Position numbers and translations under genes: made by a program. The notes under the pieces are model-generated. The model saw nothing but the letters and a program-made list of their open reading frames with translations, made no database searches and was not told the origin of the DNA. This document shows positions 1-64,000 of a DNA stretch of 64,000 nt, piece by piece (the stretch's first letter is position 1; each line of letters begins with the position of its first letter). Source of the DNA: Hyunsoonleella flava (lineage in GTDB: Bacteria > Bacteroidota > Bacteroidia > Flavobacteriales > Flavobacteriaceae); the NCBI RefSeq assembly GCF_004310325.1, contig NZ_SIRT01000002.1, forward strand, positions 62,001-126,000. Direction: 5' to 3'.

Positions 1-377
1 TGCGCAACTTTCTTTTGCCCTAAGTTTCTGTATTTCTTGTCAGAGTATTGAATTTTACCTGCATTGTATATACTATCCACAATGCGTTTTTTTTCAAGTT
101 CCGGCAAATTAGGATTGTAAAGACCTGTGGAATCCAAAAGCTTTTCATCGTAGATGCTGGGTGCGTTATTCTCGCGCACTTCCTTTAAGTCATTGATGGC
201 ATCGAGCTTGGAATCATACTCTTTTTGATTTTCGTCCAAGTCCGGTACTAAGGTCTGTTCAAGGTTTTCGTTCTCGTTTTCATCATCACCCATAACCATC
301 ATAGAATAGGAAATAAGGAATATGAAAATTACAGCTAGTACAGCTGCAAAAACTATTTTGTTCTTTTCTACTTTCAT
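1..377 (-). CDS. traM: Conjugative transposon protein TraM, N-terminal part (cut by window edge)
   Basis: Reading leftward from an ATG at 377, an open frame of 125 codons runs off the window. It has a short cytoplasmic start (MKVEKNK), one membrane segment at about residues 8-29, and then an acidic Glu/Asn-rich linker (DDENENEN), the layout expected of TraM, an inner-membrane/periplasmic component of the Bacteroidota type IV secretion channel (VirB10-like role). It follows traK by 30 bp. CTnDOT has a traL gene between traK and traM; no such gene is present here. The family call rests on position and on the N-terminal layout only. Confidence 0.75.
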   Translation of the reverse strand, partial: MKVEKNKIVFAAVLAVIFIFLISYSMMVMGDDENENENLEQTLVPDLDENQKEYDSKLDAINDLKEVRENNAPSIYDEKLLDSTGLYNPNLPELEKKRIVDSIYNAGKIQYSDKKYRNLGQKKVA

Positions 378-407
378 AATCGTGGTTTTAAAGTGCCGAT
401 TATCGGC

Positions 408-1022
408 TCAACTTTCATCGTTTAATTTTTTTAAGGTGTTCTCGAAATAGTTTGTAATCAACAAACCGTGTGGATTGTTTGGAAAGTTTCTATCAACGGG
501 AATTAAGTTTCCACTAGAAACGAGTTCGTAGGTGTCAATTATTGAACCTCTATTGATTTCAAATACAGTAACCGTTCTAAAGACGTACGTTCCGTTTTGT
601 TCTTCGATTTGTGAATCAATACTTAGTACTTTTTGAACAAGTGAGTATTGCAGCAATCGATTGTAGACACCATCGGCTTTTTTCTGACGATACAAGTTGT
701 CCACGGAACTATTGCCCAACCAAAGCGCCTTTTCAAGATTCCGTTCGTAGTTACTGGCATCGATATTATAGAAGTAGTTGTGGAACAGGTCCAAATGCGC
801 CAATGCCTCTACTTTGAAATTTTCTTTTTGGGTAACAAGCTTCAGCGGAATAATACTGCCATCGGTATTAATGGCAAAGGCACTATTAAGTGCTTCTTTA
901 TTTGTCTTAAAAGCCATCCAAAGTGAAAAGGTGCTCGATAGCATCGCAAAAATGACAACTGCCAACACGATAAATCTGTTCAACTTTAAGACGTTGTATA
1001 TGTTCTTATATGGTGTTTTCAT
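408..1022 (-). CDS. traK: Conjugative transposon protein TraK
   Basis: A 204-residue protein with one N-terminal membrane anchor (about residues 17-38) and a periplasmic domain resembling VirB8-like scaffold proteins of the mating channel. The sequence (for example the AFAINTDGSIIPL segment followed by a region rich in Phe/His/Tyr, then ENTLKKLND at the end) and the length fit the TraK family of Bacteroidota conjugative transposons. It lies 20 bp downstream of traJ and 30 bp upstream of traM in one leftward operon. The VirB8 role is known of the family and not shown here. Confidence 0.88.
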   Translation of the reverse strand: MKTPYKNIYNVLKLNRFIVLAVVIFAMLSSTFSLWMAFKTNKEALNSAFAINTDGSIIPLKLVTQKENFKVEALAHLDLFHNYFYNIDASNYERNLEKALWLGNSSVDNLYRQKKADGVYNRLLQYSLVQKVLSIDSQIEEQNGTYVFRTVTVFEINRGSIIDTYELVSSGNLIPVDRNFPNNPHGLLITNYFENTLKKLNDES

Positions 1023-1042
1023 ATTTATATGTTTAATCTGCC

Positions 1043-1885
1043 CTAGGCAGTAAATAATCTGAGGGTAAACGATGTGGCGCGTTTATATAATTTGAACTTT
1101 AGAAAAACAATGAAACAAACTGACCCTAGCTGAACCACAGGTGCAAAAAAGCCCTGGCCGACATCTGTCCCAAAAAGGTTTGTCCAGAAATTCGTATTGA
1201 TTTCAGTATAGAGGGCGTTTACAAATACATTAACCAGAAAGAATGCAGGCACCAACATATAAACCGCGGCATATAACTTGAAAAATGTGTAAGCAAGCGA
1301 ACGGAATTTTTCAAAAACTGCTAGACTTATAACCAGCGGGAAAAAGGCTTGCATTATACCCAATAAAAAGTAGCGTTCAGCAAGAAACAACGGGTAGATG
1401 AACAAATCCAAAATCCAAAGGATAAGGCTAATGATAAATGCAAAGATTTTGAATCCGTAAAGTGGTGTGACAAGAGCTTCATATAATAAGGCCATTGCCG
1501 CTTGAGCAGCCTCTAAAAAATTTATTTCTTCTTCTATAGGAATATCCTGCATCTGTAATGGCAATAAAGCTGGTGCTGTACCACGATATTGCGCTTCTAT
1601 GGAAACCAAGATGCCATCAAAAAAGCCTAAAACCTGCGTTGAAAATATAACCAGAAGTACAATGGCAAAATTCTTGGTCAATTCCCCCGGACTTAATCCC
1701 CAAGTATAACCGTCTTTATCCGCAATACCTTCATTATACTTTTTTAGGATATTGACCAGAAAGAACAATACAGCAAGAGTTTTCATTCCTGCAATTGTAT
1801 ATTGCGAGAAACTACTGTTCTGTATGGTTTGAAATACCGCATCGACGTATTCCAGTCCAATTCCTAAAAATATGGTTGCGGTCAT
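1043..1885 (-). CDS. traJ: Conjugative transposon membrane protein TraJ
   Basis: 280 residues with several hydrophobic segments (about residues 29-45, 75-95, 145-185, 190-225 and 250-265), consistent with a polytopic inner-membrane protein with a VirB6-like role in the type IV channel. The N-terminal part (residues 1-100, with GYTWGLSPGELTKN) and position immediately after the traI-like gene (2-bp gap) match TraJ of CTnDOT-type elements. The protein is somewhat shorter than many Bacteroides TraJ proteins. No frameshift is seen. Confidence 0.85.
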   Translation of the reverse strand: MTATIFLGIGLEYVDAVFQTIQNSSFSQYTIAGMKTLAVLFFLVNILKKYNEGIADKDGYTWGLSPGELTKNFAIVLLVIFSTQVLGFFDGILVSIEAQYRGTAPALLPLQMQDIPIEEEINFLEAAQAAMALLYEALVTPLYGFKIFAFIISLILWILDLFIYPLFLAERYFLLGIMQAFFPLVISLAVFEKFRSLAYTFFKLYAAVYMLVPAFFLVNVFVNALYTEINTNFWTNLFGTDVGQGFFAPVVQLGSVCFIVFLKFKLYKRATSFTLRLFTA

Positions 1886-1887
1886 TA

Positions 1888-2520
1888 TTAGTAATCTGTT
1901 TCTCTATTATTAATTTTGTCCTGCATTTTTCTGAAGGATATAATATCCTTGTAGCGTTTCGTTCTTGTTTGAATATTTGAAACCATTTGCTTTGATTCTA
2001 GTTCTTTTTCCTTCAAAACTTCAGCACGTTCAGCATCGGACATTTTTAGATTATCACTAGATAAAATTTCGCCCATAAATTCAACCGTGTCCAAAGAGTT
2101 TTGAACTATCGCATCAAATGATTCCGCAACTCGTGTAACTTCCTCTGGTTTGATATAAGGCGAGTTTAAAATATCCTGCAAATCGTTTTGCATTATATTG
2201 ATAAGGCGTTGATTGTTAGCTGCTATTTCTTCAACTGCCCTAAGTTGTTGGACAACACTTGACACTTTCTCAATTGCCTCTTTCGCATCTTTCAAGAACT
2301 TTACGGACTTGATAAGTTGAGAGGTCTGTTTTGCCGATTCCACAAGCGATTTTACCAAACTGATAAAGTTGGTATTGTCATAAACTGGCATTCCCTGAGC
2401 GGTAGCACCGCTGGGTAATAAAAGGACAACCGTTAAGAATAGCCCGAACAAGATTGTTTTGATTTTTGTTTTACTCATTGGTAAAAATTTGTTTTGGTAT
2501 TCGTGAATCTTCGATTTCAT
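1888..2520 (-). CDS. traI: TraI-like conjugal transfer protein (coiled-coil, VirB5/TrbJ-like)
   Basis: 210 residues. A basic N-terminus and a hydrophobic segment ending in SGATA-QG (about residues 22-42) form a signal peptide. The mature part is mostly predicted helix rich in Lys, Glu and Gln, with a coiled-coil look, as in periplasmic VirB5/TrbJ-type pilus-tip or assembly proteins. It lies 4 bp after traG and 2 bp before traJ, the position of traI in CTnDOT. Sequence resemblance alone is weak, so the name rests mainly on order, size and the secreted helical architecture. Confidence 0.7.
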   Translation of the reverse strand: MKSKIHEYQNKFLPMSKTKIKTILFGLFLTVVLLLPSGATAQGMPVYDNTNFISLVKSLVESAKQTSQLIKSVKFLKDAKEAIEKVSSVVQQLRAVEEIAANNQRLINIMQNDLQDILNSPYIKPEEVTRVAESFDAIVQNSLDTVEFMGEILSSDNLKMSDAERAEVLKEKELESKQMVSNIQTRTKRYKDIISFRKMQDKINNRETDY

Positions 2521-2524
2521 AATA

Positions 2525-4927
2525 TTATGTTTTAGATGTGAATTGAATTATTGCTTTTTCCATATCGTGATGCTCATTGTAGAGCTTCATTATTTCCTCA
2601 TTTTCCTGGCCATCGGTTAAGTAAGCTGCATAGACTTCTTTAGGAACTTCAAGCCGAAAGATGTTGCTTTCCTTCCCAATCTTGATAAACATTTCGGTGT
2701 ACTTCCGTGGTCCGGAAAGATTATTTTTGATGGACTTTAATTGGTTCAAGTCGTGGCTGGAAAGGTTGAGCCTTTTGACCAATTCGTTATAGCCTTTTTC
2801 ATTGTTTAGGCTGTAGACTACTTGCGTATTTTCTAGTATGCTGGCTGATGTGGAATTGTTTGGAAGCTGATTGATGGATTGTAGAATAATACCAATCGCA
2901 CCATTTTGTTTACGGATAGCTTGATAGTAGAATTCGACACTTTCCAGCACATTATCGAACTTCAATTGCTTTGCAAATTCATCGAATAGTATGATACCTT
3001 TTTCAGCTCTATTTTTCCATATAGTTCTTTGGATGGCTGACTTAATCAGCTTCAACATTACGGACAAGATTTCCTTATTGTCCTTGACTTCATCCAGTTC
3101 AAAAACAATCAATCTTTTATCCTCAATCTTATAGGTCTGGTCTTCGCTAACTTCAAATAGAAAACTATATAGACCATCGCCGACATATTCGGACATTACG
3201 TGCAAGAAGCTGGTAATATTGAAATAGTCGGGATGGATTTTTAAGGTGTTCAGAAGGTCTTTCTGATTCCGCTCTATAAAATTGTAAAAACCATCCAGCG
3301 AATGATTTTCTGAAGTATTGTTGTAATAATGACGCAGTATCTTTTTAACCGAAACCGATTGTGCTTTGGTCACTTTTAAATCTGAAGCGAACAGTTCAAA
3401 CAGGAAGACAGACAAGTCTTCCAAACGTTCAGGGGTCAGGTCATTCACATCGCTTATATAAAAAGGATTAATACCCAGATTTTTGCCACTTTCATAACGA
3501 AGCACCGTATATTTCTCAGGATAGAGTTTGGCAAATTTGGTGTAGGATCCACCAAGGTCAATAATGACTAGGCGGACACCACTCTCAAAATATTGGCGTA
3601 GAATGTTATTTGCCAAAAAGGACTTCCCTTCGCCAGTAGGTGCAAAAATGGCAAAGTTTCGTGCTTTGATACGCTTCTTGCGTTCGTCCCAAACGTCCTT
3701 TAGAACTGGAACGTTATGTTCTCTATCATTAAAGATAATTCCAGTAGCATCCGAGTTGTAGTTTGTATTATTAATAAACAAGCATAGTGCGTGTTTTAAA
3801 TCCGTTACATATAAATCGTTATTTGAAAAGTTGGAAGAAAAACAGCAGTAACTATTTAGTATATAGTTCTTCCGTTCCTCACCTCTTGGATAATATGGGA
3901 TAATATCCAGTTCCTTAAATTCAGTTTTGATTTTAGAACCGATTCGACTTAAATTTTCAGGGTTTTTATCCCAATAGACGATGTTGAGATGACCACGAAT
4001 AATCCGTGCATTGTCATCTGCATTGATTTGGTCGAGAATATGTTGAATTTTACCAAGTACCACTTTGTTCTGTGAACCGAAGTTGGAACTTTTGTTGAGT
4101 TCTTCAACTTTCTTATCTAGAAGCTTGCGCCACTTTTGTTTATCATCCAAATACAGGATTTGATTAACAATATGATTCTCATTAAGCGTAAGCCCTAAGC
4201 CATCAATAAACCCTTGATGAAACACGAAATCGTCAGAAGTGAATTTCTCATTGGTCTTGCTACTCTGTACACTTTCGCCAAAGCACAGTTCGCTATTGAT
4301 AGCCAGGGCATCAAAATGGTTTTCGCCAATATTGACGCTTTTCTTTTCTAATATGATGTCCGTATCAAAACCTTCATTGAATCCATTGAAATAACCATTT
4401 GTGAGGTGCTGAATGTCTTTCGCTTTAAGCTGGACAAAGGTCATTTTTCGGCTATTGTTTATAAAGGAAACCGAATCACTAACCGAGCCAATGAAGCTCT
4501 TAACGTTGTCATCTAATTGTTGAACAATCCCTTTAGAAACTTTACGAAAAGGGTTGACATATTTTGAATTATTTAGAGCCTTGTTCTTAGTGAGTGTAAA
4601 GAACAAAAAGCAACGATGTTCCATATAATCACGTCCTTTGAAATGCTCGTGTGTAGCTTTTTCTAAAAAAGTTGTTTTCGGCAATTCTTCTGAAGTGTAA
4701 CTCTTTTTAAGGTAGATATCCTGTTTTTGTACCACCGTGCCAATAGGTAAAGATTTTAAAGCCTGAAACCAAGCGCCGTGTATATCCTCAAAGTCTTTTT
4801 CTGATAGGGAATAAATTTCTGGTAGCGTTCCTTTATAGCACAGAACGACATTGCCATTATTGGCAAATATGATATTGTCCTGAACATCTGCAATAGGGTT
4901 ATATGCCGAAAGATTAATCTTGTTCAT
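2525..4927 (-). CDS. traG: TraG-family conjugation ATPase (VirB4 type)
   Basis: 800 residues, the usual size of VirB4-type ATPases that energise assembly of the mating channel. A Walker A motif (APTGEGKSFLANN) lies at about residues 430-442. A Walker B-like segment (GIILFDEFAK) is near residue 648, followed by the RKQNGAIGIILQS motif typical of this family (about residues 670-682). Its start overlaps the end of traF by 14 bp, which suggests translational coupling. The name follows Bacteroidota conjugative-transposon usage, in which TraG is VirB4-like and not the VirD4 coupling protein. Confidence 0.95.
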   Translation of the reverse strand: MNKINLSAYNPIADVQDNIIFANNGNVVLCYKGTLPEIYSLSEKDFEDIHGAWFQALKSLPIGTVVQKQDIYLKKSYTSEELPKTTFLEKATHEHFKGRDYMEHRCFLFFTLTKNKALNNSKYVNPFRKVSKGIVQQLDDNVKSFIGSVSDSVSFINNSRKMTFVQLKAKDIQHLTNGYFNGFNEGFDTDIILEKKSVNIGENHFDALAINSELCFGESVQSSKTNEKFTSDDFVFHQGFIDGLGLTLNENHIVNQILYLDDKQKWRKLLDKKVEELNKSSNFGSQNKVVLGKIQHILDQINADDNARIIRGHLNIVYWDKNPENLSRIGSKIKTEFKELDIIPYYPRGEERKNYILNSYCCFSSNFSNNDLYVTDLKHALCLFINNTNYNSDATGIIFNDREHNVPVLKDVWDERKKRIKARNFAIFAPTGEGKSFLANNILRQYFESGVRLVIIDLGGSYTKFAKLYPEKYTVLRYESGKNLGINPFYISDVNDLTPERLEDLSVFLFELFASDLKVTKAQSVSVKKILRHYYNNTSENHSLDGFYNFIERNQKDLLNTLKIHPDYFNITSFLHVMSEYVGDGLYSFLFEVSEDQTYKIEDKRLIVFELDEVKDNKEILSVMLKLIKSAIQRTIWKNRAEKGIILFDEFAKQLKFDNVLESVEFYYQAIRKQNGAIGIILQSINQLPNNSTSASILENTQVVYSLNNEKGYNELVKRLNLSSHDLNQLKSIKNNLSGPRKYTEMFIKIGKESNIFRLEVPKEVYAAYLTDGQENEEIMKLYNEHHDMEKAIIQFTSKT

Positions 4928-5198
4928 AATCGAAGCCCGAATTTCTTTTGTTACTTATTATTCTTGGGAAGGCTTTAGCCATTTGAAATAGTTGTGGGTT
5001 AAGTGTTATTCTCGTGAGGGCTACATATAAGGCAGCATTAAAAACGAGAACGCCAATTATTATCCCGAAACTGAAAGAGAAAATGATAATGAGCAGCGAA
5101 GCCAAAATAGACACCATCATTAGGGCGAACAGGGAAATAGGCAGCCCAAAAATGACTGCCCTTTTTCTAATGTTTTTATAGACCTCGAATTTCTTCAT
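4914..5198 (-). CDS. traF: TraF-like conjugal transfer membrane protein (DUF4133 family)
   Basis: 94 residues with a basic N-terminus (MKKFEVYKNIRKRA) and two closely spaced membrane helices (about residues 17-36 and 38-60). The architecture and its place between traE and traG are those of the DUF4133/TraF family, which corresponds to VirB3 in type IV secretion. It overlaps traG by 14 bp and follows traE by 36 bp. Confidence 0.9.
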   Translation of the reverse strand: MKKFEVYKNIRKRAVIFGLPISLFALMMVSILASLLIIIFSFSFGIIIGVLVFNAALYVALTRITLNPQLFQMAKAFPRIISNKRNSGFDYEQD

Positions 5199-5234
5199 AC
5201 AACTTTTTTAATAAAGCCCTCGATGAGGGTTCAA

Positions 5235-5522
5235 TTATACTACGATGCCTATTAAATATGTGAAGATGCCCACAACCGCACCCGCAATCAAAACAAATAC
5301 AAGTACTCTAGTAATACCTTTTTTAAGGTCTGCGTTTTCCCCAAAGAAATGTCCTGCGTTAAATAGGAATCCAACTAGAAAGATGACACCAAGTAAAATT
5401 GGAAATATGGTACGTATGGTATCGCCCACATCATTAACGGAATCTTCAATTCCCCCAATTTGAGCAAAAAGTGATGTTGAGAGCAACGATAAAAAAGTTG
5501 CTAAGTAGATTGATTTTTTCAT
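5235..5522 (-). CDS. traE: TraE-like pilin-type protein (DUF4134 family)
   Basis: 95 residues. A signal peptide (ending LFAQ, about residue 21) precedes a mature region with two hydrophobic helices (about residues 36-58 and 72-93). This is the VirB2-like pilin layout found in DUF4134/TraE proteins at the head of Bacteroidota transfer operons. It is the first leftward gene of the visible tra operon; the 165-bp gap to its right is shared with the divergent amidase gene and must hold the tra promoter for this segment unless transcription starts elsewhere. Confidence 0.9.
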   Translation of the reverse strand: MKKSIYLATFLSLLSTSLFAQIGGIEDSVNDVGDTIRTIFPILLGVIFLVGFLFNAGHFFGENADLKKGITRVLVFVLIAGAVVGIFTYLIGIVV

Positions 5523-5711
5523 AATAAAATTGTTTAGATTTTTTATTCATTTTCCCTTTCTGAAATTTACATATATTTGTCCATAAATAACTGAAAATCA
5601 AATATTTGTGAATAAAATATTATTTGAAATCAATTGAATTTAATTGTTATTATTTGGCATCAAATTCTATGAATTTTTGAAGGGAAGTTGTTGATAACCC
5701 GAAAATTGAAA

Positions 5712-6341
5712 ATGAAAAAAGTGCTCAAAAACGTCAGTTTTGTGGTTTTGCTTTTAAAAATGTGCATCATTTTTGGACAGGAAACCAGTACTCAAAAACG
5801 AATTATAATTGACGTTGGACACGGTGGAAAAGATGCTGGTGCGATAGGCATTAATAATATCCAAGAAAAGGATGTTGTACTTAATATTGCCAATACCATT
5901 TTGAAGCTAAATAACGAACTGGACAGGCCTCTAGATATTTATTTGACCAGGTATAATGATACGCTTATTTATTTATCGGATAGAACAAAACTGGCCAAAA
6001 TCCTTGATGCAGATTTGTTTGTCTCTTTACATTGTAATCATTCGGATAATTCTAATGCTAGAGGAATAGAAGTTTATGCTTCACGAAAGCAAACAAATTA
6101 TTCAAAAGAATCTATTTATATAGGTTACCAAATTGAAAAAGCACTTTGCAAAGAGATAGGATATGAAAGTAGAGGCGTGAAGTTTGCAAACTTTCTGGTA
6201 TTAAAAGACACCATAGGCTATTGTGCTTCCATTCTGTTGGAACTTGGGTTCTTATCAAATAAAGATGAAGGAAACTATATTTCAGATGTTACCAGTGTCC
6301 AATTCATTGCCAGCACTATTTTATCATCGATACAAAACTAA
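5712..6341 (+). CDS. N-acetylmuramoyl-L-alanine amidase (Amidase_3), secreted
   Basis: From the ATG at 5712 the protein has 209 residues: a signal peptide (MKKVLKNVSFVVL, ending near FGQ) and an Amidase_3 domain. Zinc-site features are visible: DVGHGGKDAGA near the start, Glu in QEKDV, His in SLHCNHSD, and the catalytic Glu in LELGFLSNKDEG near the C-terminus. The enzyme cleaves the bond between MurNAc and the stem peptide in the periplasm. It is divergent from the tra operon, so a role in opening the cell wall for the conjugation channel is likely but inferred. An upstream in-frame TTG at 5688 is less likely because it would put charged residues before the signal peptide. Confidence 0.9.
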   Translation: MKKVLKNVSFVVLLLKMCIIFGQETSTQKRIIIDVGHGGKDAGAIGINNIQEKDVVLNIANTILKLNNELDRPLDIYLTRYNDTLIYLSDRTKLAKILDADLFVSLHCNHSDNSNARGIEVYASRKQTNYSKESIYIGYQIEKALCKEIGYESRGVKFANFLVLKDTIGYCASILLELGFLSNKDEGNYISDVTSVQFIASTILSSIQN

Positions 6342-6348
6342 TACGATT

Positions 6349-6447
6349 ATGAAAGATTTATTTTTAGAGATAACCAAAAGTTTAAAAGCCGTTGTGGTAC
6401 AATTTATTTCTGAAGTGATTCTACTATGTAAATCGTTCAGAAGTTGA
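6349..6447 (+). CDS. Possible 32-residue amphipathic/hydrophobic peptide
   Basis: An ATG seven bases after the amidase stop opens a 32-codon frame encoding MKDLFLEITKSLKAVVVQF and a hydrophobic, Cys-containing tail. It could be a small co-transcribed membrane peptide or a chance frame. No family is recognised. It is listed because it fits tightly into the operon and because the next 130 bp are regulatory DNA of arsR. Confidence 0.3.
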   Translation: MKDLFLEITKSLKAVVVQFISEVILLCKSFRS

Positions 6448-6518
6448 ATTATTATAGCATAGCGCCAACGGTATTTTTGATACAATTAAACTCAAAATAA
6501 CGATAGCAGAATATTTAT

Positions 6519-6559
6519 ATTTAAGCATTTGCTTAAATACGCAATTAATTATACCTTTG
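6519..6559 (+). promoter_or_regulatory. arsR promoter with ArsR operator overlapping the -33 box
   Basis: A perfect 9-2-9 palindrome (ATTTAAGCA-TT-TGCTTAAAT) occupies 6519-6538. A TTG at 6529-6531 lies inside it and is separated by exactly 20 nt from TACCTTTG at 6552-6559, a full match to the Bacteroidota -7 consensus TAnnTTTG. The arsR start is 18 nt further on. ArsR/SmtB repressors bind such palindromes and release DNA when metal binds, so this is a strong candidate autoregulatory operator. Confidence 0.8.
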
Positions 6560-6577
6560 TTCATCTAAATAGTTATT

Positions 6578-6949
6578 ATGAAAATGGAAATTTCTTGTAC
6601 GAGAGCTGAAGCTGACCATAAGCAGTTACTAAACTGCAAAACGGTCATTGATGGTATGACTAATGATTTCGATAAAATAACAAAACTACTGTCCATTTCA
6701 GGTAATGAAGTACGCTTAAAGGTGCTATTCCTCTTAAATATGGAAAAAGAACTATGTCCTTGTGATTTAGCCGATATTTTAGGTATGAGTATTCCTGCGG
6801 TTTCACAGCATATACGAAAAATGAAAGATGCAGATATTATAAGCTCAAGGCGAGAAGGGCAAACCTTATACTATTCATTGAACGAGGATGAGACCGATAT
6901 TCTAAATAGTATTTTTAAGTCAATTAAATTAAAAAGAAGAACAGCATAA
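6578..6949 (+). CDS. ArsR/SmtB-family metal-sensing repressor
   Basis: 123 residues with a winged-helix fold: the ELCPCDL motif at residues 58-64 (Cys60, Cys62) is the alpha3 metal-thiolate site of the CadC/ArsR group, and the recognition helix is SIPAVSQHIRKM (71-82). Additional Cys7 and Cys20 in the N-terminal arm could complete a soft-metal site, as in CadC. The gene leads an operon with merTP (10-bp gap), so Hg(II) or another thiophilic ion is the likely inducer; the exact metal cannot be read from sequence. A palindromic operator lies directly upstream. Confidence 0.93.
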   Translation: MKMEISCTRAEADHKQLLNCKTVIDGMTNDFDKITKLLSISGNEVRLKVLFLLNMEKELCPCDLADILGMSIPAVSQHIRKMKDADIISSRREGQTLYYSLNEDETDILNSIFKSIKLKRRTA

Positions 6950-6959
6950 ATTTTTAATA

Positions 6960-7565
6960 ATGAGTACTGTAAAAACATCAAAAAATGCAGCTTATACAGG
7001 TTTGTTTGCTGCTGTAGCCGCATCATCTTGTTGTATACCACCAGTTATTGCATTGATTGCTGGCGTTGGTGGAGGTGCATCCGCTTTATCTTGGGTAGAA
7101 CCCTTTAGACCCTATTTAATTAGTATCGCTGTCATAGCACTTGGTTATGCCTGGTATGATTATCTAAAACCGAAAAATGCAGAGGATTGTTGTGAAGTGG
7201 ATGCAAAGCCAAAGTGGTTTCAAACTAAAGGTTTTTTAATAAGTATTACGCTATTTGCGGCTATATCAATAAGTTTTCCATATTACTCTCACATTTTTTA
7301 TCCGAATAACAAGAAGGAAGTGGTTATTGTAAATCAATCCAATATCCATACGGTAAATTTTGATGTAAAAGGGATGACTTGTGCAAGTTGCGAAGAGCAC
7401 GTCAACCACGAAGTAAACAAGCTCGACGGAATTGTAACCTCAAAAGTGTCCTACGAAAATGGGAATGCCATCATTGAATTTGACCAAACCAAAACGAATG
7501 AAACGGAAATCGAGAAAGCAATTAACTCAACAGGCTATAAAGTAACCAACAAAAAAGAAAACTAA
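6960..7565 (+). CDS. merTP: Mercury uptake protein MerTP (MerT fused to MerP-like HMA domain)
   Basis: 201 residues. The N-terminal part is a MerT-like membrane protein with the vicinal Cys24-Cys25 pair in the first helix (ASSCCIPP) and a cytoplasmic Cys77-Cys78 pair. A third membrane helix (about 91-107) leads to a C-terminal HMA domain with GMTCASC (Cys141, Cys144), equivalent to MerP. Such fusions import Hg(II) across the inner membrane. No mercuric reductase or lyase is in view, so either merA lies elsewhere or the protein handles another metal. The stop overlaps the next start by one base (TAATG). Confidence 0.9.
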   Translation: MSTVKTSKNAAYTGLFAAVAASSCCIPPVIALIAGVGGGASALSWVEPFRPYLISIAVIALGYAWYDYLKPKNAEDCCEVDAKPKWFQTKGFLISITLFAAISISFPYYSHIFYPNNKKEVVIVNQSNIHTVNFDVKGMTCASCEEHVNHEVNKLDGIVTSKVSYENGNAIIEFDQTKTNETEIEKAINSTGYKVTNKKEN

Positions 7566-7771
7566 TGGAAGTTCTTTTAAAATCAGAGATTACCTGTCCG
7601 AACTGTGGATATCAAAAATTAGAAGATATGCCGACAAATGCTTGTCAATTCTTTTACGAATGTGAGAATTGTAAAATGGTTTTGAAACCAAATGAAGGCG
7701 ATTGTTGCGTTTATTGCTCATTCGGAACTGTAGCCTGTCCACCTATTCAGGAAAATAAAAGTTGTTGTTGA
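7565..7771 (+). CDS. GDCCVxC-domain small Cys-rich protein
   Basis: 68 residues with eleven cysteines: Cys11/Cys14 and Cys33/Cys36 resemble zinc-ribbon knuckles, followed by GDCCVYCSFGTVACPP (45-60) and a terminal Cys67-Cys68 pair. The GDCCVxC signature defines a small family found next to mer genes. It is translationally coupled to merTP. A metal-binding role, perhaps cytoplasmic Hg(II) hand-off, is inferred; no enzyme activity is known to me. It ends the rightward operon. Confidence 0.85.
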   Translation: MEVLLKSEITCPNCGYQKLEDMPTNACQFFYECENCKMVLKPNEGDCCVYCSFGTVACPPIQENKSCC

Positions 7772-7846
7772 AAATTTTCCAACTAGACTTTAAGTCAATA
7801 TATTTAATAACCGTTTGTGCAACGTATTCATAAAAAAGCACTTTAA

Positions 7847-8509
7847 TCATTTCCTTTTATCCCCAGCACCTTTATCAAAGGCAATCAAATTAAACAGTTC
7901 TCGCATTCTGCTACGAACTCGATTGCCATAGCGTTCTTCCAATTCTTCAGCATTTAAGTTGGTGGTAGCGTGAGTTTTAATTTTATGTTTGGTATCGAGA
8001 TAAAGTTCATATCTGGATAAGAGCACTTCGCCCATTACGTTCAAATCTTTTCCATAAAACCGTCCAGCCGGTTCAACGCCCAAATCATCAAAGCAATAGA
8101 ATTTAGTATTGCCGTATTCTTCAACAGTTTTAAAGCCAAGGTGGTTAAAACCAAAAGTTACATTCCGGCAAGGAATCATTTCGTAAGGGCGTTGCAACGG
8201 AACTATGTGGCGAAGTAATTTCATAAGGCTGGTTTTACCACACCCAACAGGTCCAGAAAGTAAAATACCTTTGTCAATGTCAATACCGTAGGTAGCGCAG
8301 TTCTCTTTATCCTTAATGAAATATGAACAAAGTTTAAGCAGTATGTTTTTATCTTCTTCATAGATTCTGAATTTCTTGCCAAACAATAGTTTTCCTTTTG
8401 CATTCAGGTAAATCAAAATTTTTGGAAAGTCATAGACAACGCTTTTGCCGTCAAATTTTCCCAGTGAATATTCTACGCCACCTTCAATAATTTTAGAGGG
8501 GTTGTCCAT
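7847..8509 (-). CDS. DnaC/IstB-like AAA+ ATPase, probable helicase loader
   Basis: From the ATG at 8509 the protein has 220 residues. It carries a Walker A motif (SGPVGCGKTSLMK), a Walker B-like YCFDDLGVE, a sensor-type segment (THATTNLNAEEL) and an arginine-rich end (RYGNRVRSRM), as in DnaC/IstB ATPases. A longer frame to 8737 exists but would lie inside the preceding gene and encodes low-complexity Lys-rich sequence, so I chose 8509. The start overlaps the preceding initiator gene by 17 bp. Order initiator-then-loader is that of phage lambda O and P. Confidence 0.88.
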   Translation of the reverse strand: MDNPSKIIEGGVEYSLGKFDGKSVVYDFPKILIYLNAKGKLLFGKKFRIYEEDKNILLKLCSYFIKDKENCATYGIDIDKGILLSGPVGCGKTSLMKLLRHIVPLQRPYEMIPCRNVTFGFNHLGFKTVEEYGNTKFYCFDDLGVEPAGRFYGKDLNVMGEVLLSRYELYLDTKHKIKTHATTNLNAEELEERYGNRVRSRMRELFNLIAFDKGAGDKRK

Positions 8510-9245
8510 AATCTTTGTTTTTAGTGGTTCGCAAGTTGTCCTTGATTTGGGACGCTTGGTTTTTGTTTGCTTTGTTTTCTTCTTCGAAAAGCTCAGTTCT
8601 ATCCATCCAGTTTGTGGCCAAAGCTCGCCAATCACGAATTTGTTGACCATCGCTAGTTTGCCAGTTCCTAGTTTCATAATGCTCGTAGAATTTTTTTCCT
8701 TCATCAGCATTAAAACCTTTTTCAACAAAAAAATCAATTACGGCCTGCCAGCCCTTTGGCTGTTTTGTATAGTTTTCTTGTTTGATATTGTTTGTAGTAG
8801 ATACCAATGCTTGTCCACCTATGGGACGGTATGGGTCTACAACCTGTCCATTTATGGGATGGTGCTGTCCCACAACTGGTTCAGGTATGGGATAGTACTG
8901 TTCCGCAAGCTGTTCTAATGTGGGATTGTATCGTCCCATATCAGGTTCATCACTTGTCCCAATAATGGACATCTTGATTTTACTGCCCTTGTATGGATTG
9001 TTAGATGGGAAATAGGATAGATAAAGCCACGCGTCCAAATCCGTAACACAACGATGATAGGTGGATTTTGAGCCTATTTTAGCACAACGCATTAAATCCC
9101 TACGGTTTACATAAAATTCATCTGCAAACCGACTACTGTTCCATTCTTGAAACAGCGCCATATACAAGCTGATATGTGTGGGATTTAGGCGGTCATCAAA
9201 ATAGAACTTTTCAAAAGCCGCATTAAGTAGCTTTATATAGTTCAT
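8493..9245 (-). CDS. Winged-helix replication initiator-like protein with embedded iterons
   Basis: 250 residues. The N-terminal about 95 residues look like a winged-helix DNA-binding domain (LNPTHISLYMALFQEW, then the NRRDLMRCAKIGSKSTYHRC recognition region). A central part (about 98-142) consists of four 11-residue repeats with a Pro at a fixed position. The C-terminal part (GWQAVIDFFVEKGFNADEG to DWRALATNWM) resembles the end of DnaD- or phage-replication-type proteins. It follows the excisionase-like gene by 3 bp and overlaps the helicase-loader gene. The DNA encoding the central repeats forms four 33-bp iterons. Initiator function is inferred. Confidence 0.72.
   Translation of the reverse strand: MNYIKLLNAAFEKFYFDDRLNPTHISLYMALFQEWNSSRFADEFYVNRRDLMRCAKIGSKSTYHRCVTDLDAWLYLSYFPSNNPYKGSKIKMSIIGTSDEPDMGRYNPTLEQLAEQYYPIPEPVVGQHHPINGQVVDPYRPIGGQALVSTTNNIKQENYTKQPKGWQAVIDFFVEKGFNADEGKKFYEHYETRNWQTSDGQQIRDWRALATNWMDRTELFEEENKANKNQASQIKDNLRTTKNKDYGQPL
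8762..8806. other. A-rich tract beside the iterons, candidate unwinding element
   Basis: Immediately downstream of the iterons in the gene direction, about 45 bp is AT-rich (roughly a quarter G+C) and strongly A-rich on the coding strand. In lambda an equivalent A-rich region follows the iterons and is where strands open. Assignment here depends on the iteron interpretation. Confidence 0.4.
8821..8952. repeat. Four 33-bp iterons, each with an 18-bp (imperfect) palindrome
   Basis: Four direct repeats start at 8821, 8854, 8887 and 8920, exactly 33 bp apart. Each contains an 18-mer of the form TGGGA-N8-TCCCA: 8822-8839 (right arm degenerate), 8855-8872 (perfect), 8888-8905 (right arm TTCCG) and 8921-8938 (perfect). 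They lie inside the initiator-like gene, as lambda iterons lie inside gene O. They are candidate initiator binding sites and thus a candidate element origin. Confidence 0.75.
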
Positions 9246-9248
9246 TAC

Positions 9249-9533
9249 TTAAGAATTTGAACCGTGCTGCACACGGTTGGCGGTCATTATATTTTGAATT
9301 TCCTCGGCATCGTAGTAGATAATACCGCCTACTTTGGTATAGGGCAAAGTGCCATTGATACGAAGATTTTGCAAAGTACCTGGACTGACTTGTAACAAGT
9401 CCATAACCTCAGAAGATTTGAGATACCTTTTCAGTTTTACAGTAGCTTGTTTGGATAATAGTTTTTTGATGTCATCGAGTAATTCCATTTTGAAATCTCG
9501 AAGGTCGTCTGTGGTAATAATACTTGTGGGCAT
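9249..9533 (-). CDS. Excisionase-like helix-turn-helix protein (HTH_17/MerR-like)
   Basis: 94 residues. A Lys-rich N-terminal half precedes a compact winged HTH (YLKSSEVMDLLQVSPGTLQNLR, then NGTLPYTKVGGIIYYDAEEI), the layout of Xis2-type excisionases and HTH_17 proteins in Bacteroidota ICEs. It lies downstream of rteC and heads an operon with the initiator and loader genes. In CTnDOT the xis operon is switched on by RteC, which fits this context. It could be a transcription regulator only; that cannot be decided from sequence. Confidence 0.8.
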   Translation of the reverse strand: MPTSIITTDDLRDFKMELLDDIKKLLSKQATVKLKRYLKSSEVMDLLQVSPGTLQNLRINGTLPYTKVGGIIYYDAEEIQNIMTANRVQHGSNS

Positions 9534-9553
9534 AATAGAACGGTTTTAAAGAA

Positions 9554-9593
9554 AGAGGCTATCGCATCGCTATCAACTAATTTGATAGCCTCT
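9554..9593 (-). promoter_or_regulatory. Attenuator-like alternative hairpins in the xis leader
   Basis: In the leftward transcript, AGAGGCTATC (from 9593) pairs perfectly with GATAGCCTCT (to 9554), a 10-bp stem followed by the U-rich run TTTCTTT, as in an intrinsic terminator. A second, mutually exclusive stem of 8 bp (GCTATCAA with TTGATAGC, 9569-9589) uses the same first arm. The xis start is 20 nt downstream of the long stem. This is the layout of a transcription attenuator; the ligand or factor is unknown. Confidence 0.6.
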
Positions 9594-9655
9594 GACCTGA
9601 TTTGACTTTCGTTCTACAAATTTGAATAGCTTTAATGGATTTTATTCCCCAGTAC

Positions 9656-9808
9656 GACCGTACTACGGTCAAAATTTAACATTTTGAAATTTGATTAGTT
9701 TTAGGGTGTTTTGAGGTGTTTGCACTATTAATTGAACTTTAAATTGTACCAAAATTTATGGAAAAGAGGATGAGAATCTAATTACCGTAGGTCAACCGTA
9801 GTACGGTC
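9656..9808. promoter_or_regulatory. Two CCGTA/TACGG palindromes upstream of xis, candidate RteC operators
   Basis: GACCGTA-C-TACGGTC at 9656-9670 and AACCGTA-G-TACGGTC at 9794-9808 are near-identical 15-mers, the first a perfect inverted repeat, 138 bp apart. A further half-site ACCGTAG is at 9784-9790. They lie between rteC and the xis-like start (123 and 261 bp upstream). RteC of CTnDOT is reported to bind inverted half-sites upstream of the excision operon, so these are the best candidates here. The rest of the 9534-9853 gap shows no gene. Confidence 0.65.
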
Positions 9809-9853
9809 TTATTTTAGCAGATAAAAGGATAGGTAAATGAGAATGGTTAGCGA

Positions 9854-10690
9854 CTATTCCTCGCTTTTATCCATTTCTGAAAGAAGGGAAGCAATCAGCT
9901 GGTCAAGGAACAATGTTCGGCTGTTTTTACGATTTTTGATGTCTTGAAAGGTTTTGTAGATGTCTTTGGGTTCAAAATCAAATATCTGTTGCAACTTTCT
10001 AGAAAGTTGCATAATACTTTTATTGTCCTGCTTCCCGAGACCTTTTGCGCATAGTGCGTAGAGCAGCTCAACCCAATCTGTATTTGTAAATGGCCAAATA
10101 ATTTTTTCAGTAGGTTTTATATTCACACTAAAACCATTCAATCTATTTTTAATAGAATGTTTCTTTTGGTCCATATAATTAATAAGGGAAGTATAGGCCT
10201 TGAACTTTCCTAAAAGCATATCTCTTGGCGTACAAAAATCAGGGTCTTGAAAATAGAATTTAGAAGTAGTGATGTGATACTTATCGAGATGGTCTCTTGT
10301 GTAATATGTCTTATCAAAATGGGTTGCCCCAGATTTTACATATTGGCCAAAGTCAAGATTATAAAGAAAAAAGCGATTTAGTTTACCAATCTTCTTTTTT
10401 ACAAATTTTAGTTGGGCAGCTCTATCAGCTTTAGGAAATTGAATTTCAAAAGAATGAATCTCTGAGAAGTATATAAGTTTAATTAATGGTACTTGTTTTA
10501 TTTTTTTAAAGAAATCAATTTCATCATCAACGCTTTTAAAATCATTAGCCAAAATATTTCTTTTAAAAACGGTAAGCAAATTTCTACTTAACTCGATGGA
10601 ACGATAGGATAGTTCCAAAATCGGAAGATTTTCGAGCCTTATCCCGTCTAATTCTACGAGAAGATTTTCGCCTAGTGATTCTAAATCCAT
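9854..10690 (-). CDS. rteC: RteC-like regulator of element excision
   Basis: 278 residues, the normal RteC length. The family pattern is visible: IDFFKKIKQVPLIKLIYFSEIHSFE in the centre-left region (about residues 62-86) and a Tyr/Asp/His-rich stretch ending YYTRDHLDKYHITTSKFYFQ (about 131-152), followed by a winged-helix-like C-terminal domain. In CTnDOT RteC activates the xis operon and so couples a signal to excision and transfer. Here it lies directly upstream of the xis-like operon on the same strand. No rteA/rteB pair is present in this window, so its own trigger may differ. Confidence 0.87.
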   Translation of the reverse strand: MDLESLGENLLVELDGIRLENLPILELSYRSIELSRNLLTVFKRNILANDFKSVDDEIDFFKKIKQVPLIKLIYFSEIHSFEIQFPKADRAAQLKFVKKKIGKLNRFFLYNLDFGQYVKSGATHFDKTYYTRDHLDKYHITTSKFYFQDPDFCTPRDMLLGKFKAYTSLINYMDQKKHSIKNRLNGFSVNIKPTEKIIWPFTNTDWVELLYALCAKGLGKQDNKSIMQLSRKLQQIFDFEPKDIYKTFQDIKNRKNSRTLFLDQLIASLLSEMDKSEE

Positions 10691-10748
10691 TTATAGCCAT
10701 AAATACAGTTAAACACCGACATTACTGCGGGTGGTCTTAGTTTGGATG

Positions 10749-10767
10749 GGTTGTTAGTGGTTGTTAG
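10749..10767. repeat. 10-bp tandem direct repeat upstream of rteC
   Basis: GGTTGTTAGT at 10749-10758 is followed directly by GGTTGTTAG at 10759-10767. A 10-bp phase suits side-by-side binding of a dimeric activator near the rteC promoter. No further copies are seen in the gap. Confidence 0.35.
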
Positions 10768-10879
10768 AATTCTTTAGTTGCGAATGTGTGGGACAGGTAC
10801 TTGAAAGTAGAAGTTTTTACGACAAAGGGCGGCCAAAGAACAACTGAAATGTAATAACATAATTTTGAAAGAAGGGTAT

Positions 10880-10924
10880 TTTATTCCGTAGATATGTACG
10901 GAATAAACCGTATTTTCCTACGGT
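10880..10924. promoter_or_regulatory. Two adjacent inverted repeats with CCGTA half-sites upstream of rteC
   Basis: TTTATTCCGTA (10880-10890) and TACGGAATAAA (10897-10907) form an 11-bp perfect inverted repeat with a 6-nt spacer. ACCGTA (10907-10912) and TACGGT (10919-10924) form a second one, also with a 6-nt spacer. Their centres are 22 bp apart, two helical turns. The half-sites match those upstream of xis. They are about 190-235 bp upstream of rteC, in a 259-bp gap that has no gene. Confidence 0.55.
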
Positions 10925-10949
10925 AATTGCTATGGTATCAGGAACAACG

Positions 10950-11867
10950 CTACTTCGCCTTTTTTCGATATCGACTAATGAATTGCCTTCTATTTTTTAC
11001 ACCAGTTTTTTTATAGATATTAGAAGCGTGTTTAGAGACAGTACTTTCGGCAATGAATAAATCTTTGGCTATTTGTTTGTAACTAAGATTGCTCAGAATA
11101 GATAAAGTAATTTCTATTTCCCTTCGTGTCAAGTTTTCGTAGATTATTTTTGTTTCTGCTGAGTTAATTGCCTGTTCCTTACTCATTGCAAATACTTCAT
11201 ACATTTTGGTCTTGTTTTCCAAAAAATATAAATGTCGGTCTATTTCAATAATCGTTATGGCATAAAAAGCCGCGTTCATAACAGTAAAAGTCAACCATTG
11301 AAAATCCCCAATTAAGGTTAGTATAGGTAACAACGCAATACTTGTCACGCTAATCATTGATAACCTATTACGACGTAGGATGTATTCATTTGGATTGTTT
11401 GGATGGGAAATTCTTTCATAAAACATACCTAAAAACACAAAGGCAAGAACAGAAATAGGTATGGTAAAAAGTAACCTTGAAGCGTCTAAGGAATAGGTAA
11501 AAAAGTATGGGATTAAAAATAGTATAATAAAACTTCCAGAAGACAAAATCGCTAAATTTCTAATAGAAGAATTGTACTTTAATACAATGATATCATATTC
11601 TTTATAGAGGTAGTAAACTATATAAACGCATAGAGTTATGGCAACGCCGTAAGTTATGATGTACTGAAGAATGAGAGGACCAGGAAAATTCTTAATTGGC
11701 AAAAATCCACCTGTTAAATTATAGGTAATAAATAAAATACCCAAAGATAAAAATCGCTTATAACCACTTGAATCTTTTCGAGTTGAATAGTAGAGTGTGA
11801 ACAATACAATGACCGTATCTAATAAAAGATAGAAAAAAGTCGTCCAATGTATTGATGTACCAAACAT
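10950..11867 (-). CDS. Membrane-bound LuxR-family transcription regulator
   Basis: 305 residues. The first about 205 residues are hydrophobic, with roughly seven membrane segments, and the last about 65 hold a GerE/LuxR HTH (LTRREIEITLSILSNLSYKQIAKDLFIAESTVSKHASNIYKKTG, broken over residues 240-285). No kinase or receiver domain is present, so it would sense in the membrane and bind DNA directly. It lies 9 bp after the asparaginase-like gene and 259 bp before rteC on the same strand, so it could relay a signal to the excision genes; this is inference. Confidence 0.82.
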   Translation of the reverse strand: MFGTSIHWTTFFYLLLDTVIVLFTLYYSTRKDSSGYKRFLSLGILFITYNLTGGFLPIKNFPGPLILQYIITYGVAITLCVYIVYYLYKEYDIIVLKYNSSIRNLAILSSGSFIILFLIPYFFTYSLDASRLLFTIPISVLAFVFLGMFYERISHPNNPNEYILRRNRLSMISVTSIALLPILTLIGDFQWLTFTVMNAAFYAITIIEIDRHLYFLENKTKMYEVFAMSKEQAINSAETKIIYENLTRREIEITLSILSNLSYKQIAKDLFIAESTVSKHASNIYKKTGVKNRRQFISRYRKKAK

Positions 11868-11876
11868 TTATCTTTT

Positions 11877-12362
11877 TCATCGCTGCTCAAATTTGTTGGT
11901 TTCTAAATTTTTTGTCACATTCTTCCAATGAAATATAGTGCCATTCATTGCCACATATACATCTGCTTTTAGAAATTGAACTGAGCATATTGCATAACCT
12001 AAATTAAAAGGGGCGTCTGTACCATTGGATGTGCCTAAAACAAATGAGCCAACCAAGACAATCGTTTTATTTAGGTTAAGGTTTCCGATATATTTTGCGG
12101 TATCTTCCATAGTGAAAGTACCGTGGGTTAATACTATTTTTTCTGCGCTTGTAGCTTTAATTTTATCTACCAATAGCTGGCGGTCTTCATCTGTTATAGA
12201 GCGGCTGTCTTTATTCAAAACACTTTCAATGGTATAGGAAAATGAGACATTCGCCGACCTAAAAAAGTTCTCAATAGAGATTTTGCTTTCTTGGTTCTGG
12301 CTATTTTTTTCGCTATAGTCCAACCCCTCAATTGTACCGCCTGTTGTGATTATATGTATCAT
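11877..12362 (-). CDS. Asparaginase N-terminal-domain-like protein, single domain
   Basis: From the ATG at 12362 the protein has 161 residues. It starts with the type I/II asparaginase motif (IITTGGTIEG) and contains a second active-site-like segment (VLTHGTFTMEDTAKYI), but ends after one domain, about half the length of L-asparaginase. The second TGGTI-type domain that completes the usual enzyme is missing. Such stand-alone proteins occur in Bacteroidota; activity is uncertain. I rejected an upstream ATG at 12413 because the motif normally begins within a few residues of the start. Confidence 0.75.
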   Translation of the reverse strand: MIHIITTGGTIEGLDYSEKNSQNQESKISIENFFRSANVSFSYTIESVLNKDSRSITDEDRQLLVDKIKATSAEKIVLTHGTFTMEDTAKYIGNLNLNKTIVLVGSFVLGTSNGTDAPFNLGYAICSVQFLKADVYVAMNGTIFHWKNVTKNLETNKFEQR

Positions 12363-12454
12363 AAAATAGGACTTGTTGTGACCTACAATATAACGGTTAT
12401 TATTGGTAATCAATTTTCATTCTGGTAACTTCAATGGGAAAAATTCTATGATTC

Positions 12455-14419
12455 TTACCACTTCATTTTCTGCAATCGTACCGCATTTAAAATAGCCAAC
12501 AATGCCACACCCACATCGGCAAATACAGCTTCCCACATTGTTGCCAGTCCACCAGCACCAAGAATAAGTACGATAGCCTTTACACCAAATGCCAAACCAA
12601 TATTCTGCCAAACAATTTTTCGGGTAGAACGCCCAATTTTAATTGCTCTTGCAATTTTACTTGGTTGGTCGGTCTGGATGATGACATCTGCCGTCTCAAT
12701 GGCAACATCACTACCCAAGCCACCCATTGCGATACCTACACCACTTGCTGCCAATACGGGCGCGTCATTAATACCATCGCCTATAAAGGCTACTTTCGTT
12801 TCAGGTTGTTTTTTGAGCCCTTCAACCTCGTTCAACTTATCTTCCGGTAGTAAACCACCTTTTGCCCAATCAATATTTAATTCTTTGGAAACCTGTTGCG
12901 TAATGGAATCTTTATCGCCAGAAAGCATTATGATTTTTGAAATTCCAGCTTCCCTTATTTGCTTAATAGCTTGGTGGGCATCTTCCTTCAGTTCATCGGC
13001 AATGGTTACATAACCTGCAAACTTTCCATCAATGGCAACCATTACTATTGATTCTACAATGCTATCGGTTTCAGAGGGTACTTCGATACTGTTCGAAGTC
13101 ATTAATGCTTTGTTACCGACCAAAACGGTTCTTCCATTGACCGTTCCTTTTAAGCCTTTTCCAGCAACTTCAGAAACTTCAGTTGCTTCCAAGTCAACAC
13201 CGTCAGCTTTATATTCCAATATTGCCTTTGCGATTGGATGAGTAGATTGTTCTTCCATCGCCATCAAGTATTGCATAAATTCCGCTTCCGCGAAAGCGGA
13301 TGTATTGACCACTTCCTTAATCTTAAAGACCCCTTTGGTAACAGTTCCCGTTTTGTCCATTACCACGGTATTCACTTTGGTCATTGCATCCAAAAAGGAT
13401 GCGCCCTTGAATAAAATACCGTTACGTGATGCTGCACCCAGACCACCGAAATAGCCCAAAGGAATGGAAATAACCAATGCACAGGGACAGGAAATAACTA
13501 AGAAAATTAATGCTCTGTACAACCAATCACGAAACACGTAATCATCAACAAAGAAATAAGGAAGAAAAGTCAGACCAATAGCTAGAAATACAACGATAGG
13601 TGTGTAAATCCGTGCAAACTTTCTGATGAACAATTCAGTCTTTGATTTACGAGCGGTGGCATTCTGGACCATATCCAGAATACGGGCAATGGAACTGTCC
13701 TTAAATTCTTTGGTGGTTTCAACTTCGATGACACCATCGAGATTGATACTTCCCGCAAAAACCTTTTCGCCTTTCGCAATGGTATCTGGCTTGCTTTCGC
13801 CTGTTAAAGCAGCTGTGTTGAACGACCCTTTTTCTGAAAGTAAAATACCATCAAGTGGTACTTTTTCACCCACCCGAACCTGAATTTTCTCGCCAATCTG
13901 GACGGTTTCAGGATTGACAGAAACAAAATCATCATCACGATAAACCAATGCTTCATTAGGGCGCACATCGAGTAGTGCTTTAATATTTCTTTTGGCACGG
14001 TTGACCGCTGCATTCTGGAACAGTTCGCCAACGGCATAGAAGAGCATCACCGCCACACCTTCGGGATATTCACCTATGGCAAATGCCCCCAAAGTGGCAA
14101 TGGACATCAAGAAAAATTCCGTGAAGAAGTCGCCTTTTAAGATGCTGTTCCAACCTTCCCGTATGACAGGAAATCCCACGGGAATATAAGCCACAGTATA
14201 CCAGACTATGCGAATCCAACCTTTAAAGAAGGGAAAGGCATCAAAATAATCAATGGCAATACCAGCAATCAGCATCACAAAGCTGAAAATGGCAGGTAAA
14301 TAAGTTCTGAAGTTTGACAATTCTTCCGGACTGCTGTGATTGTGTCCTTCATCGTGGCTGTGCTCGCCCTTATGTTCTTTAGGGTCTAAATCACGTAAGT
14401 TTACTTTTTTCTTTTTCAT
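12455..14419 (-). CDS. Heavy-metal P-type ATPase, probable Zn/Cd exporter
   Basis: 654 residues. A His-rich N-terminal tail (HKGEHSHDEGHNH, residues 16-28) replaces an HMA domain. The core has TGES, the SCPCAL membrane metal site, the phosphorylation motif DKTGTVTKG, the HP motif (STHPIAKAI) and [14 protein letters not shown] with a His-rich tail and a C-terminal helix near KAIVLILG fits the Zn/Cd/Co (ZntA/CadA) subgroup rather than copper. It overlaps DUF3703 by one base (TAATG) and belongs to the STAS-DUF3703-ATPase operon under a candidate Fur-family box. Confidence 0.93.
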   Translation of the reverse strand: MKKKKVNLRDLDPKEHKGEHSHDEGHNHSSPEELSNFRTYLPAIFSFVMLIAGIAIDYFDAFPFFKGWIRIVWYTVAYIPVGFPVIREGWNSILKGDFFTEFFLMSIATLGAFAIGEYPEGVAVMLFYAVGELFQNAAVNRAKRNIKALLDVRPNEALVYRDDDFVSVNPETVQIGEKIQVRVGEKVPLDGILLSEKGSFNTAALTGESKPDTIAKGEKVFAGSINLDGVIEVETTKEFKDSSIARILDMVQNATARKSKTELFIRKFARIYTPIVVFLAIGLTFLPYFFVDDYVFRDWLYRALIFLVISCPCALVISIPLGYFGGLGAASRNGILFKGASFLDAMTKVNTVVMDKTGTVTKGVFKIKEVVNTSAFAEAEFMQYLMAMEEQSTHPIAKAILEYKADGVDLEATEVSEVAGKGLKGTVNGRTVLVGNKALMTSNSIEVPSETDSIVESIVMVAIDGKFAGYVTIADELKEDAHQAIKQIREAGISKIIMLSGDKDSITQQVSKELNIDWAKGGLLPEDKLNEVEGLKKQPETKVAFIGDGINDAPVLAASGVGIAMGGLGSDVAIETADVIIQTDQPSKIARAIKIGRSTRKIVWQNIGLAFGVKAIVLILGAGGLATMWEAVFADVGVALLAILNAVRLQKMKW

Positions 14420-14790
14420 TAGGTTGGTCTGTATTGGTTTAAGATAATTTCCAAGTCGTGAGGAAGTTCCATTCTCTTAAGAGGTGGAACGTTAACACCA
14501 CCCGTATTTCCTACGGGCACGTGGTCAATAAATGATTTCCACCCGCCAACGACCAATCGAACAACTTGACCTAAAATTTCTTTTGTATTTTTTTGTCTAA
14601 AGCCAAATTTGAGCATTAGCCAATGAGAATAGGTATGTTCGTAAGGATAGGACTGCCCAAGTATGTGCGAGCGTTCAAGATGCTTCCAAGCAATTCCATA
14701 ATCTTTCCGATTCAATGCATTACGATATAGATTCAATTCCTTATCATAGTATTCTTTTAAACCTTTAGGGATGTTGGTATTAAATTTCAT
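14419..14790 (-). CDS. DUF3703 family protein
   Basis: 123 residues, no signal peptide. The pattern with AWKHLERSHILGQSYPYEHTYSHW and a later PVGNTGG segment is that of DUF3703, a small family found next to heavy-metal efflux genes. His and Glu residues are conserved-looking and could bind metal. The gene is 11 bp after the STAS gene and is coupled to the P-type ATPase. Function is unknown. Confidence 0.85.
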   Translation of the reverse strand: MKFNTNIPKGLKEYYDKELNLYRNALNRKDYGIAWKHLERSHILGQSYPYEHTYSHWLMLKFGFRQKNTKEILGQVVRLVVGGWKSFIDHVPVGNTGGVNVPPLKRMELPHDLEIILNQYRPT

Positions 14791-14801
14791 CTAACAAGTT
14801 T

Positions 14802-15158
14802 TTATAAATTAATCCAAGTCATAGCCTGTTCCTTATTTTTGGCTTCAAAATATTTGGCCTCGCTTCCCGTAAAGAAATCGGTTGCCTTTGCTGCCCATTC
14901 CTGCCATTTTTCATTTCCGACGAATGCTATTTTCCCGTAATCCTTGATATGGGCTACATCAGTCTTGATGTCTTCCCAAAACCCTTTAATAGTATAGCCT
15001 TCAAAATCTTCCATTTCAAAATAGAAGTCCACTTTGTGACCCTTGTCGATGATTCGATGGATTTGTTTGTGAACGGTCTTTAAATTTTCTTCGTTCAATT
15101 TGCCCGAAAGCTTTGCTGCAATTAGGTTCTCTTTTTTCGTATCTATAAACTGTATCAT
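14802..15158 (-). CDS. SpoIIAA-like STAS-domain protein
   Basis: 118 residues with the compact alpha/beta STAS/SEC14-like pattern (LIAAKLSGKLNEENLKTV, then KVDFYFEMEDFEGYTIKGFW). Members often sit beside metal or multidrug transporters in Bacteroidota. Its start is 57 bp from the Fur-family gene, and a Fur-type inverted repeat lies in that gap, so it heads the zinc/cadmium operon. The molecular role is unknown. Confidence 0.82.
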   Translation of the reverse strand: MIQFIDTKKENLIAAKLSGKLNEENLKTVHKQIHRIIDKGHKVDFYFEMEDFEGYTIKGFWEDIKTDVAHIKDYGKIAFVGNEKWQEWAAKATDFFTGSEAKYFEAKNKEQAMTWINL

Positions 15159-15179
15159 AAGTTCTTATTTTTCAGCGTT

Positions 15180-15214
15180 CAAAGTACAGGTTTAAACCGT
15201 GCAACGGAAGTGCA
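15180..15214 (-). promoter_or_regulatory. Candidate Fur-family box and -7 element for the STAS/DUF3703/ATPase operon
   Basis: TGCAAC-GGA-AGTGCA lies at 15200-15214, and a -7-like GTACTTTG (reverse strand) is at 15187-15180. The same spacing (box start 20 bp from the -7 element) occurs upstream of the DUF6660 gene at 21635-21669. The neighbouring Fur-family protein is the obvious candidate regulator. Confidence 0.5.
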
Positions 15215-15215
15215 T

Positions 15216-15632
15216 TTATCGCCCGCTACACTTTTCGCAAATACCTTTTATAACCAAGTTAGCATCCTCAGCCACATATCCATCTGGTAGATTAACCTGC
15301 GGTATCTTATGTTCTGTAAGGCATACGGTTTCATCGCAGTTGTTGCAATGAAAATGCAGGTGTAAATCTTGTTCGATTTCACAATTGCACCCTGGTTCAC
15401 AAAGCGCATATTTTGAAATATTGGTGCCATCGTCTATTTGATGCACGATTCCCTTTTCTTCAAAAGTTTTTAAGGTTCGGTAAAGCGTAGTTCTGTCCGC
15501 TTTCGCGAAAGCATTCTCAATGTCCGTTAATGCAACAGCAATTTCTTTCTCGGCCATATACTTATAAATCAAAATGCGCATTGCCGTAGGTCGCACACTT
15601 TTGTTTTCCAATGTTTTTTCTATTTCTTTCAT
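15216..15632 (-). CDS. Fur-family metalloregulator (Zur/PerR-like)
   Basis: 138 residues: an N-terminal winged helix (AMRILIYKYMAEKEIAVALTDIE, then ADRTTLYRTLKTFEEKG) and a C-terminal metal/dimer domain. The domain holds HLHFHCNNCDETVC and a final CEKC pair, that is two CxxC zinc knuckles, plus an extra CNC motif near residue 83. The usual metal (Fe, Zn or other) cannot be fixed from sequence, but the zinc-type efflux surroundings favour zinc. It sits between the RND adaptor (22-bp gap) and the STAS operon. It contains a perfect GCTTTCGCGAAAGC palindrome. Confidence 0.9.
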   Translation of the reverse strand: MKEIEKTLENKSVRPTAMRILIYKYMAEKEIAVALTDIENAFAKADRTTLYRTLKTFEEKGIVHQIDDGTNISKYALCEPGCNCEIEQDLHLHFHCNNCDETVCLTEHKIPQVNLPDGYVAEDANLVIKGICEKCSGR

Positions 15633-15654
15633 CTAATGATGTTATTAATCAATT

Positions 15655-16854
15655 TTAATGTGAGTGTTCTGCTTCGCCTTTTTTCATTTCTGCCATTAAA
15701 TAGTAACCGTTGTTTAAGGCATATTTGGCATTCGATTTTTGTTCCGTTAGAAAATCAATAGGAATCCATTCCCCGTCTTTAGCCCCCTTTGTTATTTCAT
15801 TAGGTGTAAAAGCCCAATCGTTACCTTCCTTTTCAGCTAAAAACACAAAAAATCGGTTACCATCAGCGGCTATGGCACTTTCGGGTATAGCCAACGTCTT
15901 ATTGTTATCCGTTTGTATGCGTCCCTGAATGTACATTCCGGGTATCAAGTTGCCTTCCTTGTTCTCAATTTCTGCGTGAACGTGTATCGCTTTCGGGTTC
16001 TGCTCAAAAGTTTTTCCTACGGAATAGATTTCCGCGGTCAGTTCCTGCCCTTGATTGGATTGGACATTAAACGTTACTTTTTGACCTTCCTTTACCCTAT
16101 AGACATCCTTTTCAAAGACCATCAAATCGGCGTGCACGTGGTGGGTGTCCACAATTTCCATTAGGTCAGTCTGGGGTTCTACATACTGCCCTGTTTTGAC
16201 TTCTACCTTTTGTACAAATCCTTCGATGGGACTTCTAAGCGCCACACGCTGGTAAATCGTTCCGTTTCTTACGCCCGATGCACTAACGTTAAGTTGTTGC
16301 AGTTGGGCTTCAAGACCTTTTGCCATACTTCGGGATGCTTGGTATTCAGCTTCTGCCTTTTGGAAATTGGCACCGCTTCCTACACCCGCATCGTAAAGGG
16401 TTTTTTGTCGTTCATATTCCTTTTTCAGAAACTGACTATTACTAAAAGCATTTAAGTAGTCTGTCTGTTTCTGAATGATGTTGGGATGCGAGAGGTAAGC
16501 GACTGTTTGCCCTTTATTGACCTTATCACCCTCGATAACCTCGATGGAAACCACGTTTGCACCTACAACTGTTGTTATGGTGGCCTCGTTCTGGGGAGGG
16601 ACTTCCAGTTGACCGTTCGCTTCCACATACCCGCTCATATTTCGCATTTGTAAGGTGTCGATTTTCATTTGTAATGCATCGAACTGTTTTGCTGTGAGCA
16701 TCACTTCCTCAGCTTCGCCTTCTGCGTGGGCTTCTTCCGTTTCAGAATTTCCTTTACTGTTTTCAGCTGACTCTGATTTAGAATCACCACAAGAGGTTAA
16801 CCCTAAGAGCATAACCAATAAACCGATGACTGTATATTTAGATAGATTTTTCAT
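15655..16854 (-). CDS. RND periplasmic adaptor (CzcB/CusB type), lipoprotein
   Basis: 399 residues. A signal peptide ends in a lipobox with Cys22 (LGLTSC). A Glu/His-rich stretch follows (EEAHAEGEAEE), then the lipoyl/barrel-sandwich halves flanking a helical hairpin (about residues 130-200), and a beta-barrel domain. It links the inner-membrane RND pump to the outer-membrane channel. It overlaps the RND-TolC fusion gene by one base. No heavy-metal-binding domain is present, unlike the second adaptor at 21675. Confidence 0.92.
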   Translation of the reverse strand: MKNLSKYTVIGLLVMLLGLTSCGDSKSESAENSKGNSETEEAHAEGEAEEVMLTAKQFDALQMKIDTLQMRNMSGYVEANGQLEVPPQNEATITTVVGANVVSIEVIEGDKVNKGQTVAYLSHPNIIQKQTDYLNAFSNSQFLKKEYERQKTLYDAGVGSGANFQKAEAEYQASRSMAKGLEAQLQQLNVSASGVRNGTIYQRVALRSPIEGFVQKVEVKTGQYVEPQTDLMEIVDTHHVHADLMVFEKDVYRVKEGQKVTFNVQSNQGQELTAEIYSVGKTFEQNPKAIHVHAEIENKEGNLIPGMYIQGRIQTDNNKTLAIPESAIAADGNRFFVFLAEKEGNDWAFTPNEITKGAKDGEWIPIDFLTEQKSNAKYALNNGYYLMAEMKKGEAEHSH

Positions 16855-19800
16855 TATTGTTTAAAATATTGTAGTTCGAAAACTGATTTTAGATAATTGT
16901 CGAGCGCATCCAGCGCATCCATTTCGGTATTTATGGCATCCCTTATTATTTGTGTAAATGCTGCATAGTCCACTGCACCTTCCTTGTAGGCAAGTAGTGC
17001 GCCTCTGCGTTGCTCTTCGGCAAGGGGTAAGGCTTTATTTTTATAAAATTGCCAAGATGTTTCCCACTTTTGATAGGACTTTACGGCCTGTTGATATTCG
17101 GATTGCAATTGGCGTTGTGTATAATCAGCATTAGTCCTTGCAATTTCGCCGTCAATTTTAGCGGCCTTGGCTTGGCTACGTTCCGTACCAGAAAATAAAG
17201 GAATGGAAATACCAGCCTGATAAGTGTAAAACCCGCTATTGCCGTTCACTCTTTGAAGTCCGCCCTGAAGATTAAACTTGGGAAGCAAGTCAGCACGAGC
17301 TGCGTCATAATTTGCCTCAGCTTCATCAATTTGCTTTTGCGAAAGTTTCAGTTTGGGATGATTTTCCACTGTTGTGGGTATGCCCAATACGGCAAATTCA
17401 CTTTCGTCAAGCGATTTAGGTACAGTATAGAAAGTGTCTGAAACTAACCATAGGTTTAGTTTTTGAAGGGCAATGGCGTAATCGCTTTCGGCCTGTTGCA
17501 ATTTGTTGCGGATTTGCAAGGCTTGATTGGTAGCTGATGAATATTCCAAGCGTGAAATGGCTTCTACCTCATAATTGAGGGCAATGGCTTTTTCAAATTG
17601 TGAATAGATAGAATCCAGTTCTTGGTACAGTTCAAATTTTTGCCTTTGCTGATAGGCTTGCGACCAAGCTTTTTTAACTTCCTGTTCTATTTGAAGTTCA
17701 GAAAGGTCAAGAGCTGTTTCGGCCAAAGCGATACGTTGCTTTTGCAGACGCTTTTTCGCACCTATGCCGAATAAGTTGATATTCTGTTGCCCTAAGCCAA
17801 CCAATGTATAAATACCCTGACCATCCGATATTTCCTCGCCACCTGTAAACACTTGGGTGTTGCCAAAGTCGTAAGCAGTCCCCTTTAATGCAGTTTGTCT
17901 TTGAATTTCCAACTGTTTCGTTTTCAAGAGCGGATAATTTTCCTTAGAAACTTCTACCGCTTTTTCCAATAATATTACCGGCAGCGAATCATTCTGTGGA
18001 ACTTGCTGCGCTTTAGCGAAAGCAGAAGTAAATAGCAAACAAACTACTGCCATAGCGGTAGCAAATTTTGGATTCAATTTTGCCTTTCGTTCAGAACGTT
18101 TCTCGACCCATTGATAAAAAATGGGCAGAATAAACAGCGTTAAAAGGGTTGAAGTTATCAATCCACCAATAACCACGGTAGCCAAGGGTCTTTGCACTTC
18201 AGCCCCTGCGGATGCTGAAATCGCCATAGGCAAAAAACCAAGAATATCGGTAAAGGCAGTAAGCATAATCGGGCGTATCCTACGTTTTGTGCCTTCCACA
18301 ATCCTGTCTTTTAAGTTTGTTACGCCTTCTTCCTTCAGTTCATTCAGACCGCTTATCATTACCAATCCATTCAGTACAGCTACCCCAAAGAGCACAATAA
18401 AACCGACCCCTGCCGAAATACTAAAAGGCATATCCCGAAGCCATAGAGCGAACACGCCACCTATGGTCGCCATAGGTATTGCTACATAAATCATCAAGGT
18501 TTGCGGAAAGGATTTTAGGGCAAAGTAAATCAGAATGAATATGAGCAATAAAGCTATTGGCACAACAGTCTGTAACCTACTGCTGGCACGTTCGAGGTTT
18601 TCAAAAGCCCCACCATAACGAATGTAATATCCAGGTGGTAATTCAAATTGGGCATCTAATTTATCCTGAATTTCTTCTACTACAGATTTAACATCACGGT
18701 CACGAATATTGATACCTACATACGTTCGTCTATTTGTATTGTCTCTACTTATTTGCATTGGACCAGGCTCATAACTCACTTCTGCAATTTCACGTAGCGG
18801 AATTTGTGAACCATTTGGAAGGTTTATGAACAGGTTTTTAATGTCAGCAATGCTTTCCCGATTCTCTTTTTGTAGGCGAACTACCAAATCGAACCGCTTT
18901 TCCCCCTCGAAAATTACGCCTGCTTTTCCACCTGCAAATGCAGCTTGTAACACACTATTGAGTTGGTTGATTTCAAGACCGTATTGCGCGAGCTTGTTAC
19001 GATTATAGTTAACCGTAATTTGCGGAAGGCCATCGGTAGCCTCTACTTTCATATCCGCAACACCCGGAACAGTTGCAATGATTTTACCCATTTCTTCCGC
19101 TTTGCTTGCCAGTATGTCCAAATCTTCCCCAAACAGTTTAATAGCAACATCTTCACGTACACCCGTAAGTAGTTCGTTAAAACGCATTTCTATAGGCTGG
19201 GTAAATTCATAATTGACCCCGGGTACGATGCTTATGGCATCCTTCATTTTTTCGACCAGTTCATCTTTGCTTTCGGCGGATGTCCATTCATCACTTGGTT
19301 TAAGGATGACGAAGACATCGGCAATGTCCATCGGCATCGGGTCAGTAGGTACATCGGCCACACCGATACGACTGATGATAGTTTCCACCTCTGGAAATTC
19401 CGCCTTAACTATTTGCTCTATTTTTGTGGTTGTTTCTATGGTTTCTGAAAGGGAACTTCCGGGTTTTAGGATGGCGTGAAACGCAATATCGCCTTCATCC
19501 AACTGTGGGATAAATTCGCCGCCCATTCTGGTAAAGGCAAAAATGGCAACTGCAAAAAGAGCAATAGCGATACCTATAACCATCTTCCCTTTAGTAAGCG
19601 ATTTGGTCAACAGCGGCTCGTATTTTCTTTCAATCCAATGGACAAACTTATCGCCGTAAGACTTTTTTTCGGATTTCGGCGGTCTTAAGAATAACGCTGA
19701 AATCATCGGAACATAGGTCAGACAAAGCAACATTGCACCAATCATAGCAAAGATGAAAGTTAAAGCCATAGGCTGAAACATCTTACCTTCAACACCTTCC

Positions 19801-21197
19801 AAAGCTAAAATGGGTAGGAAGACAATAAGAATTATAAGCTGGCCGAAGAAAGCGGCGTTCATCATCTTTTTAGAAGCCTTTGCAGCGATTTCGTCCCTCG
19901 TTTCAGAACTCACAGCCTTCTTTTTAACTACATAAGAATACATTAGAAAAACAGTACTTTCTACGATGATGACCGCACCGTCCACAATGATTCCAAAGTC
20001 AATCGCCCCCAAACTCATCAGGTTCGCCCATACGTCAAAAACGTTCATTAGTATGAATGCAAACAAAAGCGATAGCGGAATAGTGGATGCTACTATAAGA
20101 CCACCACGCCAATTTCCCAAGAGCAAAACCAAAACAAAGATTACGATAAGCCCACCTTCCAAAAGGTTTCCAGTTACCGTTCCCGTTGTTTCCGCAATCA
20201 ATTCACTTCGGTCAAGAAATGGTTTTATACTAACACCTTTAGGAAGTGATTGCTGAATCTGTTCCATACGTTGGATCACGTTTTCGATAACTTCGTTGGA
20301 ATTAGCCCCTTTAAGCATCAAAATCATTCCGCCAACAGCTTCGCCTTTGCCATCTTTTGTCAGCGCACCGTAACGGACGGCACTTCCTATACTCACCTTA
20401 CCAACATCTTTAATCTTGATAGGAATACCATTGACCGTTTTTACGACCATATTTTCGATATCCGAAACGGTTCTGGCAAGCCCTTCGCCACGGATGAAAT
20501 TAGCTTGATGGTTTCGCTCGATATAGGCACCGCCCGTATTCTGATTATTGTTTTCCAAAGCGGAAAACACCTCAGATATTGTAATTCCGATTGCTCGAAG
20601 TTCATCAGGGTCAACGGCTACTTCGTATTGTTTTTTATTTCCGCCAAAAGCATTTACTTCCACAACGCCGGTAACCATTGCCATTTGTCTGCGAACTATC
20701 CAGTCCTGAATCGTTCTCAATTCCGTTGCAGAATACTCGCCCTTGTGCTCAGCATCGACTTCAAGGGTATATTGGTAGATTTCGCCCAGTCCCGTTGAAA
20801 TGGGTCCCATAGACGGTTCACCAAAACCCATAGGGATTTGTTCCTGTACCTCTGTCAGTTTTTCCGCAACAAGCTGTCTGGGTAAATAGGTTCCTACATC
20901 ATCGTCGAAGACAATAGTTACAACGGAAAGACCAAAGCGGGAAACCGAACGGATTTCCTTGACATTGGGCAGGTTGCTCATTGCCACCTCGACAGGATAG
21001 GTTACAAATTGCTCAATATCCTCTGTCCCCAGATTGGGCGATTGTGTAATGACCTGTACCTGATTATTGGTAATATCTGGCACGGCATCAATAGGAACTT
21101 GGGTCATACTATAGATACCTGCACCAATTAATGCAAGTGTGAGCAGACCAATAATAAATTTGTTATTGATTGAAAAATCAATGATTTTATTAATCAT
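16854..21197 (-). CDS. CzcA/CusA-type RND metal pump fused to a TolC-like channel
   Basis: 1447 residues. Residues 1 to about 1040 are a complete heavy-metal RND pump (N-terminal VPIDAVPDITNNQVQV motif, DFGIIVDGAVIIVE in helix 4, C-terminal helices ending ILPIFYQWVEKRSERK). Residues about 1064-1447 are a TolC/OEP protein with two helical-repeat halves. Between them lies a new signal-peptide-like segment (about 1044-1063, ending SAFAKA before QQ). The fusion joins an inner-membrane pump to an outer-membrane channel, so cleavage at about Ala1063 is expected. The adaptor gene follows with a one-base overlap. The substrate is probably Zn/Co/Cd. Confidence 0.93.
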   Translation of the reverse strand: MINKIIDFSINNKFIIGLLTLALIGAGIYSMTQVPIDAVPDITNNQVQVITQSPNLGTEDIEQFVTYPVEVAMSNLPNVKEIRSVSRFGLSVVTIVFDDDVGTYLPRQLVAEKLTEVQEQIPMGFGEPSMGPISTGLGEIYQYTLEVDAEHKGEYSATELRTIQDWIVRRQMAMVTGVVEVNAFGGNKKQYEVAVDPDELRAIGITISEVFSALENNNQNTGGAYIERNHQANFIRGEGLARTVSDIENMVVKTVNGIPIKIKDVGKVSIGSAVRYGALTKDGKGEAVGGMILMLKGANSNEVIENVIQRMEQIQQSLPKGVSIKPFLDRSELIAETTGTVTGNLLEGGLIVIFVLVLLLGNWRGGLIVASTIPLSLLFAFILMNVFDVWANLMSLGAIDFGIIVDGAVIIVESTVFLMYSYVVKKKAVSSETRDEIAAKASKKMMNAAFFGQLIILIVFLPILALEGVEGKMFQPMALTFIFAMIGAMLLCLTYVPMISALFLRPPKSEKKSYGDKFVHWIERKYEPLLTKSLTKGKMVIGIAIALFAVAIFAFTRMGGEFIPQLDEGDIAFHAILKPGSSLSETIETTTKIEQIVKAEFPEVETIISRIGVADVPTDPMPMDIADVFVILKPSDEWTSAESKDELVEKMKDAISIVPGVNYEFTQPIEMRFNELLTGVREDVAIKLFGEDLDILASKAEEMGKIIATVPGVADMKVEATDGLPQITVNYNRNKLAQYGLEINQLNSVLQAAFAGGKAGVIFEGEKRFDLVVRLQKENRESIADIKNLFINLPNGSQIPLREIAEVSYEPGPMQISRDNTNRRTYVGINIRDRDVKSVVEEIQDKLDAQFELPPGYYIRYGGAFENLERASSRLQTVVPIALLLIFILIYFALKSFPQTLMIYVAIPMATIGGVFALWLRDMPFSISAGVGFIVLFGVAVLNGLVMISGLNELKEEGVTNLKDRIVEGTKRRIRPIMLTAFTDILGFLPMAISASAGAEVQRPLATVVIGGLITSTLLTLFILPIFYQWVEKRSERKAKLNPKFATAMAVVCLLFTSAFAKAQQVPQNDSLPVILLEKAVEVSKENYPLLKTKQLEIQRQTALKGTAYDFGNTQVFTGGEEISDGQGIYTLVGLGQQNINLFGIGAKKRLQKQRIALAETALDLSELQIEQEVKKAWSQAYQQRQKFELYQELDSIYSQFEKAIALNYEVEAISRLEYSSATNQALQIRNKLQQAESDYAIALQKLNLWLVSDTFYTVPKSLDESEFAVLGIPTTVENHPKLKLSQKQIDEAEANYDAARADLLPKFNLQGGLQRVNGNSGFYTYQAGISIPLFSGTERSQAKAAKIDGEIARTNADYTQRQLQSEYQQAVKSYQKWETSWQFYKNKALPLAEEQRRGALLAYKEGAVDYAAFTQIIRDAINTEMDALDALDNYLKSVFELQYFKQ

Positions 21198-21209
21198 AGA
21201 TATGGGTGT

Positions 21210-21324
21210 TAATTCAGTTTAAATTCTCTGTGGGCACATTACAGAAATGCAATGCACTATTTTGACATATCCAAAATAAGGACACGTCAAAACAGGATAT
21301 AGCTATCCTATGAAAACTGAATTA
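21210..21324. repeat. 11-bp inverted repeat bracketing the RND-TolC promoter region
   Basis: TAATTCAGTTT at 21210-21220 and AAACTGAATTA at 21314-21324 are perfect complements separated by 93 bp. They enclose the imperfect palindrome at 21260-21292. The second arm overlaps the stop of the upstream gene. Chance cannot be excluded in AT-rich DNA. Confidence 0.3.
21260..21292 (-). promoter_or_regulatory. Imperfect 13-7-13 operator upstream of the RND-TolC gene
   Basis: TTTTGACATATCC (21260-21272) and GGACACGTCAAAA (21280-21292) are complementary at 11 of 13 positions with a 7-nt spacer. They lie 63-95 bp before the start of the RND-TolC fusion in a 124-bp gap. The sequence differs from the TGCAAC-type boxes, so a different regulator is likely. 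Confidence 0.5.
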
Positions 21325-21630
21325 TACCTGTGGGGGCTGTAAAAGGGAATGAAAAAAGTTGTTTTCAAAACCATCGAAATGGTCGAAGTACTCTTGTGAA
21401 ATCTTAGGTTGATACGGTTCGAATGAAGTTATGCCAAAATCTATAGTGTGAACGTGGCAACAATGACAATGACAAAAGGGCGAACATAATTCACAATCTT
21501 GGTCGTGCTCACTATCATAGTCAATTACGGAAACTACTTGGGAATCTTCATTAATGTTTCCTGTATCGCTACAGGGCACACCATTAAGTGCTAAGAAGTA
21601 AATTGCTAATATGAGTGTAAAGTATTTCAA
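21322..21630 (-). CDS. DUF6660 family Cys/His-rich secreted protein
   Basis: 102 residues from a TTG start. A hydrophobic N-terminus ends near Cys20 (lipobox-like GVPC). An unusually dense cluster follows at residues 46-61: CELC, then FCHCHCCHVH, with six Cys and three His. This would bind copper or zinc outside the cytoplasm. A -7 box TATCTTTG (21642-21635) ends 5 bp before the start codon, so the mRNA may be almost leaderless. A Fur-type box overlaps the promoter. The gene ends 124 bp before the RND-TolC gene. Confidence 0.78.
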   Translation of the reverse strand: MKYFTLILAIYFLALNGVPCSDTGNINEDSQVVSVIDYDSEHDQDCELCSPFCHCHCCHVHTIDFGITSFEPYQPKISQEYFDHFDGFENNFFHSLLQPPQV

Positions 21631-21634
21631 GCTA

Positions 21635-21669
21635 CAAAGATAAAAAGATTTTCGTGCAACTGTGTTGCA
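21635..21669 (-). promoter_or_regulatory. Fur-family box (perfect 6-3-6 repeat) and -7 element of the DUF6660 gene
   Basis: TGCAAC-TGT-GTTGCA at 21655-21669 is a perfect inverted repeat. TATCTTTG on the reverse strand (21642-21635) matches TAnnTTTG. The spacing is identical to the weaker box in front of the STAS operon, which supports one shared regulator, presumably the Fur-family protein encoded at 15216-15632. Confidence 0.6.
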
Positions 21670-21674
21670 AAGTA

Positions 21675-23447
21675 TTATTTCAATGAATCAACTACACTTC
21701 CACAAGTAAGCATCTGTTCGCCATAATAAGGGTTACTGATGACTTTATCTTTACTTATCCAAAACGCCCCTCTGTTGTTATTTGCCATTGGGCATTTCTG
21801 AATATATACCTTTGGGTTCAACCCTTTTATAGTCTTTACAATCGGTATAAAATTTTGGTTCAAAACCACAAAATGGCTACGCTGATTTTCGATGTTATCA
21901 CTTTCGTTTATTGACTTCAACATTTTTTTGATTTTGGAAATGTGGGCTTGTTCCATTTTACCCAAATCCGAATCAGAAACTGGCTCTAATATTTCTAAGG
22001 TTTCCTGTGAGAAAGACGAAACTTTTTGAGCATCACCAGCTACAAAGACATCTTTCATTTTAAGATATGGCGTTAAAGCAGACTGAAACGCAATTTGAAC
22101 TGTCTTTGGTAGTTCCATTTTCATTGTTGAACTACTAGTGGTTTCGTTACCTGTATTCTGCATACCTAAGTGTCCTTCGTGTCCTGTCATTGTTTTTCCG
22201 TCTGATTTATTCATCATTGACTTCTTACCCTGTAATTGTGCAGCTGCATCCACCGTGAAAGTCCCATTAGTTACTATTTCATCGCCTTCTTGTAATCCGG
22301 AAGCGACCATAAAAATATCACCAACTCGATTGCCAAGCGTTACTTCCTGCATTTCAAAAATGGGTTCATTTGGATTTGTCTTGATGTAAACTAATGAGCG
22401 TTCGCCTGTCCACATTACCGCACTCGCTGGAATGCGAAGTTGTACTTCTGAACTAGTTGATTTGCTTTTGATTTTGCCTGTGACGAACATCCCTGGCTTA
22501 AAAATCCCTTTGTTGTTTTTCAAATTGGCTCGAACCACGACAGTTCTCGTTTGAGTATTCAGAACGGGGTCTATGAATGAAACCGTAGCATCAAATATTT
22601 CATTGGGATAAGCATTGGTTGTAACCTTGATTTTCTGACCTTTCTTGAATTCTGAAATTTGGTTTTCATAAGCATCGAATTCTGCCCATACCAAATTTAG
22701 ATTGCTCACCTTTACGATGGGTTGCCCTTGCTTTACGTAATCGCCTTCAGAAGCCATCTTTTCAGATACCGTACCGCTAACCGTTGCGTATATGGGAAAG
22801 TTTTCTTTAACCTTCCCTGATTCTTCGATACTATTAATTTGACTTTCCGATAGCTTCCAAAGTTTAAGTTTATTGCGTACCGCTTTATATAATTCTGGTT
22901 GCGATGCTTTAAGGGAAGCTGCAGTTATCAATTCTTGCTGAGCCGCTACTAAATTTGGCGCATAAATGGTTGCCAAAAGTTGCCCTTTCCTTACTTCCTG
23001 ACCCTCAAAGTTGACATTGAGCCGTTCAATCCTACCATCAAAATAACTCGCTTGAATGGCGTTTTCCTCTTCATTCATTTTGATTTTTCCTGAAAGCGAA
23101 ATCATATTTTCGCTGCCTGCCGATGCATTTCCTACAGTAGTGGTTTGGATGTTTGCCAATGCCATTGCATTTTTTGTCATCTTTATTTCATTCATTGCAA
23201 GGCCATCAGCACTAGATTCTGCCGGAATTAAATCCATACCGCATATAGGACAGTCGCCTGGTTCTGGTTGCATAATTTGTGGATGCATAGAGCACGTCCA
23301 CATTTGTTCAGCACTTTCGGCAGAATGGTCGTGCGTTTCGGTCATTGCCGCCTCGTCTTTTTCGGTAGAATTGCCACCAAAAATGAGCCACCCACCTAAA
23401 AGTCCTATCAAAGCTGCGATACCGATGTATAAAATGTTTTTGTTCAT
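21675..23447 (-). CDS. CusB-type RND adaptor with heavy-metal-binding and DUF3347 domains
   Basis: 590 residues. One membrane/signal segment (about 5-24) and a His-rich linker lead to a heavy-metal-binding domain at 50-75 (TCSMHP to CPICGMDL). The adaptor core follows, then a Met/His-rich linker (MNKSDGKTMTGHEGH) and a C-terminal DUF3347 domain ending in a CPMA-type motif and MLTCG. The adaptor delivers Cu(I)/Ag(I) from periplasm to the CusA pump. The same C-terminal motif recurs in the separate DUF3347 protein at 27204. It lies 6 bp after the DUF305 gene. Confidence 0.92.
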   Translation of the reverse strand: MNKNILYIGIAALIGLLGGWLIFGGNSTEKDEAAMTETHDHSAESAEQMWTCSMHPQIMQPEPGDCPICGMDLIPAESSADGLAMNEIKMTKNAMALANIQTTTVGNASAGSENMISLSGKIKMNEEENAIQASYFDGRIERLNVNFEGQEVRKGQLLATIYAPNLVAAQQELITAASLKASQPELYKAVRNKLKLWKLSESQINSIEESGKVKENFPIYATVSGTVSEKMASEGDYVKQGQPIVKVSNLNLVWAEFDAYENQISEFKKGQKIKVTTNAYPNEIFDATVSFIDPVLNTQTRTVVVRANLKNNKGIFKPGMFVTGKIKSKSTSSEVQLRIPASAVMWTGERSLVYIKTNPNEPIFEMQEVTLGNRVGDIFMVASGLQEGDEIVTNGTFTVDAAAQLQGKKSMMNKSDGKTMTGHEGHLGMQNTGNETTSSSTMKMELPKTVQIAFQSALTPYLKMKDVFVAGDAQKVSSFSQETLEILEPVSDSDLGKMEQAHISKIKKMLKSINESDNIENQRSHFVVLNQNFIPIVKTIKGLNPKVYIQKCPMANNNRGAFWISKDKVISNPYYGEQMLTCGSVVDSLK

Positions 23448-23453
23448 ATCAAA

Positions 23454-23942
23454 TTATTTATTTTCTAATCGTTCAATCATCTGCTTCATTTCTTCAATTT
23501 CCTTCTTTTGTGCCTTGATGATATCCTGTGCCAGTTTCTTCACTTCAGGGTCTTTAATATCAGCACGTTCACTCGTTAAAATCGCAATAGAGTGATGGGG
23601 AATCATAGCTTTCATCCAGAGAACGTCCCCAACTGTTGTCTTTTGTTCTCTTACTAAAGTCAAAGCCCCAACAAATAGGATTAGGCTGCCTACCAAAATG
23701 GCAATATTCTTCTTTTTATCGGTATACATATTCCGCATAAACAACCACATTATTACGGCCATAGTCGCTATGCCAAGACATACCATATAAAACCGGGTCA
23801 AGCTAAAAAATACGTGGTCTAAAGAATATGTGTTTAAGTACATTGTGATGTACATAGCAATGAATGAGCAACCGAGCATCAAGTAAAATTTAGTGTACTT
23901 ACTTAATCCATTGTTCTCGTTTTTGTGTTCTTGTGAATTCAT
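23454..23942 (-). CDS. DUF305 membrane protein
   Basis: 162 residues with three membrane segments (about 22-36, 47-69 and 76-94) and a C-terminal DUF305-type part with the MIPHHSIAI motif (about 111-119) and a helical Glu/Lys-rich end. DUF305 proteins have a ferritin-like helical fold, and the HH motif suggests copper binding. The location between CopA (26-bp gap) and CusB supports a role in copper handling at the membrane. Confidence 0.85.
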   Translation of the reverse strand: MNSQEHKNENNGLSKYTKFYLMLGCSFIAMYITMYLNTYSLDHVFFSLTRFYMVCLGIATMAVIMWLFMRNMYTDKKKNIAILVGSLILFVGALTLVREQKTTVGDVLWMKAMIPHHSIAILTSERADIKDPEVKKLAQDIIKAQKKEIEEMKQMIERLENK

Positions 23943-23968
23943 AAATTTTGGTTTTTATAGTTAAAGAA

Positions 23969-26470
23969 TTATTTAATTGATTTTGTTCTTAATCTTAGTG
24001 CGTTAGCAATAACCGATACGGAACTGAAACTCATTGCTAAAGCGGCAATCATTGGGGATAAAAGGATTCCGAAAAATGGGTAGAGTAAACCGGCTGCTAT
24101 CGGTATACCCAACGTATTATAGATGAGGGCAAAGAACAGATTCTGCTTGATGTTCCTCATAACAACAGCGCTTAGATTTCGTGCTTTAACAATACTGTGT
24201 AAGTCGCCCTTAACCAATGTTAGTGCTGCACTTTCAATCGCTACATCTGTTCCCGTTCCCATTGCTATACCAACATCACTTTTTGCCAAGGCAGGGGCAT
24301 CATTGATACCATCACCCGCCATTGCGACTACGTGACCATTATTCTGCAATTTTTCAACTTCCTGTAATTTATTTTCAGGTAACATTCCTGCCTTGAAATC
24401 AGCTAGGTTGAGCTCTTTTGCCACGGCTTGAGCGGTATCGTGATTATCGCCTGTAAGCATTATGACATCAATATTTTTGTCCTGCAATGCTTTGATAGCT
24501 TTGGCACTTGTTTTCTTGATTTTATCACCTATAACAACATATCCAACAGTCTTGCCATCAATAGCCAGATAAGAAACTGTCTTGCCTTGCTTTTGATAGG
24601 TTTGCGCTTCGTTTTCCATAGCCTCTGAAAGTTTCGCATTTGCTATTTCCATCATTTTAGTATTGCCCAAAGACAATTCTTTTCCGTTGACCTTTCCTTC
24701 AACACCCTTACCAGTTACAGCATTGAAACCAGTCGCTTTTAGAAATTCAGCTTGTTGTTCCTTTCCGTATTTAACTGTTGCTTCAGCGAGTGGATGCTCA
24801 CTTTGGCTGTTCAGGGAAACGATATATTGTAGTACTTCATTTTCAGTAAAGCCATTATCAAAAGCCCCAACTTTTTCAACTGTCGGTTTACCTTCCGTAA
24901 TTGTTCCCGTTTTGTCAACTATGAGTGTATCTACCTTGTCCATCTTTTCGAGGGCTTCAGCGTTTTTGATAAGCACCCCATTTTGTGCACCTTTACCAAC
25001 ACCTACCATTACGGACATTGGTGTTGCAAGACCTAAAGCACAAGGACAAGCGATTATTAATACAGCGATGGCATTGACCAAGGCATAAACATAGGCTGGC
25101 TCTGGTCCCCATATTGCCCAGACCGCAAAGGTTATCAGGGCAATTATGACCACAACTGGTACAAAATATCCCGAAACCTTATCTGCCAAATTCTGGATGG
25201 GTGCACGGCTGCGACTAGCATCGTTTACCATATGGATGATTTGGGATAATAGCGTGTCTGAACCAACTTTTTCAGCTTTCATTAAAAAGGACTGATTTCC
25301 ATTGATTGTTCCGCTACTGACCTTATCGTCTACGATTTTGTTTACGGGAATCGGTTCGCCTGTAATCATCGATTCGTCAACGGAAGTTTCCCCTTCGGTC
25401 AAAACACCATCCACAGGAATCTTATCGCCTGGCTTAACTCTTAGAATGTCGCCTAATTCAATGTCGTCAATACTCACTTCTTTTTCTTCGCCATCGACTA
25501 CTTTAATGGCTTTATTAGGTGCTAACTTCAATAGCTCTTTTACTGCGGAATTGGTCTTGCTGTGAGCACGAGCTTCAAGTAACTGCCCCAAAAGGACTAA
25601 AGTGAGGATTACAGTAGCAGCTTCAAAATAGACGTGAACCGTACCTGCTTCGGTCTTAAATTGGTCTGGGAAAAAGTCAGGTGTAAGCATACCTATTACA
25701 CTAAATAACCAAGCTACACCAGCACCGATTCCAATAAGCGTAAACATATTGAGATTCCAAGTTTTAATACTGCGGTAGGCACGTTCAAAGAACATCCAAG
25801 TAGCATAAAACACGACTGGAATGGAAAGCACAAACTGAATCCAATTCCAATACTTCAATTCCAGAATACCATATAATGGATTATTGGTCAGCATTTCGGA
25901 CATTGCAATCAAAAAGATGGGTAGTGTAAATGCCACGGCAACCCAAAACTTTTTAAGTAGTTTTCTATAGGTCTTTTCTTCTGCGGACATATCGGGTTCC
26001 ATTGGTACTAAATCCATCCCACAAATTGGGCAGCTTCCAGCTTCATCCTTTACGATTTCGGGATGCATAGGACAAGTATATTGAGTAGCTGAAGAATTGG
26101 ATAGATTTTGTTCTTCAACCAAATCCATTCCACAGACAGGGCAATCACCTGGCTTATCATAGGTTTTGTCACCTTCGCAATGCATCGGGCAATAGAATGT
26201 TCCTGTGCCTTGGCTCTTCGGTGCCTTCTCTTTCTTATCGACAACCTTATGATGTTCGCCCGTTTTGTGAATACTGTATGAGCCCCCATCTTTCTTCAAA
26301 GCCTCTTGAAACGTATCTATGGAAATATGGGATTCCATTTCGATGACCGCTTCCGATTTCTCTAAGTTGACGGATGCATTTGTTACGCCGTCAATATTTT
26401 TTATTATGTTCTCAACGTGGGTTCTACAACCGTTACAGGTCATCCCGTGTATGTGATATGTATGTTTCAT
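23969..26470 (-). CDS. copA: Copper-exporting P-type ATPase CopA
   Basis: 833 residues. An N-terminal HMA domain with GMTCNGC (Cys12, Cys15) is followed by two heavy-metal-binding (YHS-like) domains at about 91-118 and 131-157, each with CPMH and CP(V/I)CGMD. Eight membrane helices carry the CPC copper site ([11 protein letters not shown]); the cytoplasmic loops have [13 protein letters not shown], the SEHPLAEA motif and [11 protein letters not shown]. It exports Cu(I) to the periplasm, where the neighbouring CusAB/TolC would remove it. It lies 4 bp after the acetolactate-decarboxylase-like gene. Confidence 0.96.
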
Positions 26471-26474
26471 TTTT

Positions 26475-27197
26475 TTAGCCTTTTGGTAATATTAAAATCA
26501 TATTACTACTTAATTTTAAGTCATCAACGTGTCCAGCCAATTCTTCATTTTGATTTTTAAAATGCATATGCAAAAAGGTAGTATGATGAGTAAATACCGC
26601 TTGATGCGATTTGGAAAAGAAACCTATAATTTCAACTTTCTTATTTTCCTCAACACCCTTTAAACCAGATTCCTTATGCTTTTGATGGGTGTGTTCAGTA
26701 TCGCCATCCTTCCAATTGATGACGTGCCAACTTAATGATTTCGCCATTCCTTCAATTAAAAACGGAATAGGCTTTTCAGCATCGATACCTAACTGATTTG
26801 CCTGTTTTTCAATAAATGTTTCTAATTTCTTCGAAGAATCAATTGCACTTGGAATTTCAATATTCTGCCAACTGGATATTTCAGCATATACAATGAGCGA
26901 TGCCTTTTTATCGAAGGTTTTATCAAAGACAAGATTTCCAGATTGCACAGTTGAGTTAAATGCCTTGCCGTCAAAAATTTGAATCTCACCTTTCAAATTT
27001 TCAAAAGCACCCAATGCGTATAAATGAGGCTTTTTTGAAAGCGAGTCCAAAGAAGCAGTCGCTTGTAAATCACCCGACATCATTGAGCGCAATGCACCTG
27101 AGTATTTTACTTCCGTATTCTGATTGCCTGAATTACAACCAACCACTAATAAGGCAAATGACGCTACTACAAGAATTTGTTTTGATAAACGACCCAT
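26475..27197 (-). CDS. Acetolactate-decarboxylase-like lipoprotein, likely metal-binding
   Basis: 240 residues. A lipobox ends at Cys21 (LLVVGC). The rest follows the alpha-acetolactate decarboxylase pattern: [32 protein letters not shown] with Glu71, and a C-terminal FLHMHF...GHVDD with His210, His212 and His223, the three zinc ligands of the family. The usual active-site Arg is replaced (segment SLSWHVINW), and the protein ends before the C-terminal Glu, so decarboxylase activity is doubtful. It adds HTHQKH (170-174) and His204-His205. Its place between DUF3347 and copA suggests periplasmic copper binding. Confidence 0.75.
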
Positions 27198-27203
27198 AGT
27201 TGA

Positions 27204-27719
27204 TTACTTCAAAGTTTCTGTGACTTTACCACATTTCAACATCTTATTCCCGAAGTATGGATTGCGGATTTCCTCTTCTTTAGACAGCCAGTAACCGCCT
27301 TTATTGTTAAAGGCCATTGGGCAAAATTGTTTATAGACCTCACCACTAGAAAGTGATGCAGCTACCACATCAGTCATCTTTTCCGTAACATCGGAAAATA
27401 TAGTACGTTGTACTTCGATATCAGTTGTTTCTGAAATTTTAGAGAGCATACCTTTTAAATCTGCATCACCCGTATTTTCCATTAACATTTTTGCCCCGGA
27501 TTGAGCCTCATTGAAATCTGAGTTTACCAATGCGGTCTTTAAATGAATGTAATGCTGAAATTGTTTTCCAACCTTATCATCATTAAAAGTTAATCCATCT
27601 GTCTTGGCATTCTCAGTAACGGAATCTGAATTTTTGTTGTCATTTTTTGTTTCATTTTTACACGAAACCAAACTTGCGATAGCAAGCATTAATACTGTTG
27701 TCTTAAATAGTGTTTTCAT
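27204..27719 (-). CDS. DUF3347 lipoprotein
   Basis: 171 residues. The lipobox Cys is at about residue 20 (ASLVSC), followed by an Asn/Asp-rich linker and a four-helix-like DUF3347 domain. The C-terminus has KQFCPMAFNNKGGYWLS and MLKCG, closely matching the end of the CusB adaptor at 21675. It probably binds copper in the periplasm as a soluble version of the adaptor's last domain. It lies between TolC and the acetolactate-decarboxylase-like gene, 6 bp from the latter. Confidence 0.88.
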   Translation of the reverse strand: MKTLFKTTVLMLAIASLVSCKNETKNDNKNSDSVTENAKTDGLTFNDDKVGKQFQHYIHLKTALVNSDFNEAQSGAKMLMENTGDADLKGMLSKISETTDIEVQRTIFSDVTEKMTDVVAASLSSGEVYKQFCPMAFNNKGGYWLSKEEEIRNPYFGNKMLKCGKVTETLK

Positions 27720-27734
27720 TGCTATAATTTTAGA

Positions 27735-28955
27735 TTATTGATTTATTAAATAATTGATGACGGCAGATTGTACATAGTACATTTGCACCGACACGATTTG
27801 ATTAATTTGAAATTTTAGTTGTAATTCTTGAATGTCCAGCACATCGTTAAAATCTATTGTTCCCGTTTCATAATTCTTTATCAGAATTTCTTCAGCATCC
27901 TTTGCCTGTTTTAGATTTTTTTCCTGAGTATTGAATTTTATCCGTGCTTGATTACGTTGTGATTTTGCCTTTGCGAAAGCAGTTTCCAACGTGTTCAATC
28001 GTTCATTTTTTTGAGATTCTATTTCCTGTTGTCGCAACTTATTTTGCTTAGAAACAGAACTATACTTATTATTGAAAATGGGAATGGAAAGCGTAACCAT
28101 TGGCATTACTATATCCTTTCCGTTATCGTTAAAGTTCATCGCTGGTCGCTCTGCCACGGGAACATAGTCTAGCCCAAATCCTAGATTTGGCGCACTTTCT
28201 TTTTGATTTAAAAGTTCTGATTGCTCTACGGATTTATAGAGCTTGTCGTATTTAAGCAGTTCAGGATTGAGGGACAATCCTTCATCGCTAAAAACAGGGT
28301 CTTCCGATGGAATCATCATTTCTGGAACAACATCAACGACAATATCTTCCTCACGATTCAGCAGATTATTGAACACGGTTTGTTCTGCGAGATATTCTTC
28401 CTGCAAAACTTCCTTTTGTTGTTGCAGTTCATTCTGACGGATTTGTAAACGTAGGACATCCACAGCCGAGGCTTTTCCAACTTCAACAGATGTCAATGCC
28501 AAACGCTCGTAGGTTTTCAATAATTGAATATTATCGTCCAGTACATTTTGTTTCGCCTTATTGGCATACAAAGTGTAATACGATTGGGCGACGGAAAGCG
28601 CTAGTTTCCGTTTAGCAATAGCGATTTCTACAAATTCGGTTTCTGCCATTGAACTGGCATAGTTTTCCCTAGCGGTAATTGTTCCGAACCAAGGCAACAT
28701 TTGGGATATTGAAAAACGCGCACGTTGCGCACCTGTTCGGGTTTCAGGTTCGCTCACAAAATAACCAGCACTAATTGTAGTGTTGGGCAATGTATTGACT
28801 TCACTTACCTTTTCTCGGGCAATATTATACCGCAATTCATACGCTTGGATATCTGGATTGTTCGCCTCTGCTTCTTGTATGTAGGATTGCAGTTCTTGTG
28901 CTTTCGCAAAAGCGGAAACAAGCAAAAGACATACTATGATTATTATATTTTTCAT
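27735..28955 (-). CDS. TolC-family outer-membrane channel (CusC-like)
   Basis: 406 residues. A signal peptide ends VSAFAKA before QE, then two OEP repeat halves (for example NPDIQAYELRYNIAREKVSEV and the second NERLNTLETAFAKAKSQ). It would complete the copper RND complex with CusA and the CusB-like adaptor. Its start overlaps the cusA stop by 4 bp (ATGA). It is the unfused counterpart of the TolC part of the protein at 16854-21197. Confidence 0.9.
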   Translation of the reverse strand: MKNIIIIVCLLLVSAFAKAQELQSYIQEAEANNPDIQAYELRYNIAREKVSEVNTLPNTTISAGYFVSEPETRTGAQRARFSISQMLPWFGTITARENYASSMAETEFVEIAIAKRKLALSVAQSYYTLYANKAKQNVLDDNIQLLKTYERLALTSVEVGKASAVDVLRLQIRQNELQQQKEVLQEEYLAEQTVFNNLLNREEDIVVDVVPEMMIPSEDPVFSDEGLSLNPELLKYDKLYKSVEQSELLNQKESAPNLGFGLDYVPVAERPAMNFNDNGKDIVMPMVTLSIPIFNNKYSSVSKQNKLRQQEIESQKNERLNTLETAFAKAKSQRNQARIKFNTQEKNLKQAKDAEEILIKNYETGTIDFNDVLDIQELQLKFQINQIVSVQMYYVQSAVINYLINQ

Positions 28956-31900
28956 TTGCTCGCTTGTTTTAGTTGAAACTCTTTTTTCATACTGAATAAC
29001 ACAGGAACAACGAACAGCGTAATTAACGCTATCAGCATTCCACCAAAACTTGGAATGGCCATTGGTATCATAATATCACTTCCTCGGCCTGTTGAAGTCA
29101 AAATTGGAAGTAATGCCAATATGGTTGTTGCTGTGGTCATTAGGCAAGGACGAATTCGTTTTTCGCCAGCTTCTACGATGGAATCACGAATTTCATTCTT
29201 GTTTTCTGGTGTATTTCGGTCAAATGTTTGTGTGAGGTAGGTCGCCATCACAACACCATCATCGGTAGCAATACCGAACAGCGCAATGAATCCTACCCAA
29301 ACTGCTACACTTAGATTTATAGTGTGCATCTGAAACAAGTCCCGCAGATTTTCGCCAAAGAAATTGAAGTTTAAGAACCAGTCTTGACCATAGAACCAAA
29401 TCATTAAGAAACCGCCTGCAAATGCAACGGCAATTCCAGTAAATACCATAAGCGAAGTAGCGACTGAACGGAACTGAAAATAAAGAATCAAAAAGATAAT
29501 GATGAGTGCCAATGGAACAACTACGGACAATGTTTTTTCTGCTCGTAATTGATTTTCATACGTTCCCGTAAATTGATAGTTGATACCCTTTGGAACGATT
29601 AATTCGCCACTATCAATTTTGTCTTTAATCAATGCTTGGGCATTTTCTACCACGTCCACTTCGGCAAAACCGTCCAGTTTATCAAACAGAACATAACCCA
29701 CTAAAAAGGTGTCCTCACTTTTTATGACTTGTGGCCCTCGTTCATAACGAATATCCACAAGTTCACCGAGAGGTACAGGATTTCCTTTTTCCACAGGTAC
29801 ATAAATATTCTTCAAGTCCGTGGGGTTTTCCCTTAGTTCACGAGGATAGCGCACACGTACGGCATAGCGTTCACGACCTTCCACGGTTTGAGTTAGAGGC
29901 ATTCCACCAACGGCTACTTGCAAAATTTCCTGAACCTTCATTATTGAAATACCATACCGCGCAAGTTGCTCTCTGTCAATATCAATTAGCAAATAAGGTT
30001 TACCTACGATACGGTCTGCAAAAACAGCTTGTTCTTTGACACCTTCCGTCTGTTTTAGAACAGCTTCAATCTGAAGACCAAAATCTTCGATTTCGCTCAA
30101 ATTCTGGCCTTTGACTTTAATACCCATCGGCGCTCGCATTCCTGTCTGTAACATCACTAATCTAGTTTCAATGGGCTGCAACTTTGGTGCTGAAGTAATG
30201 CCGGGTAGTTTTGTGACCCGAACGATTTCATTCCAGATATCATCTGGACTTTTGATTTCAGGACGCCAATTTCGATAGTACTCACCATCATCGTCAATAA
30301 TCAATTCATCTCGTGTAACTGTTGTCTTTAATTGGGATGCTTCATAGTTTTCACCTTCCTCTATTTCATTATTTGGATTGATAATTAGCCTACCATTTTT
30401 GAGAACAAAAAGACCATCATCATTGACTTTGTAACGTTGATGTTTTCCTTCCGAATTCATCATATATTCAGACTTGTACTGAATGATATTTTCATACATC
30501 GATAGGGGTGCAGGGTCTAGAGCAGATTCCGTTCGTCCAGACTTACCAACGACCGTTTTTATTTCAGGGATAGTGGCGACTGCCATATCCAATTGTTGTA
30601 GAATTCGTTTGTTTTCTTCAACCCCTGCGTGTGGTAAAGATGTTGGCATTAACAGGAACGAACCCTCGTTTAATGAAGGCATAAATTCCTTACCTGTATT
30701 CTGCATTATAAGAACACCGAATATGATTATAGCCGTTGGTACGGAAAGAAATAGAAATTTATTCCGTAAAGCCCATCTTAAAATTCTTGTATAATATTTA
30801 CGGAAGACCCAAAATGTACCAAGCAATCCAAAGCACACGATACTTACAAAAATGAGGTTCATTGCAATACTTCGGTCAAAACCTAATGGTCGCCAGTATT
30901 CGGCCAATAAGAAAACAATGGCTACCGATGAAATGATGATATTGACCAAATTAGCTTTCTTTTCGGTCAGCTTTCCTTGTAGTCCAGCGATTCCCGAAGC
31001 ACCAAAGGCAATCAATATGAGACCTAACCAGAACCCATATATCATTGCGATTATCCCCGCAATTATCAAAGAAATATTTAGGATGTATTTGAATGGATTT
31101 TTGAGGCTTTTCTTTCGGAATAAAAAAGCTGCAAATGGTGGGATTAAAAATAGTGCGACGATTATAGATGCCGTGAGTGCCATTGTTTTTGTAAAGGCTA
31201 ATGGACGGAATAATTTTCCTTCGGCACCTACCATTGTAAAGACAGGAATAAAGCTGATAATTGTGGTTAACACAGCCGTAAGGATTGCACCTGACACTTC
31301 TGTTGTAGCATTGTAAACAATTGTATTTATCGGCAGTTTATTTCCTTCGGAATCGGTGTTTTCCATATCCAAATGCCTGATAATATTCTCGGAAAGAATT
31401 ACGCCCACATCAACCATAGTACCTATGGCAATAGCGATTCCTGAAAGTGCTACAATGTTTGCATCTACATCGAAAAGTTTCATCGCAATAAAAACCATCA
31501 ATACCGCAACAGGTAACAGTCCGGAAATCAAAACAGACGCTCTTAGGTTAAAGACCATTATGATAATGACAAGAATGGTAATTAAAATTTCGAGCGTTAA
31601 CGCTTCATTCAGCGTACCTAAAGTTTCTTGAATGAGTTCGGTTCGGTCATAAAACGGAACTATGGTAACTTGTGAAGTGCGACCATCGGCCAATTCTTTA
31701 GAAGGAAGTCCTGCACTTAAATCGTTGATTTGGTCTTTAACGTTGTTAATGACTTCCATGGGATTTGCACCATATCGAGCCACAACCACACCGCCGACAA
31801 CTTCAGCACCCTCTTTGTCAAGAATACCGCGTCGTGTAGCTGGACCTAAATGGACTTTGCCCACATCCTTTATCCTGATAGAAGTGAATTCTTTAGAGGT

Positions 31901-32698
31901 AACTACCGCGTTTTCTATATCTTCTATGGACTTTACATAACCTAGACCACGAACCAGATATTCAGCCTGATTCATTTCCAAAGTCTGAGCACCGATATCC
32001 TGATTACTATGTTTAACGGCTTTTACAATATCAGATAGTCCAATGTTGTACTGGCGCATCAATTCTGGATTCACGTCCACTTGATATTCTTGAACATAAC
32101 CACCGATAGAGGCAACTTCTGAAACACCGCTTGCAGACGACAAGGCATATTTCACGTAATAATCTTGGATGCTACGAAGTTCCTGTAAGTCCCAACCACC
32201 TGTAACATTACCATCCTTATCACGGCCTTCTAATGTGTACCAGAAAATCTGTCCCAATCCCGTGGCATCTGGCCCTAAAGCTGGGTTAACATCATCTGGC
32301 AATAGACCGCTTGGAAGTGAGTTGAGTTTTTCAAGAATTCGACTTCGTGACCAGTAGAATTCTATATCTTCCTCAAAAATGATATAGATGCTCGAAAACC
32401 CGAACATTGAGGAACTTCTAATGGTTTTTACCCCTGGTATTCCCAATAAGGAAGTGGTAAGGGGATAGGTAATTTGGTCTTCAATATCCTGTGGCGAACG
32501 TCCTTGCCATTTGGTAAAGACGATTTGCTGATTTTCGCCAATATCGGGTATGGCATCCACGGCCACAGGGTTACTTGGCAGAATGCCAGTATCCCAACCA
32601 AAAGGTGCATTTACAATACCCCAACCCACAAATAGGGCGAGCATTAGTACCGCAACAAGTTTGTTCTCGATTAAAAATTTTATGCTTTTATTGAGCAT
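28952..32698 (-). CDS. cusA: CusA-type RND copper/silver efflux pump
   Basis: 1248 residues, longer than typical CusA (about 1050), mainly through added membrane/loop sequence around residues 520-620 and a periplasmic insert near 750-830. Conserved parts include VDAIPDIGENQQIVF, IAIGTMVDVGVILSENI in helix 4, and Met-rich segments expected for Cu(I) transport (for example MLQTGMRAPMGIKV). It is the first gene of the leftward copper operon (cusA-tolC-DUF3347-ALDC-like-copA-DUF305-cusB). Confidence 0.94.
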   Translation of the reverse strand: MLNKSIKFLIENKLVAVLMLALFVGWGIVNAPFGWDTGILPSNPVAVDAIPDIGENQQIVFTKWQGRSPQDIEDQITYPLTTSLLGIPGVKTIRSSSMFGFSSIYIIFEEDIEFYWSRSRILEKLNSLPSGLLPDDVNPALGPDATGLGQIFWYTLEGRDKDGNVTGGWDLQELRSIQDYYVKYALSSASGVSEVASIGGYVQEYQVDVNPELMRQYNIGLSDIVKAVKHSNQDIGAQTLEMNQAEYLVRGLGYVKSIEDIENAVVTSKEFTSIRIKDVGKVHLGPATRRGILDKEGAEVVGGVVVARYGANPMEVINNVKDQINDLSAGLPSKELADGRTSQVTIVPFYDRTELIQETLGTLNEALTLEILITILVIIIMVFNLRASVLISGLLPVAVLMVFIAMKLFDVDANIVALSGIAIAIGTMVDVGVILSENIIRHLDMENTDSEGNKLPINTIVYNATTEVSGAILTAVLTTIISFIPVFTMVGAEGKLFRPLAFTKTMALTASIIVALFLIPPFAAFLFRKKSLKNPFKYILNISLIIAGIIAMIYGFWLGLILIAFGASGIAGLQGKLTEKKANLVNIIISSVAIVFLLAEYWRPLGFDRSIAMNLIFVSIVCFGLLGTFWVFRKYYTRILRWALRNKFLFLSVPTAIIIFGVLIMQNTGKEFMPSLNEGSFLLMPTSLPHAGVEENKRILQQLDMAVATIPEIKTVVGKSGRTESALDPAPLSMYENIIQYKSEYMMNSEGKHQRYKVNDDGLFVLKNGRLIINPNNEIEEGENYEASQLKTTVTRDELIIDDDGEYYRNWRPEIKSPDDIWNEIVRVTKLPGITSAPKLQPIETRLVMLQTGMRAPMGIKVKGQNLSEIEDFGLQIEAVLKQTEGVKEQAVFADRIVGKPYLLIDIDREQLARYGISIMKVQEILQVAVGGMPLTQTVEGRERYAVRVRYPRELRENPTDLKNIYVPVEKGNPVPLGELVDIRYERGPQVIKSEDTFLVGYVLFDKLDGFAEVDVVENAQALIKDKIDSGELIVPKGINYQFTGTYENQLRAEKTLSVVVPLALIIIFLILYFQFRSVATSLMVFTGIAVAFAGGFLMIWFYGQDWFLNFNFFGENLRDLFQMHTINLSVAVWVGFIALFGIATDDGVVMATYLTQTFDRNTPENKNEIRDSIVEAGEKRIRPCLMTTATTILALLPILTSTGRGSDIMIPMAIPSFGGMLIALITLFVVPVLFSMKKEFQLKQASK

Positions 32699-32710
32699 AT
32701 AGAATGATAA

Positions 32711-32813
32711 TTAGACAGTTATACAAAAGTTGGTCTTGATGTAGTTCTGAAAAAAGACCACAACAAACAAGCCCAAAACGGAAATACCGCAGAGCGAAAA
32801 GGTTACTGTCTAA
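32711..32813 (-). promoter_or_regulatory. Nested inverted repeats in the cusA leader
   Basis: TTAGACAGT (32711-32719) pairs with ACTGTCTAA (32805-32813), and inside it TGGTCTT (32731-32737) pairs with AAGACCA (32754-32760). They fill the 118-bp gap upstream of cusA. They could be operators or fold as a leader RNA; no consensus -7 box is obvious. Confidence 0.4.
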
Positions 32814-32816
32814 AAA

Positions 32817-33236
32817 TCAAATTAGATATGTCTCGTAAAGGGTCTGGATTTCCCGTTCGACAAAGGGGGGCGAATAATCCTTGAAAGGGACGATGTTTTC
32901 ATCAAGTCCTTCAAAGCGATTGATATATGTGTAGAAAAATGTTGCAACAAAAGTTTGTTGCTCGAATGTAAGTTTATCGAAAGATGTTTTTAAGTCTTGG
33001 TTGCCTTCCTTAACAAATTGTTGGTCAGTACAACAATCTTTTTCAGTCATCGAAGGATTTTCGCAACTTTTAGCGGGTTGTGCTTTTTCCATACCACAAC
33101 TTTCCGCTTTCGTAAAAACCGAAAAGTCAACTAAAGAATCCCCACAATAGTGCATATCAACTGTAAAGGACAATGTAGTAAACAATACTACAAAAGCCAT
33201 CAAAACAGATAATATTTTATGGAAAACCTTTTTCAT
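32817..33236 (-). CDS. HYC_CC_PP family secreted protein
   Basis: 139 residues. A signal peptide (about 1-28) is followed by MHYCGDSLVDFSVF, a middle DCC motif (Cys pair) after several single Cys, and a C-terminal YSPPF. These HYC, CC and PP features define the family, which is commonly encoded beside copper and mercury efflux genes in Bacteroidota. It probably binds metal in the periplasm. It heads the metal island next to the integrase and lies 118 bp before cusA. Confidence 0.85.
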   Translation of the reverse strand: MKKVFHKILSVLMAFVVLFTTLSFTVDMHYCGDSLVDFSVFTKAESCGMEKAQPAKSCENPSMTEKDCCTDQQFVKEGNQDLKTSFDKLTFEQQTFVATFFYTYINRFEGLDENIVPFKDYSPPFVEREIQTLYETYLI

Positions 33237-33344
33237 TAGTGCAAAATTACAAAAATTTAACAGTTTTTATTGGGATTAACAGAACTTTAATTTTGATGTT
33301 ATGATGAATCACGAAGTAATTTCAACGTTCAATAAATTGTCTAA

Positions 33345-34559
33345 TTAAAAATTGACCACACTCTCTAAGGCATCATCAGCATCTTTATGGATGAAATTTG
33401 CTTGGTAGTTAATTGTTGTTTTAAGGTCGGTATGTCGATATAATTTTTGAAGCATTAATGGATGTATATTATCGGCGGCAATATTACCAAAGGAATGACG
33501 AGCTATATGCATCGTTACCTTTTTTTGAATACCAGCTCTTTTTGTAATTTTCTTTAAATGGTCGTTGAACTTTTTATTTGCAACTTTCTTTTTTCTGTAG
33601 ATATCCTTAGCATCGGTCAAATCGGCTTTTTTCATTTCTGGAAACACAAAATCATCATCACTTCTTTTGTCTGAAATATATTGCAGCAAGATTTTTTCCA
33701 CTTTTTCTGGAATCTTCAAGGATAGTAATTTTGAGTTCTTACCCATTCTATAATGTAACCTGCCGTCATAGATTTGCGACCATCTTGTAAAGAGCACATC
33801 GGACACACGCATTCCGGCAAAATAGAAACTAAACAGCCAGACATTCAGCGAATGCTGTTCCATATCGGTAAGCTCAGAAACATTATCGAGTGCTTGTATT
33901 TCTTTTCCCGTTAGTCCTGTCTTTGTAGTTTCAGGAAACTTTATTTTAAATTTTCCTGTACCAAACGGGTATAGTTCTTTGCTTACTACTTTATCCTTTA
34001 TTGCCCGATTGAAAAGTAATCGAATCAAAACCATAACGTTCATAGCAGTAGTTTCCGTAAGTGAACAAGAACCTTTTAGGTAGATTTTAAATTTTTTGAG
34101 AAAGCGTTCATCTATTTCTTGAAAAGTGAGGTGTCGCGCTTTGCAATATTTTTCTATATAACTGAGCCAAGCAGAATCTGTAGAATGGCGATTAATTTTA
34201 TTCTCAGCTTCAAGAGCTTCGAGATGTTCATCCGCAAAATCAAAGAAAGTGAGTTTGGAAGTTGGCTTGTAAATTTCCTTTTTAATTTGCCGTGCGGTTG
34301 CATCTTTATTGTTGGTCTGTAAAACAATCAAACCTTTTCTTGCTTCTGAAAGTTTTGATGTCAAAAGGTTGTTTAGACTTTCGGCATTTGGATGTGATTT
34401 CTTGACCTTAAGATTTTTTGTGTCCCAATCTTCTAACTCAATATAGTGACCTATGTGTTTGTAAGTGGAACGACGGTCTTTAGTTATCCTTACCGCAAGT
34501 GGATATTGTCCCTTAGCGTTAGGTTTTTTGCGAAGTATTATTTTTGCACTTGTTGACAT
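33345..34559 (-). CDS. int: Tyrosine site-specific recombinase (ICE integrase)
   Basis: 404 residues: an N-terminal arm-type DNA-binding domain (1-95), a SAM-like core-binding domain (about 105-200) and a catalytic domain with Arg251 (GMRVSD), Lys274, His351 and Arg354 (HIARHSF), His376 (YRHTD) and nucleophile Tyr385 (TTINYQ). All catalytic residues are present. It is encoded 210 bp from the tRNA-Leu fragment with repeated arm-type sites between, so it is the enzyme that inserts this element. Confidence 0.96.
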   Translation of the reverse strand: MSTSAKIILRKKPNAKGQYPLAVRITKDRRSTYKHIGHYIELEDWDTKNLKVKKSHPNAESLNNLLTSKLSEARKGLIVLQTNNKDATARQIKKEIYKPTSKLTFFDFADEHLEALEAENKINRHSTDSAWLSYIEKYCKARHLTFQEIDERFLKKFKIYLKGSCSLTETTAMNVMVLIRLLFNRAIKDKVVSKELYPFGTGKFKIKFPETTKTGLTGKEIQALDNVSELTDMEQHSLNVWLFSFYFAGMRVSDVLFTRWSQIYDGRLHYRMGKNSKLLSLKIPEKVEKILLQYISDKRSDDDFVFPEMKKADLTDAKDIYRKKKVANKKFNDHLKKITKRAGIQKKVTMHIARHSFGNIAADNIHPLMLQKLYRHTDLKTTINYQANFIHKDADDALESVVNF

Positions 34560-34574
34560 TTTGAACCTGTTTTA

Positions 34575-34668
34575 GATACGAAAGCCAAATCAGGTACAAC
34601 ATTTTGTCAAAAATTCACTTTAAAGATACGAATTTACTGGAACTTTTGGGTACAACATAGGTACAACA
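34575..34668. repeat. Arm-type integrase site candidates
   Basis: GGTACAACA occurs three times in the same orientation (34593-34601, 34649-34657, 34660-34668); the last two are 11 bp apart. GATACGAA occurs twice (34575-34582 and 34625-34632), 50 bp apart. They lie between int and the attachment core, where lambda-type integrases bind with their N-terminal domain. Confidence 0.6.
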
Positions 34669-34716
34669 AATGTTGATATTAACTGATATTATATGACTTT
34701 AAATAAAATGATTGAA

Positions 34717-34750
34717 AACATAAATCATTGAAAATGAGTTAATTTATGTT
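34717..34750. repeat. 9-bp inverted repeat next to the attachment core
   Basis: AACATAAAT (34717-34725) and ATTTATGTT (34742-34750) are perfect complements with a 16-nt spacer, ending 18 bp before the tRNA-derived core. It could be an accessory factor site. Confidence 0.35.
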
Positions 34751-34768
34751 TTATTGGTGCAATATATA

Positions 34769-34823
34769 CCAGACTTAGGATCTAGTGCCGCGAGGTGTGA
34801 GAGTTCGAGTCTCTCCGCCCGCA
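34769..34823 (+). other. attR: 3' fragment of tRNA-Leu(UAG)
   Basis: The sequence holds the anticodon loop (CTTAGGA, anticodon UAG), the class II variable arm, a T arm (GAGAG-TTCGAGT-CTCTC, 34799-34815) and the 3' acceptor strand CGCCCGC (34816-34822) with discriminator A. The 5' half of a tRNA is absent to its left, where element DNA begins; identity to a tRNA seems to fade at 34769-34771. This is the remnant left when an element inserts into the 3' end of a tRNA gene. Confidence 0.88.
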
Positions 34824-34832
34824 CTAAAAAAC

Positions 34833-34866
34833 AAAGCTTTTCAGAAATGAGAGGCTTTTTTTATTT
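34833..34866 (+). terminator. Intrinsic terminator of the tRNA-Leu locus
   Basis: AAAGCTTTTC (34833-34842) pairs with GAGAGGCTTT (34849-34858) over 10 positions including G-U pairs, with a 6-nt loop, followed by a run of T to about 34864. It was presumably the native terminator of the tRNA gene before insertion. Confidence 0.75.
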
Positions 34867-34939
34867 TGTAGTGTTTTTTATAAATCATTTCAAAACTATT
34901 GGTTATATTTCAATATAAGGTTGTTTTATAGTTCTGCAA

Positions 34940-37741
34940 ATGATGATTCAAAGTTTAAAGAATGCTTTCATATTATTTTTTTTACTTCTGTGCTGTGTTA
35001 CAGTTAATGCACAATACACACCCTTTTTTCAAAATTACGCTTTAACCGAATTTGGTGCAGGAAATAAAAACTGGGATATTTCCATTGCTGAAAATGGAAA
35101 GCTTTATGCTGCGAATGATAAAGGTTTAATGGAGTTTGATGGTATGAAATGGAATTTCTATCAATTACCTAATAAAACTATTATCCGTTCTGTATTGGCG
35201 CACAAAGGTGTAGTCTATACAGGCTCTTATGAGGAGTTTGGCTATTGGAAAAGGAATTCAAAAGGAAGATTGGAGTACACCTCGTTAAGTAGTTTTGAGG
35301 AAAGGCAAGAATCATTAGCTGAAGAGTTTTGGCAAATTTTCCAATATAATGATGCTGTTCTTTTTAGGTCATTTTCAAACTTGTATAGCTATAAAAATGG
35401 GCAAGTAACCAAAATCCAACCTGAATCTACAGTTTTATCCTGCAGCATAGTGAATAACAAGGTTTACGTAGCCACAGTGAGGCATGGTATTTTTACGTTA
35501 GAAAATGAAACATTAGTCCCCATTATTACCCATCCTTTATTGCACAACACCAAGGTAATCTCTATAGTTAAATACCAAGACAAATTGCTTATAACTACAG
35601 CCTTAAATGGATGTTTTCTGTATGATAACCTTAAGGGTAGTATTTCACCATGGCAGACTGATATAAACACCGAAATTAAAGAGCAGCAATTAAATAGTTT
35701 TAGTATACTTAAAAATGGAGATATGATATTCGGTACCATCAAAAACGGTGCTTATATCACTGATAAAGAGGGGAGGGTGAAATATCTTATCAATAAAGCC
35801 AATGGTTTACTCAACAATACGGTTTTAAGCCATGAGCTAGGGAAAGACAACGAAGTATGGCTGGGATTGGATAATGGTTTAGCCAAATTGGATTTGGATT
35901 ACAACCGTATACTTTTTAATTACAATTCTGGTAAACTGGGTGCTGTTTATGATGTTATAAGTTACAACAACAAACTATATTTAGGAAGTAATACTGGCTT
36001 ATTCTATTTGAATGATGATGGAAATGAAATAGGCTTTGTAGAAGGGTCTCAAGGACAGGTTTGGGACTTGAAAATAATCGATAATCAACTAATATGTGGT
36101 CATAATAGTGGTACGTTTTTAGTTAAAAATGATAAGCTGACTAAAATATCTGATTTCACTGGTGGTTGGGTAATCAAAAAAATCCCAGAAAAAGAGAAGT
36201 CATTTATGCAGGGAACTTATGGCGGTATCGTAAGGTTTGATTTTGAGAATCAGAATTGGCGTGTTAACCATATGGGTTCGAGGACTATACCCATTAAATA
36301 CTTAGTGTTTGAAGACTCCCACACCCTTTGGGCGGCTCACGCCTATAAAGGCTTGTTTAGGGTTCAGTTTGATAATAATCATGATAGTATTTTAAATTTT
36401 AAAAATTATAAAGACAAAGGTTTATGGTCTGATTATAATGTAAAAGTTCATAAAATTAAAAATGATATCTGCTTCAAAACAAATAAAGGGTGGCAAAAAT
36501 ATGAAGGTATACTTGATAGTATAGTACCGCATGATATATTAAATGACTCTTTTGGAAATGATACTGAGATTATTTCAGAATCAGATACTGATATTTTAGT
36601 CACTAAGAATGACAAAGGTAAAATCAGTTTTGTGTCATTAACTAAAGATGACAATACCTTAAACCTTCCAAATTCCCTATTGCAAAAACGATTGGTGGCT
36701 GGTGCGGAAAGTGTTTCAAAATTGAATGATTCTATTTATACATTTAATCTTTATGACGGTTTTATGCTAATAGATAAAACTATTGAAAGTGCAAATGACA
36801 CATTGCAAGCGCCTGTTATAGAACGGATAGAGTTAGACAAGGTGTTAGTTAATATAGATGATAAAAACGCTTATGAGTTTCCTTTTAACAAAAATGTAGC
36901 TGTTTCCGTTTCCTCACCATTGTCCAAAAATTATTTTTTCGAGTATGCTATTGCGGCAAATGGCAAATTGAATTGGTATAAAATGGATAAAGAAAAGTTA
37001 GAACTTTCTGGGCTAAGTAATGGTGATTACAACTTACATTTTAGAACATCTAATTTTTCAGGAGATGTATCGAAACCCATCGTTATTAAGATGAAAATTT
37101 TACCTCCGTGGTATAAAAATATTCTTTTTTATGTATTGGTATTTGTTCTGGCGGCAGGATTGTTTTATGGTTTACATAGAAGAAAAATAAGCAAGGAGCA
37201 AAGGTTGCTTCACGACAAGTTAGTGAAAGAGCAAGAGGCTTTACTTAAAGAAAAGGCAATTGAAAATGATAAAAAGATTGTTGAGTTAAGAAATCAGTCC
37301 CTTAAGAATGAAGTGAAGCTTAAAAGTAAGCAGCTTGCCAATACAGCAATGGCGTTAGTGAAGAAAAATGAATCTATGCTTGAAATTAAAAATGAATTAG
37401 AGAAGAACAAATCAGGTTTTGCAAATTCATTGGCCTATAAGCGCCTTTTAAGAATGATTGATAGTACAATTGGTCATGAAGATGAATGGGAATTGTTTGA
37501 GTACAATTTCAATCAAGTTCACGAAGAGTTTTTTAATCAATTGAAAAACAAACATCCAAAACTTACTCACAAAGATTTGAAGATTTGTGCCTACATCAAA
37601 ATGAATTTATTGACTAAAGAAATTGCGCCATTGATGAATGTGTCAATAAGAGGCCTAGAAACTCACAGGTATCGATTAAAACGCAAGTTAAATTTAGAAA
37701 ATGATAAATCTTTAGGTGATTATCTAAGAGATTTCAAATAA
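34940..37741 (+). CDS. Membrane-bound PUL regulator (beta-propeller, Y_Y_Y, LuxR-type HTH)
   Basis: 933 residues. A signal peptide ends at VNAQ (about 25), followed by a periplasmic beta-propeller-like sensor (about 30-620), a Y_Y_Y domain (about 650-720), one membrane helix (about 727-747), a coiled-coil and a C-terminal HTH (LTHKDLKICAYIKMNLLTKEIAPLMN to ETHRYRLKRKL). There is no histidine kinase or receiver domain, unlike hybrid two-component regulators. It should sense a glycan outside and bind DNA directly. It precedes susC by 224 bp. Confidence 0.88.
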   Translation: MMIQSLKNAFILFFLLLCCVTVNAQYTPFFQNYALTEFGAGNKNWDISIAENGKLYAANDKGLMEFDGMKWNFYQLPNKTIIRSVLAHKGVVYTGSYEEFGYWKRNSKGRLEYTSLSSFEERQESLAEEFWQIFQYNDAVLFRSFSNLYSYKNGQVTKIQPESTVLSCSIVNNKVYVATVRHGIFTLENETLVPIITHPLLHNTKVISIVKYQDKLLITTALNGCFLYDNLKGSISPWQTDINTEIKEQQLNSFSILKNGDMIFGTIKNGAYITDKEGRVKYLINKANGLLNNTVLSHELGKDNEVWLGLDNGLAKLDLDYNRILFNYNSGKLGAVYDVISYNNKLYLGSNTGLFYLNDDGNEIGFVEGSQGQVWDLKIIDNQLICGHNSGTFLVKNDKLTKISDFTGGWVIKKIPEKEKSFMQGTYGGIVRFDFENQNWRVNHMGSRTIPIKYLVFEDSHTLWAAHAYKGLFRVQFDNNHDSILNFKNYKDKGLWSDYNVKVHKIKNDICFKTNKGWQKYEGILDSIVPHDILNDSFGNDTEIISESDTDILVTKNDKGKISFVSLTKDDNTLNLPNSLLQKRLVAGAESVSKLNDSIYTFNLYDGFMLIDKTIESANDTLQAPVIERIELDKVLVNIDDKNAYEFPFNKNVAVSVSSPLSKNYFFEYAIAANGKLNWYKMDKEKLELSGLSNGDYNLHFRTSNFSGDVSKPIVIKMKILPPWYKNILFYVLVFVLAAGLFYGLHRRKISKEQRLLHDKLVKEQEALLKEKAIENDKKIVELRNQSLKNEVKLKSKQLANTAMALVKKNESMLEIKNELEKNKSGFANSLAYKRLLRMIDSTIGHEDEWELFEYNFNQVHEEFFNQLKNKHPKLTHKDLKICAYIKMNLLTKEIAPLMNVSIRGLETHRYRLKRKLNLENDKSLGDYLRDFK

Positions 37742-37777
37742 TATAGTATAAATACCGATTTCTACTAACTCATTTAC

Positions 37778-37885
37778 TACGTCATTATTACGTCATTTTT
37801 TATTTAATACTCTTATTTTACTTGATTTCGCTAAGGCTTTTAGTACGTCAAACAGTAAATTTTTAAATTTTTCTTCAATGACGTA
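37778..37885 (+). promoter_or_regulatory. Four TACGTCA sites upstream of susC
   Basis: TACGTCA occurs at 37778-37784, 37789-37795 and 37844-37850, and inverted (TGACGTA) at 37879-37885. The first three starts are 11 and 55 bp apart, whole helical turns at 11 bp per turn, so they would lie on one face of the DNA. They are candidate sites for the HTH regulator encoded just upstream. Confidence 0.55.
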
Positions 37886-37905
37886 TTTTATGTGTATCTG
37901 TTTTC

Positions 37906-37936
37906 TTGATAAGATTTCATCTAGTCTGTAATTTAG
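37906..37936 (+). promoter_or_regulatory. Probable susC promoter
   Basis: TTG at 37906-37908 is separated by 20 nt from TAATTTAG at 37929-37936, which matches TAnnTTTG at all but one position. The susC start is 28 nt downstream. The TACGTCA sites lie directly upstream, as expected for an activator. Confidence 0.55.
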
Positions 37937-37964
37937 TAGAAACTAACAATTTAAATAAGACTAT

Positions 37965-40900
37965 ATGAAAACAAGATTTACTTTATTGTTTATCCTGCTA
38001 TTTGCTATTAATGTTTTCGCACAGGAAAAATCCGTTTCAGGTACAGTTGTAAGTGCCGAGGATGATATACCAATTCCTGGGGTAAATGTTATTGTGCAGG
38101 GAACTACAAGAGGAGTAAGTACAGACTTTGATGGTAATTATACCATTAACGTAAGCGAAGGCGAAACATTGGAATTCAGTTCCCTTGGTTTTAAAACCTT
38201 TACAGTGCTTATCCAAGACCAAACGCAAATTAATGTCTCTCTCGAACCGGATATAGCCGCACTTGATGAAGTTGTAGTAGTTGGTTATGGTACCCAAAAG
38301 CGAGCGGACTTAACCAGCGCCATTGTAACCATAGAACCTGAAGCATTACAAAAAGTTCAGGCGGCGCAAGTAGTACAAGGATTCCAAGGTCAAGTTGCTG
38401 GTGTGCAAATTAGCAGTCTGGGTTCACCAGGTGATACACCAGAGATTAATATTAGGGGTATCAATTCCTTGTTTGGAAATTCAGCACCTTTATTTGTTGT
38501 AGATGGTATGTTCTACAATAATATAGATTTCCTTAATGCATCAGAAATTCAAGATTTATCAATATTAAAGGATGCCTCAGCCGCTGCAATTTATGGTGTG
38601 CGTGCTGCAAATGGTGTGGTTTTAATAACCACTAAGGGTGGAAAGTTTAATAGGGATGCGCAAATAGAGTATACGGGAAACTATGGTATACAAAGAGCGC
38701 AAAACATTTTAAAAATGGCCAATGCAGAACAGTTCACCACATTTGCTTTGGAGTCTGGCTCTGGTGCTGAAATAGCAAGTATAGATGATGCTATGCAACG
38801 TTTTGGTAGAAGCAGGGTTAATCCCAACGTTCCAAATGTAAATACAGATTGGTACAAAGAAGTGCTAAGGGATGCGCCTATGTACAGCCACGATTTGCAA
38901 ATTAATGGAGGTACGGAATCTATTGCCTACTCCATTGGTGGTAACTATTTGTTGCAAGATGGTATTCTTGATATGAGAAATGATTATAAGCGTTTTAACT
39001 TAAGAGCGCGTGTAGATGCCAAAGTTAATAGTTGGTTAAAAGTAGGTGCAAACTTTTTAAACAGTAGAGCCATTAAATATGATGATGAAGGTTCGGCGTG
39101 GCAATTAACGTATTATGCAGTGCCAATTTTGCCAGTGTTTGATTCCAACTTTACGGATGCTGATCCTTTTCCATATGCAGATGCAAGAGAAATAGGATAT
39201 AGAGGAAGCCAAAACCCATTTCCTCTATTAGATAACTCAGATAGGAGAGGAGAACGTCGAAGAAGCACTATTAATGTTTACACAGAGATTAGTCTTGTGC
39301 CAGAGAAACTGAATTTTCGAACAACGATGTCATATAACAATAGAAATAATAATGAAAGAATAGTATTGTTACCGTATTTTGTTTCTGATAACTTCCAAAG
39401 GCCAATTGAAGAGTCATCCATTACCAGAAACAATTCAGTACAAGAGAATTATATTTTAGATAATGTACTTACCTATAATGATACTTTTGGAGATCATGAC
39501 CTCACCTTGATGGGAGGTACATCTTATAGAGATGATTATTTTAGAAGTTTTGGCACAAGAGGTAATTTTGATCCAGGAGCAGCTTTTATAAGGGATAATG
39601 ATAAAACTTGGTACCTGTCAAATACCGCAGAAGATAGTAGGATTTCCTATGACGGTGGAAGTAGAGCTTATGGATTCTCTTATTTTGGTAGAGCATCGTA
39701 TAAGTTTAAAAATAAGTATATTGCATATGCAACCTTTAGAGCAGAAGGGAGTAATAAATACGAAGAAACTTATGTTTACCTTCCTGCCTTTGGTGCTGGA
39801 TGGGTGGCATCAGAAGAAAGTTTTATGGAAGGCATTGAGTTTATAGACTTCCTGAAATTTAGAGCCGGTTGGGGTAGATTAGCTAACGACGCTGTTCCTG
39901 CTAGTGTTCCTCAGAGTGCGAGCACTATCTCAACAGTTTTTGACGATACCTTAATCAACGGTTTTTCGTTTTCTACAAATGCTGATGATTTAGGATGGGA
40001 GTTTACAGAAGAAGCTAACTTCGGGCTTACTGCAAGATTATTTAATAATAGTTTATCTCTGGAAGCTGATTACTTTATTAAGGATACGAAGAACTTGGCT
40101 ATTCCTGTTTTACCATTGGTTGGAACTGATGTTAGCCAACAAAATGTAGGTAGTGTTAGAAATAAAGGTTTTGAAATTGCGGCTACTTATAGAGGTGAAA
40201 TTACTAAAGATTTAGGATTTACCGTTTCAGGAAACTTTAGTTCTATCAAAAATGAAATTACAGATTTGGAAGGACAACCTCATATTGATCGTGGAAGTGC
40301 AGAATTCAGACAGCGTTTAGCTGTTGGACAACCGATTAATGTGTTTTACGGATGGCAAGTAGATGGCGTTTATCAAAACGATGCCGAAATAGCTTCAGAC
40401 CCAATAGCTCAAGCCGCAATTGCAGAAGGTGTAGACGTTAGGCCTGGGTATTTTAAGTTCAAAGATTTGGAGCCTGATGGTGTTTTGGATGCAAATGACA
40501 GAACTTATATAGGGTCGCCTGTGCCAACCTATTATTACGGAGGTAATATTGGTTTAAATTACAAGAGTTGGGAAGTGTCTGCACAATTTTATGGGCAAGG
40601 CGGTAACGTTATACTCAATAGAAACCGTGCAGAGGTAATAAGAACCCAAGGCCGTAATATTGATGCGCAATTAGCTGTAAATAGATGGCATGGTGAAGGT
40701 ACTACAAACGCATTCCCTTCATCTGAAGGCTACAGACAATTATGGAACCAAAGAATGTCTGAATTCTGGTTGGAAGAAGGAGACTTCTTTAGAATTCAAA
40801 ATATACAGTTGGCATATACATTGAAATCAAATAATTTGCCACAGATGAGATTTACATTAACAGCTGACAGACCGTTCCAATGGGCTAAAAGCTTTAATGG

Positions 40901-40991
40901 CTTCAATCCTGAAGTTGGATTTGATGGTATTGACTTAAGGACATATCCTGTGCCAGCCGTCTACTCCTTCGGGGTAAATGTGAAACTTTAA
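37965..40991 (+). CDS. SusC-like TonB-dependent glycan importer
   Basis: 1008 residues. A signal peptide (about 1-20, ending VFAQ) leads to a carboxypeptidase-D-regulatory-like domain (VSGTVVSAEDDIPIPGVNV), the TonB-box region and plug (DEVVVVGYGTQKRADLTSAI), and a 22-strand barrel to the C-terminus (YSFGVNVKL). It imports oligosaccharides through the outer membrane using TonB energy. It is 19 bp upstream of susD; the pair defines the polysaccharide-utilisation locus. Confidence 0.96.
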   Translation: MKTRFTLLFILLFAINVFAQEKSVSGTVVSAEDDIPIPGVNVIVQGTTRGVSTDFDGNYTINVSEGETLEFSSLGFKTFTVLIQDQTQINVSLEPDIAALDEVVVVGYGTQKRADLTSAIVTIEPEALQKVQAAQVVQGFQGQVAGVQISSLGSPGDTPEINIRGINSLFGNSAPLFVVDGMFYNNIDFLNASEIQDLSILKDASAAAIYGVRAANGVVLITTKGGKFNRDAQIEYTGNYGIQRAQNILKMANAEQFTTFALESGSGAEIASIDDAMQRFGRSRVNPNVPNVNTDWYKEVLRDAPMYSHDLQINGGTESIAYSIGGNYLLQDGILDMRNDYKRFNLRARVDAKVNSWLKVGANFLNSRAIKYDDEGSAWQLTYYAVPILPVFDSNFTDADPFPYADAREIGYRGSQNPFPLLDNSDRRGERRRSTINVYTEISLVPEKLNFRTTMSYNNRNNNERIVLLPYFVSDNFQRPIEESSITRNNSVQENYILDNVLTYNDTFGDHDLTLMGGTSYRDDYFRSFGTRGNFDPGAAFIRDNDKTWYLSNTAEDSRISYDGGSRAYGFSYFGRASYKFKNKYIAYATFRAEGSNKYEETYVYLPAFGAGWVASEESFMEGIEFIDFLKFRAGWGRLANDAVPASVPQSASTISTVFDDTLINGFSFSTNADDLGWEFTEEANFGLTARLFNNSLSLEADYFIKDTKNLAIPVLPLVGTDVSQQNVGSVRNKGFEIAATYRGEITKDLGFTVSGNFSSIKNEITDLEGQPHIDRGSAEFRQRLAVGQPINVFYGWQVDGVYQNDAEIASDPIAQAAIAEGVDVRPGYFKFKDLEPDGVLDANDRTYIGSPVPTYYYGGNIGLNYKSWEVSAQFYGQGGNVILNRNRAEVIRTQGRNIDAQLAVNRWHGEGTTNAFPSSEGYRQLWNQRMSEFWLEEGDFFRIQNIQLAYTLKSNNLPQMRFTLTADRPFQWAKSFNGFNPEVGFDGIDLRTYPVPAVYSFGVNVKL

Positions 40992-41010
40992 TTGCTAAAA
41001 AGAAAGAAAT

Positions 41011-42543
41011 ATGAAAACACAATCATTTTTAATTAAAATTATGTTGTTGGCACTACCCATTTTCTTTATGGATTGTAGTGAACAATTAAACGAAGAACAA
41101 GAACTTGTTGTACAACAAGGTGATATCGACTATACAAGTGCGGAAAGTGCATTTGGTGCTTTGGTTGGATCTTACCGAGCATTTCAGAGTATGGGATGGG
41201 AGCAAATACCTCTTCTCGCTGTAAGAGGTGATGATGTAAATTCTGGTGGTTTAGGAGACCAACAGGGGTTTGCAGATACTGATAATTTTATCTACGATAA
41301 TAATTATTGGATGTATAACTCGCTTTGGAATAATTGGTTTCAAGATGTATTACAAATTACCGTACAAATTGACCAACTGAAAGAGTTCAAGGCCAATGGA
41401 GTAAGTGTCGATTTAATAGACCAATATATAGCTGAATCTAAAGCGTTACGTGGTTTTATTACTTTGCAACTGTCACGTGCTTTTGGAGATGTTTATAAAA
41501 TTGATACACCAGACCAAACCCAAATTGAAGTGCTTCCAAAAGATGAACTGATGCAATGGGTGTCAGATCAAATGGATGAGGCCATACCGCATTTATTGGA
41601 CGCACATCCAGTTGATAGAAATGATTTGCCTGGAGGTATTACAAGATATACTGCACTGGCAGTTAAGGCAATGGCAAATTTAGAATTAGAAAACTATCAA
41701 GGTGTAGCAGATGCAACAGGACAGATTATAAATTCTAATAAGTTTCAATTATTTAATGATTTTTATAATCTTTTTAAGATACCTGGAAAACTCAATAGAG
41801 AAAATATTCTGGAAATCCAATATTCAGATTTTGGTCAATCTTCTGGAGATAATGTTGGGCATTTGTATGCATTTTATGGCTCCCAAAACTGGACTCCCGC
41901 AGTAGCTGGTGCTAGAAGCGGATGGGGATTCTATGAGCCAAGTTTAAAGTTTATCAAATTTATGTTGGACAGAAATGAGTCTATACGTTTAGAAACAAGC
42001 GTATTGTTCACTAACCGTGGTATTGCAGAACTTGAAGCAGCTGGTTATACAAATTTACCTTCGTTTGTGAGTAATACAACTCGTGATGGAGATCGTATTA
42101 ATGATTATTCTAGAGCGATGTTTGCTAGTGGAAAACATTATCTGCCATCAGTTCAGCTTACACCAGGTAGAACAAATTATGGTACAAATAAAAACTTTAC
42201 GGTAATTCGTTATGCTGAGGTATTGTTGATGTACGCTGAAGCGCTTACACGTGGTGCTACTGGTAACGCTGGTTCTGCTGATGATGCTGTTAACGAAGTG
42301 AGAAACAGAGCTGGACTAACACCAATTAGCGGAGCTACAAGTGAAGATGTATTAGATGAAAAATTTGCTGAATTCTCTATGGAATGGGGCATAAGATATG
42401 CTGATATGGTTCGTCTGGGTAAAACGGATGAGTTAAGCTATGATGGAAGAAGCTTTACAATGGAGAAGGCGTTTTTGCCTTATCCTTTGGCACAGTTGGA
42501 GCAGAGTTTCATTCTAAGGGAGTATGTGAATAATAACAACTAA
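41011..42543 (+). CDS. SusD-like glycan-binding lipoprotein
   Basis: 510 residues. The lipobox Cys is at about 22 (FFMDC). TPR-type helical packing with SusD/RagB motifs (ALRGFITLQLSRAFGDVYKI; FTVIRYAEVLLMYAEAL; DAVNEVRNRAGL) is clear. It is the lid that hands oligosaccharides to the SusC barrel. It lies 7 bp upstream of the LamG lipoprotein. Confidence 0.95.
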   Translation: MKTQSFLIKIMLLALPIFFMDCSEQLNEEQELVVQQGDIDYTSAESAFGALVGSYRAFQSMGWEQIPLLAVRGDDVNSGGLGDQQGFADTDNFIYDNNYWMYNSLWNNWFQDVLQITVQIDQLKEFKANGVSVDLIDQYIAESKALRGFITLQLSRAFGDVYKIDTPDQTQIEVLPKDELMQWVSDQMDEAIPHLLDAHPVDRNDLPGGITRYTALAVKAMANLELENYQGVADATGQIINSNKFQLFNDFYNLFKIPGKLNRENILEIQYSDFGQSSGDNVGHLYAFYGSQNWTPAVAGARSGWGFYEPSLKFIKFMLDRNESIRLETSVLFTNRGIAELEAAGYTNLPSFVSNTTRDGDRINDYSRAMFASGKHYLPSVQLTPGRTNYGTNKNFTVIRYAEVLLMYAEALTRGATGNAGSADDAVNEVRNRAGLTPISGATSEDVLDEKFAEFSMEWGIRYADMVRLGKTDELSYDGRSFTMEKAFLPYPLAQLEQSFILREYVNNNN

Positions 42544-42550
42544 AAATATT

Positions 42551-44329
42551 ATGAAGAATATATCAAAAAGAATAACAACGTTATTGCTGTTGATGCTGGT
42601 TTTTACCGCATGCGATAAGGATAATATAGATCCAATAACCGAAGTAGATCCAGGGCCTGACGCGGGTGCACCGCTTATTACGATTATGAAACCCACCAAC
42701 GGGTTCGAAATTCAAGTTCCAGAGCCTGTAACCTCAATAGACATAGAGTTTAAGGCAGAAGATGATATTGAACTGGATAACATTGTAGTAGAATTAAATG
42801 GTGTGCAAATAGCTTCGTACGAGAATGAAGTTAATGATACGTTTTTAGATTATCGCATTGTTACCAGAGATTTTAACTACGACAATATTCCAACAGGAGA
42901 CCATGTGCTTACTGTAAAAGCAACTGATATTGCAGGAAATACTGCGACAGCAATGTCTAGTTTCAGTAAAAAACCACCTTACACACCTTTGTTTAGTGGA
43001 GAAATGTTCTACATGCCTTTTGATGGTAGTTTTACAAATTTGATATCCTTCGATGAAGCTACAGAAGTAGGTTCTCCAGGTTTTGCTGGGGAAGCTAAAG
43101 TAGGATCTAATGCTTATGCTGGTGCTGCTGATTCTTACTTAACAGTTCCTACTGCTGGCATGCTAGGTGATGAATTTAGTGCTTCGTTTTGGTATAAAGT
43201 AAATGCTACTCCAGATCGTGCAGGAATATTGGTAATTGGTCCGGAAGATACCGGTAATGCCAATTTCCCAGATTCTCAAAACAATAGAACTTCTGGTTTC
43301 AGGTTGTTTAGAGAGAATGCAGGCGGTATGCAACGTATTAAATTAAATGTTGGTAGAGGGGATGGAGATTCATGGTTTGATGGTGGCGCAGCAGCTGATA
43401 TTGATCCTTCAGCGAACGAATGGGTGCATATAGCATTTACCATTTCTCAATCGGAAGCGGTAGTATATATTGATGGGCAAGTGGTAAGACAAGGCGCCTT
43501 TAGTGGTGTAGATTGGACAGGTTGTGATATTTTATCCATAATGTCCGGAGAGCCAAGGTTTTCAGGATGGAACCATAGATCAGATTCGAGTTTCATGGAT
43601 GAACTAAGATTATTCAATAAAGCATTAACCCAAAGTGAAGTTACCAATTTAAAGGCTCAGGGTAGTAAAATATTCAACATGTCATTTGATGGAAGTTATA
43701 CCGAATCTATTAGCAAAACTGATGCTACCGAAGTAGGGTCGCCTGGTTTTGCTGGAGAATCTAAAGCTGGTATCAATGCATACGCAGGTGCAGCAGATTC
43801 ATATTTAACGTTTCCAACTGATGGAATGCTTGGAGACGAATTAAGTGCGGCATTTTGGTACAAAGTAAATGCTACACCAGACCGTGCAGGTATTTTAGTA
43901 ATTGGTCCTGAAGATACAGATAATGCTAACTTCCCAGATTCTCAAAATGATAGATCTTCAGGATTTAGACTGTTTAGAGAGAATGCGGGAGGTATGCAAC
44001 GCATTAAGCTGAATGTAGGTAGAGGTGATGGTGATTCTTGGTTTGATGGTGGAGCAGCAGCAGATATTGATCCTGCGTCCAATGAATGGGTACACATTGC
44101 ATTTACCGTTTCGCAAACAGAAGCAGCAGTGTATATCAATGGTCAAGTGGTGAGAGACGGAACCTATGGAGGTGTGGACTGGACAGGTTGTGATATTTTA
44201 TCCATAATGTCAGGAGCACCACGATTCACAGGTTGGAACCATAGATCAGACTCAAGCTTTATTGATGAGTTACAGATATTCAATAAAGCACTTTCTCAGA
44301 CAGAAATTCAAGCCGTTATGGACAATTAA
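42551..44329 (+). CDS. Surface lipoprotein with tandem LamG domains, probable SGBP
   Basis: 592 residues. Lipobox Cys21 (VFTAC), an Ig-like domain (about 45-140) with a cadherin-like DDIELDNIVVELNG pattern, then two LamG/concanavalin-like domains at about 152-370 and 374-592. The two domains have a 222-residue period and are nearly identical in protein sequence (the GDGDSWFDGGAAADIDP and WNHRSDSSF segments match), while the codons differ at many third positions. Position after susD is that of a surface glycan-binding protein. The bound glycan is inferred from the neighbours. Confidence 0.85.
   Translation: MKNISKRITTLLLLMLVFTACDKDNIDPITEVDPGPDAGAPLITIMKPTNGFEIQVPEPVTSIDIEFKAEDDIELDNIVVELNGVQIASYENEVNDTFLDYRIVTRDFNYDNIPTGDHVLTVKATDIAGNTATAMSSFSKKPPYTPLFSGEMFYMPFDGSFTNLISFDEATEVGSPGFAGEAKVGSNAYAGAADSYLTVPTAGMLGDEFSASFWYKVNATPDRAGILVIGPEDTGNANFPDSQNNRTSGFRLFRENAGGMQRIKLNVGRGDGDSWFDGGAAADIDPSANEWVHIAFTISQSEAVVYIDGQVVRQGAFSGVDWTGCDILSIMSGEPRFSGWNHRSDSSFMDELRLFNKALTQSEVTNLKAQGSKIFNMSFDGSYTESISKTDATEVGSPGFAGESKAGINAYAGAADSYLTFPTDGMLGDELSAAFWYKVNATPDRAGILVIGPEDTDNANFPDSQNDRSSGFRLFRENAGGMQRIKLNVGRGDGDSWFDGGAAADIDPASNEWVHIAFTVSQTEAAVYINGQVVRDGTYGGVDWTGCDILSIMSGAPRFTGWNHRSDSSFIDELQIFNKALSQTEIQAVMDN
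43019..44326 (+). repeat. Tandem 666-bp LamG-coding repeat
   Basis: The second copy begins about 666 bp after the first (compare the GATGG of the FDGS codons at 43022 and 43688). Protein identity is near 90 percent by eye, but many synonymous changes separate the copies, so the duplication is not recent and the protein is conserved in both. Confidence 0.8.
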
Positions 44330-44381
44330 CGATAATGTATTAGTTTAGTTTAAATACAGAGTTTAGTTTATTTAGTTAAGA

Positions 44382-44411
44382 TTTTAGCCACGCTTTTTGG
44401 CGTGGCTAAAA
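44382..44411 (+). promoter_or_regulatory. Strong 12-bp hairpin between the binding and enzyme genes
   Basis: TTTTAGCCACGC (44382-44393) pairs perfectly with GCGTGGCTAAAA (44400-44411), 6-nt loop. It lies between the LamG gene and the first GH144 gene. There is no U-run after the stem, so it is not a standard terminator; it may cap the upstream mRNA or set the ratio of importer to enzymes. Confidence 0.6.
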
Positions 44412-44428
44412 TTAATGTACTCGTTTTT

Positions 44429-45784
44429 ATGAAGATAAAAGTATATATCCTACCGATTCTTTGCCTTATTTTATTCAACTGTAAAGAGAACAATCAAAAA
44501 GACTTGGCGGTTAAAAACAAAGCTAGTTTTGCCATAGACGATGAAGCGTTACTGGACAAAATTCAAAAACAAACCTTCAATTACTTTTGGGATGGTGCCG
44601 AACCTAATTCTGGTCTAGCTCCAGAACGTTTGCACATGGATAACATTTATCCTACCTCCCCAAAACATACAGTAACTACTGGAGGAACAGGATTTGGAAT
44701 GATGGCTATCTTGGTGGGGGTAAAACGAGGTTTTATCACGAGGGAACAGGCATTAAATAGATTCCAAAAAATGATTGATTTTTTGGAGAAGGCTGATAGA
44801 TTTCATGGTGCATGGTCCCATTGGATAGATGGACAAACAGGTAAAGTGTACCCTTTCAGCAAAAAGGATAATGGCGGCGATCTGGTAGAAACGGCTTTTC
44901 TGGTTCAAGGTATGTTAACTGTTGCAGAATACTTCAAAAATGGCAATGAAGAGGAGCAAAAGCTTGTAGAAAAAATTGATAAACTTTGGCGCGAAGTAGA
45001 ATGGGATTGGTACACCAAAGGCGAGGATGTATTGTATTGGCATTGGTCGCCCGAATATAAATGGGAAAAGAATTTTCCTGTTGGGGGCTATAACGAATGT
45101 TTGATTATGTATGTTTTAGCTGCAGCATCACCTACGCATTCTGTAAGTGCAGATGTCTATCACAAAGGCTGGGCACGAAACGATTCAATAATTTCTAAAG
45201 ATACCATGTATGGTATTCCTACTATTTTGAATTATTATGAGCATAACGATGACAAAATAGGCCCATTGTTTTGGGCACATTATTCCTATTTAGGATTGAA
45301 CCCTAAAGGATTGAATGACAAGTATGCAGACTATTGGAAATTGGTGCAAAACCACGCAAAAATTCATCATAAGCATTCTATTGAAAACCCAAATGACTAC
45401 AAAGGTTATGGAGATAGTATTTGGGGTTTAACTTCAAGCTATTCAGTAAAAGGCTATAAAGGGCATAGACCCGATAGGGATTTAGGTGTTGTTTCGCCCA
45501 CTGCAGCATTATCGTCATTTCCATATACACCTAAAGCTAGTATGAAAATGCTCAAAAAATTATATAAGGATCACGATAGTTTAATTGGAAAATACGGTCC
45601 TTATGATGCGTTCAGTTTTGAACACAATTGGTATAATCCACGTTATTTGGCAATAGATCAAGGCCCAATTCCAGTTATGATTGAGAATCATCGTTCAGGA
45701 ATGCTATGGGATTTATTCATGCAAAACGAAGAAGTTCAAAACGGGTTAGATAAGTTAGGGTTCACGTACAAAAAAAGCGAATAG
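44429..45784 (+). CDS. GH144-family (PF10091) endo-beta-1,2-glucanase-like lipoprotein, copy 1
   Basis: From the ATG at 44429 the protein has 451 residues with a lipobox Cys (LILFNC, about 18). The family core is clear: FNYFWDGAEPNSGLAPER, TTGGTGFGMMAILVGV, FHGAWSHWIDGQTGK, NGGDLVETAFLVQG, then a C-terminal LAIDQGPIPVMIENHRSG. The alpha/alpha-barrel family includes endo-beta-1,2-glucanases. An in-frame GTG at 44402 lies within the hairpin and is unlikely as a start. The gene is 4 bp from its paralogue. Confidence 0.85.
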   Translation: MKIKVYILPILCLILFNCKENNQKDLAVKNKASFAIDDEALLDKIQKQTFNYFWDGAEPNSGLAPERLHMDNIYPTSPKHTVTTGGTGFGMMAILVGVKRGFITREQALNRFQKMIDFLEKADRFHGAWSHWIDGQTGKVYPFSKKDNGGDLVETAFLVQGMLTVAEYFKNGNEEEQKLVEKIDKLWREVEWDWYTKGEDVLYWHWSPEYKWEKNFPVGGYNECLIMYVLAAASPTHSVSADVYHKGWARNDSIISKDTMYGIPTILNYYEHNDDKIGPLFWAHYSYLGLNPKGLNDKYADYWKLVQNHAKIHHKHSIENPNDYKGYGDSIWGLTSSYSVKGYKGHRPDRDLGVVSPTAALSSFPYTPKASMKMLKKLYKDHDSLIGKYGPYDAFSFEHNWYNPRYLAIDQGPIPVMIENHRSGMLWDLFMQNEEVQNGLDKLGFTYKKSE

Positions 45785-45788
45785 ATTT

Positions 45789-47159
45789 ATGAAGCGATTT
45801 GCAGTGATATTATTGTGTCTTGCAATGTTTTCCTGTGGAAAAGATAGTGGTCCAGGATATCAAGAACCTTATATTCCAGGTTCAGATGATGAACCAGAAA
45901 CCATTGTTCCCTTAAGCGATGAGGAGATGATGGATTTGGTTCAAAAGGAAACATTTAAATACTTTTGGGATTTTGCCCATCCAGCTTCCGGAGGGGCCAA
46001 AGAACGGTATCACCCTGACGAACCCTCTCTAAATCAAGAGGTGGTTACAACTGGCGGTACGGGTTTTGGTCTAATGGCAATTTTGGTTGGTATAGAACGT
46101 GGCTACGTTACAAGGGCTGAGGCAGTGTCTAGGTTAAACACTTTACTAACTTTTCTCGAAAATGCAAATAGATTTCATGGAGCATGGTCTCATTGGATTA
46201 ATGGGGATACTGGGACTGTAATGCCCTTCGGAGCCAATGATGATGGTGGTGATTTGGTTGAAACCGCTTTTTTAGTGCAAGGATTAATTTGTGTTAAGGA
46301 GTATTTTAAAAATGGTTCGGATACCGAAAAGGCTTTAGCTGAAAAAGCCGATACACTTTGGAAAGGTGTAGAGTGGAACTGGTACACCCAAAACCAAAAT
46401 GCATTGTATTGGCATTGGAGCCCAAACCATGGTTTTGATATTAATTTGAAGTTAACAGGATATAATGAGGTAATGATTACCTATATTCTCGCAGCAGCAT
46501 CACCCGAGTATTCCATAGAAAAAGAGGTGTATGAAGAAGGTTGGGCAAGTAATGGCGGTATCATGTCTTCCGCATCACAGTATGGTTTTCCATTGGTGTT
46601 GAGGCATGCTGGAGGTTCTAACTTAGGCGGACCTTTATTCTTTAGTCATTATTCGTTTTTAGGTTTGAACCCAAAAACCTTGAGTGATCAGTATGGCAAC
46701 TATTGGAATGCAGCGGTAAATCATACTAAGATTAATCGGCAATACTGTATTGTAAATCCTAAAAATTATACTGGTTATGGAGAAGACCTTTGGGGCTTAA
46801 CGGCTAGTTACTCCAGAAATGCTGATGGCTCTAGAGGGTATTCGGCGCACAGTCCCTCAAACGATAAAGGTGTGATTTCGCCAACAGCAGCAATAAGTTC
46901 TATACCATATACACCATCGGAATCTTTAAAAGTGATGCACTATCTCTATCAACATAAAGATAAAACACTGGGGCCAGCAGGGTTTTACGATGCCTTGAGT
47001 CCTCACTATAATTTCTGGGTAACCAAAACGTATTTAGCCATAGATCAGGGGCCTCAAATCGTTATGATTGAAAACCATAGAACAGGATTACTTTGGAATT
47101 TATTCATGCAAAATGAAGATGTCAAGAAAGGATTGGATAAATTAGGGTTTAATTATTAA
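45789..47159 (+). CDS. GH144-family endo-beta-1,2-glucanase-like lipoprotein, copy 2
   Basis: 456 residues, lipobox Cys16 (LAMFSC), then an acidic linker and the same core (FKYFWDFAHPASGGAKER, TTGGTGFGLMAILVGI, FHGAWSHWINGDTG, DGGDLVETAFLVQG, LAIDQGPQIVMIENHRTG). It is a diverged tandem paralogue of the preceding gene. Two surface or periplasmic glucanases could split work between long and short chains. Activity on beta-1,2-glucan is inferred from the family. Confidence 0.85.
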   Translation: MKRFAVILLCLAMFSCGKDSGPGYQEPYIPGSDDEPETIVPLSDEEMMDLVQKETFKYFWDFAHPASGGAKERYHPDEPSLNQEVVTTGGTGFGLMAILVGIERGYVTRAEAVSRLNTLLTFLENANRFHGAWSHWINGDTGTVMPFGANDDGGDLVETAFLVQGLICVKEYFKNGSDTEKALAEKADTLWKGVEWNWYTQNQNALYWHWSPNHGFDINLKLTGYNEVMITYILAAASPEYSIEKEVYEEGWASNGGIMSSASQYGFPLVLRHAGGSNLGGPLFFSHYSFLGLNPKTLSDQYGNYWNAAVNHTKINRQYCIVNPKNYTGYGEDLWGLTASYSRNADGSRGYSAHSPSNDKGVISPTAAISSIPYTPSESLKVMHYLYQHKDKTLGPAGFYDALSPHYNFWVTKTYLAIDQGPQIVMIENHRTGLLWNLFMQNEDVKKGLDKLGFNY

Positions 47160-47170
47160 AAAAGACAGGT

Positions 47171-47974
47171 ATGAATTCATTTTATAAATATGCGTTATCG
47201 CTCCTTGTATTCTGCTTGGTAAATTCAGTTGTAGCGCAGCATCAAAAGCTTTACGAAAAAAAAGAGTTTATTCATGAATCAGATACACTATTGTATCGCG
47301 TGTTGATGCCCAAGGATTTCGATGAAACAAAACAATACCCAGTAGTGTTGTTTCTCCATGGTGCAGGTGAAAGAGGCAACGATAATAATGCGCAATTGGT
47401 ACACGGAAGCAAGTTGTTTTTAAATCCGGTTAACCGACGTGTTTTTCCCGCTATAATTGTTTTTCCACAATGTCCTAAAAAATCATTTTGGGCAAATGCC
47501 ACAGTCGATAGAAACTCAAGGCCTATAAAATTGGAATTTCCTTTGGATATAGCACCAACAAAACCATTGGATTTAGTGATGAAATTGATGGATGACATGG
47601 TGTCTAAACCTTATGTTGATGCACAACGTATTTATGTTGGTGGATTGTCCATGGGTGGCATGGGCACTTTTGAAATTGTTTATAGAAAACCTGAATTTTT
47701 CGCTGCGGCCTTTTCTATTTGTGGGGCTGGAAACCCTGAAGCTACTAAGTATTATGCTAAAACCACCCCGTTTTGGGTGTTTCATGGTGCTAAGGACGAT
47801 GTTGTGAATCCCCAATCTTCTGTAAAAATGATCGAAGGTATTTTAAAACATGGTGGGAAACCTAGTTTTTCCTTATATGCAAATGACAATCATAATAGTT
47901 GGGATTCTGCTTTTGCTGAATCTGAATTATTACCATGGTTGTTTTCTAACACAAAAACATTAAAAAATGAATAA
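47171..47974 (+). CDS. Secreted alpha/beta-hydrolase, esterase-like
   Basis: 267 residues, signal peptide ending VVAQ (about 22). The fold is that of dienelactone-hydrolase/phospholipase-type esterases: VVLFLHGAGERGNDN oxyanion region, nucleophile elbow GLSMGGMG, and a C-terminal His in NDNHNSWD. A role in removing ester groups (for example acetyl or succinyl) from the glycan is likely from context. It overlaps the GH3 gene by 8 bp. Confidence 0.8.
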   Translation: MNSFYKYALSLLVFCLVNSVVAQHQKLYEKKEFIHESDTLLYRVLMPKDFDETKQYPVVLFLHGAGERGNDNNAQLVHGSKLFLNPVNRRVFPAIIVFPQCPKKSFWANATVDRNSRPIKLEFPLDIAPTKPLDLVMKLMDDMVSKPYVDAQRIYVGGLSMGGMGTFEIVYRKPEFFAAAFSICGAGNPEATKYYAKTTPFWVFHGAKDDVVNPQSSVKMIEGILKHGGKPSFSLYANDNHNSWDSAFAESELLPWLFSNTKTLKNE

Positions 47975-50222
47975 AACGCTAGCCAAATTTTTTATACTTC
48001 TATTTGCTGTTACCACTTTTAGTTGTAAAACAGAATCGAAAAATACAGTCCATCATTCTGAAGAAACTGCCTATGATGCAAAGGTAGATTCATTGATGAG
48101 TTTAATGACGTTAAAGGAAAAAATAGGTCAAACCGTAATGTACAGTGGCGGTTGGAGTGTTACTGGGCCAGTAATAAGTTCTAATAATAAGAAGTTCATT
48201 AAAGAAGGAAGTGTGGGAGCTATGCTTAATGTATATTCTGTAAAAGGCACCAAAGATTTGCAGAAAATGGCTGTAGAAGACACCCGTTTGGGGATTCCGT
48301 TGTTATTTGGTTATGATGTAATTCATGGGTTTAAAACTATTTTTCCTATCAATTTAGGATTGGCAGCTAGTTTTGATTTAGAAGATATTGAAAAAGGCTC
48401 TAGAATAGCAGCTGAAGAAGCATCAGCCGAAGGCATTCATTGGACTTTCGCGCCTATGGTAGATATAGGTAGAGACCCACGTTGGGGTCGGATTTCTGAA
48501 GGGGCTGGAGAAGATGTGTATTTGGGTAGCGAAATAGCAAAAGCTTATGTAAGAGGATTTCAAGGAGAAGATCTTTCAAAACACAATACCATTTTAGCCT
48601 GTGCTAAACATTTCGTGGGTTATGGTGCTGCACAAGCGGGTCGCGATTATCATACCGTAAATATGGGGATGGATGAACTAAGAAATACGTATTTACCGCC
48701 TTTTGAAGCTGCAGTTGAAGAAGGCGTAGAAACCTTTATGACAGCATTTAACGAAGTTAACGGCGTGCCTGCAACCGGAAATAAATTTCTTTACAGAGAT
48801 ATTTTGAGAGATGAATGGGGCTTTAATGGTTTCGTGGTAACAGACTACACAGCCATCAATGAGTTGGTGATGCACGGATACGCTAAAGACCGAAAGCACG
48901 CTACAGAATTAGCGATAAAAGCGGGTATAGACCAAGATATGATGAGTAGTGCCAATCGTGAATTTTTGGAAGAATTGGTTAATGAAGGAAAAGTAGATGA
49001 GGCATTAATTGATGATGCCTGCAGAAGAATTCTGTTGGCAAAATATAAGTTAGGACTCTTTGACGATCCCTATAGATATTGTGATGAACAGCGCGAAAAG
49101 GAAACCATTTATAAACCAGAGTATCTGGAAGCTGCCCGAAAATCTGCTGCGATGTGTTCCGTGCTATTAAAGAATGACGATAAAGCATTACCATTAAACA
49201 ATAACCAAACGATAGCGTTAATTGGTCCACTAGTAAAAGATAAAGAAAACATTCTAGGAAATTGGGGTGCCGCAGGCGATAGAACAGGAAAAGCTATTAG
49301 CGTGCATCAAGGCATTCAAGAATATTTAAACGATTCTAAAATTATTTTCGCCAAAGGTTGTGAAATTGAAGGAGATGATACTAGTGAGTTTGGTAAAGCC
49401 ATTAGTGCAGCTAGAAAAGCAGATAAAGTGGTAATGGTAATGGGAGAAGATTACGATATGAGCGGGGAAGCCGCAAGTAGAACCAATATCAATCTTCCTG
49501 GAAGTCAAACCGAATTGATTAAAGCGATTAGAAAGGCAGTACCTAACAAAAAAATTATTTTGGTATTGATGAATGGACGCCCTCTTGATTTATCTGAAGA
49601 AGATACTTTGGCAGATGCCATTCTTGAAACTTGGTTTCCAGGAACGAGCGGAGGCCACGGAGTTGCTGATGTGATTTTTGGAGCCTATAATCCTTCCGGA
49701 AAATTACCGCTAACCTTTCCAAGAACATTGGGGCAAGTGCCTATTTATTATAATATGAAGAATACAGGACGCCCAATCCCGCCAGATAACCCACATGAAG
49801 ACTATAAATCTCATTATTTAGATGCACCAAATACACCATTATATCCTTTTGGTCATGGCTTAAGTTATACCACATTTGATTATTCTGATGTAAAACTTTC
49901 AAGTAAAACAATCGGGTTTTCAGATACGTTAACAGCATCAGCCACTATTACAAATACGGGCGATTATGATGGTCATGAAGTAGTACAACTCTATATTCAT
50001 GATAAGGTTGGAAGCTTAACGCGACCAGTAAAGGAACTTAAAGGTTTCAAAAAAATATTTCTTAAAAAAGGCGAAAGTAAAACGGTGAGTTTTGATGTAA
50101 CGGTTGAAGACTTAAAGTATTACAATGCCAACAATACATTCGATGTAGAGCCAGGTGAGTTTGAAATTGCCATTAAAGGGTCTTCAGATTTTGACTTTAA
50201 ACAATCATTCATATTGCAATAG
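47967..50222 (+). CDS. GH3 beta-glucosidase, lipoprotein
   Basis: 751 residues. Lipobox Cys20 (TTFSC), GH3 N-terminal barrel with catalytic nucleophile Asp293 in GFVVTDYTAI (usual motif SDW), C-terminal alpha/beta sandwich (NLPGSQTELIKAI) and a fibronectin-like end (GHEVVQLYIHDKVGSLTRPVKELKGF). It would remove terminal glucose from oligosaccharides released by the GH144 enzymes. Some GH3 enzymes next to GH144 genes act on sophorose-type beta-1,2 links. It has BglX-like organisation. Confidence 0.93.
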   Translation: MNKTLAKFFILLFAVTTFSCKTESKNTVHHSEETAYDAKVDSLMSLMTLKEKIGQTVMYSGGWSVTGPVISSNNKKFIKEGSVGAMLNVYSVKGTKDLQKMAVEDTRLGIPLLFGYDVIHGFKTIFPINLGLAASFDLEDIEKGSRIAAEEASAEGIHWTFAPMVDIGRDPRWGRISEGAGEDVYLGSEIAKAYVRGFQGEDLSKHNTILACAKHFVGYGAAQAGRDYHTVNMGMDELRNTYLPPFEAAVEEGVETFMTAFNEVNGVPATGNKFLYRDILRDEWGFNGFVVTDYTAINELVMHGYAKDRKHATELAIKAGIDQDMMSSANREFLEELVNEGKVDEALIDDACRRILLAKYKLGLFDDPYRYCDEQREKETIYKPEYLEAARKSAAMCSVLLKNDDKALPLNNNQTIALIGPLVKDKENILGNWGAAGDRTGKAISVHQGIQEYLNDSKIIFAKGCEIEGDDTSEFGKAISAARKADKVVMVMGEDYDMSGEAASRTNINLPGSQTELIKAIRKAVPNKKIILVLMNGRPLDLSEEDTLADAILETWFPGTSGGHGVADVIFGAYNPSGKLPLTFPRTLGQVPIYYNMKNTGRPIPPDNPHEDYKSHYLDAPNTPLYPFGHGLSYTTFDYSDVKLSSKTIGFSDTLTASATITNTGDYDGHEVVQLYIHDKVGSLTRPVKELKGFKKIFLKKGESKTVSFDVTVEDLKYYNANNTFDVEPGEFEIAIKGSSDFDFKQSFILQ

Positions 50223-50359
50223 AAAATATATTCAAGTCTGTTTAAAGTTAGGTAAAAAAAGGCTTAAATTAAATTAATTAACGTGAACAAAGTAAAGTTT
50301 GGTCATTAAGACTGAAACTTAGGTGTTATTGTTTTAATAAAAACCGACAAATAAAACAA

Positions 50360-51244
50360 ATGAAATATAGATTGTTTGTTATTTATCTGCTCTTCACCGT
50401 ATTTGCTTTTTCGCAAAATAAAACCACCTATACCTATGCCATAAAAAATTCAGATACTTTAAAACTAGATGTTTACAAACCTGATAACTTAAAGAAAAAT
50501 GATAGCTTACCAGTAGTGCTATGGATGCATGGTGGAGGTTTTGCTGGTGGAAATAGGGATAATCCGGATGAAGTAAAAATGATGAAATATCTAACTCAAA
50601 ATGGATATATAGGTATTTCAATTTCGTACAGATTATTATTAAAAGGATCAAAAACTGGCTCTGGTTGCAATTGCCCTAAAACCTTTAAATTAGATATATT
50701 CAGGCAAGCAGCTATTGATTATTTAGATGCTGCCAAATATGTGGTTAAAAACAAAACGATACTACAAATAGATCCCACAAGAATTATTGCGGGAGGAAGC
50801 AGTGCAGGAGCTGAGGGTGTTTTAAACGCTGTCTATCTGAAACACTTTTTTGTGGATGATATCTCAATTTATCATGATGTAGAATTTGCCGGTGTTATAT
50901 CACTTGCTGGTGCAGTTGTAAATTCAGATTATATTTCAAAAGAAAATGCAATACCAACGGTGTTATTTCATGGTACGGATGATAATTTAGTGCCTTTTGG
51001 AAAGGCGCCACACCATTATTGTACACCAGATAGATTAGGCTACTTAATTCTGGATGGTTCAGAAGTTATTGCCAATAAATTACATGGTTTAGATGCATCT
51101 TATTATTTCCATAATGTTGTGGGAGGTAGGCACGAATTGTGTCAAATCCCTTTTTCTAAACTGGATGACATATTAGCTTTTTTTGATAAGACTATCAATG
51201 ATGTTAAAGTAATTCAAACCAAACATACAATCCATAAAAAATGA
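50360..51244 (+). CDS. Secreted carboxylesterase-like alpha/beta-hydrolase
   Basis: 294 residues, signal peptide ending FAFSQ (about 19). The oxyanion motif is LWMHGGGFAGGNRDN, the nucleophile elbow AGGSSAGAEG, the acid in HGTDDNLVPFG, and the catalytic His in VGGRHELCQ. It resembles BD-FAE/acetyl-xylan-esterase-like enzymes. It overlaps the sulfatase gene by 4 bp (ATGA). A 137-bp gap before it may hold a second promoter. Second esterase of the locus. Confidence 0.85.
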   Translation: MKYRLFVIYLLFTVFAFSQNKTTYTYAIKNSDTLKLDVYKPDNLKKNDSLPVVLWMHGGGFAGGNRDNPDEVKMMKYLTQNGYIGISISYRLLLKGSKTGSGCNCPKTFKLDIFRQAAIDYLDAAKYVVKNKTILQIDPTRIIAGGSSAGAEGVLNAVYLKHFFVDDISIYHDVEFAGVISLAGAVVNSDYISKENAIPTVLFHGTDDNLVPFGKAPHHYCTPDRLGYLILDGSEVIANKLHGLDASYYFHNVVGGRHELCQIPFSKLDDILAFFDKTINDVKVIQTKHTIHKK

Positions 51245-52905
51245 TAAAAAATATAGCATACATTTTGATTTTAGCACTTGCTTTTCAATCCTGTAAAAAG
51301 GAAAAGGAGGCAGAGGACGGTATGCAGAAACGTCCAAATATAATTTTTATAATGGCAGATGACCACGCCACCCAAGCCATTAGTGCTTACGGTCACCCTG
51401 TTAGTCAACTGGCACCAACCCCTAATATTGATAGGCTAGCCGATGAAGGTGCAATTTTTAAAAATAATTTTTGTACCAATTCTATTTGTGGCCCAAGTAG
51501 GGCAGTAATTCTAACGGGAAAACATAGCCATGTAAATGGCTTCAGGATGAATGGAGATCGATTTGACGGCAGCCAACAAACTTTTCCTAAGTTGTTACAA
51601 AAAGCAGGCTACAAAACAGCTGTATTTGGAAAATGGCACCTACATGGTTTGCCTCAAGGGTTTGATTATTGGAATATTTTGCAAGACCAAGGCAACTATT
51701 ATAACCCTAATTTTATAAAAATAAACGAAACAACTAAAAAGGTAGATACCACTATGGTTATGGGGTATGCTACAGATATTGTAACCGAGGATGCTATTCG
51801 TTATTTAAATGAGGTTAAAGATGATGAACAACCGTTTATGCTCATGGTCCAGCACAAGGCACCACATAGAAATTGGATGCCAGCACTTCGTCACGCCAAT
51901 AAATATGATGATGTAACATTTCCTGTACCAGATACTTATTTTAATGATCACGAAGGCTCAACAGCGTCTAAAGAACAATCACAGACGGTTTATGTGGATA
52001 TGTATGAAGGCCACGATTTAAAAATGACCAAGAAAAAAGGTAGCCCGGAATTGGCACACAATCCATGGAAAACCGATTTTGAGCGTATGACAAAGGAGCA
52101 AAAAGAAGCTTGGAACAAAGCGTATCAGCCAAAAAATGATGCATTTCACGATATGAATCTAAAAGGGAAGGACCTAGATTTATGGAAACTGCAACGCTAT
52201 CTGCAAGATTATTTGGCTACTATAGCTGCAGTTGATGAGGGCGTTGGTCGTATTTTAGACTATCTAAAAGATAATGGTTTAGAAGAAAATACCATAGTGG
52301 TTTACACTACCGATCAAGGCTTTTATTTAGGGGAAAAGGGTTGGTTTGATAAACGTTTTATGTATGAAGAATCATTGGAAATGCCAATGTTGATGAAATA
52401 TCCTAAGAAAATTAAAGCAGGGACAGAAATTTCCGCATTAACTCAAAACTTAGATTTTGCTGAAACTTTTTTAGATTTTGCAGGTGTTACTATCCCAAAA
52501 GATATGCAAGGTAAATCCCTCAAGCCTTTACTAACTAATACTATAAAAGATGAAGATTTTAGAGATGCTATCTACTATCATTATTATGATTTCCCTGCAT
52601 TTCACATGGTTAAAAAAATGTATGGTGTACGCACCAATCGTTTTAAATTAATACACGTTTATGATGATATTGACGAATGGGAATTGTATGATTTAAAAGA
52701 AGATCCTTCAGAAATTAACAATGTTATAAATGATGATGCCTACAATGAAATTAAGCAGATTTTAAAAAGACGACTGGCCGAATTACAAAAGCAATATCAT
52801 GTTACCGAAAAAGAGTTTAAACAAGCCAACAAAAATCAAATTAAAAGAGCTTATAAAGGCTTTGAGCGTTTAAGAGGAAAACCTATGAAAGCTTATGAAC
52901 ACTAA
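51241..52905 (+). CDS. Sulfatase-superfamily lipoprotein with formylglycine motif
   Basis: 554 residues. Lipobox Cys18 (LAFQSC), metal-binding Asp40-Asp41 (MADDH), and the C-G-P-S-R signature at residues 83-87 with Cys83 as the site converted to formylglycine. Further motifs are GKWHLHG and TTDQGFYLGEKGWFDKR. It should remove sulfate esters from the glycan; related formylglycine enzymes also act on phosphodiesters or phosphonates. No maturase gene is nearby, so it relies on one elsewhere. It overlaps the GH43-like gene by 11 bp. Confidence 0.9.
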   Translation: MIKNIAYILILALAFQSCKKEKEAEDGMQKRPNIIFIMADDHATQAISAYGHPVSQLAPTPNIDRLADEGAIFKNNFCTNSICGPSRAVILTGKHSHVNGFRMNGDRFDGSQQTFPKLLQKAGYKTAVFGKWHLHGLPQGFDYWNILQDQGNYYNPNFIKINETTKKVDTTMVMGYATDIVTEDAIRYLNEVKDDEQPFMLMVQHKAPHRNWMPALRHANKYDDVTFPVPDTYFNDHEGSTASKEQSQTVYVDMYEGHDLKMTKKKGSPELAHNPWKTDFERMTKEQKEAWNKAYQPKNDAFHDMNLKGKDLDLWKLQRYLQDYLATIAAVDEGVGRILDYLKDNGLEENTIVVYTTDQGFYLGEKGWFDKRFMYEESLEMPMLMKYPKKIKAGTEISALTQNLDFAETFLDFAGVTIPKDMQGKSLKPLLTNTIKDEDFRDAIYYHYYDFPAFHMVKKMYGVRTNRFKLIHVYDDIDEWELYDLKEDPSEINNVINDDAYNEIKQILKRRLAELQKQYHVTEKEFKQANKNQIKRAYKGFERLRGKPMKAYEH

Positions 52906-54745
52906 ACAACTAAAAATATTTTTTGTGATACTATGCATTACGGGGTTTCAAGCCTGTAAGCGCAGCAATCATAAAGAAGGCAATCAAAGTGTTGTTTCTA
53001 GTAGTATAAAAAAACTAGAAACTTATTGTAATCCTTTAGATATAGACTATACTTATATGGTGTATAACTCAAGCAGAAATTTATCCTACCGCTCCGGTGC
53101 AGATCCTGCTGTTATCGAGTTTAAAGGAGAATACTACATGTTTGTAACGCGTTCTTTTGGTTATTGGCATTCCAAAGATCTTGTAAACTGGAAGTTTATT
53201 AAGCCTCAACAGTGGTTTTTTGAAGGCTGCAATGCGCCTACCGCATTTAACTATAAGGATTCTCTGGTGTATTTTGCAGGTGATCCAGCTGGTTACGGTA
53301 GCATTCTTTATACTGAAGACCCAAAAAGTGGTAAATGGACACCCACGCCCTCTATTTCAAAAAACATTCAGGATTCAGAATTGTTTATTGATGATGACGG
53401 TAAGACGTATTTGTATTGGGGGTCATCAAATCTACATCCAATTCGAGTAAAAATGTTAAATAAAGACGATCGTTTTTTGGAGACAGGAGTTAAAAAAGAA
53501 TTGATAAATCTTGTTGAAGCAGAACATGGGTGGGAACGTTTTGGCGAAAATAATTTTCATCCTAGGTTAAAAGAAGGCTACATGGAAGGCGCTTCTATGA
53601 CAAAGCACAACGGAAAATACTATCTACAATACGCTGCTCCCGGAACTCAGTTTAACGTATATGCCGATGGTGCGTATATTGGTGATACACCATTGGGCCC
53701 ATTTAAGTACATGAAAAATAATCCTATGAGTTTTAAACCAGGCGGATTTACCAATGGCGCAGGACATGGTATTACTGTGAAGCAAACCAACGGACAATAT
53801 TGGCATTTTGCAACTATGGCATTGGCTTCTAACGCACAATGGGAACGCCGCTTGTGCATGTTTCCTACTTATTTTGATGATGAAGGGCTAATGTATTCCA
53901 CCACAGATTATGGAGATTATCCACGCTATGTACCCAATCATCCCACAAAAGCTGGACAGCATAATGGATGGATGTTATTGTCTTATAACGGGAATGTAAC
54001 CGTATCAACTTCATTAAAACAAGTCATGAAATTTACGTCTAATAATGACGAAGTTGAAGTTGATGAATTGCCAATGGAAAAAAATAGCAACGGTGATATT
54101 ACAGCGAAAGTATTGACGGATGAAAATCCAAAAACGTTTTGGGTAGCGGAAGCTAACGATAACAAACAATGGATAAGAATTGAAATGAAACATCCTGAAA
54201 AAATTCATGCCCTTCAACTTAATTTTCATGACCACAAGACTGGTATTTATACTCGAGTAGAAGGCTTAAAACATCGCTTTAGTATTGATGTGTCAGAAGA
54301 TGGCGAAAACTGGGAAACCATAGTCGACAGAAGTAAAAGTAATATTGATGCACCCAATGCCTACATTGAGTTAGATGCACCAGTTAGGGCTAAATACGTG
54401 CGCTATAATAATGTAGAAGTTCCTGGAGCTAACTTTGCGATGTCAGAGTTTAGAGTATTTGGTTTAGGCTTTGGTAAAGCCCCAGATGGAGTAACAGGAT
54501 TTAATATAGCGCGTGAAACTGATAGAAGAGATGCTACGTTTTCTTGGAATGCGGTACAAGGAGCTCAGGGCTATAATATTCGCTGGGGAATTGCTCCAGA
54601 CAAACTCTATCAATCGTGGCTAGTTTATGATAAAACTGAACATTTTATGCGATGTTTAGACCGTGATACTCCTTATTACTTTACAATTGAAGCGTTTAAT
54701 GAAAATGGGATATCTGAAAGGAGTGAAATCTTGTTTATAGAATAA
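52895..54745 (+). CDS. GH43-like enzyme with F5/8-C and fibronectin III domains
   Basis: 616 residues. Lipobox Cys21 (GFQAC), a five-bladed GH43-type propeller with a complete triad (Asp70 in GADPAV, Asp160 in IQDSELF, Glu231 in MEGASMT), an F5/8 type C-like domain (about 400-525, ending YVRYNNVEV..ANFAMSEFRVFG) and a C-terminal Fn3 domain. GH43 enzymes act on arabinan, xylan or galactan links. It suggests side chains on the target glycan, or a substrate not purely beta-1,2-glucan. Confidence 0.85.
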   Translation: MNTKQLKIFFVILCITGFQACKRSNHKEGNQSVVSSSIKKLETYCNPLDIDYTYMVYNSSRNLSYRSGADPAVIEFKGEYYMFVTRSFGYWHSKDLVNWKFIKPQQWFFEGCNAPTAFNYKDSLVYFAGDPAGYGSILYTEDPKSGKWTPTPSISKNIQDSELFIDDDGKTYLYWGSSNLHPIRVKMLNKDDRFLETGVKKELINLVEAEHGWERFGENNFHPRLKEGYMEGASMTKHNGKYYLQYAAPGTQFNVYADGAYIGDTPLGPFKYMKNNPMSFKPGGFTNGAGHGITVKQTNGQYWHFATMALASNAQWERRLCMFPTYFDDEGLMYSTTDYGDYPRYVPNHPTKAGQHNGWMLLSYNGNVTVSTSLKQVMKFTSNNDEVEVDELPMEKNSNGDITAKVLTDENPKTFWVAEANDNKQWIRIEMKHPEKIHALQLNFHDHKTGIYTRVEGLKHRFSIDVSEDGENWETIVDRSKSNIDAPNAYIELDAPVRAKYVRYNNVEVPGANFAMSEFRVFGLGFGKAPDGVTGFNIARETDRRDATFSWNAVQGAQGYNIRWGIAPDKLYQSWLVYDKTEHFMRCLDRDTPYYFTIEAFNENGISERSEILFIE

Positions 54746-54752
54746 TGGAATT

Positions 54753-55598
54753 ATGAAAAAATTAGTTGGTTTTATGATAGTGTGTTTTTGTGTAGGTGCT
54801 ATTTGTGCTCAGGAAACCACTAAAATAATGACCTACAACATAAAACTAGACTACCCAAAAGAAGGAAAGAACAGTTGGGAAAACAGGAAGGATTGGATTA
54901 CAGGGCAAATTAATTTTTACGAACCACGCATATTTGGTGTTCAGGAAGCTTTACCAAATCAAATGCAATATTTGGATAGTACGCTTGTAGATTTTGATTA
55001 CGTAGGTGTAGGGCGAGATGACGGTAAAAGCTCTGGCGAATACTCGGCTATTTTTTATAACAAAATACACTTTAAACCTATCAAAAGTGGAACGTTTTGG
55101 TTATCAGAAACACCAGAAAAAGTCTCTATGGGTTGGGATGCTGTTTGTAATAGGGTTTGTACTTATGCCCTATTTAAGAATAAAAGTACTAATCAAAAAT
55201 TTTTGGTGTTTAATACACATTTTGACCATGTGGGGAAAACAGCTCGCATAGAAAGCCCAAAACTTATTATTAGAAAGATAAAAGAACTCAATATTAAAAA
55301 CTTACCAGTAGTTTTAATGGGCGATTTTAACTTGGAGCCAGAAACCGAAAATATTCAATACATCAAAAAGCATCTGTATGATTCTAAGGAGATTTCAGAA
55401 TCAGTTCCATTTGGGCCAGAAGGTACATTTAACGGATTTCATTTTGATAAACCTGTTACTCGAAGAATCGATTATATTTTTACTAGTAAAAAAACTATCA
55501 AAGTAAAAAAATATGCGGTCCTTAGCGATTCTAAGGATTGCAAATATCCGTCGGATCATTTGCCTGTACTCATTGAAATGAGTTTGCTATTTGATTGA
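54753..55598 (+). CDS. Secreted endonuclease/exonuclease/phosphatase-fold protein
   Basis: 281 residues, signal peptide ending ICAQ (about 20). Motifs of the EEP fold are in order: MTYNIKLD, FGVQEALPNQ, NTHFDHVGK, LMGDFNLEPE, RIDYIF and SDHLPV. Secreted members often hydrolyse phosphodiesters (phospholipid or sugar-phosphate). At the end of the PUL it may remove phospho-substituents from the glycan, or simply scavenge phosphate; function is inferred. Confidence 0.85.
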   Translation: MKKLVGFMIVCFCVGAICAQETTKIMTYNIKLDYPKEGKNSWENRKDWITGQINFYEPRIFGVQEALPNQMQYLDSTLVDFDYVGVGRDDGKSSGEYSAIFYNKIHFKPIKSGTFWLSETPEKVSMGWDAVCNRVCTYALFKNKSTNQKFLVFNTHFDHVGKTARIESPKLIIRKIKELNIKNLPVVLMGDFNLEPETENIQYIKKHLYDSKEISESVPFGPEGTFNGFHFDKPVTRRIDYIFTSKKTIKVKKYAVLSDSKDCKYPSDHLPVLIEMSLLFD

Positions 55599-55761
55599 TT
55601 AAATCTTTCTGTCTACAGATACCGTTTCGGCTATTTTATTTTTTTCAGAAATACGAAAAATTAACATAAATTCCTGTAACATTTTTGGTGTTAGTAAGTC
55701 TTCTTTAAAACGACTAACGCAATAATTCGTAAATTTGTTACTCACGGAATCACATAGGATT

Positions 55762-58137
55762 ATGGATATTAACGATAGTATCGAATCGCCAATGATGCTA
55801 AAAGTAGGCTTTAACAAGATACTTGAGCATTATGAAAAGCTAGCTGAAAGCGAAGATGAGTTTCTTTCGGCAAAGGCAAAGCGTGTGTTAAAAACAGCAA
55901 AACCCTACCCTGAACTTAGAGATGGATTTAGCGATACTAAAATCCTAAAGGATAGAGAGAAAGAGATAAGTATTATCCTCCAAGATTCTTTTGCTCCAGT
56001 TTTAACGAGAAATGAAATTAAAACTGCTTCAGTACCTTTTCATGATTTAATTTTTAATTCGTCTGAACGCTTTAAAAACATAATAAAAACTGCCGGTGAT
56101 GATTTTGAGTTGAATATCAAAAACATGCCAGATGACCATCGCTACATTATTGCCTGTACGGTGATTTTAAATTTTTGTTATGGATACAACTTGAATTTTA
56201 AGCGTCCCTTTTACTATGAAATTCCCGATGTAAACGGTGTAAACCGATTTTACAAAATAACATACAATGCCGATTTTTGTGAAATATTACCAACGGAAAA
56301 AGCAAAAAAAATCACAGAGGAAGACTACAAGTTACTTCTAGATAATTTTGAGAATTTAGATATATGGAAAGAAAAATTTCCTCCAAACAGTTATATTTTC
56401 AAAGGCTTTGTAATTTCAAATATATTTGATGTTACCGAAGACCAATCCATTTCCAATATCAAATCTAATTTGATAGGAGAAGATAAAAGAAAGGACGAAA
56501 ATTTCATGCACGAGTTTCATGACGTTTTCAGGTCTTTATTAGGAATTAATGATTTACAAGTTGGTTTTTCTATTTACAATGAAGAAGAAAATGTTTTTGA
56601 ACGTGTTTACGGCGTAGGTATTAATAGTTATTTACTCGGGGATGCTGAGCGTTTAGAATGTAATAGTTCTTTATGTAAATGGTCTTATAATCGTTTGATT
56701 AAAGAGAACAAATATTTCTCAATATCGGATGTAGATGGGGTTTATGAAAAAGCAAAAGGAGGTTTTGCCCCTCAGGTTGAAGTGCTTCACAAACAAGGGT
56801 TTAAAAGTGCCATATTTGCACCGATAGCCAATGATGACGGCCTCATGGGAGTGATGGAAATTGTCTCAAACACACCTCGTGTACTAAATAGCATAAATGC
56901 CAACAAGCTTATTGATATTATGCCGTTTATAGTTTCGGCTGTCGAACGTTCAAAAAAGGATGAGGAAAATCTAATTGAAGCTATTATTCAAAAAGAATGC
57001 ACCTCCATACATTCAAGTGTGCATTGGCGTTTTGCGAAGGAGGCTAAGAATTACATTCGGGATGAGATGGAAGGCAAAGATGCGTCTTTTAAAAAGATAG
57101 CATTTGATAATGTATATCCGCTTTATGGGCAAATAGATATAAAAGGCTCTTCTGAGGCTAGGAATAGTGCTACGAGAGAGGATTTAGGCTTACAGTTGAA
57201 GGCAGCAAAACGTATTTTGAGAAGCGCACTCGATATTGAAGCTATTCCAATTTACGAACAGTTTATTTATCAGATTGATGAGTTTCAAAAAGGGTTGAAC
57301 GAGAATTTTCAAGTAGATAGCGAACAACAAATTTCGTCTTTTTTTAAAGAAGATATCGAACCTTTATTGCAGCACTTAAATTCAATTCCAGAGCTAAAAT
57401 TAGATATTGAAAATTATTATACGAGTATTGATGATAAGGTAAATGTACTTTATAAGCATCGAAAGGATTATGATGAAACGATAGCTAAGATAAATGTGGA
57501 AATGGCTGCATTGCTTGATAAAAAGCAAGAAGAAGCGCAACAAATGTATCCACATTATTTTGAGAGATTTAAAACTGATGGTGTGGAGCATAATATGTAC
57601 ATCGGCGAATCTATCACCAAAGAGGAGAGTTTCAATAAGATTTATCTCTATAATCTTAGATTATGGCAATTGCAAGTAATGTGCGAAATGGAAAATGCCT
57701 ATTATCAAATGCAATCAGATTTTCCAGTAGCTTTAGATGTAGCCTCCATGGTCTTGGTGTTTAATCAACCTCTATCTATCAGTTTTAGAATGGATGAAAA
57801 ACAGTTTGATGTTGATGGTACCTACAATGCACGTTACGAAATAGTTAAAAAGCGAGTAGATAAGGCCTACATAAAGGGCACAACTGAACGTGTTACGCAA
57901 AAGGGAAAAATAAGCATTGTGTACTCGCAAAAGCAAGATGAGATAGAATATTTAAGTTACATTAAATTCTTGCAGTCCAAGAACTATTTAGATGATGATA
58001 TTGAAATAGTTGAATTACAAGATTTACAAGCAGTAACTGGGCTGAAAGCCATTAGGGTAAGCGTATTGTATCATAAGCATGAAGATGATAAAGCGTTTTA
58101 TACTTACGACGATTTAATGAAAGAGATTAAAGCTTAG
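55762..58137 (+). CDS. GAF-domain protein of unknown function
   Basis: 791 residues from the ATG at 55762 (preceded by AGGAT; a TTG at 55735 overlaps the -7 box and is less likely). The N-terminal about 230 residues are unfamiliar. A GAF-like domain follows (about 246-400, with FAPIANDDGLMGVMEIVS), then a long helical part with coiled-coil and a C-terminal domain. No kinase, cyclase or HTH is visible. It is convergent with the HD/Pycsar-type gene (4-bp gap). A TAAATTTG -7 box lies at 55730-55737. Confidence 0.75.
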   Translation: MDINDSIESPMMLKVGFNKILEHYEKLAESEDEFLSAKAKRVLKTAKPYPELRDGFSDTKILKDREKEISIILQDSFAPVLTRNEIKTASVPFHDLIFNSSERFKNIIKTAGDDFELNIKNMPDDHRYIIACTVILNFCYGYNLNFKRPFYYEIPDVNGVNRFYKITYNADFCEILPTEKAKKITEEDYKLLLDNFENLDIWKEKFPPNSYIFKGFVISNIFDVTEDQSISNIKSNLIGEDKRKDENFMHEFHDVFRSLLGINDLQVGFSIYNEEENVFERVYGVGINSYLLGDAERLECNSSLCKWSYNRLIKENKYFSISDVDGVYEKAKGGFAPQVEVLHKQGFKSAIFAPIANDDGLMGVMEIVSNTPRVLNSINANKLIDIMPFIVSAVERSKKDEENLIEAIIQKECTSIHSSVHWRFAKEAKNYIRDEMEGKDASFKKIAFDNVYPLYGQIDIKGSSEARNSATREDLGLQLKAAKRILRSALDIEAIPIYEQFIYQIDEFQKGLNENFQVDSEQQISSFFKEDIEPLLQHLNSIPELKLDIENYYTSIDDKVNVLYKHRKDYDETIAKINVEMAALLDKKQEEAQQMYPHYFERFKTDGVEHNMYIGESITKEESFNKIYLYNLRLWQLQVMCEMENAYYQMQSDFPVALDVASMVLVFNQPLSISFRMDEKQFDVDGTYNARYEIVKKRVDKAYIKGTTERVTQKGKISIVYSQKQDEIEYLSYIKFLQSKNYLDDDIEIVELQDLQAVTGLKAIRVSVLYHKHEDDKAFYTYDDLMKEIKA

Positions 58138-58141
58138 AGTT

Positions 58142-59344
58142 TTAGGCTGCACCGCTAGTTGCGAAGGCAACTCCAAAAGCAATTACGCTTACTACAATGC
58201 CAACCATAAATACGGTATAAGTGGTTCTCAAAAGGTTGTATTTTCTATTTAAAACAAGTCCTAAAAAGTATAAATCTTTAGTAAGCGAACCGTATAAATA
58301 ATCTTTATCCTGCATCATTTCTCCCATAGCCCATTCAAAATCCTTAAGACTCATTTGGTGGAAATTACCAAAGAATAGTAGATTCACTTTTTTATCAGCA
58401 ACGTCTTCTTTTGTAAACTGTCCTTTAGTTACATTTGGTCGTGTGGCTAAAACTGATAACACTATTGAAGCTACAGTAAATCCTAGGAAAATAAGTGTAG
58501 GATAAATTAAATAAGTATTTGATGGGTTATCAAGTTTAGGCAGTAAATTAGAAAGTGCTACCGAAATTATAATAGCATTTACAGAAAGTAAAATGTTGGC
58601 TTTTGTGTCTGCAATATCGCTTAATGTGATATGGTTTCTCAAGGCGACCCTAAACATGGTTTCTATTCCTCTATCAGGTAAATCTAGTTTTTCTTTTTTA
58701 AACTTAAGCTCCGCTTTTTTCTGTTTGAGTTTTTCAGTACTTGCCTTAATTTTATTTTGATTCTGAATAAGGTTAGCTAAGTTTTTACCTTTTCGTTTTT
58801 CCCATTTGCTAGCTGCTAGTGGTGAATAAAACGTATGGTTGGTTAAAAAATTAATATTCTCCTCAAGCCACTCCGTTTTCGAGATTTTTTTATTAAGTGT
58901 AAGTTCCCATTCTTTTCTTAATAGGGCTGTGTAATCTTCGTATTTTTTACTTGATACATGCGCACAATCAGCATCTCTTATTAGCTCCTCTAAAAGATTT
59001 TTAGGCTCATATCCCATTTCGGTTGCTAAAATAATTTTCGAAATCATTTCAATATCTGCTTTCGAAACGTTTTCAGATTTTAAAAAGCCTTCAGCAATTT
59101 TTACACTTTCTTTTTCATGGTTCTCGATGGTTTTGGTGAAGCCTGTATCATGGAACCATGCCGCAACAATAAGAAGTTCTTTTTCGTTGTCACTTATAAC
59201 AATCGATTCATCTTCAATAAGTTCATAAACTTTGCCAACAACCCGCTGTGTGTGTGCAATATTGTGGTAAACAAATGAAGAATCAAGATTGTCATTTAAA
59301 TATTTAGTTACAAAATTTTCAGTTTTATCAATAAGAGTATTCAT
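58142..59344 (-). CDS. HD-domain protein fused to a Pycsar-type membrane effector region
   Basis: 400 residues. An N-terminal HD phosphohydrolase domain (HNIAHTQRV, AAWFHDTGF, RDADCAHV) covers about 1-170. A charged coiled-coil follows (about 190-225). The C-terminal part (about 230-400) has two or three membrane helices (about 255-275, 285-305, 375-397) like PycTM effectors (DUF5706). In Pycsar a cyclase makes cCMP or cUMP that opens the membrane effector during phage attack; no cyclase gene is here. It may be a stand-alone or derived member. Confidence 0.82.
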   Translation of the reverse strand: MNTLIDKTENFVTKYLNDNLDSSFVYHNIAHTQRVVGKVYELIEDESIVISDNEKELLIVAAWFHDTGFTKTIENHEKESVKIAEGFLKSENVSKADIEMISKIILATEMGYEPKNLLEELIRDADCAHVSSKKYEDYTALLRKEWELTLNKKISKTEWLEENINFLTNHTFYSPLAASKWEKRKGKNLANLIQNQNKIKASTEKLKQKKAELKFKKEKLDLPDRGIETMFRVALRNHITLSDIADTKANILLSVNAIIISVALSNLLPKLDNPSNTYLIYPTLIFLGFTVASIVLSVLATRPNVTKGQFTKEDVADKKVNLLFFGNFHQMSLKDFEWAMGEMMQDKDYLYGSLTKDLYFLGLVLNRKYNLLRTTYTVFMVGIVVSVIAFGVAFATSGAA

Positions 59345-59546
59345 TCTGAAGTACGATTTTGAGTAAAAATACTAAACTTTGATTACATTAAAATTAAGTG
59401 TGTAAAACACCGTTATTTGTCGTAAATTTCAATAATGCTTTCAGAATTGATTTCACATATTGAAAATGTAAGTTTTTGGCAATAAGTACGACCAAATTTC
59501 AACTTTGAAAGCATATATTTAATTTAACAAAGAAAGGACAAAAAAT

Positions 59547-60008
59547 ATGCTAACTTGGAAAGAAGTCATTAGTTTTTCTGTAAATGGAAATCCTATTCCA
59601 GACAGAAGAGTTGAGAAAACCGAAAAAGAGTGGAGGGCCCAATTAACTCCAGAGCAATTTAGAATTACAAGGTTAAAAGGTACTGAACGCCCACACAGTG
59701 GAGCGTTGTGCAGTATTCACGAAGCTGGAAAATACAATTGCGTGTGTTGCAATACACCATTGTTTGATTCTACTATTAAGTTTGAATCTGGCACAGGATG
59801 GCCCAGTTTTACACAACCTATTACCGAAAATGCTATTAAATATGAGAAGGATACAGCCTTTGGAATGGTGCGTGTTGAGGTAATGTGTAATACTTGCGAT
59901 GCCCATTTGGGGCATGTGTTTCCTGATGGCCCAGAACCTAGCGGATTGCGATACTGCATTAATTCTGAATCTATGCAATTAGAGACGGAGGTTTCAAATG
60001 AGCAATAA
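59547..60008 (+). CDS. msrB: Peptide-methionine (R)-S-oxide reductase MsrB
   Basis: 153 residues, no signal peptide. Zinc is bound by CVCCNT and CNTCDAHLGH; the catalytic Cys is in GLRYCINSESM near the C-terminus. It reduces Met-R-sulfoxide in proteins with thioredoxin as donor. It overlaps msrA by 11 bp and starts a repair cluster. The 202-bp gap upstream separates it from the divergent HD gene and must hold both promoters. Confidence 0.96.
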   Translation: MLTWKEVISFSVNGNPIPDRRVEKTEKEWRAQLTPEQFRITRLKGTERPHSGALCSIHEAGKYNCVCCNTPLFDSTIKFESGTGWPSFTQPITENAIKYEKDTAFGMVRVEVMCNTCDAHLGHVFPDGPEPSGLRYCINSESMQLETEVSNEQ

Positions 60009-60537
60009 AATTTTGCAAACCGCCACGGTTGGTGGCGGTTGCTTTTGGTGTACAGAAGCGATATTTCAAGAACTAAAGGGTGTTGAAAATGTAGTGTCAG
60101 GCTATTCTGGAGGAACAGTTCCTGGGCATCCCACATACAGAGAAGTATGTTCTGGCTTAACAGGACATGCCGAAGTGGTACAAATCACTTTTAATGCCGC
60201 AATCATTTCTTATGAAGAGATTTTGGTGATGTTTATGACTACACATAATCCCACTACATTGAATAAACAAGGTGCAGATAGAGGAACCCAATATCGTTCT
60301 GTGATTTACTATCGCAATGCGCAGCAGAAAGAGATTGCCGAAATTGTGGTAAAAGAAATTGCGCCCTATTATGAAAACCCAATAGTTACTGAAATAGCAC
60401 CTTTAAAAATATTTTATAAGGCAGAAGCACATCATCAGGAGTATTACAAAAACAATAAAGAACAAGGCTATTGCAGTATTGTAATTGCTCCTAAATTAAA
60501 AAAACTGAGAGAGCTTTATAAGGATAAATTGAGATAG
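59998..60537 (+). CDS. msrA: Peptide-methionine (S)-S-oxide reductase MsrA, copy 1
   Basis: 179 residues with the GGGCFWCTEAIF catalytic motif, YSGGTVPGHPTYREVCSGLTGHAEVV and DRGTQYRSVIYY, all typical of MsrA. The S-stereoisomer partner of MsrB. It is followed 3 bp later by the glutaredoxin-like gene. Cytoplasmic. Confidence 0.96.
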   Translation: MSNKILQTATVGGGCFWCTEAIFQELKGVENVVSGYSGGTVPGHPTYREVCSGLTGHAEVVQITFNAAIISYEEILVMFMTTHNPTTLNKQGADRGTQYRSVIYYRNAQQKEIAEIVVKEIAPYYENPIVTEIAPLKIFYKAEAHHQEYYKNNKEQGYCSIVIAPKLKKLRELYKDKLR

Positions 60538-60540
60538 GCT

Positions 60541-60789
60541 ATGACACCAGAAATAAAACTTTATGGCGCCAAAAGATGCCATAAAAGTCGATACTATAAA
60601 AAATTTTTAGAAGCCTTAAATTTGAAGTATGAATTTTTAGATGTCAAACAGAGCGAAGAAGCTGCGGAAGCGTTGCGAGACTTGTATGAAAACCGAAGAC
60701 TCAATTTTCCAACAATTACTATTGGAGAAAAAAAACTACGAAACCCTTCGGATAGAGATTTAAATAAATGGCTTGAAAAATTGTTATGA
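60541..60789 (+). CDS. Glutaredoxin-like small protein (monothiol CHKS)
   Basis: 82 residues with a thioredoxin-fold pattern: beta strand IKLYGAKRC, helix, beta strand YEFLDV, then NFPTITIGEKKLRNPS (the TVP-like cis-Pro region) and a C-terminal helix. The active site reads CHKS instead of CPYC, so it has a single Cys. It overlaps selO by 4 bp. In E. coli SelO is reported to AMPylate a glutaredoxin, so this neighbour could be a SelO target. Confidence 0.78.
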   Translation: MTPEIKLYGAKRCHKSRYYKKFLEALNLKYEFLDVKQSEEAAEALRDLYENRRLNFPTITIGEKKLRNPSDRDLNKWLEKLL

Positions 60790-62345
60790 AACTGAATATA
60801 AAAGATAAATTTAATAAAGAACTACCAGCAGATCCTATTCTAGAAAATTCTAGAAGACAGGTTTCTGAGGCTTGTTTTTCGTACGTAACACCTAAACAGA
60901 CTAAAAAACCTGAGTTGTTGCATGTATCACCAGAGATGCTTGATTCTTTAGGATTGTCAAAAGAGGATACCAAAAGTGATGATTTTCTAAAAGTATTCAC
61001 AGGAAATAAAGTTTTAGAAGAAACAAAGCCTTATGCGATGTGTTATGGCGGACATCAATTTGGGAATTGGGCTGGACAATTGGGCGATGGTCGTGCCATT
61101 AATTTATGCGAAGTAGAAAATAAAGGTAAAAACTGGCAATTACAGCTGAAAGGTGCTGGTGAAACACCATATTCCAGAAATGCGGATGGTTTAGCGGTAT
61201 TACGCTCTTCCATTCGGGAATATTTATGTAGCGAAGCCATGTTTCATTTAGGCGTGCCAACCACAAGAGCTTTGTCTTTAGCCTTATCGGGAGATCAGGT
61301 ATTACGTGATGTTATGTACGATGGGAATCCTGCTTATGAAAAAGGAGCTATTGTTTGCAGAACAGCCGAATCGTTTTTACGCTTCGGAAACTATCAAATT
61401 TTTGCTGCCAGACAAGATGATAAAAACTTAAAAGTCTTGGTGGATTACACCATTAAGTATCATTTTTCAAATTTAGGAGAGCCCTCAAAAGACACCTATA
61501 TCGCATTTTTTAAAGAAGTTGCTCATCGTACATTAAACATGATAATACAATGGCAGCGTGTAGGTTTTGTGCATGGTGTGATGAATACCGATAACATGTC
61601 AATTTTAGGTTTAACTATAGATTACGGGCCTTATGGCTGGTTAGAAGGATACGATTATGGTTGGACACCTAATACTACTGACAGGCAGCATAAGCGCTAC
61701 CGCTATGGCAACCAACCTAATATTGGACTTTGGAATTTATTGCAATTAGCCAATGCATTGTATCCACTCATTGAAGAAGCATCACCTTTAGAAGAGATAT
61801 TGAATCAATATAAAACCGATTTTGAAAATGAATCATTGAAAATGATGTGCTCTAAATTAGGGCTAGCTATTGAAGATGAAAATGATCAAAAACTAATACA
61901 AGAGCTTGAAGATGTTTTACATCTTACAGAAACAGATATGACGATTTTCTTTAGAAGCTTATCCAATATAAAGAGGGAAAATTCAAAAGAAGTTGCAGCG
62001 ATTAAAAGTGCATTTTATAAACCTGATGAAGTTGTTGGTAATATTAAAAAACGTTGGAATGATTGGTTTATGATGTATACTGAAAGATTACAAATGGAAA
62101 CCTTATCTGATAAAGAACGTCAGTTAAAAATGAACGCAGTAAACCCAAAATATGTGTTGAGAAATTACATGGCTCAATTAGCTATTGACGCTGCGGATAA
62201 AGGTGACTATCAGTTAATAGATGAATTGTTTCAAATGCTTAAAAACCCCTATGAAGAACAACCAAAATATGAAAAATGGTTTGCAAAACGACCAGATTGG
62301 GCGCGCCATAAAGTAGGCTGTTCTATGCTCTCTTGTAGTTCGTAA
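60786..62345 (+). CDS. selO: Protein adenylyltransferase SelO (YdiU family)
   Basis: 519 residues, full length. The pseudokinase core shows GGHQFGNWAGQLGDGRA, LQLKGAGETPYSRNADGLAVLRSSIRE and HGVMNTDNMSILGLTIDYGPYG, as in SelO. It ends CSMLSCSS, a Cys replacing the selenocysteine of animal SelO. SelO transfers AMP to protein hydroxyls under redox stress. Its location among msr and glutaredoxin-like genes fits. It is coupled to both neighbours (4-bp and 1-bp overlaps). Confidence 0.95.
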   Translation: MKLNIKDKFNKELPADPILENSRRQVSEACFSYVTPKQTKKPELLHVSPEMLDSLGLSKEDTKSDDFLKVFTGNKVLEETKPYAMCYGGHQFGNWAGQLGDGRAINLCEVENKGKNWQLQLKGAGETPYSRNADGLAVLRSSIREYLCSEAMFHLGVPTTRALSLALSGDQVLRDVMYDGNPAYEKGAIVCRTAESFLRFGNYQIFAARQDDKNLKVLVDYTIKYHFSNLGEPSKDTYIAFFKEVAHRTLNMIIQWQRVGFVHGVMNTDNMSILGLTIDYGPYGWLEGYDYGWTPNTTDRQHKRYRYGNQPNIGLWNLLQLANALYPLIEEASPLEEILNQYKTDFENESLKMMCSKLGLAIEDENDQKLIQELEDVLHLTETDMTIFFRSLSNIKRENSKEVAAIKSAFYKPDEVVGNIKKRWNDWFMMYTERLQMETLSDKERQLKMNAVNPKYVLRNYMAQLAIDAADKGDYQLIDELFQMLKNPYEEQPKYEKWFAKRPDWARHKVGCSMLSCSS

Positions 62346-62596
62346 TGGAGTTGTTAAGTTTCATAGAACATATTCCAGAAGGTTATTCCGAAGGTGTTTA
62401 TAGAGATGCGAAATATGGCATTACTAAATCAGTATTTAATAATGGAAAATCGTTTAAAATATATGCCAAAGAGCTAAAAGGAACTAATTTTATTAGTTTA
62501 AATTATTACATAACAACTAGTAAAGCATTATTAAAACCATGCGAAATGCCAGAGCAAAAAGTAATTGATTTTTTAACACATATAAAACTCAAATAG
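62345..62596 (+). CDS. Small conserved-type protein of the msr cluster
   Basis: 83 residues, coupled to selO by TAATG. It has the pattern [31 protein letters not shown] (positions 6-36) and a basic end. Similar short proteins occur beside msrA in flavobacteria and are sometimes labelled methionine sulfoxide reductase, but no catalytic motif is present. Function unknown. Confidence 0.7.
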
Positions 62597-62624
62597 ATTA
62601 AGACAGAATTTAAAAAATAAAACC

Positions 62625-63119
62625 ATGAGCAATTATAAAAAAGCATACATAGCAGGAGGCTGTTTTTGGGGAATGGAAGATTTATTTAGAACACGCCCGG
62701 GAGTTGTTGATACAGAAGTAGGTTACCAAGGTGGAGATAATGATAACCCCACTTACAAAAACCATCCAGGACATGCCGAAGGTATCGAAATCACATATAA
62801 TCCTGACGAAACTTCTTTTAAGGAATTACTAGATTATTTCTTTAGAATGCATAATCCCACAACAGTGGATAGGCAAGGTAACGATAGGGGTTCAAGTTAC
62901 CGTTCAGCAATTTTTTATCAAAATGAAGAAGAAAAACAAATTGCTGAAGAAATGATTAACATCGTAAATGCTTCTGGTAAATGGGATAATAAGGTAGTTA
63001 CTACTTTAGAGCCGTGGTCTACCTTTTGGAAAGCAGAAGATTATCATCAAGATTATTTAGTAAAAAACCCAAATGGCTATACCTGCCATTTTTTAAGATT
63101 TGAAGAACCTTTTATTTAA
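62625..63119 (+). CDS. msrA: Peptide-methionine (S)-S-oxide reductase MsrA, copy 2
   Basis: 164 residues with [11 protein letters not shown] (one Cys instead of the CxxC of copy 1), [23 protein letters not shown] and [17 protein letters not shown]. It is a complete MsrA of the single-Cys motif type. It lies 28 bp after the small protein and 16 bp before the third msrA-like gene. Confidence 0.94.
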
Positions 63120-63135
63120 AGTTTAAAAAAAAGTA

Positions 63136-63690
63136 TTGCATACAGAAACAAAAATAGCATTTGGTGGCGGTTGTCATTGGTGTACAGAAGCTGTATTTCA
63201 ATCGTTGCTTGGTGTTATAAAAGTAGAGCAAGGTTTTGTAGCTTCCATTGATGAAAATAGTGAGTTTTCAGAAGCAGTAATCATTCATTTTGATGCTGCA
63301 AAAATTTCATTAGGCGTGCTTATTGAAATTCATTTGCATACACATAAAAGTACATCAAACCATTCCATGCGCAACAAGTATCGTTCTGCGATATATACGT
63401 TTTCAGAAGCACAAAAACATGAGGCTACAGGACAATTAGAGCTATTACAATTTCAGTTTCAAAATGAATTAATAACGCAAGTATTACCGTTTGATAAGTT
63501 TAGAGCTTCAAGAGCGCAAATTCAAAATTACTATTACAAAAACCCTAAAAAACCTTTTTGTGAAAGTTTTATCAATCCTAAGCTACTAACACTACTTAAA
63601 AGATTTTCAAAATATACAAATCAAAACAAACTAAAGCACTTAAAAGATGAATCGCGAGAGATTAAGCATACAAAACACCAAGGGTCATAA
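63136..63690 (+). CDS. Divergent MsrA-like protein, copy 3
   Basis: 184 residues from a TTG start (no ATG is available). The N-terminus has GGGCHWCTEAVF, close to the MsrA site but with His for Phe. The GHAE substrate motif and the DxGxxYRS motif are replaced (SEAVIIHFD; NHSMRNKYRSAIY). The end NYYYKNPKKPFCESFINPKL resembles MsrA. It may be a changed-specificity or regulatory paralogue. It overlaps the next gene by 44 bp. Confidence 0.7.
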   Translation: MHTETKIAFGGGCHWCTEAVFQSLLGVIKVEQGFVASIDENSEFSEAVIIHFDAAKISLGVLIEIHLHTHKSTSNHSMRNKYRSAIYTFSEAQKHEATGQLELLQFQFQNELITQVLPFDKFRASRAQIQNYYYKNPKKPFCESFINPKLLTLLKRFSKYTNQNKLKHLKDESREIKHTKHQGS

Positions 63691-64000
63691 ATTACAAGCC
63701 TATTTAGAATTACCAGCAGACCAAAAACCACATTACTTTGCCATTTTTGCGCATTGTTTTACCTGTAATAGTAATTTAACGGCAGTAAAAAATATTAGTA
63801 GAGCTTTAACAGCTCACGGTTTTGGCGTGGTGCGGTTTGATTTTACGGGGCTAGGACGAAGTGAAGGTGAGTTTGCAGACAGCTATTTCTCGGCCAATGT
63901 AGACGATTTAATTGCTGTAAATGATTACGTTACACAACATTATAAAGCGCCGGGGTTATTGGTAGGCCATTCGCTTGGTGGTGCTGCAGTAATAGTTGCA
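63647..64000 (+). CDS. Alpha/beta-hydrolase (probable hydrolase/OsmC fusion), cut by window end
   Basis: An ATG at 63647 opens a frame of 118 codons running past the window. It has FAIFAHCFTCN, VVRFDFTGLGRSEGEFAD and the nucleophile elbow GHSLGGAAV. This N-terminal sequence is typical of the bifunctional alpha/beta-hydrolase/OsmC proteins of flavobacteria, which would fit the redox cluster, but the OsmC half is not in view. The start overlaps the msrA-like gene by 44 bp. Confidence 0.8.
   Translation, partial: MNRERLSIQNTKGHKLQAYLELPADQKPHYFAIFAHCFTCNSNLTAVKNISRALTAHGFGVVRFDFTGLGRSEGEFADSYFSANVDDLIAVNDYVTQHYKAPGLLVGHSLGGAAVIVA

Follow-up and report, generated by a model that had tools for sequence, protein, structure and literature searches.

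A gene of Hyunsoonleella flava, here named rep, quite likely holds a replication origin within its own coding sequence, and this origin, the initiator that the gene would encode, and the adjoining helicase loader gene would form a self-contained module that copies the excised integrative and conjugative element (ICE) in which they lie. The module appears to be built along the same lines as the ori/O/P region of phage lambda and the rep gene of plasmid pSK41, by analogy and with no detectable homology to lambda O. With a phage-like copying start located inside an initiator gene, the excised circle may well be capable of its own replication. The usual description of such ICEs is of passengers that rely on chromosomal replication and are extrachromosomal only briefly.

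An operon linked to RteC in a conjugative element

The window, which is the whole 64,000-nucleotide stretch of DNA that was analyzed, includes the following genes and sites.

2525..4927, minus strand: TraG/VirB4-type conjugation ATPase, in the same ICE as rep (Pfam P-loop_TraG, 3.1e-61)
7847..8509, minus strand: DnaC/DnaI-like helicase loader gene, 220 aa (PHROG and fold match)
8493..9245, minus strand: rep, initiator-like gene, 250 aa (from sequence and open reading frame)
9249..9533, minus strand: HTH_17 gene, lying upstream of rep and read in the same direction, for a DNA-binding protein that resembles excisionases (Pfam HTH_17, 6.3e-9; PHROG excisionase, 6.2e-8)
9658..9668: palindrome CCGTACTACGG, candidate RteC operator
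9796..9806: palindrome CCGTAGTACGG, candidate RteC operator, 138 bp from CCGTACTACGG
9854..10690, minus strand: rteC (Pfam RteC, 1.5e-61)
33345..34559, minus strand: tyrosine integrase, with the element end probably just past it (Pfam Phage_integrase, 1e-15)

The HTH gene, rep, and the loader gene are consecutive, with no other gene between them, and rep and the loader gene overlap, the loader ATG being 17 nt within the end of rep, as an earlier note on this DNA had reported. Both neighbors accompany rep in every locus of two sets of relatives (70/70 and 80/80), and rteC is found near rep in 68/70 and 73/80 loci; 17 rep genes of the second set are identical to a first-set member and one (L196) is truncated. 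Computation across loci also reveals that the palindrome type and the RteC type co-occur. The upstream palindromes of the window fit its RteC type, which, judged from sequence, suggests joint RteC control of excision and replication.

The loader has the features of the DnaC/DnaI class, namely a profile match to the PHROG DnaC-like helicase loader (1e-16), an AAA+ fold, and a Walker A motif. Its first PDB fold match is 5he8, titled 'Bacterial initiation protein' (E 1.7e-5), and the other fold matches listed, as well as its sequence matches among solved structures, are general AAA+ ATPases. The P-loop (Walker A) pattern occurs in the reading frame next to rep in 68 of 70 loci, no such frame having been picked up in L068 and L069. 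NCBIfam DnaI is matched by 2 of 42 loader members, and the IstB model is not among the Pfam matches listed for the loader.

The window element carries the integrase, TraG-type ATPase, coupling protein, and RteC that characterize T4SS-B/CTnDOT-like ICEs, and also encodes a putative relaxase (DUF5712). The names TraJ, TraK, and relaxase are presumptive ones, assigned from position and likeness. TraG and TraJ are encoded within 20 kb of rep in 7 of the 9 elements examined, and the other two (G153 and G157) have no TraG, TraJ, or TraK within that distance.

Iterons conserved as DNA within rep

The predicted architecture of Rep runs from a winged helix through an iteron-encoded disordered linker to a helical C-terminal domain and a conserved tail. 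Its parts, and the DNA features that overlie them, are as follows.

8961..9245, minus strand: N-terminal winged-helix domain, aa 1-95 (AlphaFold2 and Foldseek)
8805..8969, minus strand: iteron region, codons 93-147, with half-sites phased at 11 bp and a higher-order unit of 33 bp
8954..8961: outer half-site TTGTCCCA (by reading the sequence)
8921..8938: complete palindromic iteron, 0 mismatches to the degenerate consensus TGGGAYNGTRYYGTYCCR
8888..8905: palindromic iteron with a weaker right arm (TTCCG), 0 mismatches to TGGGAYNGTRYYGTYCCR
8855..8872: complete palindromic iteron, 0 mismatches to TGGGAYNGTRYYGTYCCR
8822..8839: fourth unit, degenerate, left arm alone, 3 mismatches to TGGGAYNGTRYYGTYCCR
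8766..8804, minus strand: A-rich AAAC tract, codons 148-160, candidate unwinding region (synonymous identity)
8679..8765, minus strand: further DNA-constrained stretch, codons 161-189 (synonymous identity 0.91)
8574..8753, minus strand: helical C-terminal domain, aa 165-224 (AlphaFold2)
8496..8540, minus strand: C-terminal tail, aa 236-250, with almost no variation and proposed to dock the loader (tail motif across loci)

In the AlphaFold2 model (pTM of the whole protein 0.40), pLDDT is 77-94 by block in the winged helix (aa 1-90), 39-55 in the repeat-encoded linker, and 74-86 by block in the C-terminal helical domain (aa 161-220). Reading of the sequences indicates that the helical domain is missing in 8 of 70 first-set relatives. 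The tail motif is found in 70/70 first-set and 79/80 second-set loci and is absent from all seven phage loci with a weak or no loader match. When relatives are aligned, amino-acid constraint is strong on both the winged helix and the tail.

Pfam and NCBIfam profiles give no match to the window protein at E <= 1, and the sequences of solved structures give no useful one; relatives of Rep match PHROG families. No fold match among solved structures reaches E <= 0.001; winged helices of RbkR and ORC head the list, which also includes MarR-type regulators. Named Foldseek matches among viral structures include phage replication initiators and replisome organizers, with many replication proteins, at TM-scores of at most 0.39 among the matches listed. 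Genomes of the family were also searched for rep relatives, and 205 of 299 gave no match.

The earlier note had described four repeats spaced by 33 bp, each with an 18-bp palindrome. The spacing and the mid-gene position hold, but the palindrome is present in only three of the four, the fourth being a half-site. As that note stated, the spacing also preserves the reading frame, and the protein has an 11-residue pattern as a result. The consensus TGGGAYNGTRYYGTYCCR, which was written from these same sites, has 9 window matches at <= 3 mismatches versus 2.25 expected (9 reached in 0/100 shuffles), in a scan of both strands that counts each palindrome twice. Repeated 7-mers in the window rep number 8, compared with a mean of 2.0 in synonymous shuffles (1/300 reach 8). 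The TGGGA-N8-TCCCA count in this gene is not above such shuffles (3 versus a mean of 1.7; 60/500 reach 3), and an automatic repeat search of the window did not return the 33-bp family.

Conservation was evaluated in 24 distinct relatives and then in 45 further distinct relatives. In both sets few parts of the protein are less conserved than the repeat stretch (amino-acid identity 0.63-0.84 per 11-codon block), yet its synonymous identity is 0.77-0.96 per block versus about 0.5-0.66 in the preceding winged-helix codons. For codons 93-160, the values by block are 0.77-0.95 in the 24 relatives, versus 0.51 at codons 51-92, and 0.82-0.97 in the 45, versus 0.53-0.62 at codons 16-92. In the 45 relatives, the fraction of third codon positions that are at least 90% conserved is 0.68 in codons 104-160, versus 0.18 and 0.21 in two flanks. 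Because synonymous identity is high where amino-acid identity is low, the DNA itself must be constrained, and the homologue alignment called for in the earlier note thus finds the repeats conserved more as DNA than as protein, in two sets. Synonymous identity is also high outside the repeats, at codons 1-15, 161-189, and 223-250, and codons 93-160 taken as a block rank only 30th of 250 circular placements.

The repeats are phased as well as conserved. Over 66 rep genes, which are related and whose counts are therefore not independent, repeated 7-mers total 689 versus 215 expected from synonymous shuffles, with 44 of the 66 at <= 15/300; 18 of 39 type-B rep genes show none above shuffles. Excess self-similarity occurs at lags of 33, 44, 11, and 22 bp in window-type genes, and the first excess lag in second-type genes is 11 bp. 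An 11-bp register, which is close to one turn of the helix and does not keep the reading frame, underlies the 33-bp unit across relatives, and 33 bp is its smallest in-frame multiple.

An A-rich tract after the iterons, as the earlier note proposed, is present and conserved as DNA (synonymous identity 0.95 and 0.97 in the two sets), although its A content is no greater than codon usage predicts. A-richness mostly does not exceed that of codon shuffles (only 4/73 genes at <= 5/100), which led us to reject the tract as more than codon composition, while the AAAC count is weakly raised (330 versus 251 in synonymous shuffles; 7/66 genes at <= 15/300). Searches for other signals gave no DnaA box (TTWTNCACA) in 7847-10690 and 8 versus 11.9 expected in the window, no Rfam match in positions 1-36000, and 5 sigma-70 promoter sites versus a shuffle mean of 7.2, which is no excess.

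Comparison with known replication systems

In the lambda record, four 18-bp iterons lie mid-gene in O (39034-39118, about codons 117-145), followed by an A-rich run and by gene P, which starts 4 nt inside O. Lambda P is a helicase loader. The window has the same order of in-gene iterons and overlapping next gene, with the iterons of the initiator gene conserved as DNA and a helicase loader gene directly downstream; the run that follows its iterons is conserved as DNA but no richer in A than codon shuffles. It differs from lambda in its AAA+ DnaC/DnaI-like loader, its 11-bp iteron register, and its rteC-linked operon within an ICE. The lambda-like plan put forward in the earlier note stands as a layout, strengthened by the DNA-level constraint on the repeats, the 11-bp periodicity, the predicted architecture, the loader matches, and the phage and plasmid relatives. 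No homology to lambda O was detected: hhalign with a 58-member profile aligned one column (E 0.44), and no Pfam match was obtained. Nor is the plan unique to lambda, as pSK41 rep has it too.

Phage and plasmid relatives share this layout. Polaribacter phage Freya gp55 is a true relative of Rep, the winged helices being 41% identical over 106 columns (E 4e-27); its gene has 12-bp in-gene repeats and an AAAC-rich run, and the adjoining gp56 is annotated as a DnaC-like loader. The annotation of gp55 is 'transcriptional regulator', in a region that also holds RecT and NinB genes. Unlike the window protein, gp55 has a different C-terminus without the tail motif, and the two loaders are only distantly similar (27%). 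Scanning viral contigs with the single Rep protein gave no relative, whereas a profile scan found 10 contigs with one; in 3 of these 10, repeated 7-mers are not above shuffles. The winged helix is common to all phage relatives, and the repeats and A-rich tract to most. A rep relative with a DnaC-like loader is also carried on p1, a 25-kb plasmid typed as non-mobilizable.

The staphylococcal pSK41 rep gene (RepA_N) encodes a winged-HTH N-terminal domain and a separate C-terminal domain, with four central Rep boxes; its origin-encoded linker is dispensable as protein, and the protein contacts DnaG (PMC5703833). The window resembles pSK41 in a predicted winged-helix N-terminal domain, in-gene boxes, an iteron-encoded linker, and a C-terminal domain, and differs in having a loader gene beside rep. 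Ranks 3, 5, 6, 11, and 22 in the PDB fold search with Rep are taken by 4pql, 5kbj, and 4pt7 (weak, E 0.07-0.18, and 0.07-0.14 for 4pql and 5kbj), whose titles name a DNA-binding protein, a Rep-DNA complex, and an initiator, and which we take to be RepA_N proteins. The RepA_N Pfam model does not match the window Rep (E <= 1), nor does it figure in the 15 families to which the 58 relatives have matches (E <= 0.1).

To our knowledge, the CTnDOT excision operon has no initiator or loader. Two CTnDOT reports state that excision functions, Xis2c among them, are turned on by RteC (PMC5729914, PMC10865816), and one of them describes CTn214, an amplified circle of a CTnDOT-like element, for which its authors discuss btgA (PMC10865816). 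Some Firmicutes IMEs (Tn6104 and streptococcal elements) are described as carrying a prophage-type replisome organizer with DnaC, for which a role in maintenance after excision has been suggested (PMC5704250). These are mobilizable elements likened to the window by description, whereas the window holds a Bacteroidota conjugative element linked to RteC. Among the papers listed by searches of open-licence PMC full texts, no Bacteroidota ICE with an initiator/loader origin appeared, and passages of papers on flavobacterial and related ICEs name RteC and no such initiator or loader (PMC6491836, PMC5458099, PMC6316836).

Competing explanations and implications

The winged-helix protein might instead be only a transcription factor with operators in its own gene, and its AAA+ partner an IstB-like recombination helper. 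The annotation of gp55, the MarR-type fold matches, the mostly general AAA+ matches of the loader, and the HTH and RteC regulators adjoining rep all fit such an autoregulator. It is nevertheless improbable, given the absence of anything else between the HTH gene, rep, and loader, the initiation-protein and DnaC-like loader matches with no listed IstB match, the Freya relative near RecT and NinB and beside an annotated DnaC-like loader, and the many replication proteins among the viral fold matches. We hold it similarly improbable that Rep and the loader serve conjugation, whether the host helicase would be brought to a strand that is nicked or being transferred, or second-strand synthesis would be started in the recipient. 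Conjugative elements do regularly contain the module, and the window element does encode a coupling protein and putative relaxase, but the relaxase gene is about 27 kb from the iterons, and conjugation is not the evident purpose of the relatives in phage and in a plasmid typed as non-mobilizable.

That the repetitive DNA is a by-product of an 11-residue protein repeat seems very unlikely. The in-frame 33-bp spacing yields just such a pattern; however, synonymous identity is far above that of preceding codons where amino-acid identity is among the lowest, lags of 11, 22, and 44 bp, which also show an excess, do not fit the reading frame, and the repeat stretch is modeled with pLDDT of only 39-55. 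Least credible of all is that the module was captured from a phage and now serves no function. The winged helix common to phage relatives, and the repeats and A-rich tract common to most, would suit such an origin, but rep is found with its loader and HTH gene in every locus of both sets, with winged helix and tail under strong amino-acid constraint.

If the self-contained replication module operates as we propose, the Rep winged helix would bind helically phased sites (11-bp register, 33-bp units) within its own gene, and the linker encoded by these iterons would be disordered, so that its amino acids could vary freely. Rep bound at the origin might then open the adjoining A-rich stretch, and the C-terminal tail could recruit the DnaC/DnaI-like loader from the overlapping gene, which would load the replicative helicase of the host where the strands are open. 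Because the operon adjoins rteC behind RteC-type palindromes, replication probably is switched on with excision via RteC, and the circular intermediate would be copied, presumably in theta fashion.

A broader and more tentative proposal, for which we judge the chances to be somewhat short of even, is that this flavobacterial ICE class consists of facultative plasmids whose RteC operon both excises the element and fires the in-gene origin, using two exchangeable cassettes. The origin cassette would comprise the winged helix, iterons, and A-rich tract, which are shared with phages, and the helicase cassette the tail and loader. The twin palindromes would lie a fixed number of helical turns apart, with RteC acting through them, and 33 bp, as 3 x 11, would reconcile helical phase with reading frame. 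The proposed origin offers an exact DNA target of about 290 bp, and the match between palindrome and RteC types provides a sequence code for RteC operators. If these elements do copy themselves after excision, this would account for a conserved operon in which rep matches neither Pfam nor NCBIfam, and would change how their stability and copy number, their rate of transfer, and their host range are viewed in Bacteroidota.

The rep gene and its repeats

The proposed replication module is centered on rep, and its features, along with two candidate regulatory sites, are as follows.

8493-9245, - strand: rep, encoding 250 aa, with repeat units at 33-bp spacing inside the gene
8954-8961: iteron half-site
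9658-9668 and 9796-9806: one copy each of the palindrome CCGTASTACGG, in the interval from rteC to the excisionase-like HTH gene; the two lie 138 bp apart

The earlier note had placed a palindrome in every repeat. This is true of three of the four units, for which pattern matching gives 18-bp sites at 8855, 8888, and 8921 with no mismatches to TGGGAYNGTRYYGTYCCR, a consensus written from these same three sites; the unit at 8822 retains the left arm only. The helicase loader gene (7847-8509) does overlap rep as had been described, with its start 17 nt inside the end of rep. Sites of the form TGGGA-N8-TCCCA exceed shuffles (at most 25 of 500) in 19 of 24 genes of type A, the window-like relatives, and in none of six other genes tested. 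For the rep gene of the window alone, the count is not above shuffles (60 of 500).

In a protein search, 94 of 299 same-family genomes yielded matches, and the first set of 70 rep genes combines 30 loci returned by this search with 40 picked from the matches listed. These are divided into type A (L001-L030 and L070) and type B (L031-L069), whose repeats differ from those of type A and in many cases consist of 11/12-bp units (for example, GGTACAAGTAGT). With a type-B protein as query, 47 of 395 genomes across the phylum gave matches (42 in the class of the window, five elsewhere), and because the matching frame is in many cases just ~100 aa long and covers the winged helix alone, the full module must be rarer than this. 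At least 581 places were confirmed when 84,980 species genomes were scanned with a profile, and the best 80 form the second set (17 of 80 rep genes are identical to a first-set gene). By record title, most of these best 80 belong to genera of the Flavobacteriaceae; less typical hosts among them include Membranihabitans and a Cytophagaceae MAG. Aquimarina algicola (96%) and Yeosuana marina (95%) have the closest relatives.

That the repeats are conserved more as DNA than as protein is seen in both gene sets. Among 24 distinct 250-aa genes from L001-L030 (duplicates and two 239-aa genes left out), synonymous-codon identity at codons 93-147 is 0.87 versus an amino acid identity of 0.73; the corresponding values are 0.95 and 0.74 for the A-rich tract at codons 148-160, and 0.51 and 0.88 for codons 51-92. 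The 80 second-set loci provide 60 distinct genes outside the first set, including 45 of 250 aa, and in these 45 synonymous identity by block is 0.82-0.97 over codons 93-160 versus 0.62 (16-50) and 0.53 (51-92). Third positions conserved at 90% or more account for 0.68 of codons 104-160, versus 0.18 of codons 16-92 and 0.21 of codons 190-222. Block 93-160 by itself ranks 30 of 250 circular placements. Because synonymous identity is also high at codons 161-189 and 223-250 (and, to a lesser degree, at 1-15), the constrained DNA amounts to some 290 bp (8679-8969), together with the 3' end of rep where it overlaps the start of the loader. At window positions 8496-8579 (codons 223-250), synonymous identity of 0.91-0.93 reaches past the 17-nt overlap, and this conserved end perhaps reflects signals for translation or another DNA element.

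Self-similarity in excess of synonymous shuffles is strongest in type A at lags 33, 44, 11, and 22, then 23, 28, 34, and 39, and in type B at lag 11, then 23, 34, and 22. The second set gives 33, 44, 22, and 11, then 28, 39, 34, and 38, and the top lags of nine distinct phage genes are 33 and 12. The 11-bp lag is not divisible by 3, so a protein repeat does not explain it; 11 bp is approximately one helical turn, and 33 is its smallest frame-keeping multiple. Repeated 7-mers in the middle of 66 distinct genes number 689 versus 215 expected. In 44 genes (23 of 27 type A, 21 of 39 type B), at most 15 of 300 shuffles reach the observed number. The rep genes are all related, so that counts over genes are not independent events.

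Rep, its loader, and relatives in phages and plasmids

An AlphaFold2 model of Rep from a 58-member alignment (mean pLDDT 71.5, pTM 0.40) has a winged helix at aa 1-95, an iteron-encoded linker of low confidence (pLDDT 39-55 at aa 101-160), and a helical domain at aa 165-224. No PDB fold match reaches E ≤ 0.001; the first are winged helices of RbkR and ORC, with 4pql, 5kbj, and 4pt7 within the first 22. Against viral models, Foldseek found 28 matches with E ≤ 0.001, although TM-scores are low (≤0.39 among those listed), and the matches listed include replication initiators, replisome organizers, a DnaD-domain protein, and many unnamed proteins. The replication protein of Tenacibaculum phage Gundel_1 is one viral match. 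PHROG families among the 58 members include phrog_28809 (in 49) and phrog_15768 (in 42), both of unassigned function, and the replication initiation families phrog_270 and phrog_428 (one member each). Eight of the 70 loci (L040, L041, L043, L048, L049, L054, L062, and L068, by reading sequences) encode a Rep of 157-176 aa that lacks the helical C-domain and keeps the winged helix, the C-terminal tail, and the loader downstream; a pattern test gives ten loci, but two of them, L031 and L070, were apparently missed by the pattern.

The loader matches a PHROG DnaC-like helicase loader (1e-16). The first PDB fold match of its model (pLDDT 78.9, pTM 0.78) is 5he8, 'Bacterial initiation protein' (E 1.7e-5), presumably S. 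aureus DnaI, and the fold matches listed thereafter, like the sequence matches among solved structures, are general AAA+ ATPases. The tail, a nearly invariant motif at aa 236-250 of Rep, occurs in all 70 first-set loci, the plasmid relative, and viral loci L123-L126, always with a loader match of at least 41% identity. It is absent from seven phage loci (six distinct, L127 being the same as L128) in which the loader match either is missing or does not exceed 28.2%. In the second set, the tail is found in 79 of 80 loci, the one without it (L196) being a truncated 165-aa frame. Because tail motif and loader match co-occur, the tail is proposed to be the loader dock. Tail codons double as the loader start in type A, but the tail is also retained in L032, L040, L048, L056, and L058, whose loader begins 42-86 nt downstream.

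Relatives in the phage collection are limited to 11 records of Polaribacter phage Freya, whose gp55 matches Rep at 41% across the winged helix (E 4e-27). The middle of the gp55 gene holds 12-bp repeats and an AAAC-rich run, gp56, annotated as a DnaC-like helicase loader, follows directly, and RecT and NinB are in the region. Ten IMG/VR contigs encode Rep relatives. In four of these, the match covers most or all of the length and a similar loader adjoins; the other six share the winged helix, repeats, A-rich run, and nothing more. Repeated 7-mers exceed shuffles in seven of the ten (not L123, L125, or L126). Phage relatives L127-L132 share with rep no more than the winged helix, repeats of the 12-bp type, and the A-rich run, and their C-terminus differs; in L127/L128 the next gene encodes a 610-aa P-loop protein, with no short loader there. 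The single relative in the plasmid collection, on a 25-kb circular plasmid of Marivirga, is full length (31% in profile alignment, E 6e-51). An HTH relative lies upstream of it, and downstream is a candidate loader relative, crossing the record start. From these phage and plasmid relatives, an origin cassette and a C-terminus/loader cassette appear to be exchangeable.

Element context and candidate RteC operators

ICE parts in the element of the window include a TraG-type ATPase, a coupling protein, a putative relaxase (DUF5712), RteC, and a tyrosine integrase, as well as a weak VirB2-type pilin match under the curated cut-off. Among nine elements chosen by hand and each examined over at least 40 kb, TraG and TraJ lie near the module in seven, with TraK as well in six of these, and none of the three was found near the module in G153 and G157. 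Loader and HTH genes are present in 70/70 and 80/80 loci of the two sets, and RteC in 68/70 and 73/80.

Several further genes were also observed. Metal efflux cargo at 15655-32698 encodes P-type ATPase, CusB/HlyD-type, and AcrB/CzcA-type proteins (by Pfam for 21675-32698, otherwise by reading gene calls). Phosphorothioation-type defence cargo lies in the same ICE upstream of the window (L074:4416-13867), with matches to SspC, SspD, DndB, SspA/DndA, and PbeA. Beyond the integrase, 58142-59344 encodes an HD-domain protein with a Pycsar effector transmembrane domain (PycTM).

Two types of palindrome, CCGTASTACGG (type 1) and CCCAASTTGGG (type 2), were followed among the loci. Type 1 is present in all 20 first-set loci with an RteC sharing 55% identity or more with that of the window and in none of the other 50, two of which have no RteC match. 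The 41 first-set loci with RteC below 35% comprise 19 with type 2 and 22 with neither. Type 2 has 28 copies in the 70 loci (395 kb), each upstream of the HTH gene by no more than 420 bp, and pairs 125-127 bp apart occur in nine loci. The second set adds 58 distinct upstream regions absent from the first. Among these, type 1 occurs in 34/34 with RteC at 55% or more and in 2/3 at 35-55%, and type 2 in 9/14 below 35% (neither in five) and in 2/7 where RteC was not found; none of the 58 has both types. All 106 palindromes of the 80 second-set loci sit in the upstream stretch. These distributions fit RteC binding at the palindromes and control of the HTH, rep, and loader genes. Such control, as proposed here, would be like that of CTnDOT, where RteC activates excision functions according to one report (PMC5729914).

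Known plans and a proposed mechanism

The plan of in-gene sites plus a loader is already known from phage lambda (by annotation), in-gene sites are described in a pSK41 report (PMC5703833), and a replisome organizer with DnaC is noted for Firmicutes IMEs in another (PMC5704250). Searches of the open-licence PMC literature gave no report of such a module in Bacteroidota ICEs. We infer that the module carries out binding, opening, loading, and copying. Rep would bind sites within its own gene, open the A-rich side of these sites, and recruit the loader, and hence the helicase, through its tail. RteC, in turn, would probably couple this replication module to excision.
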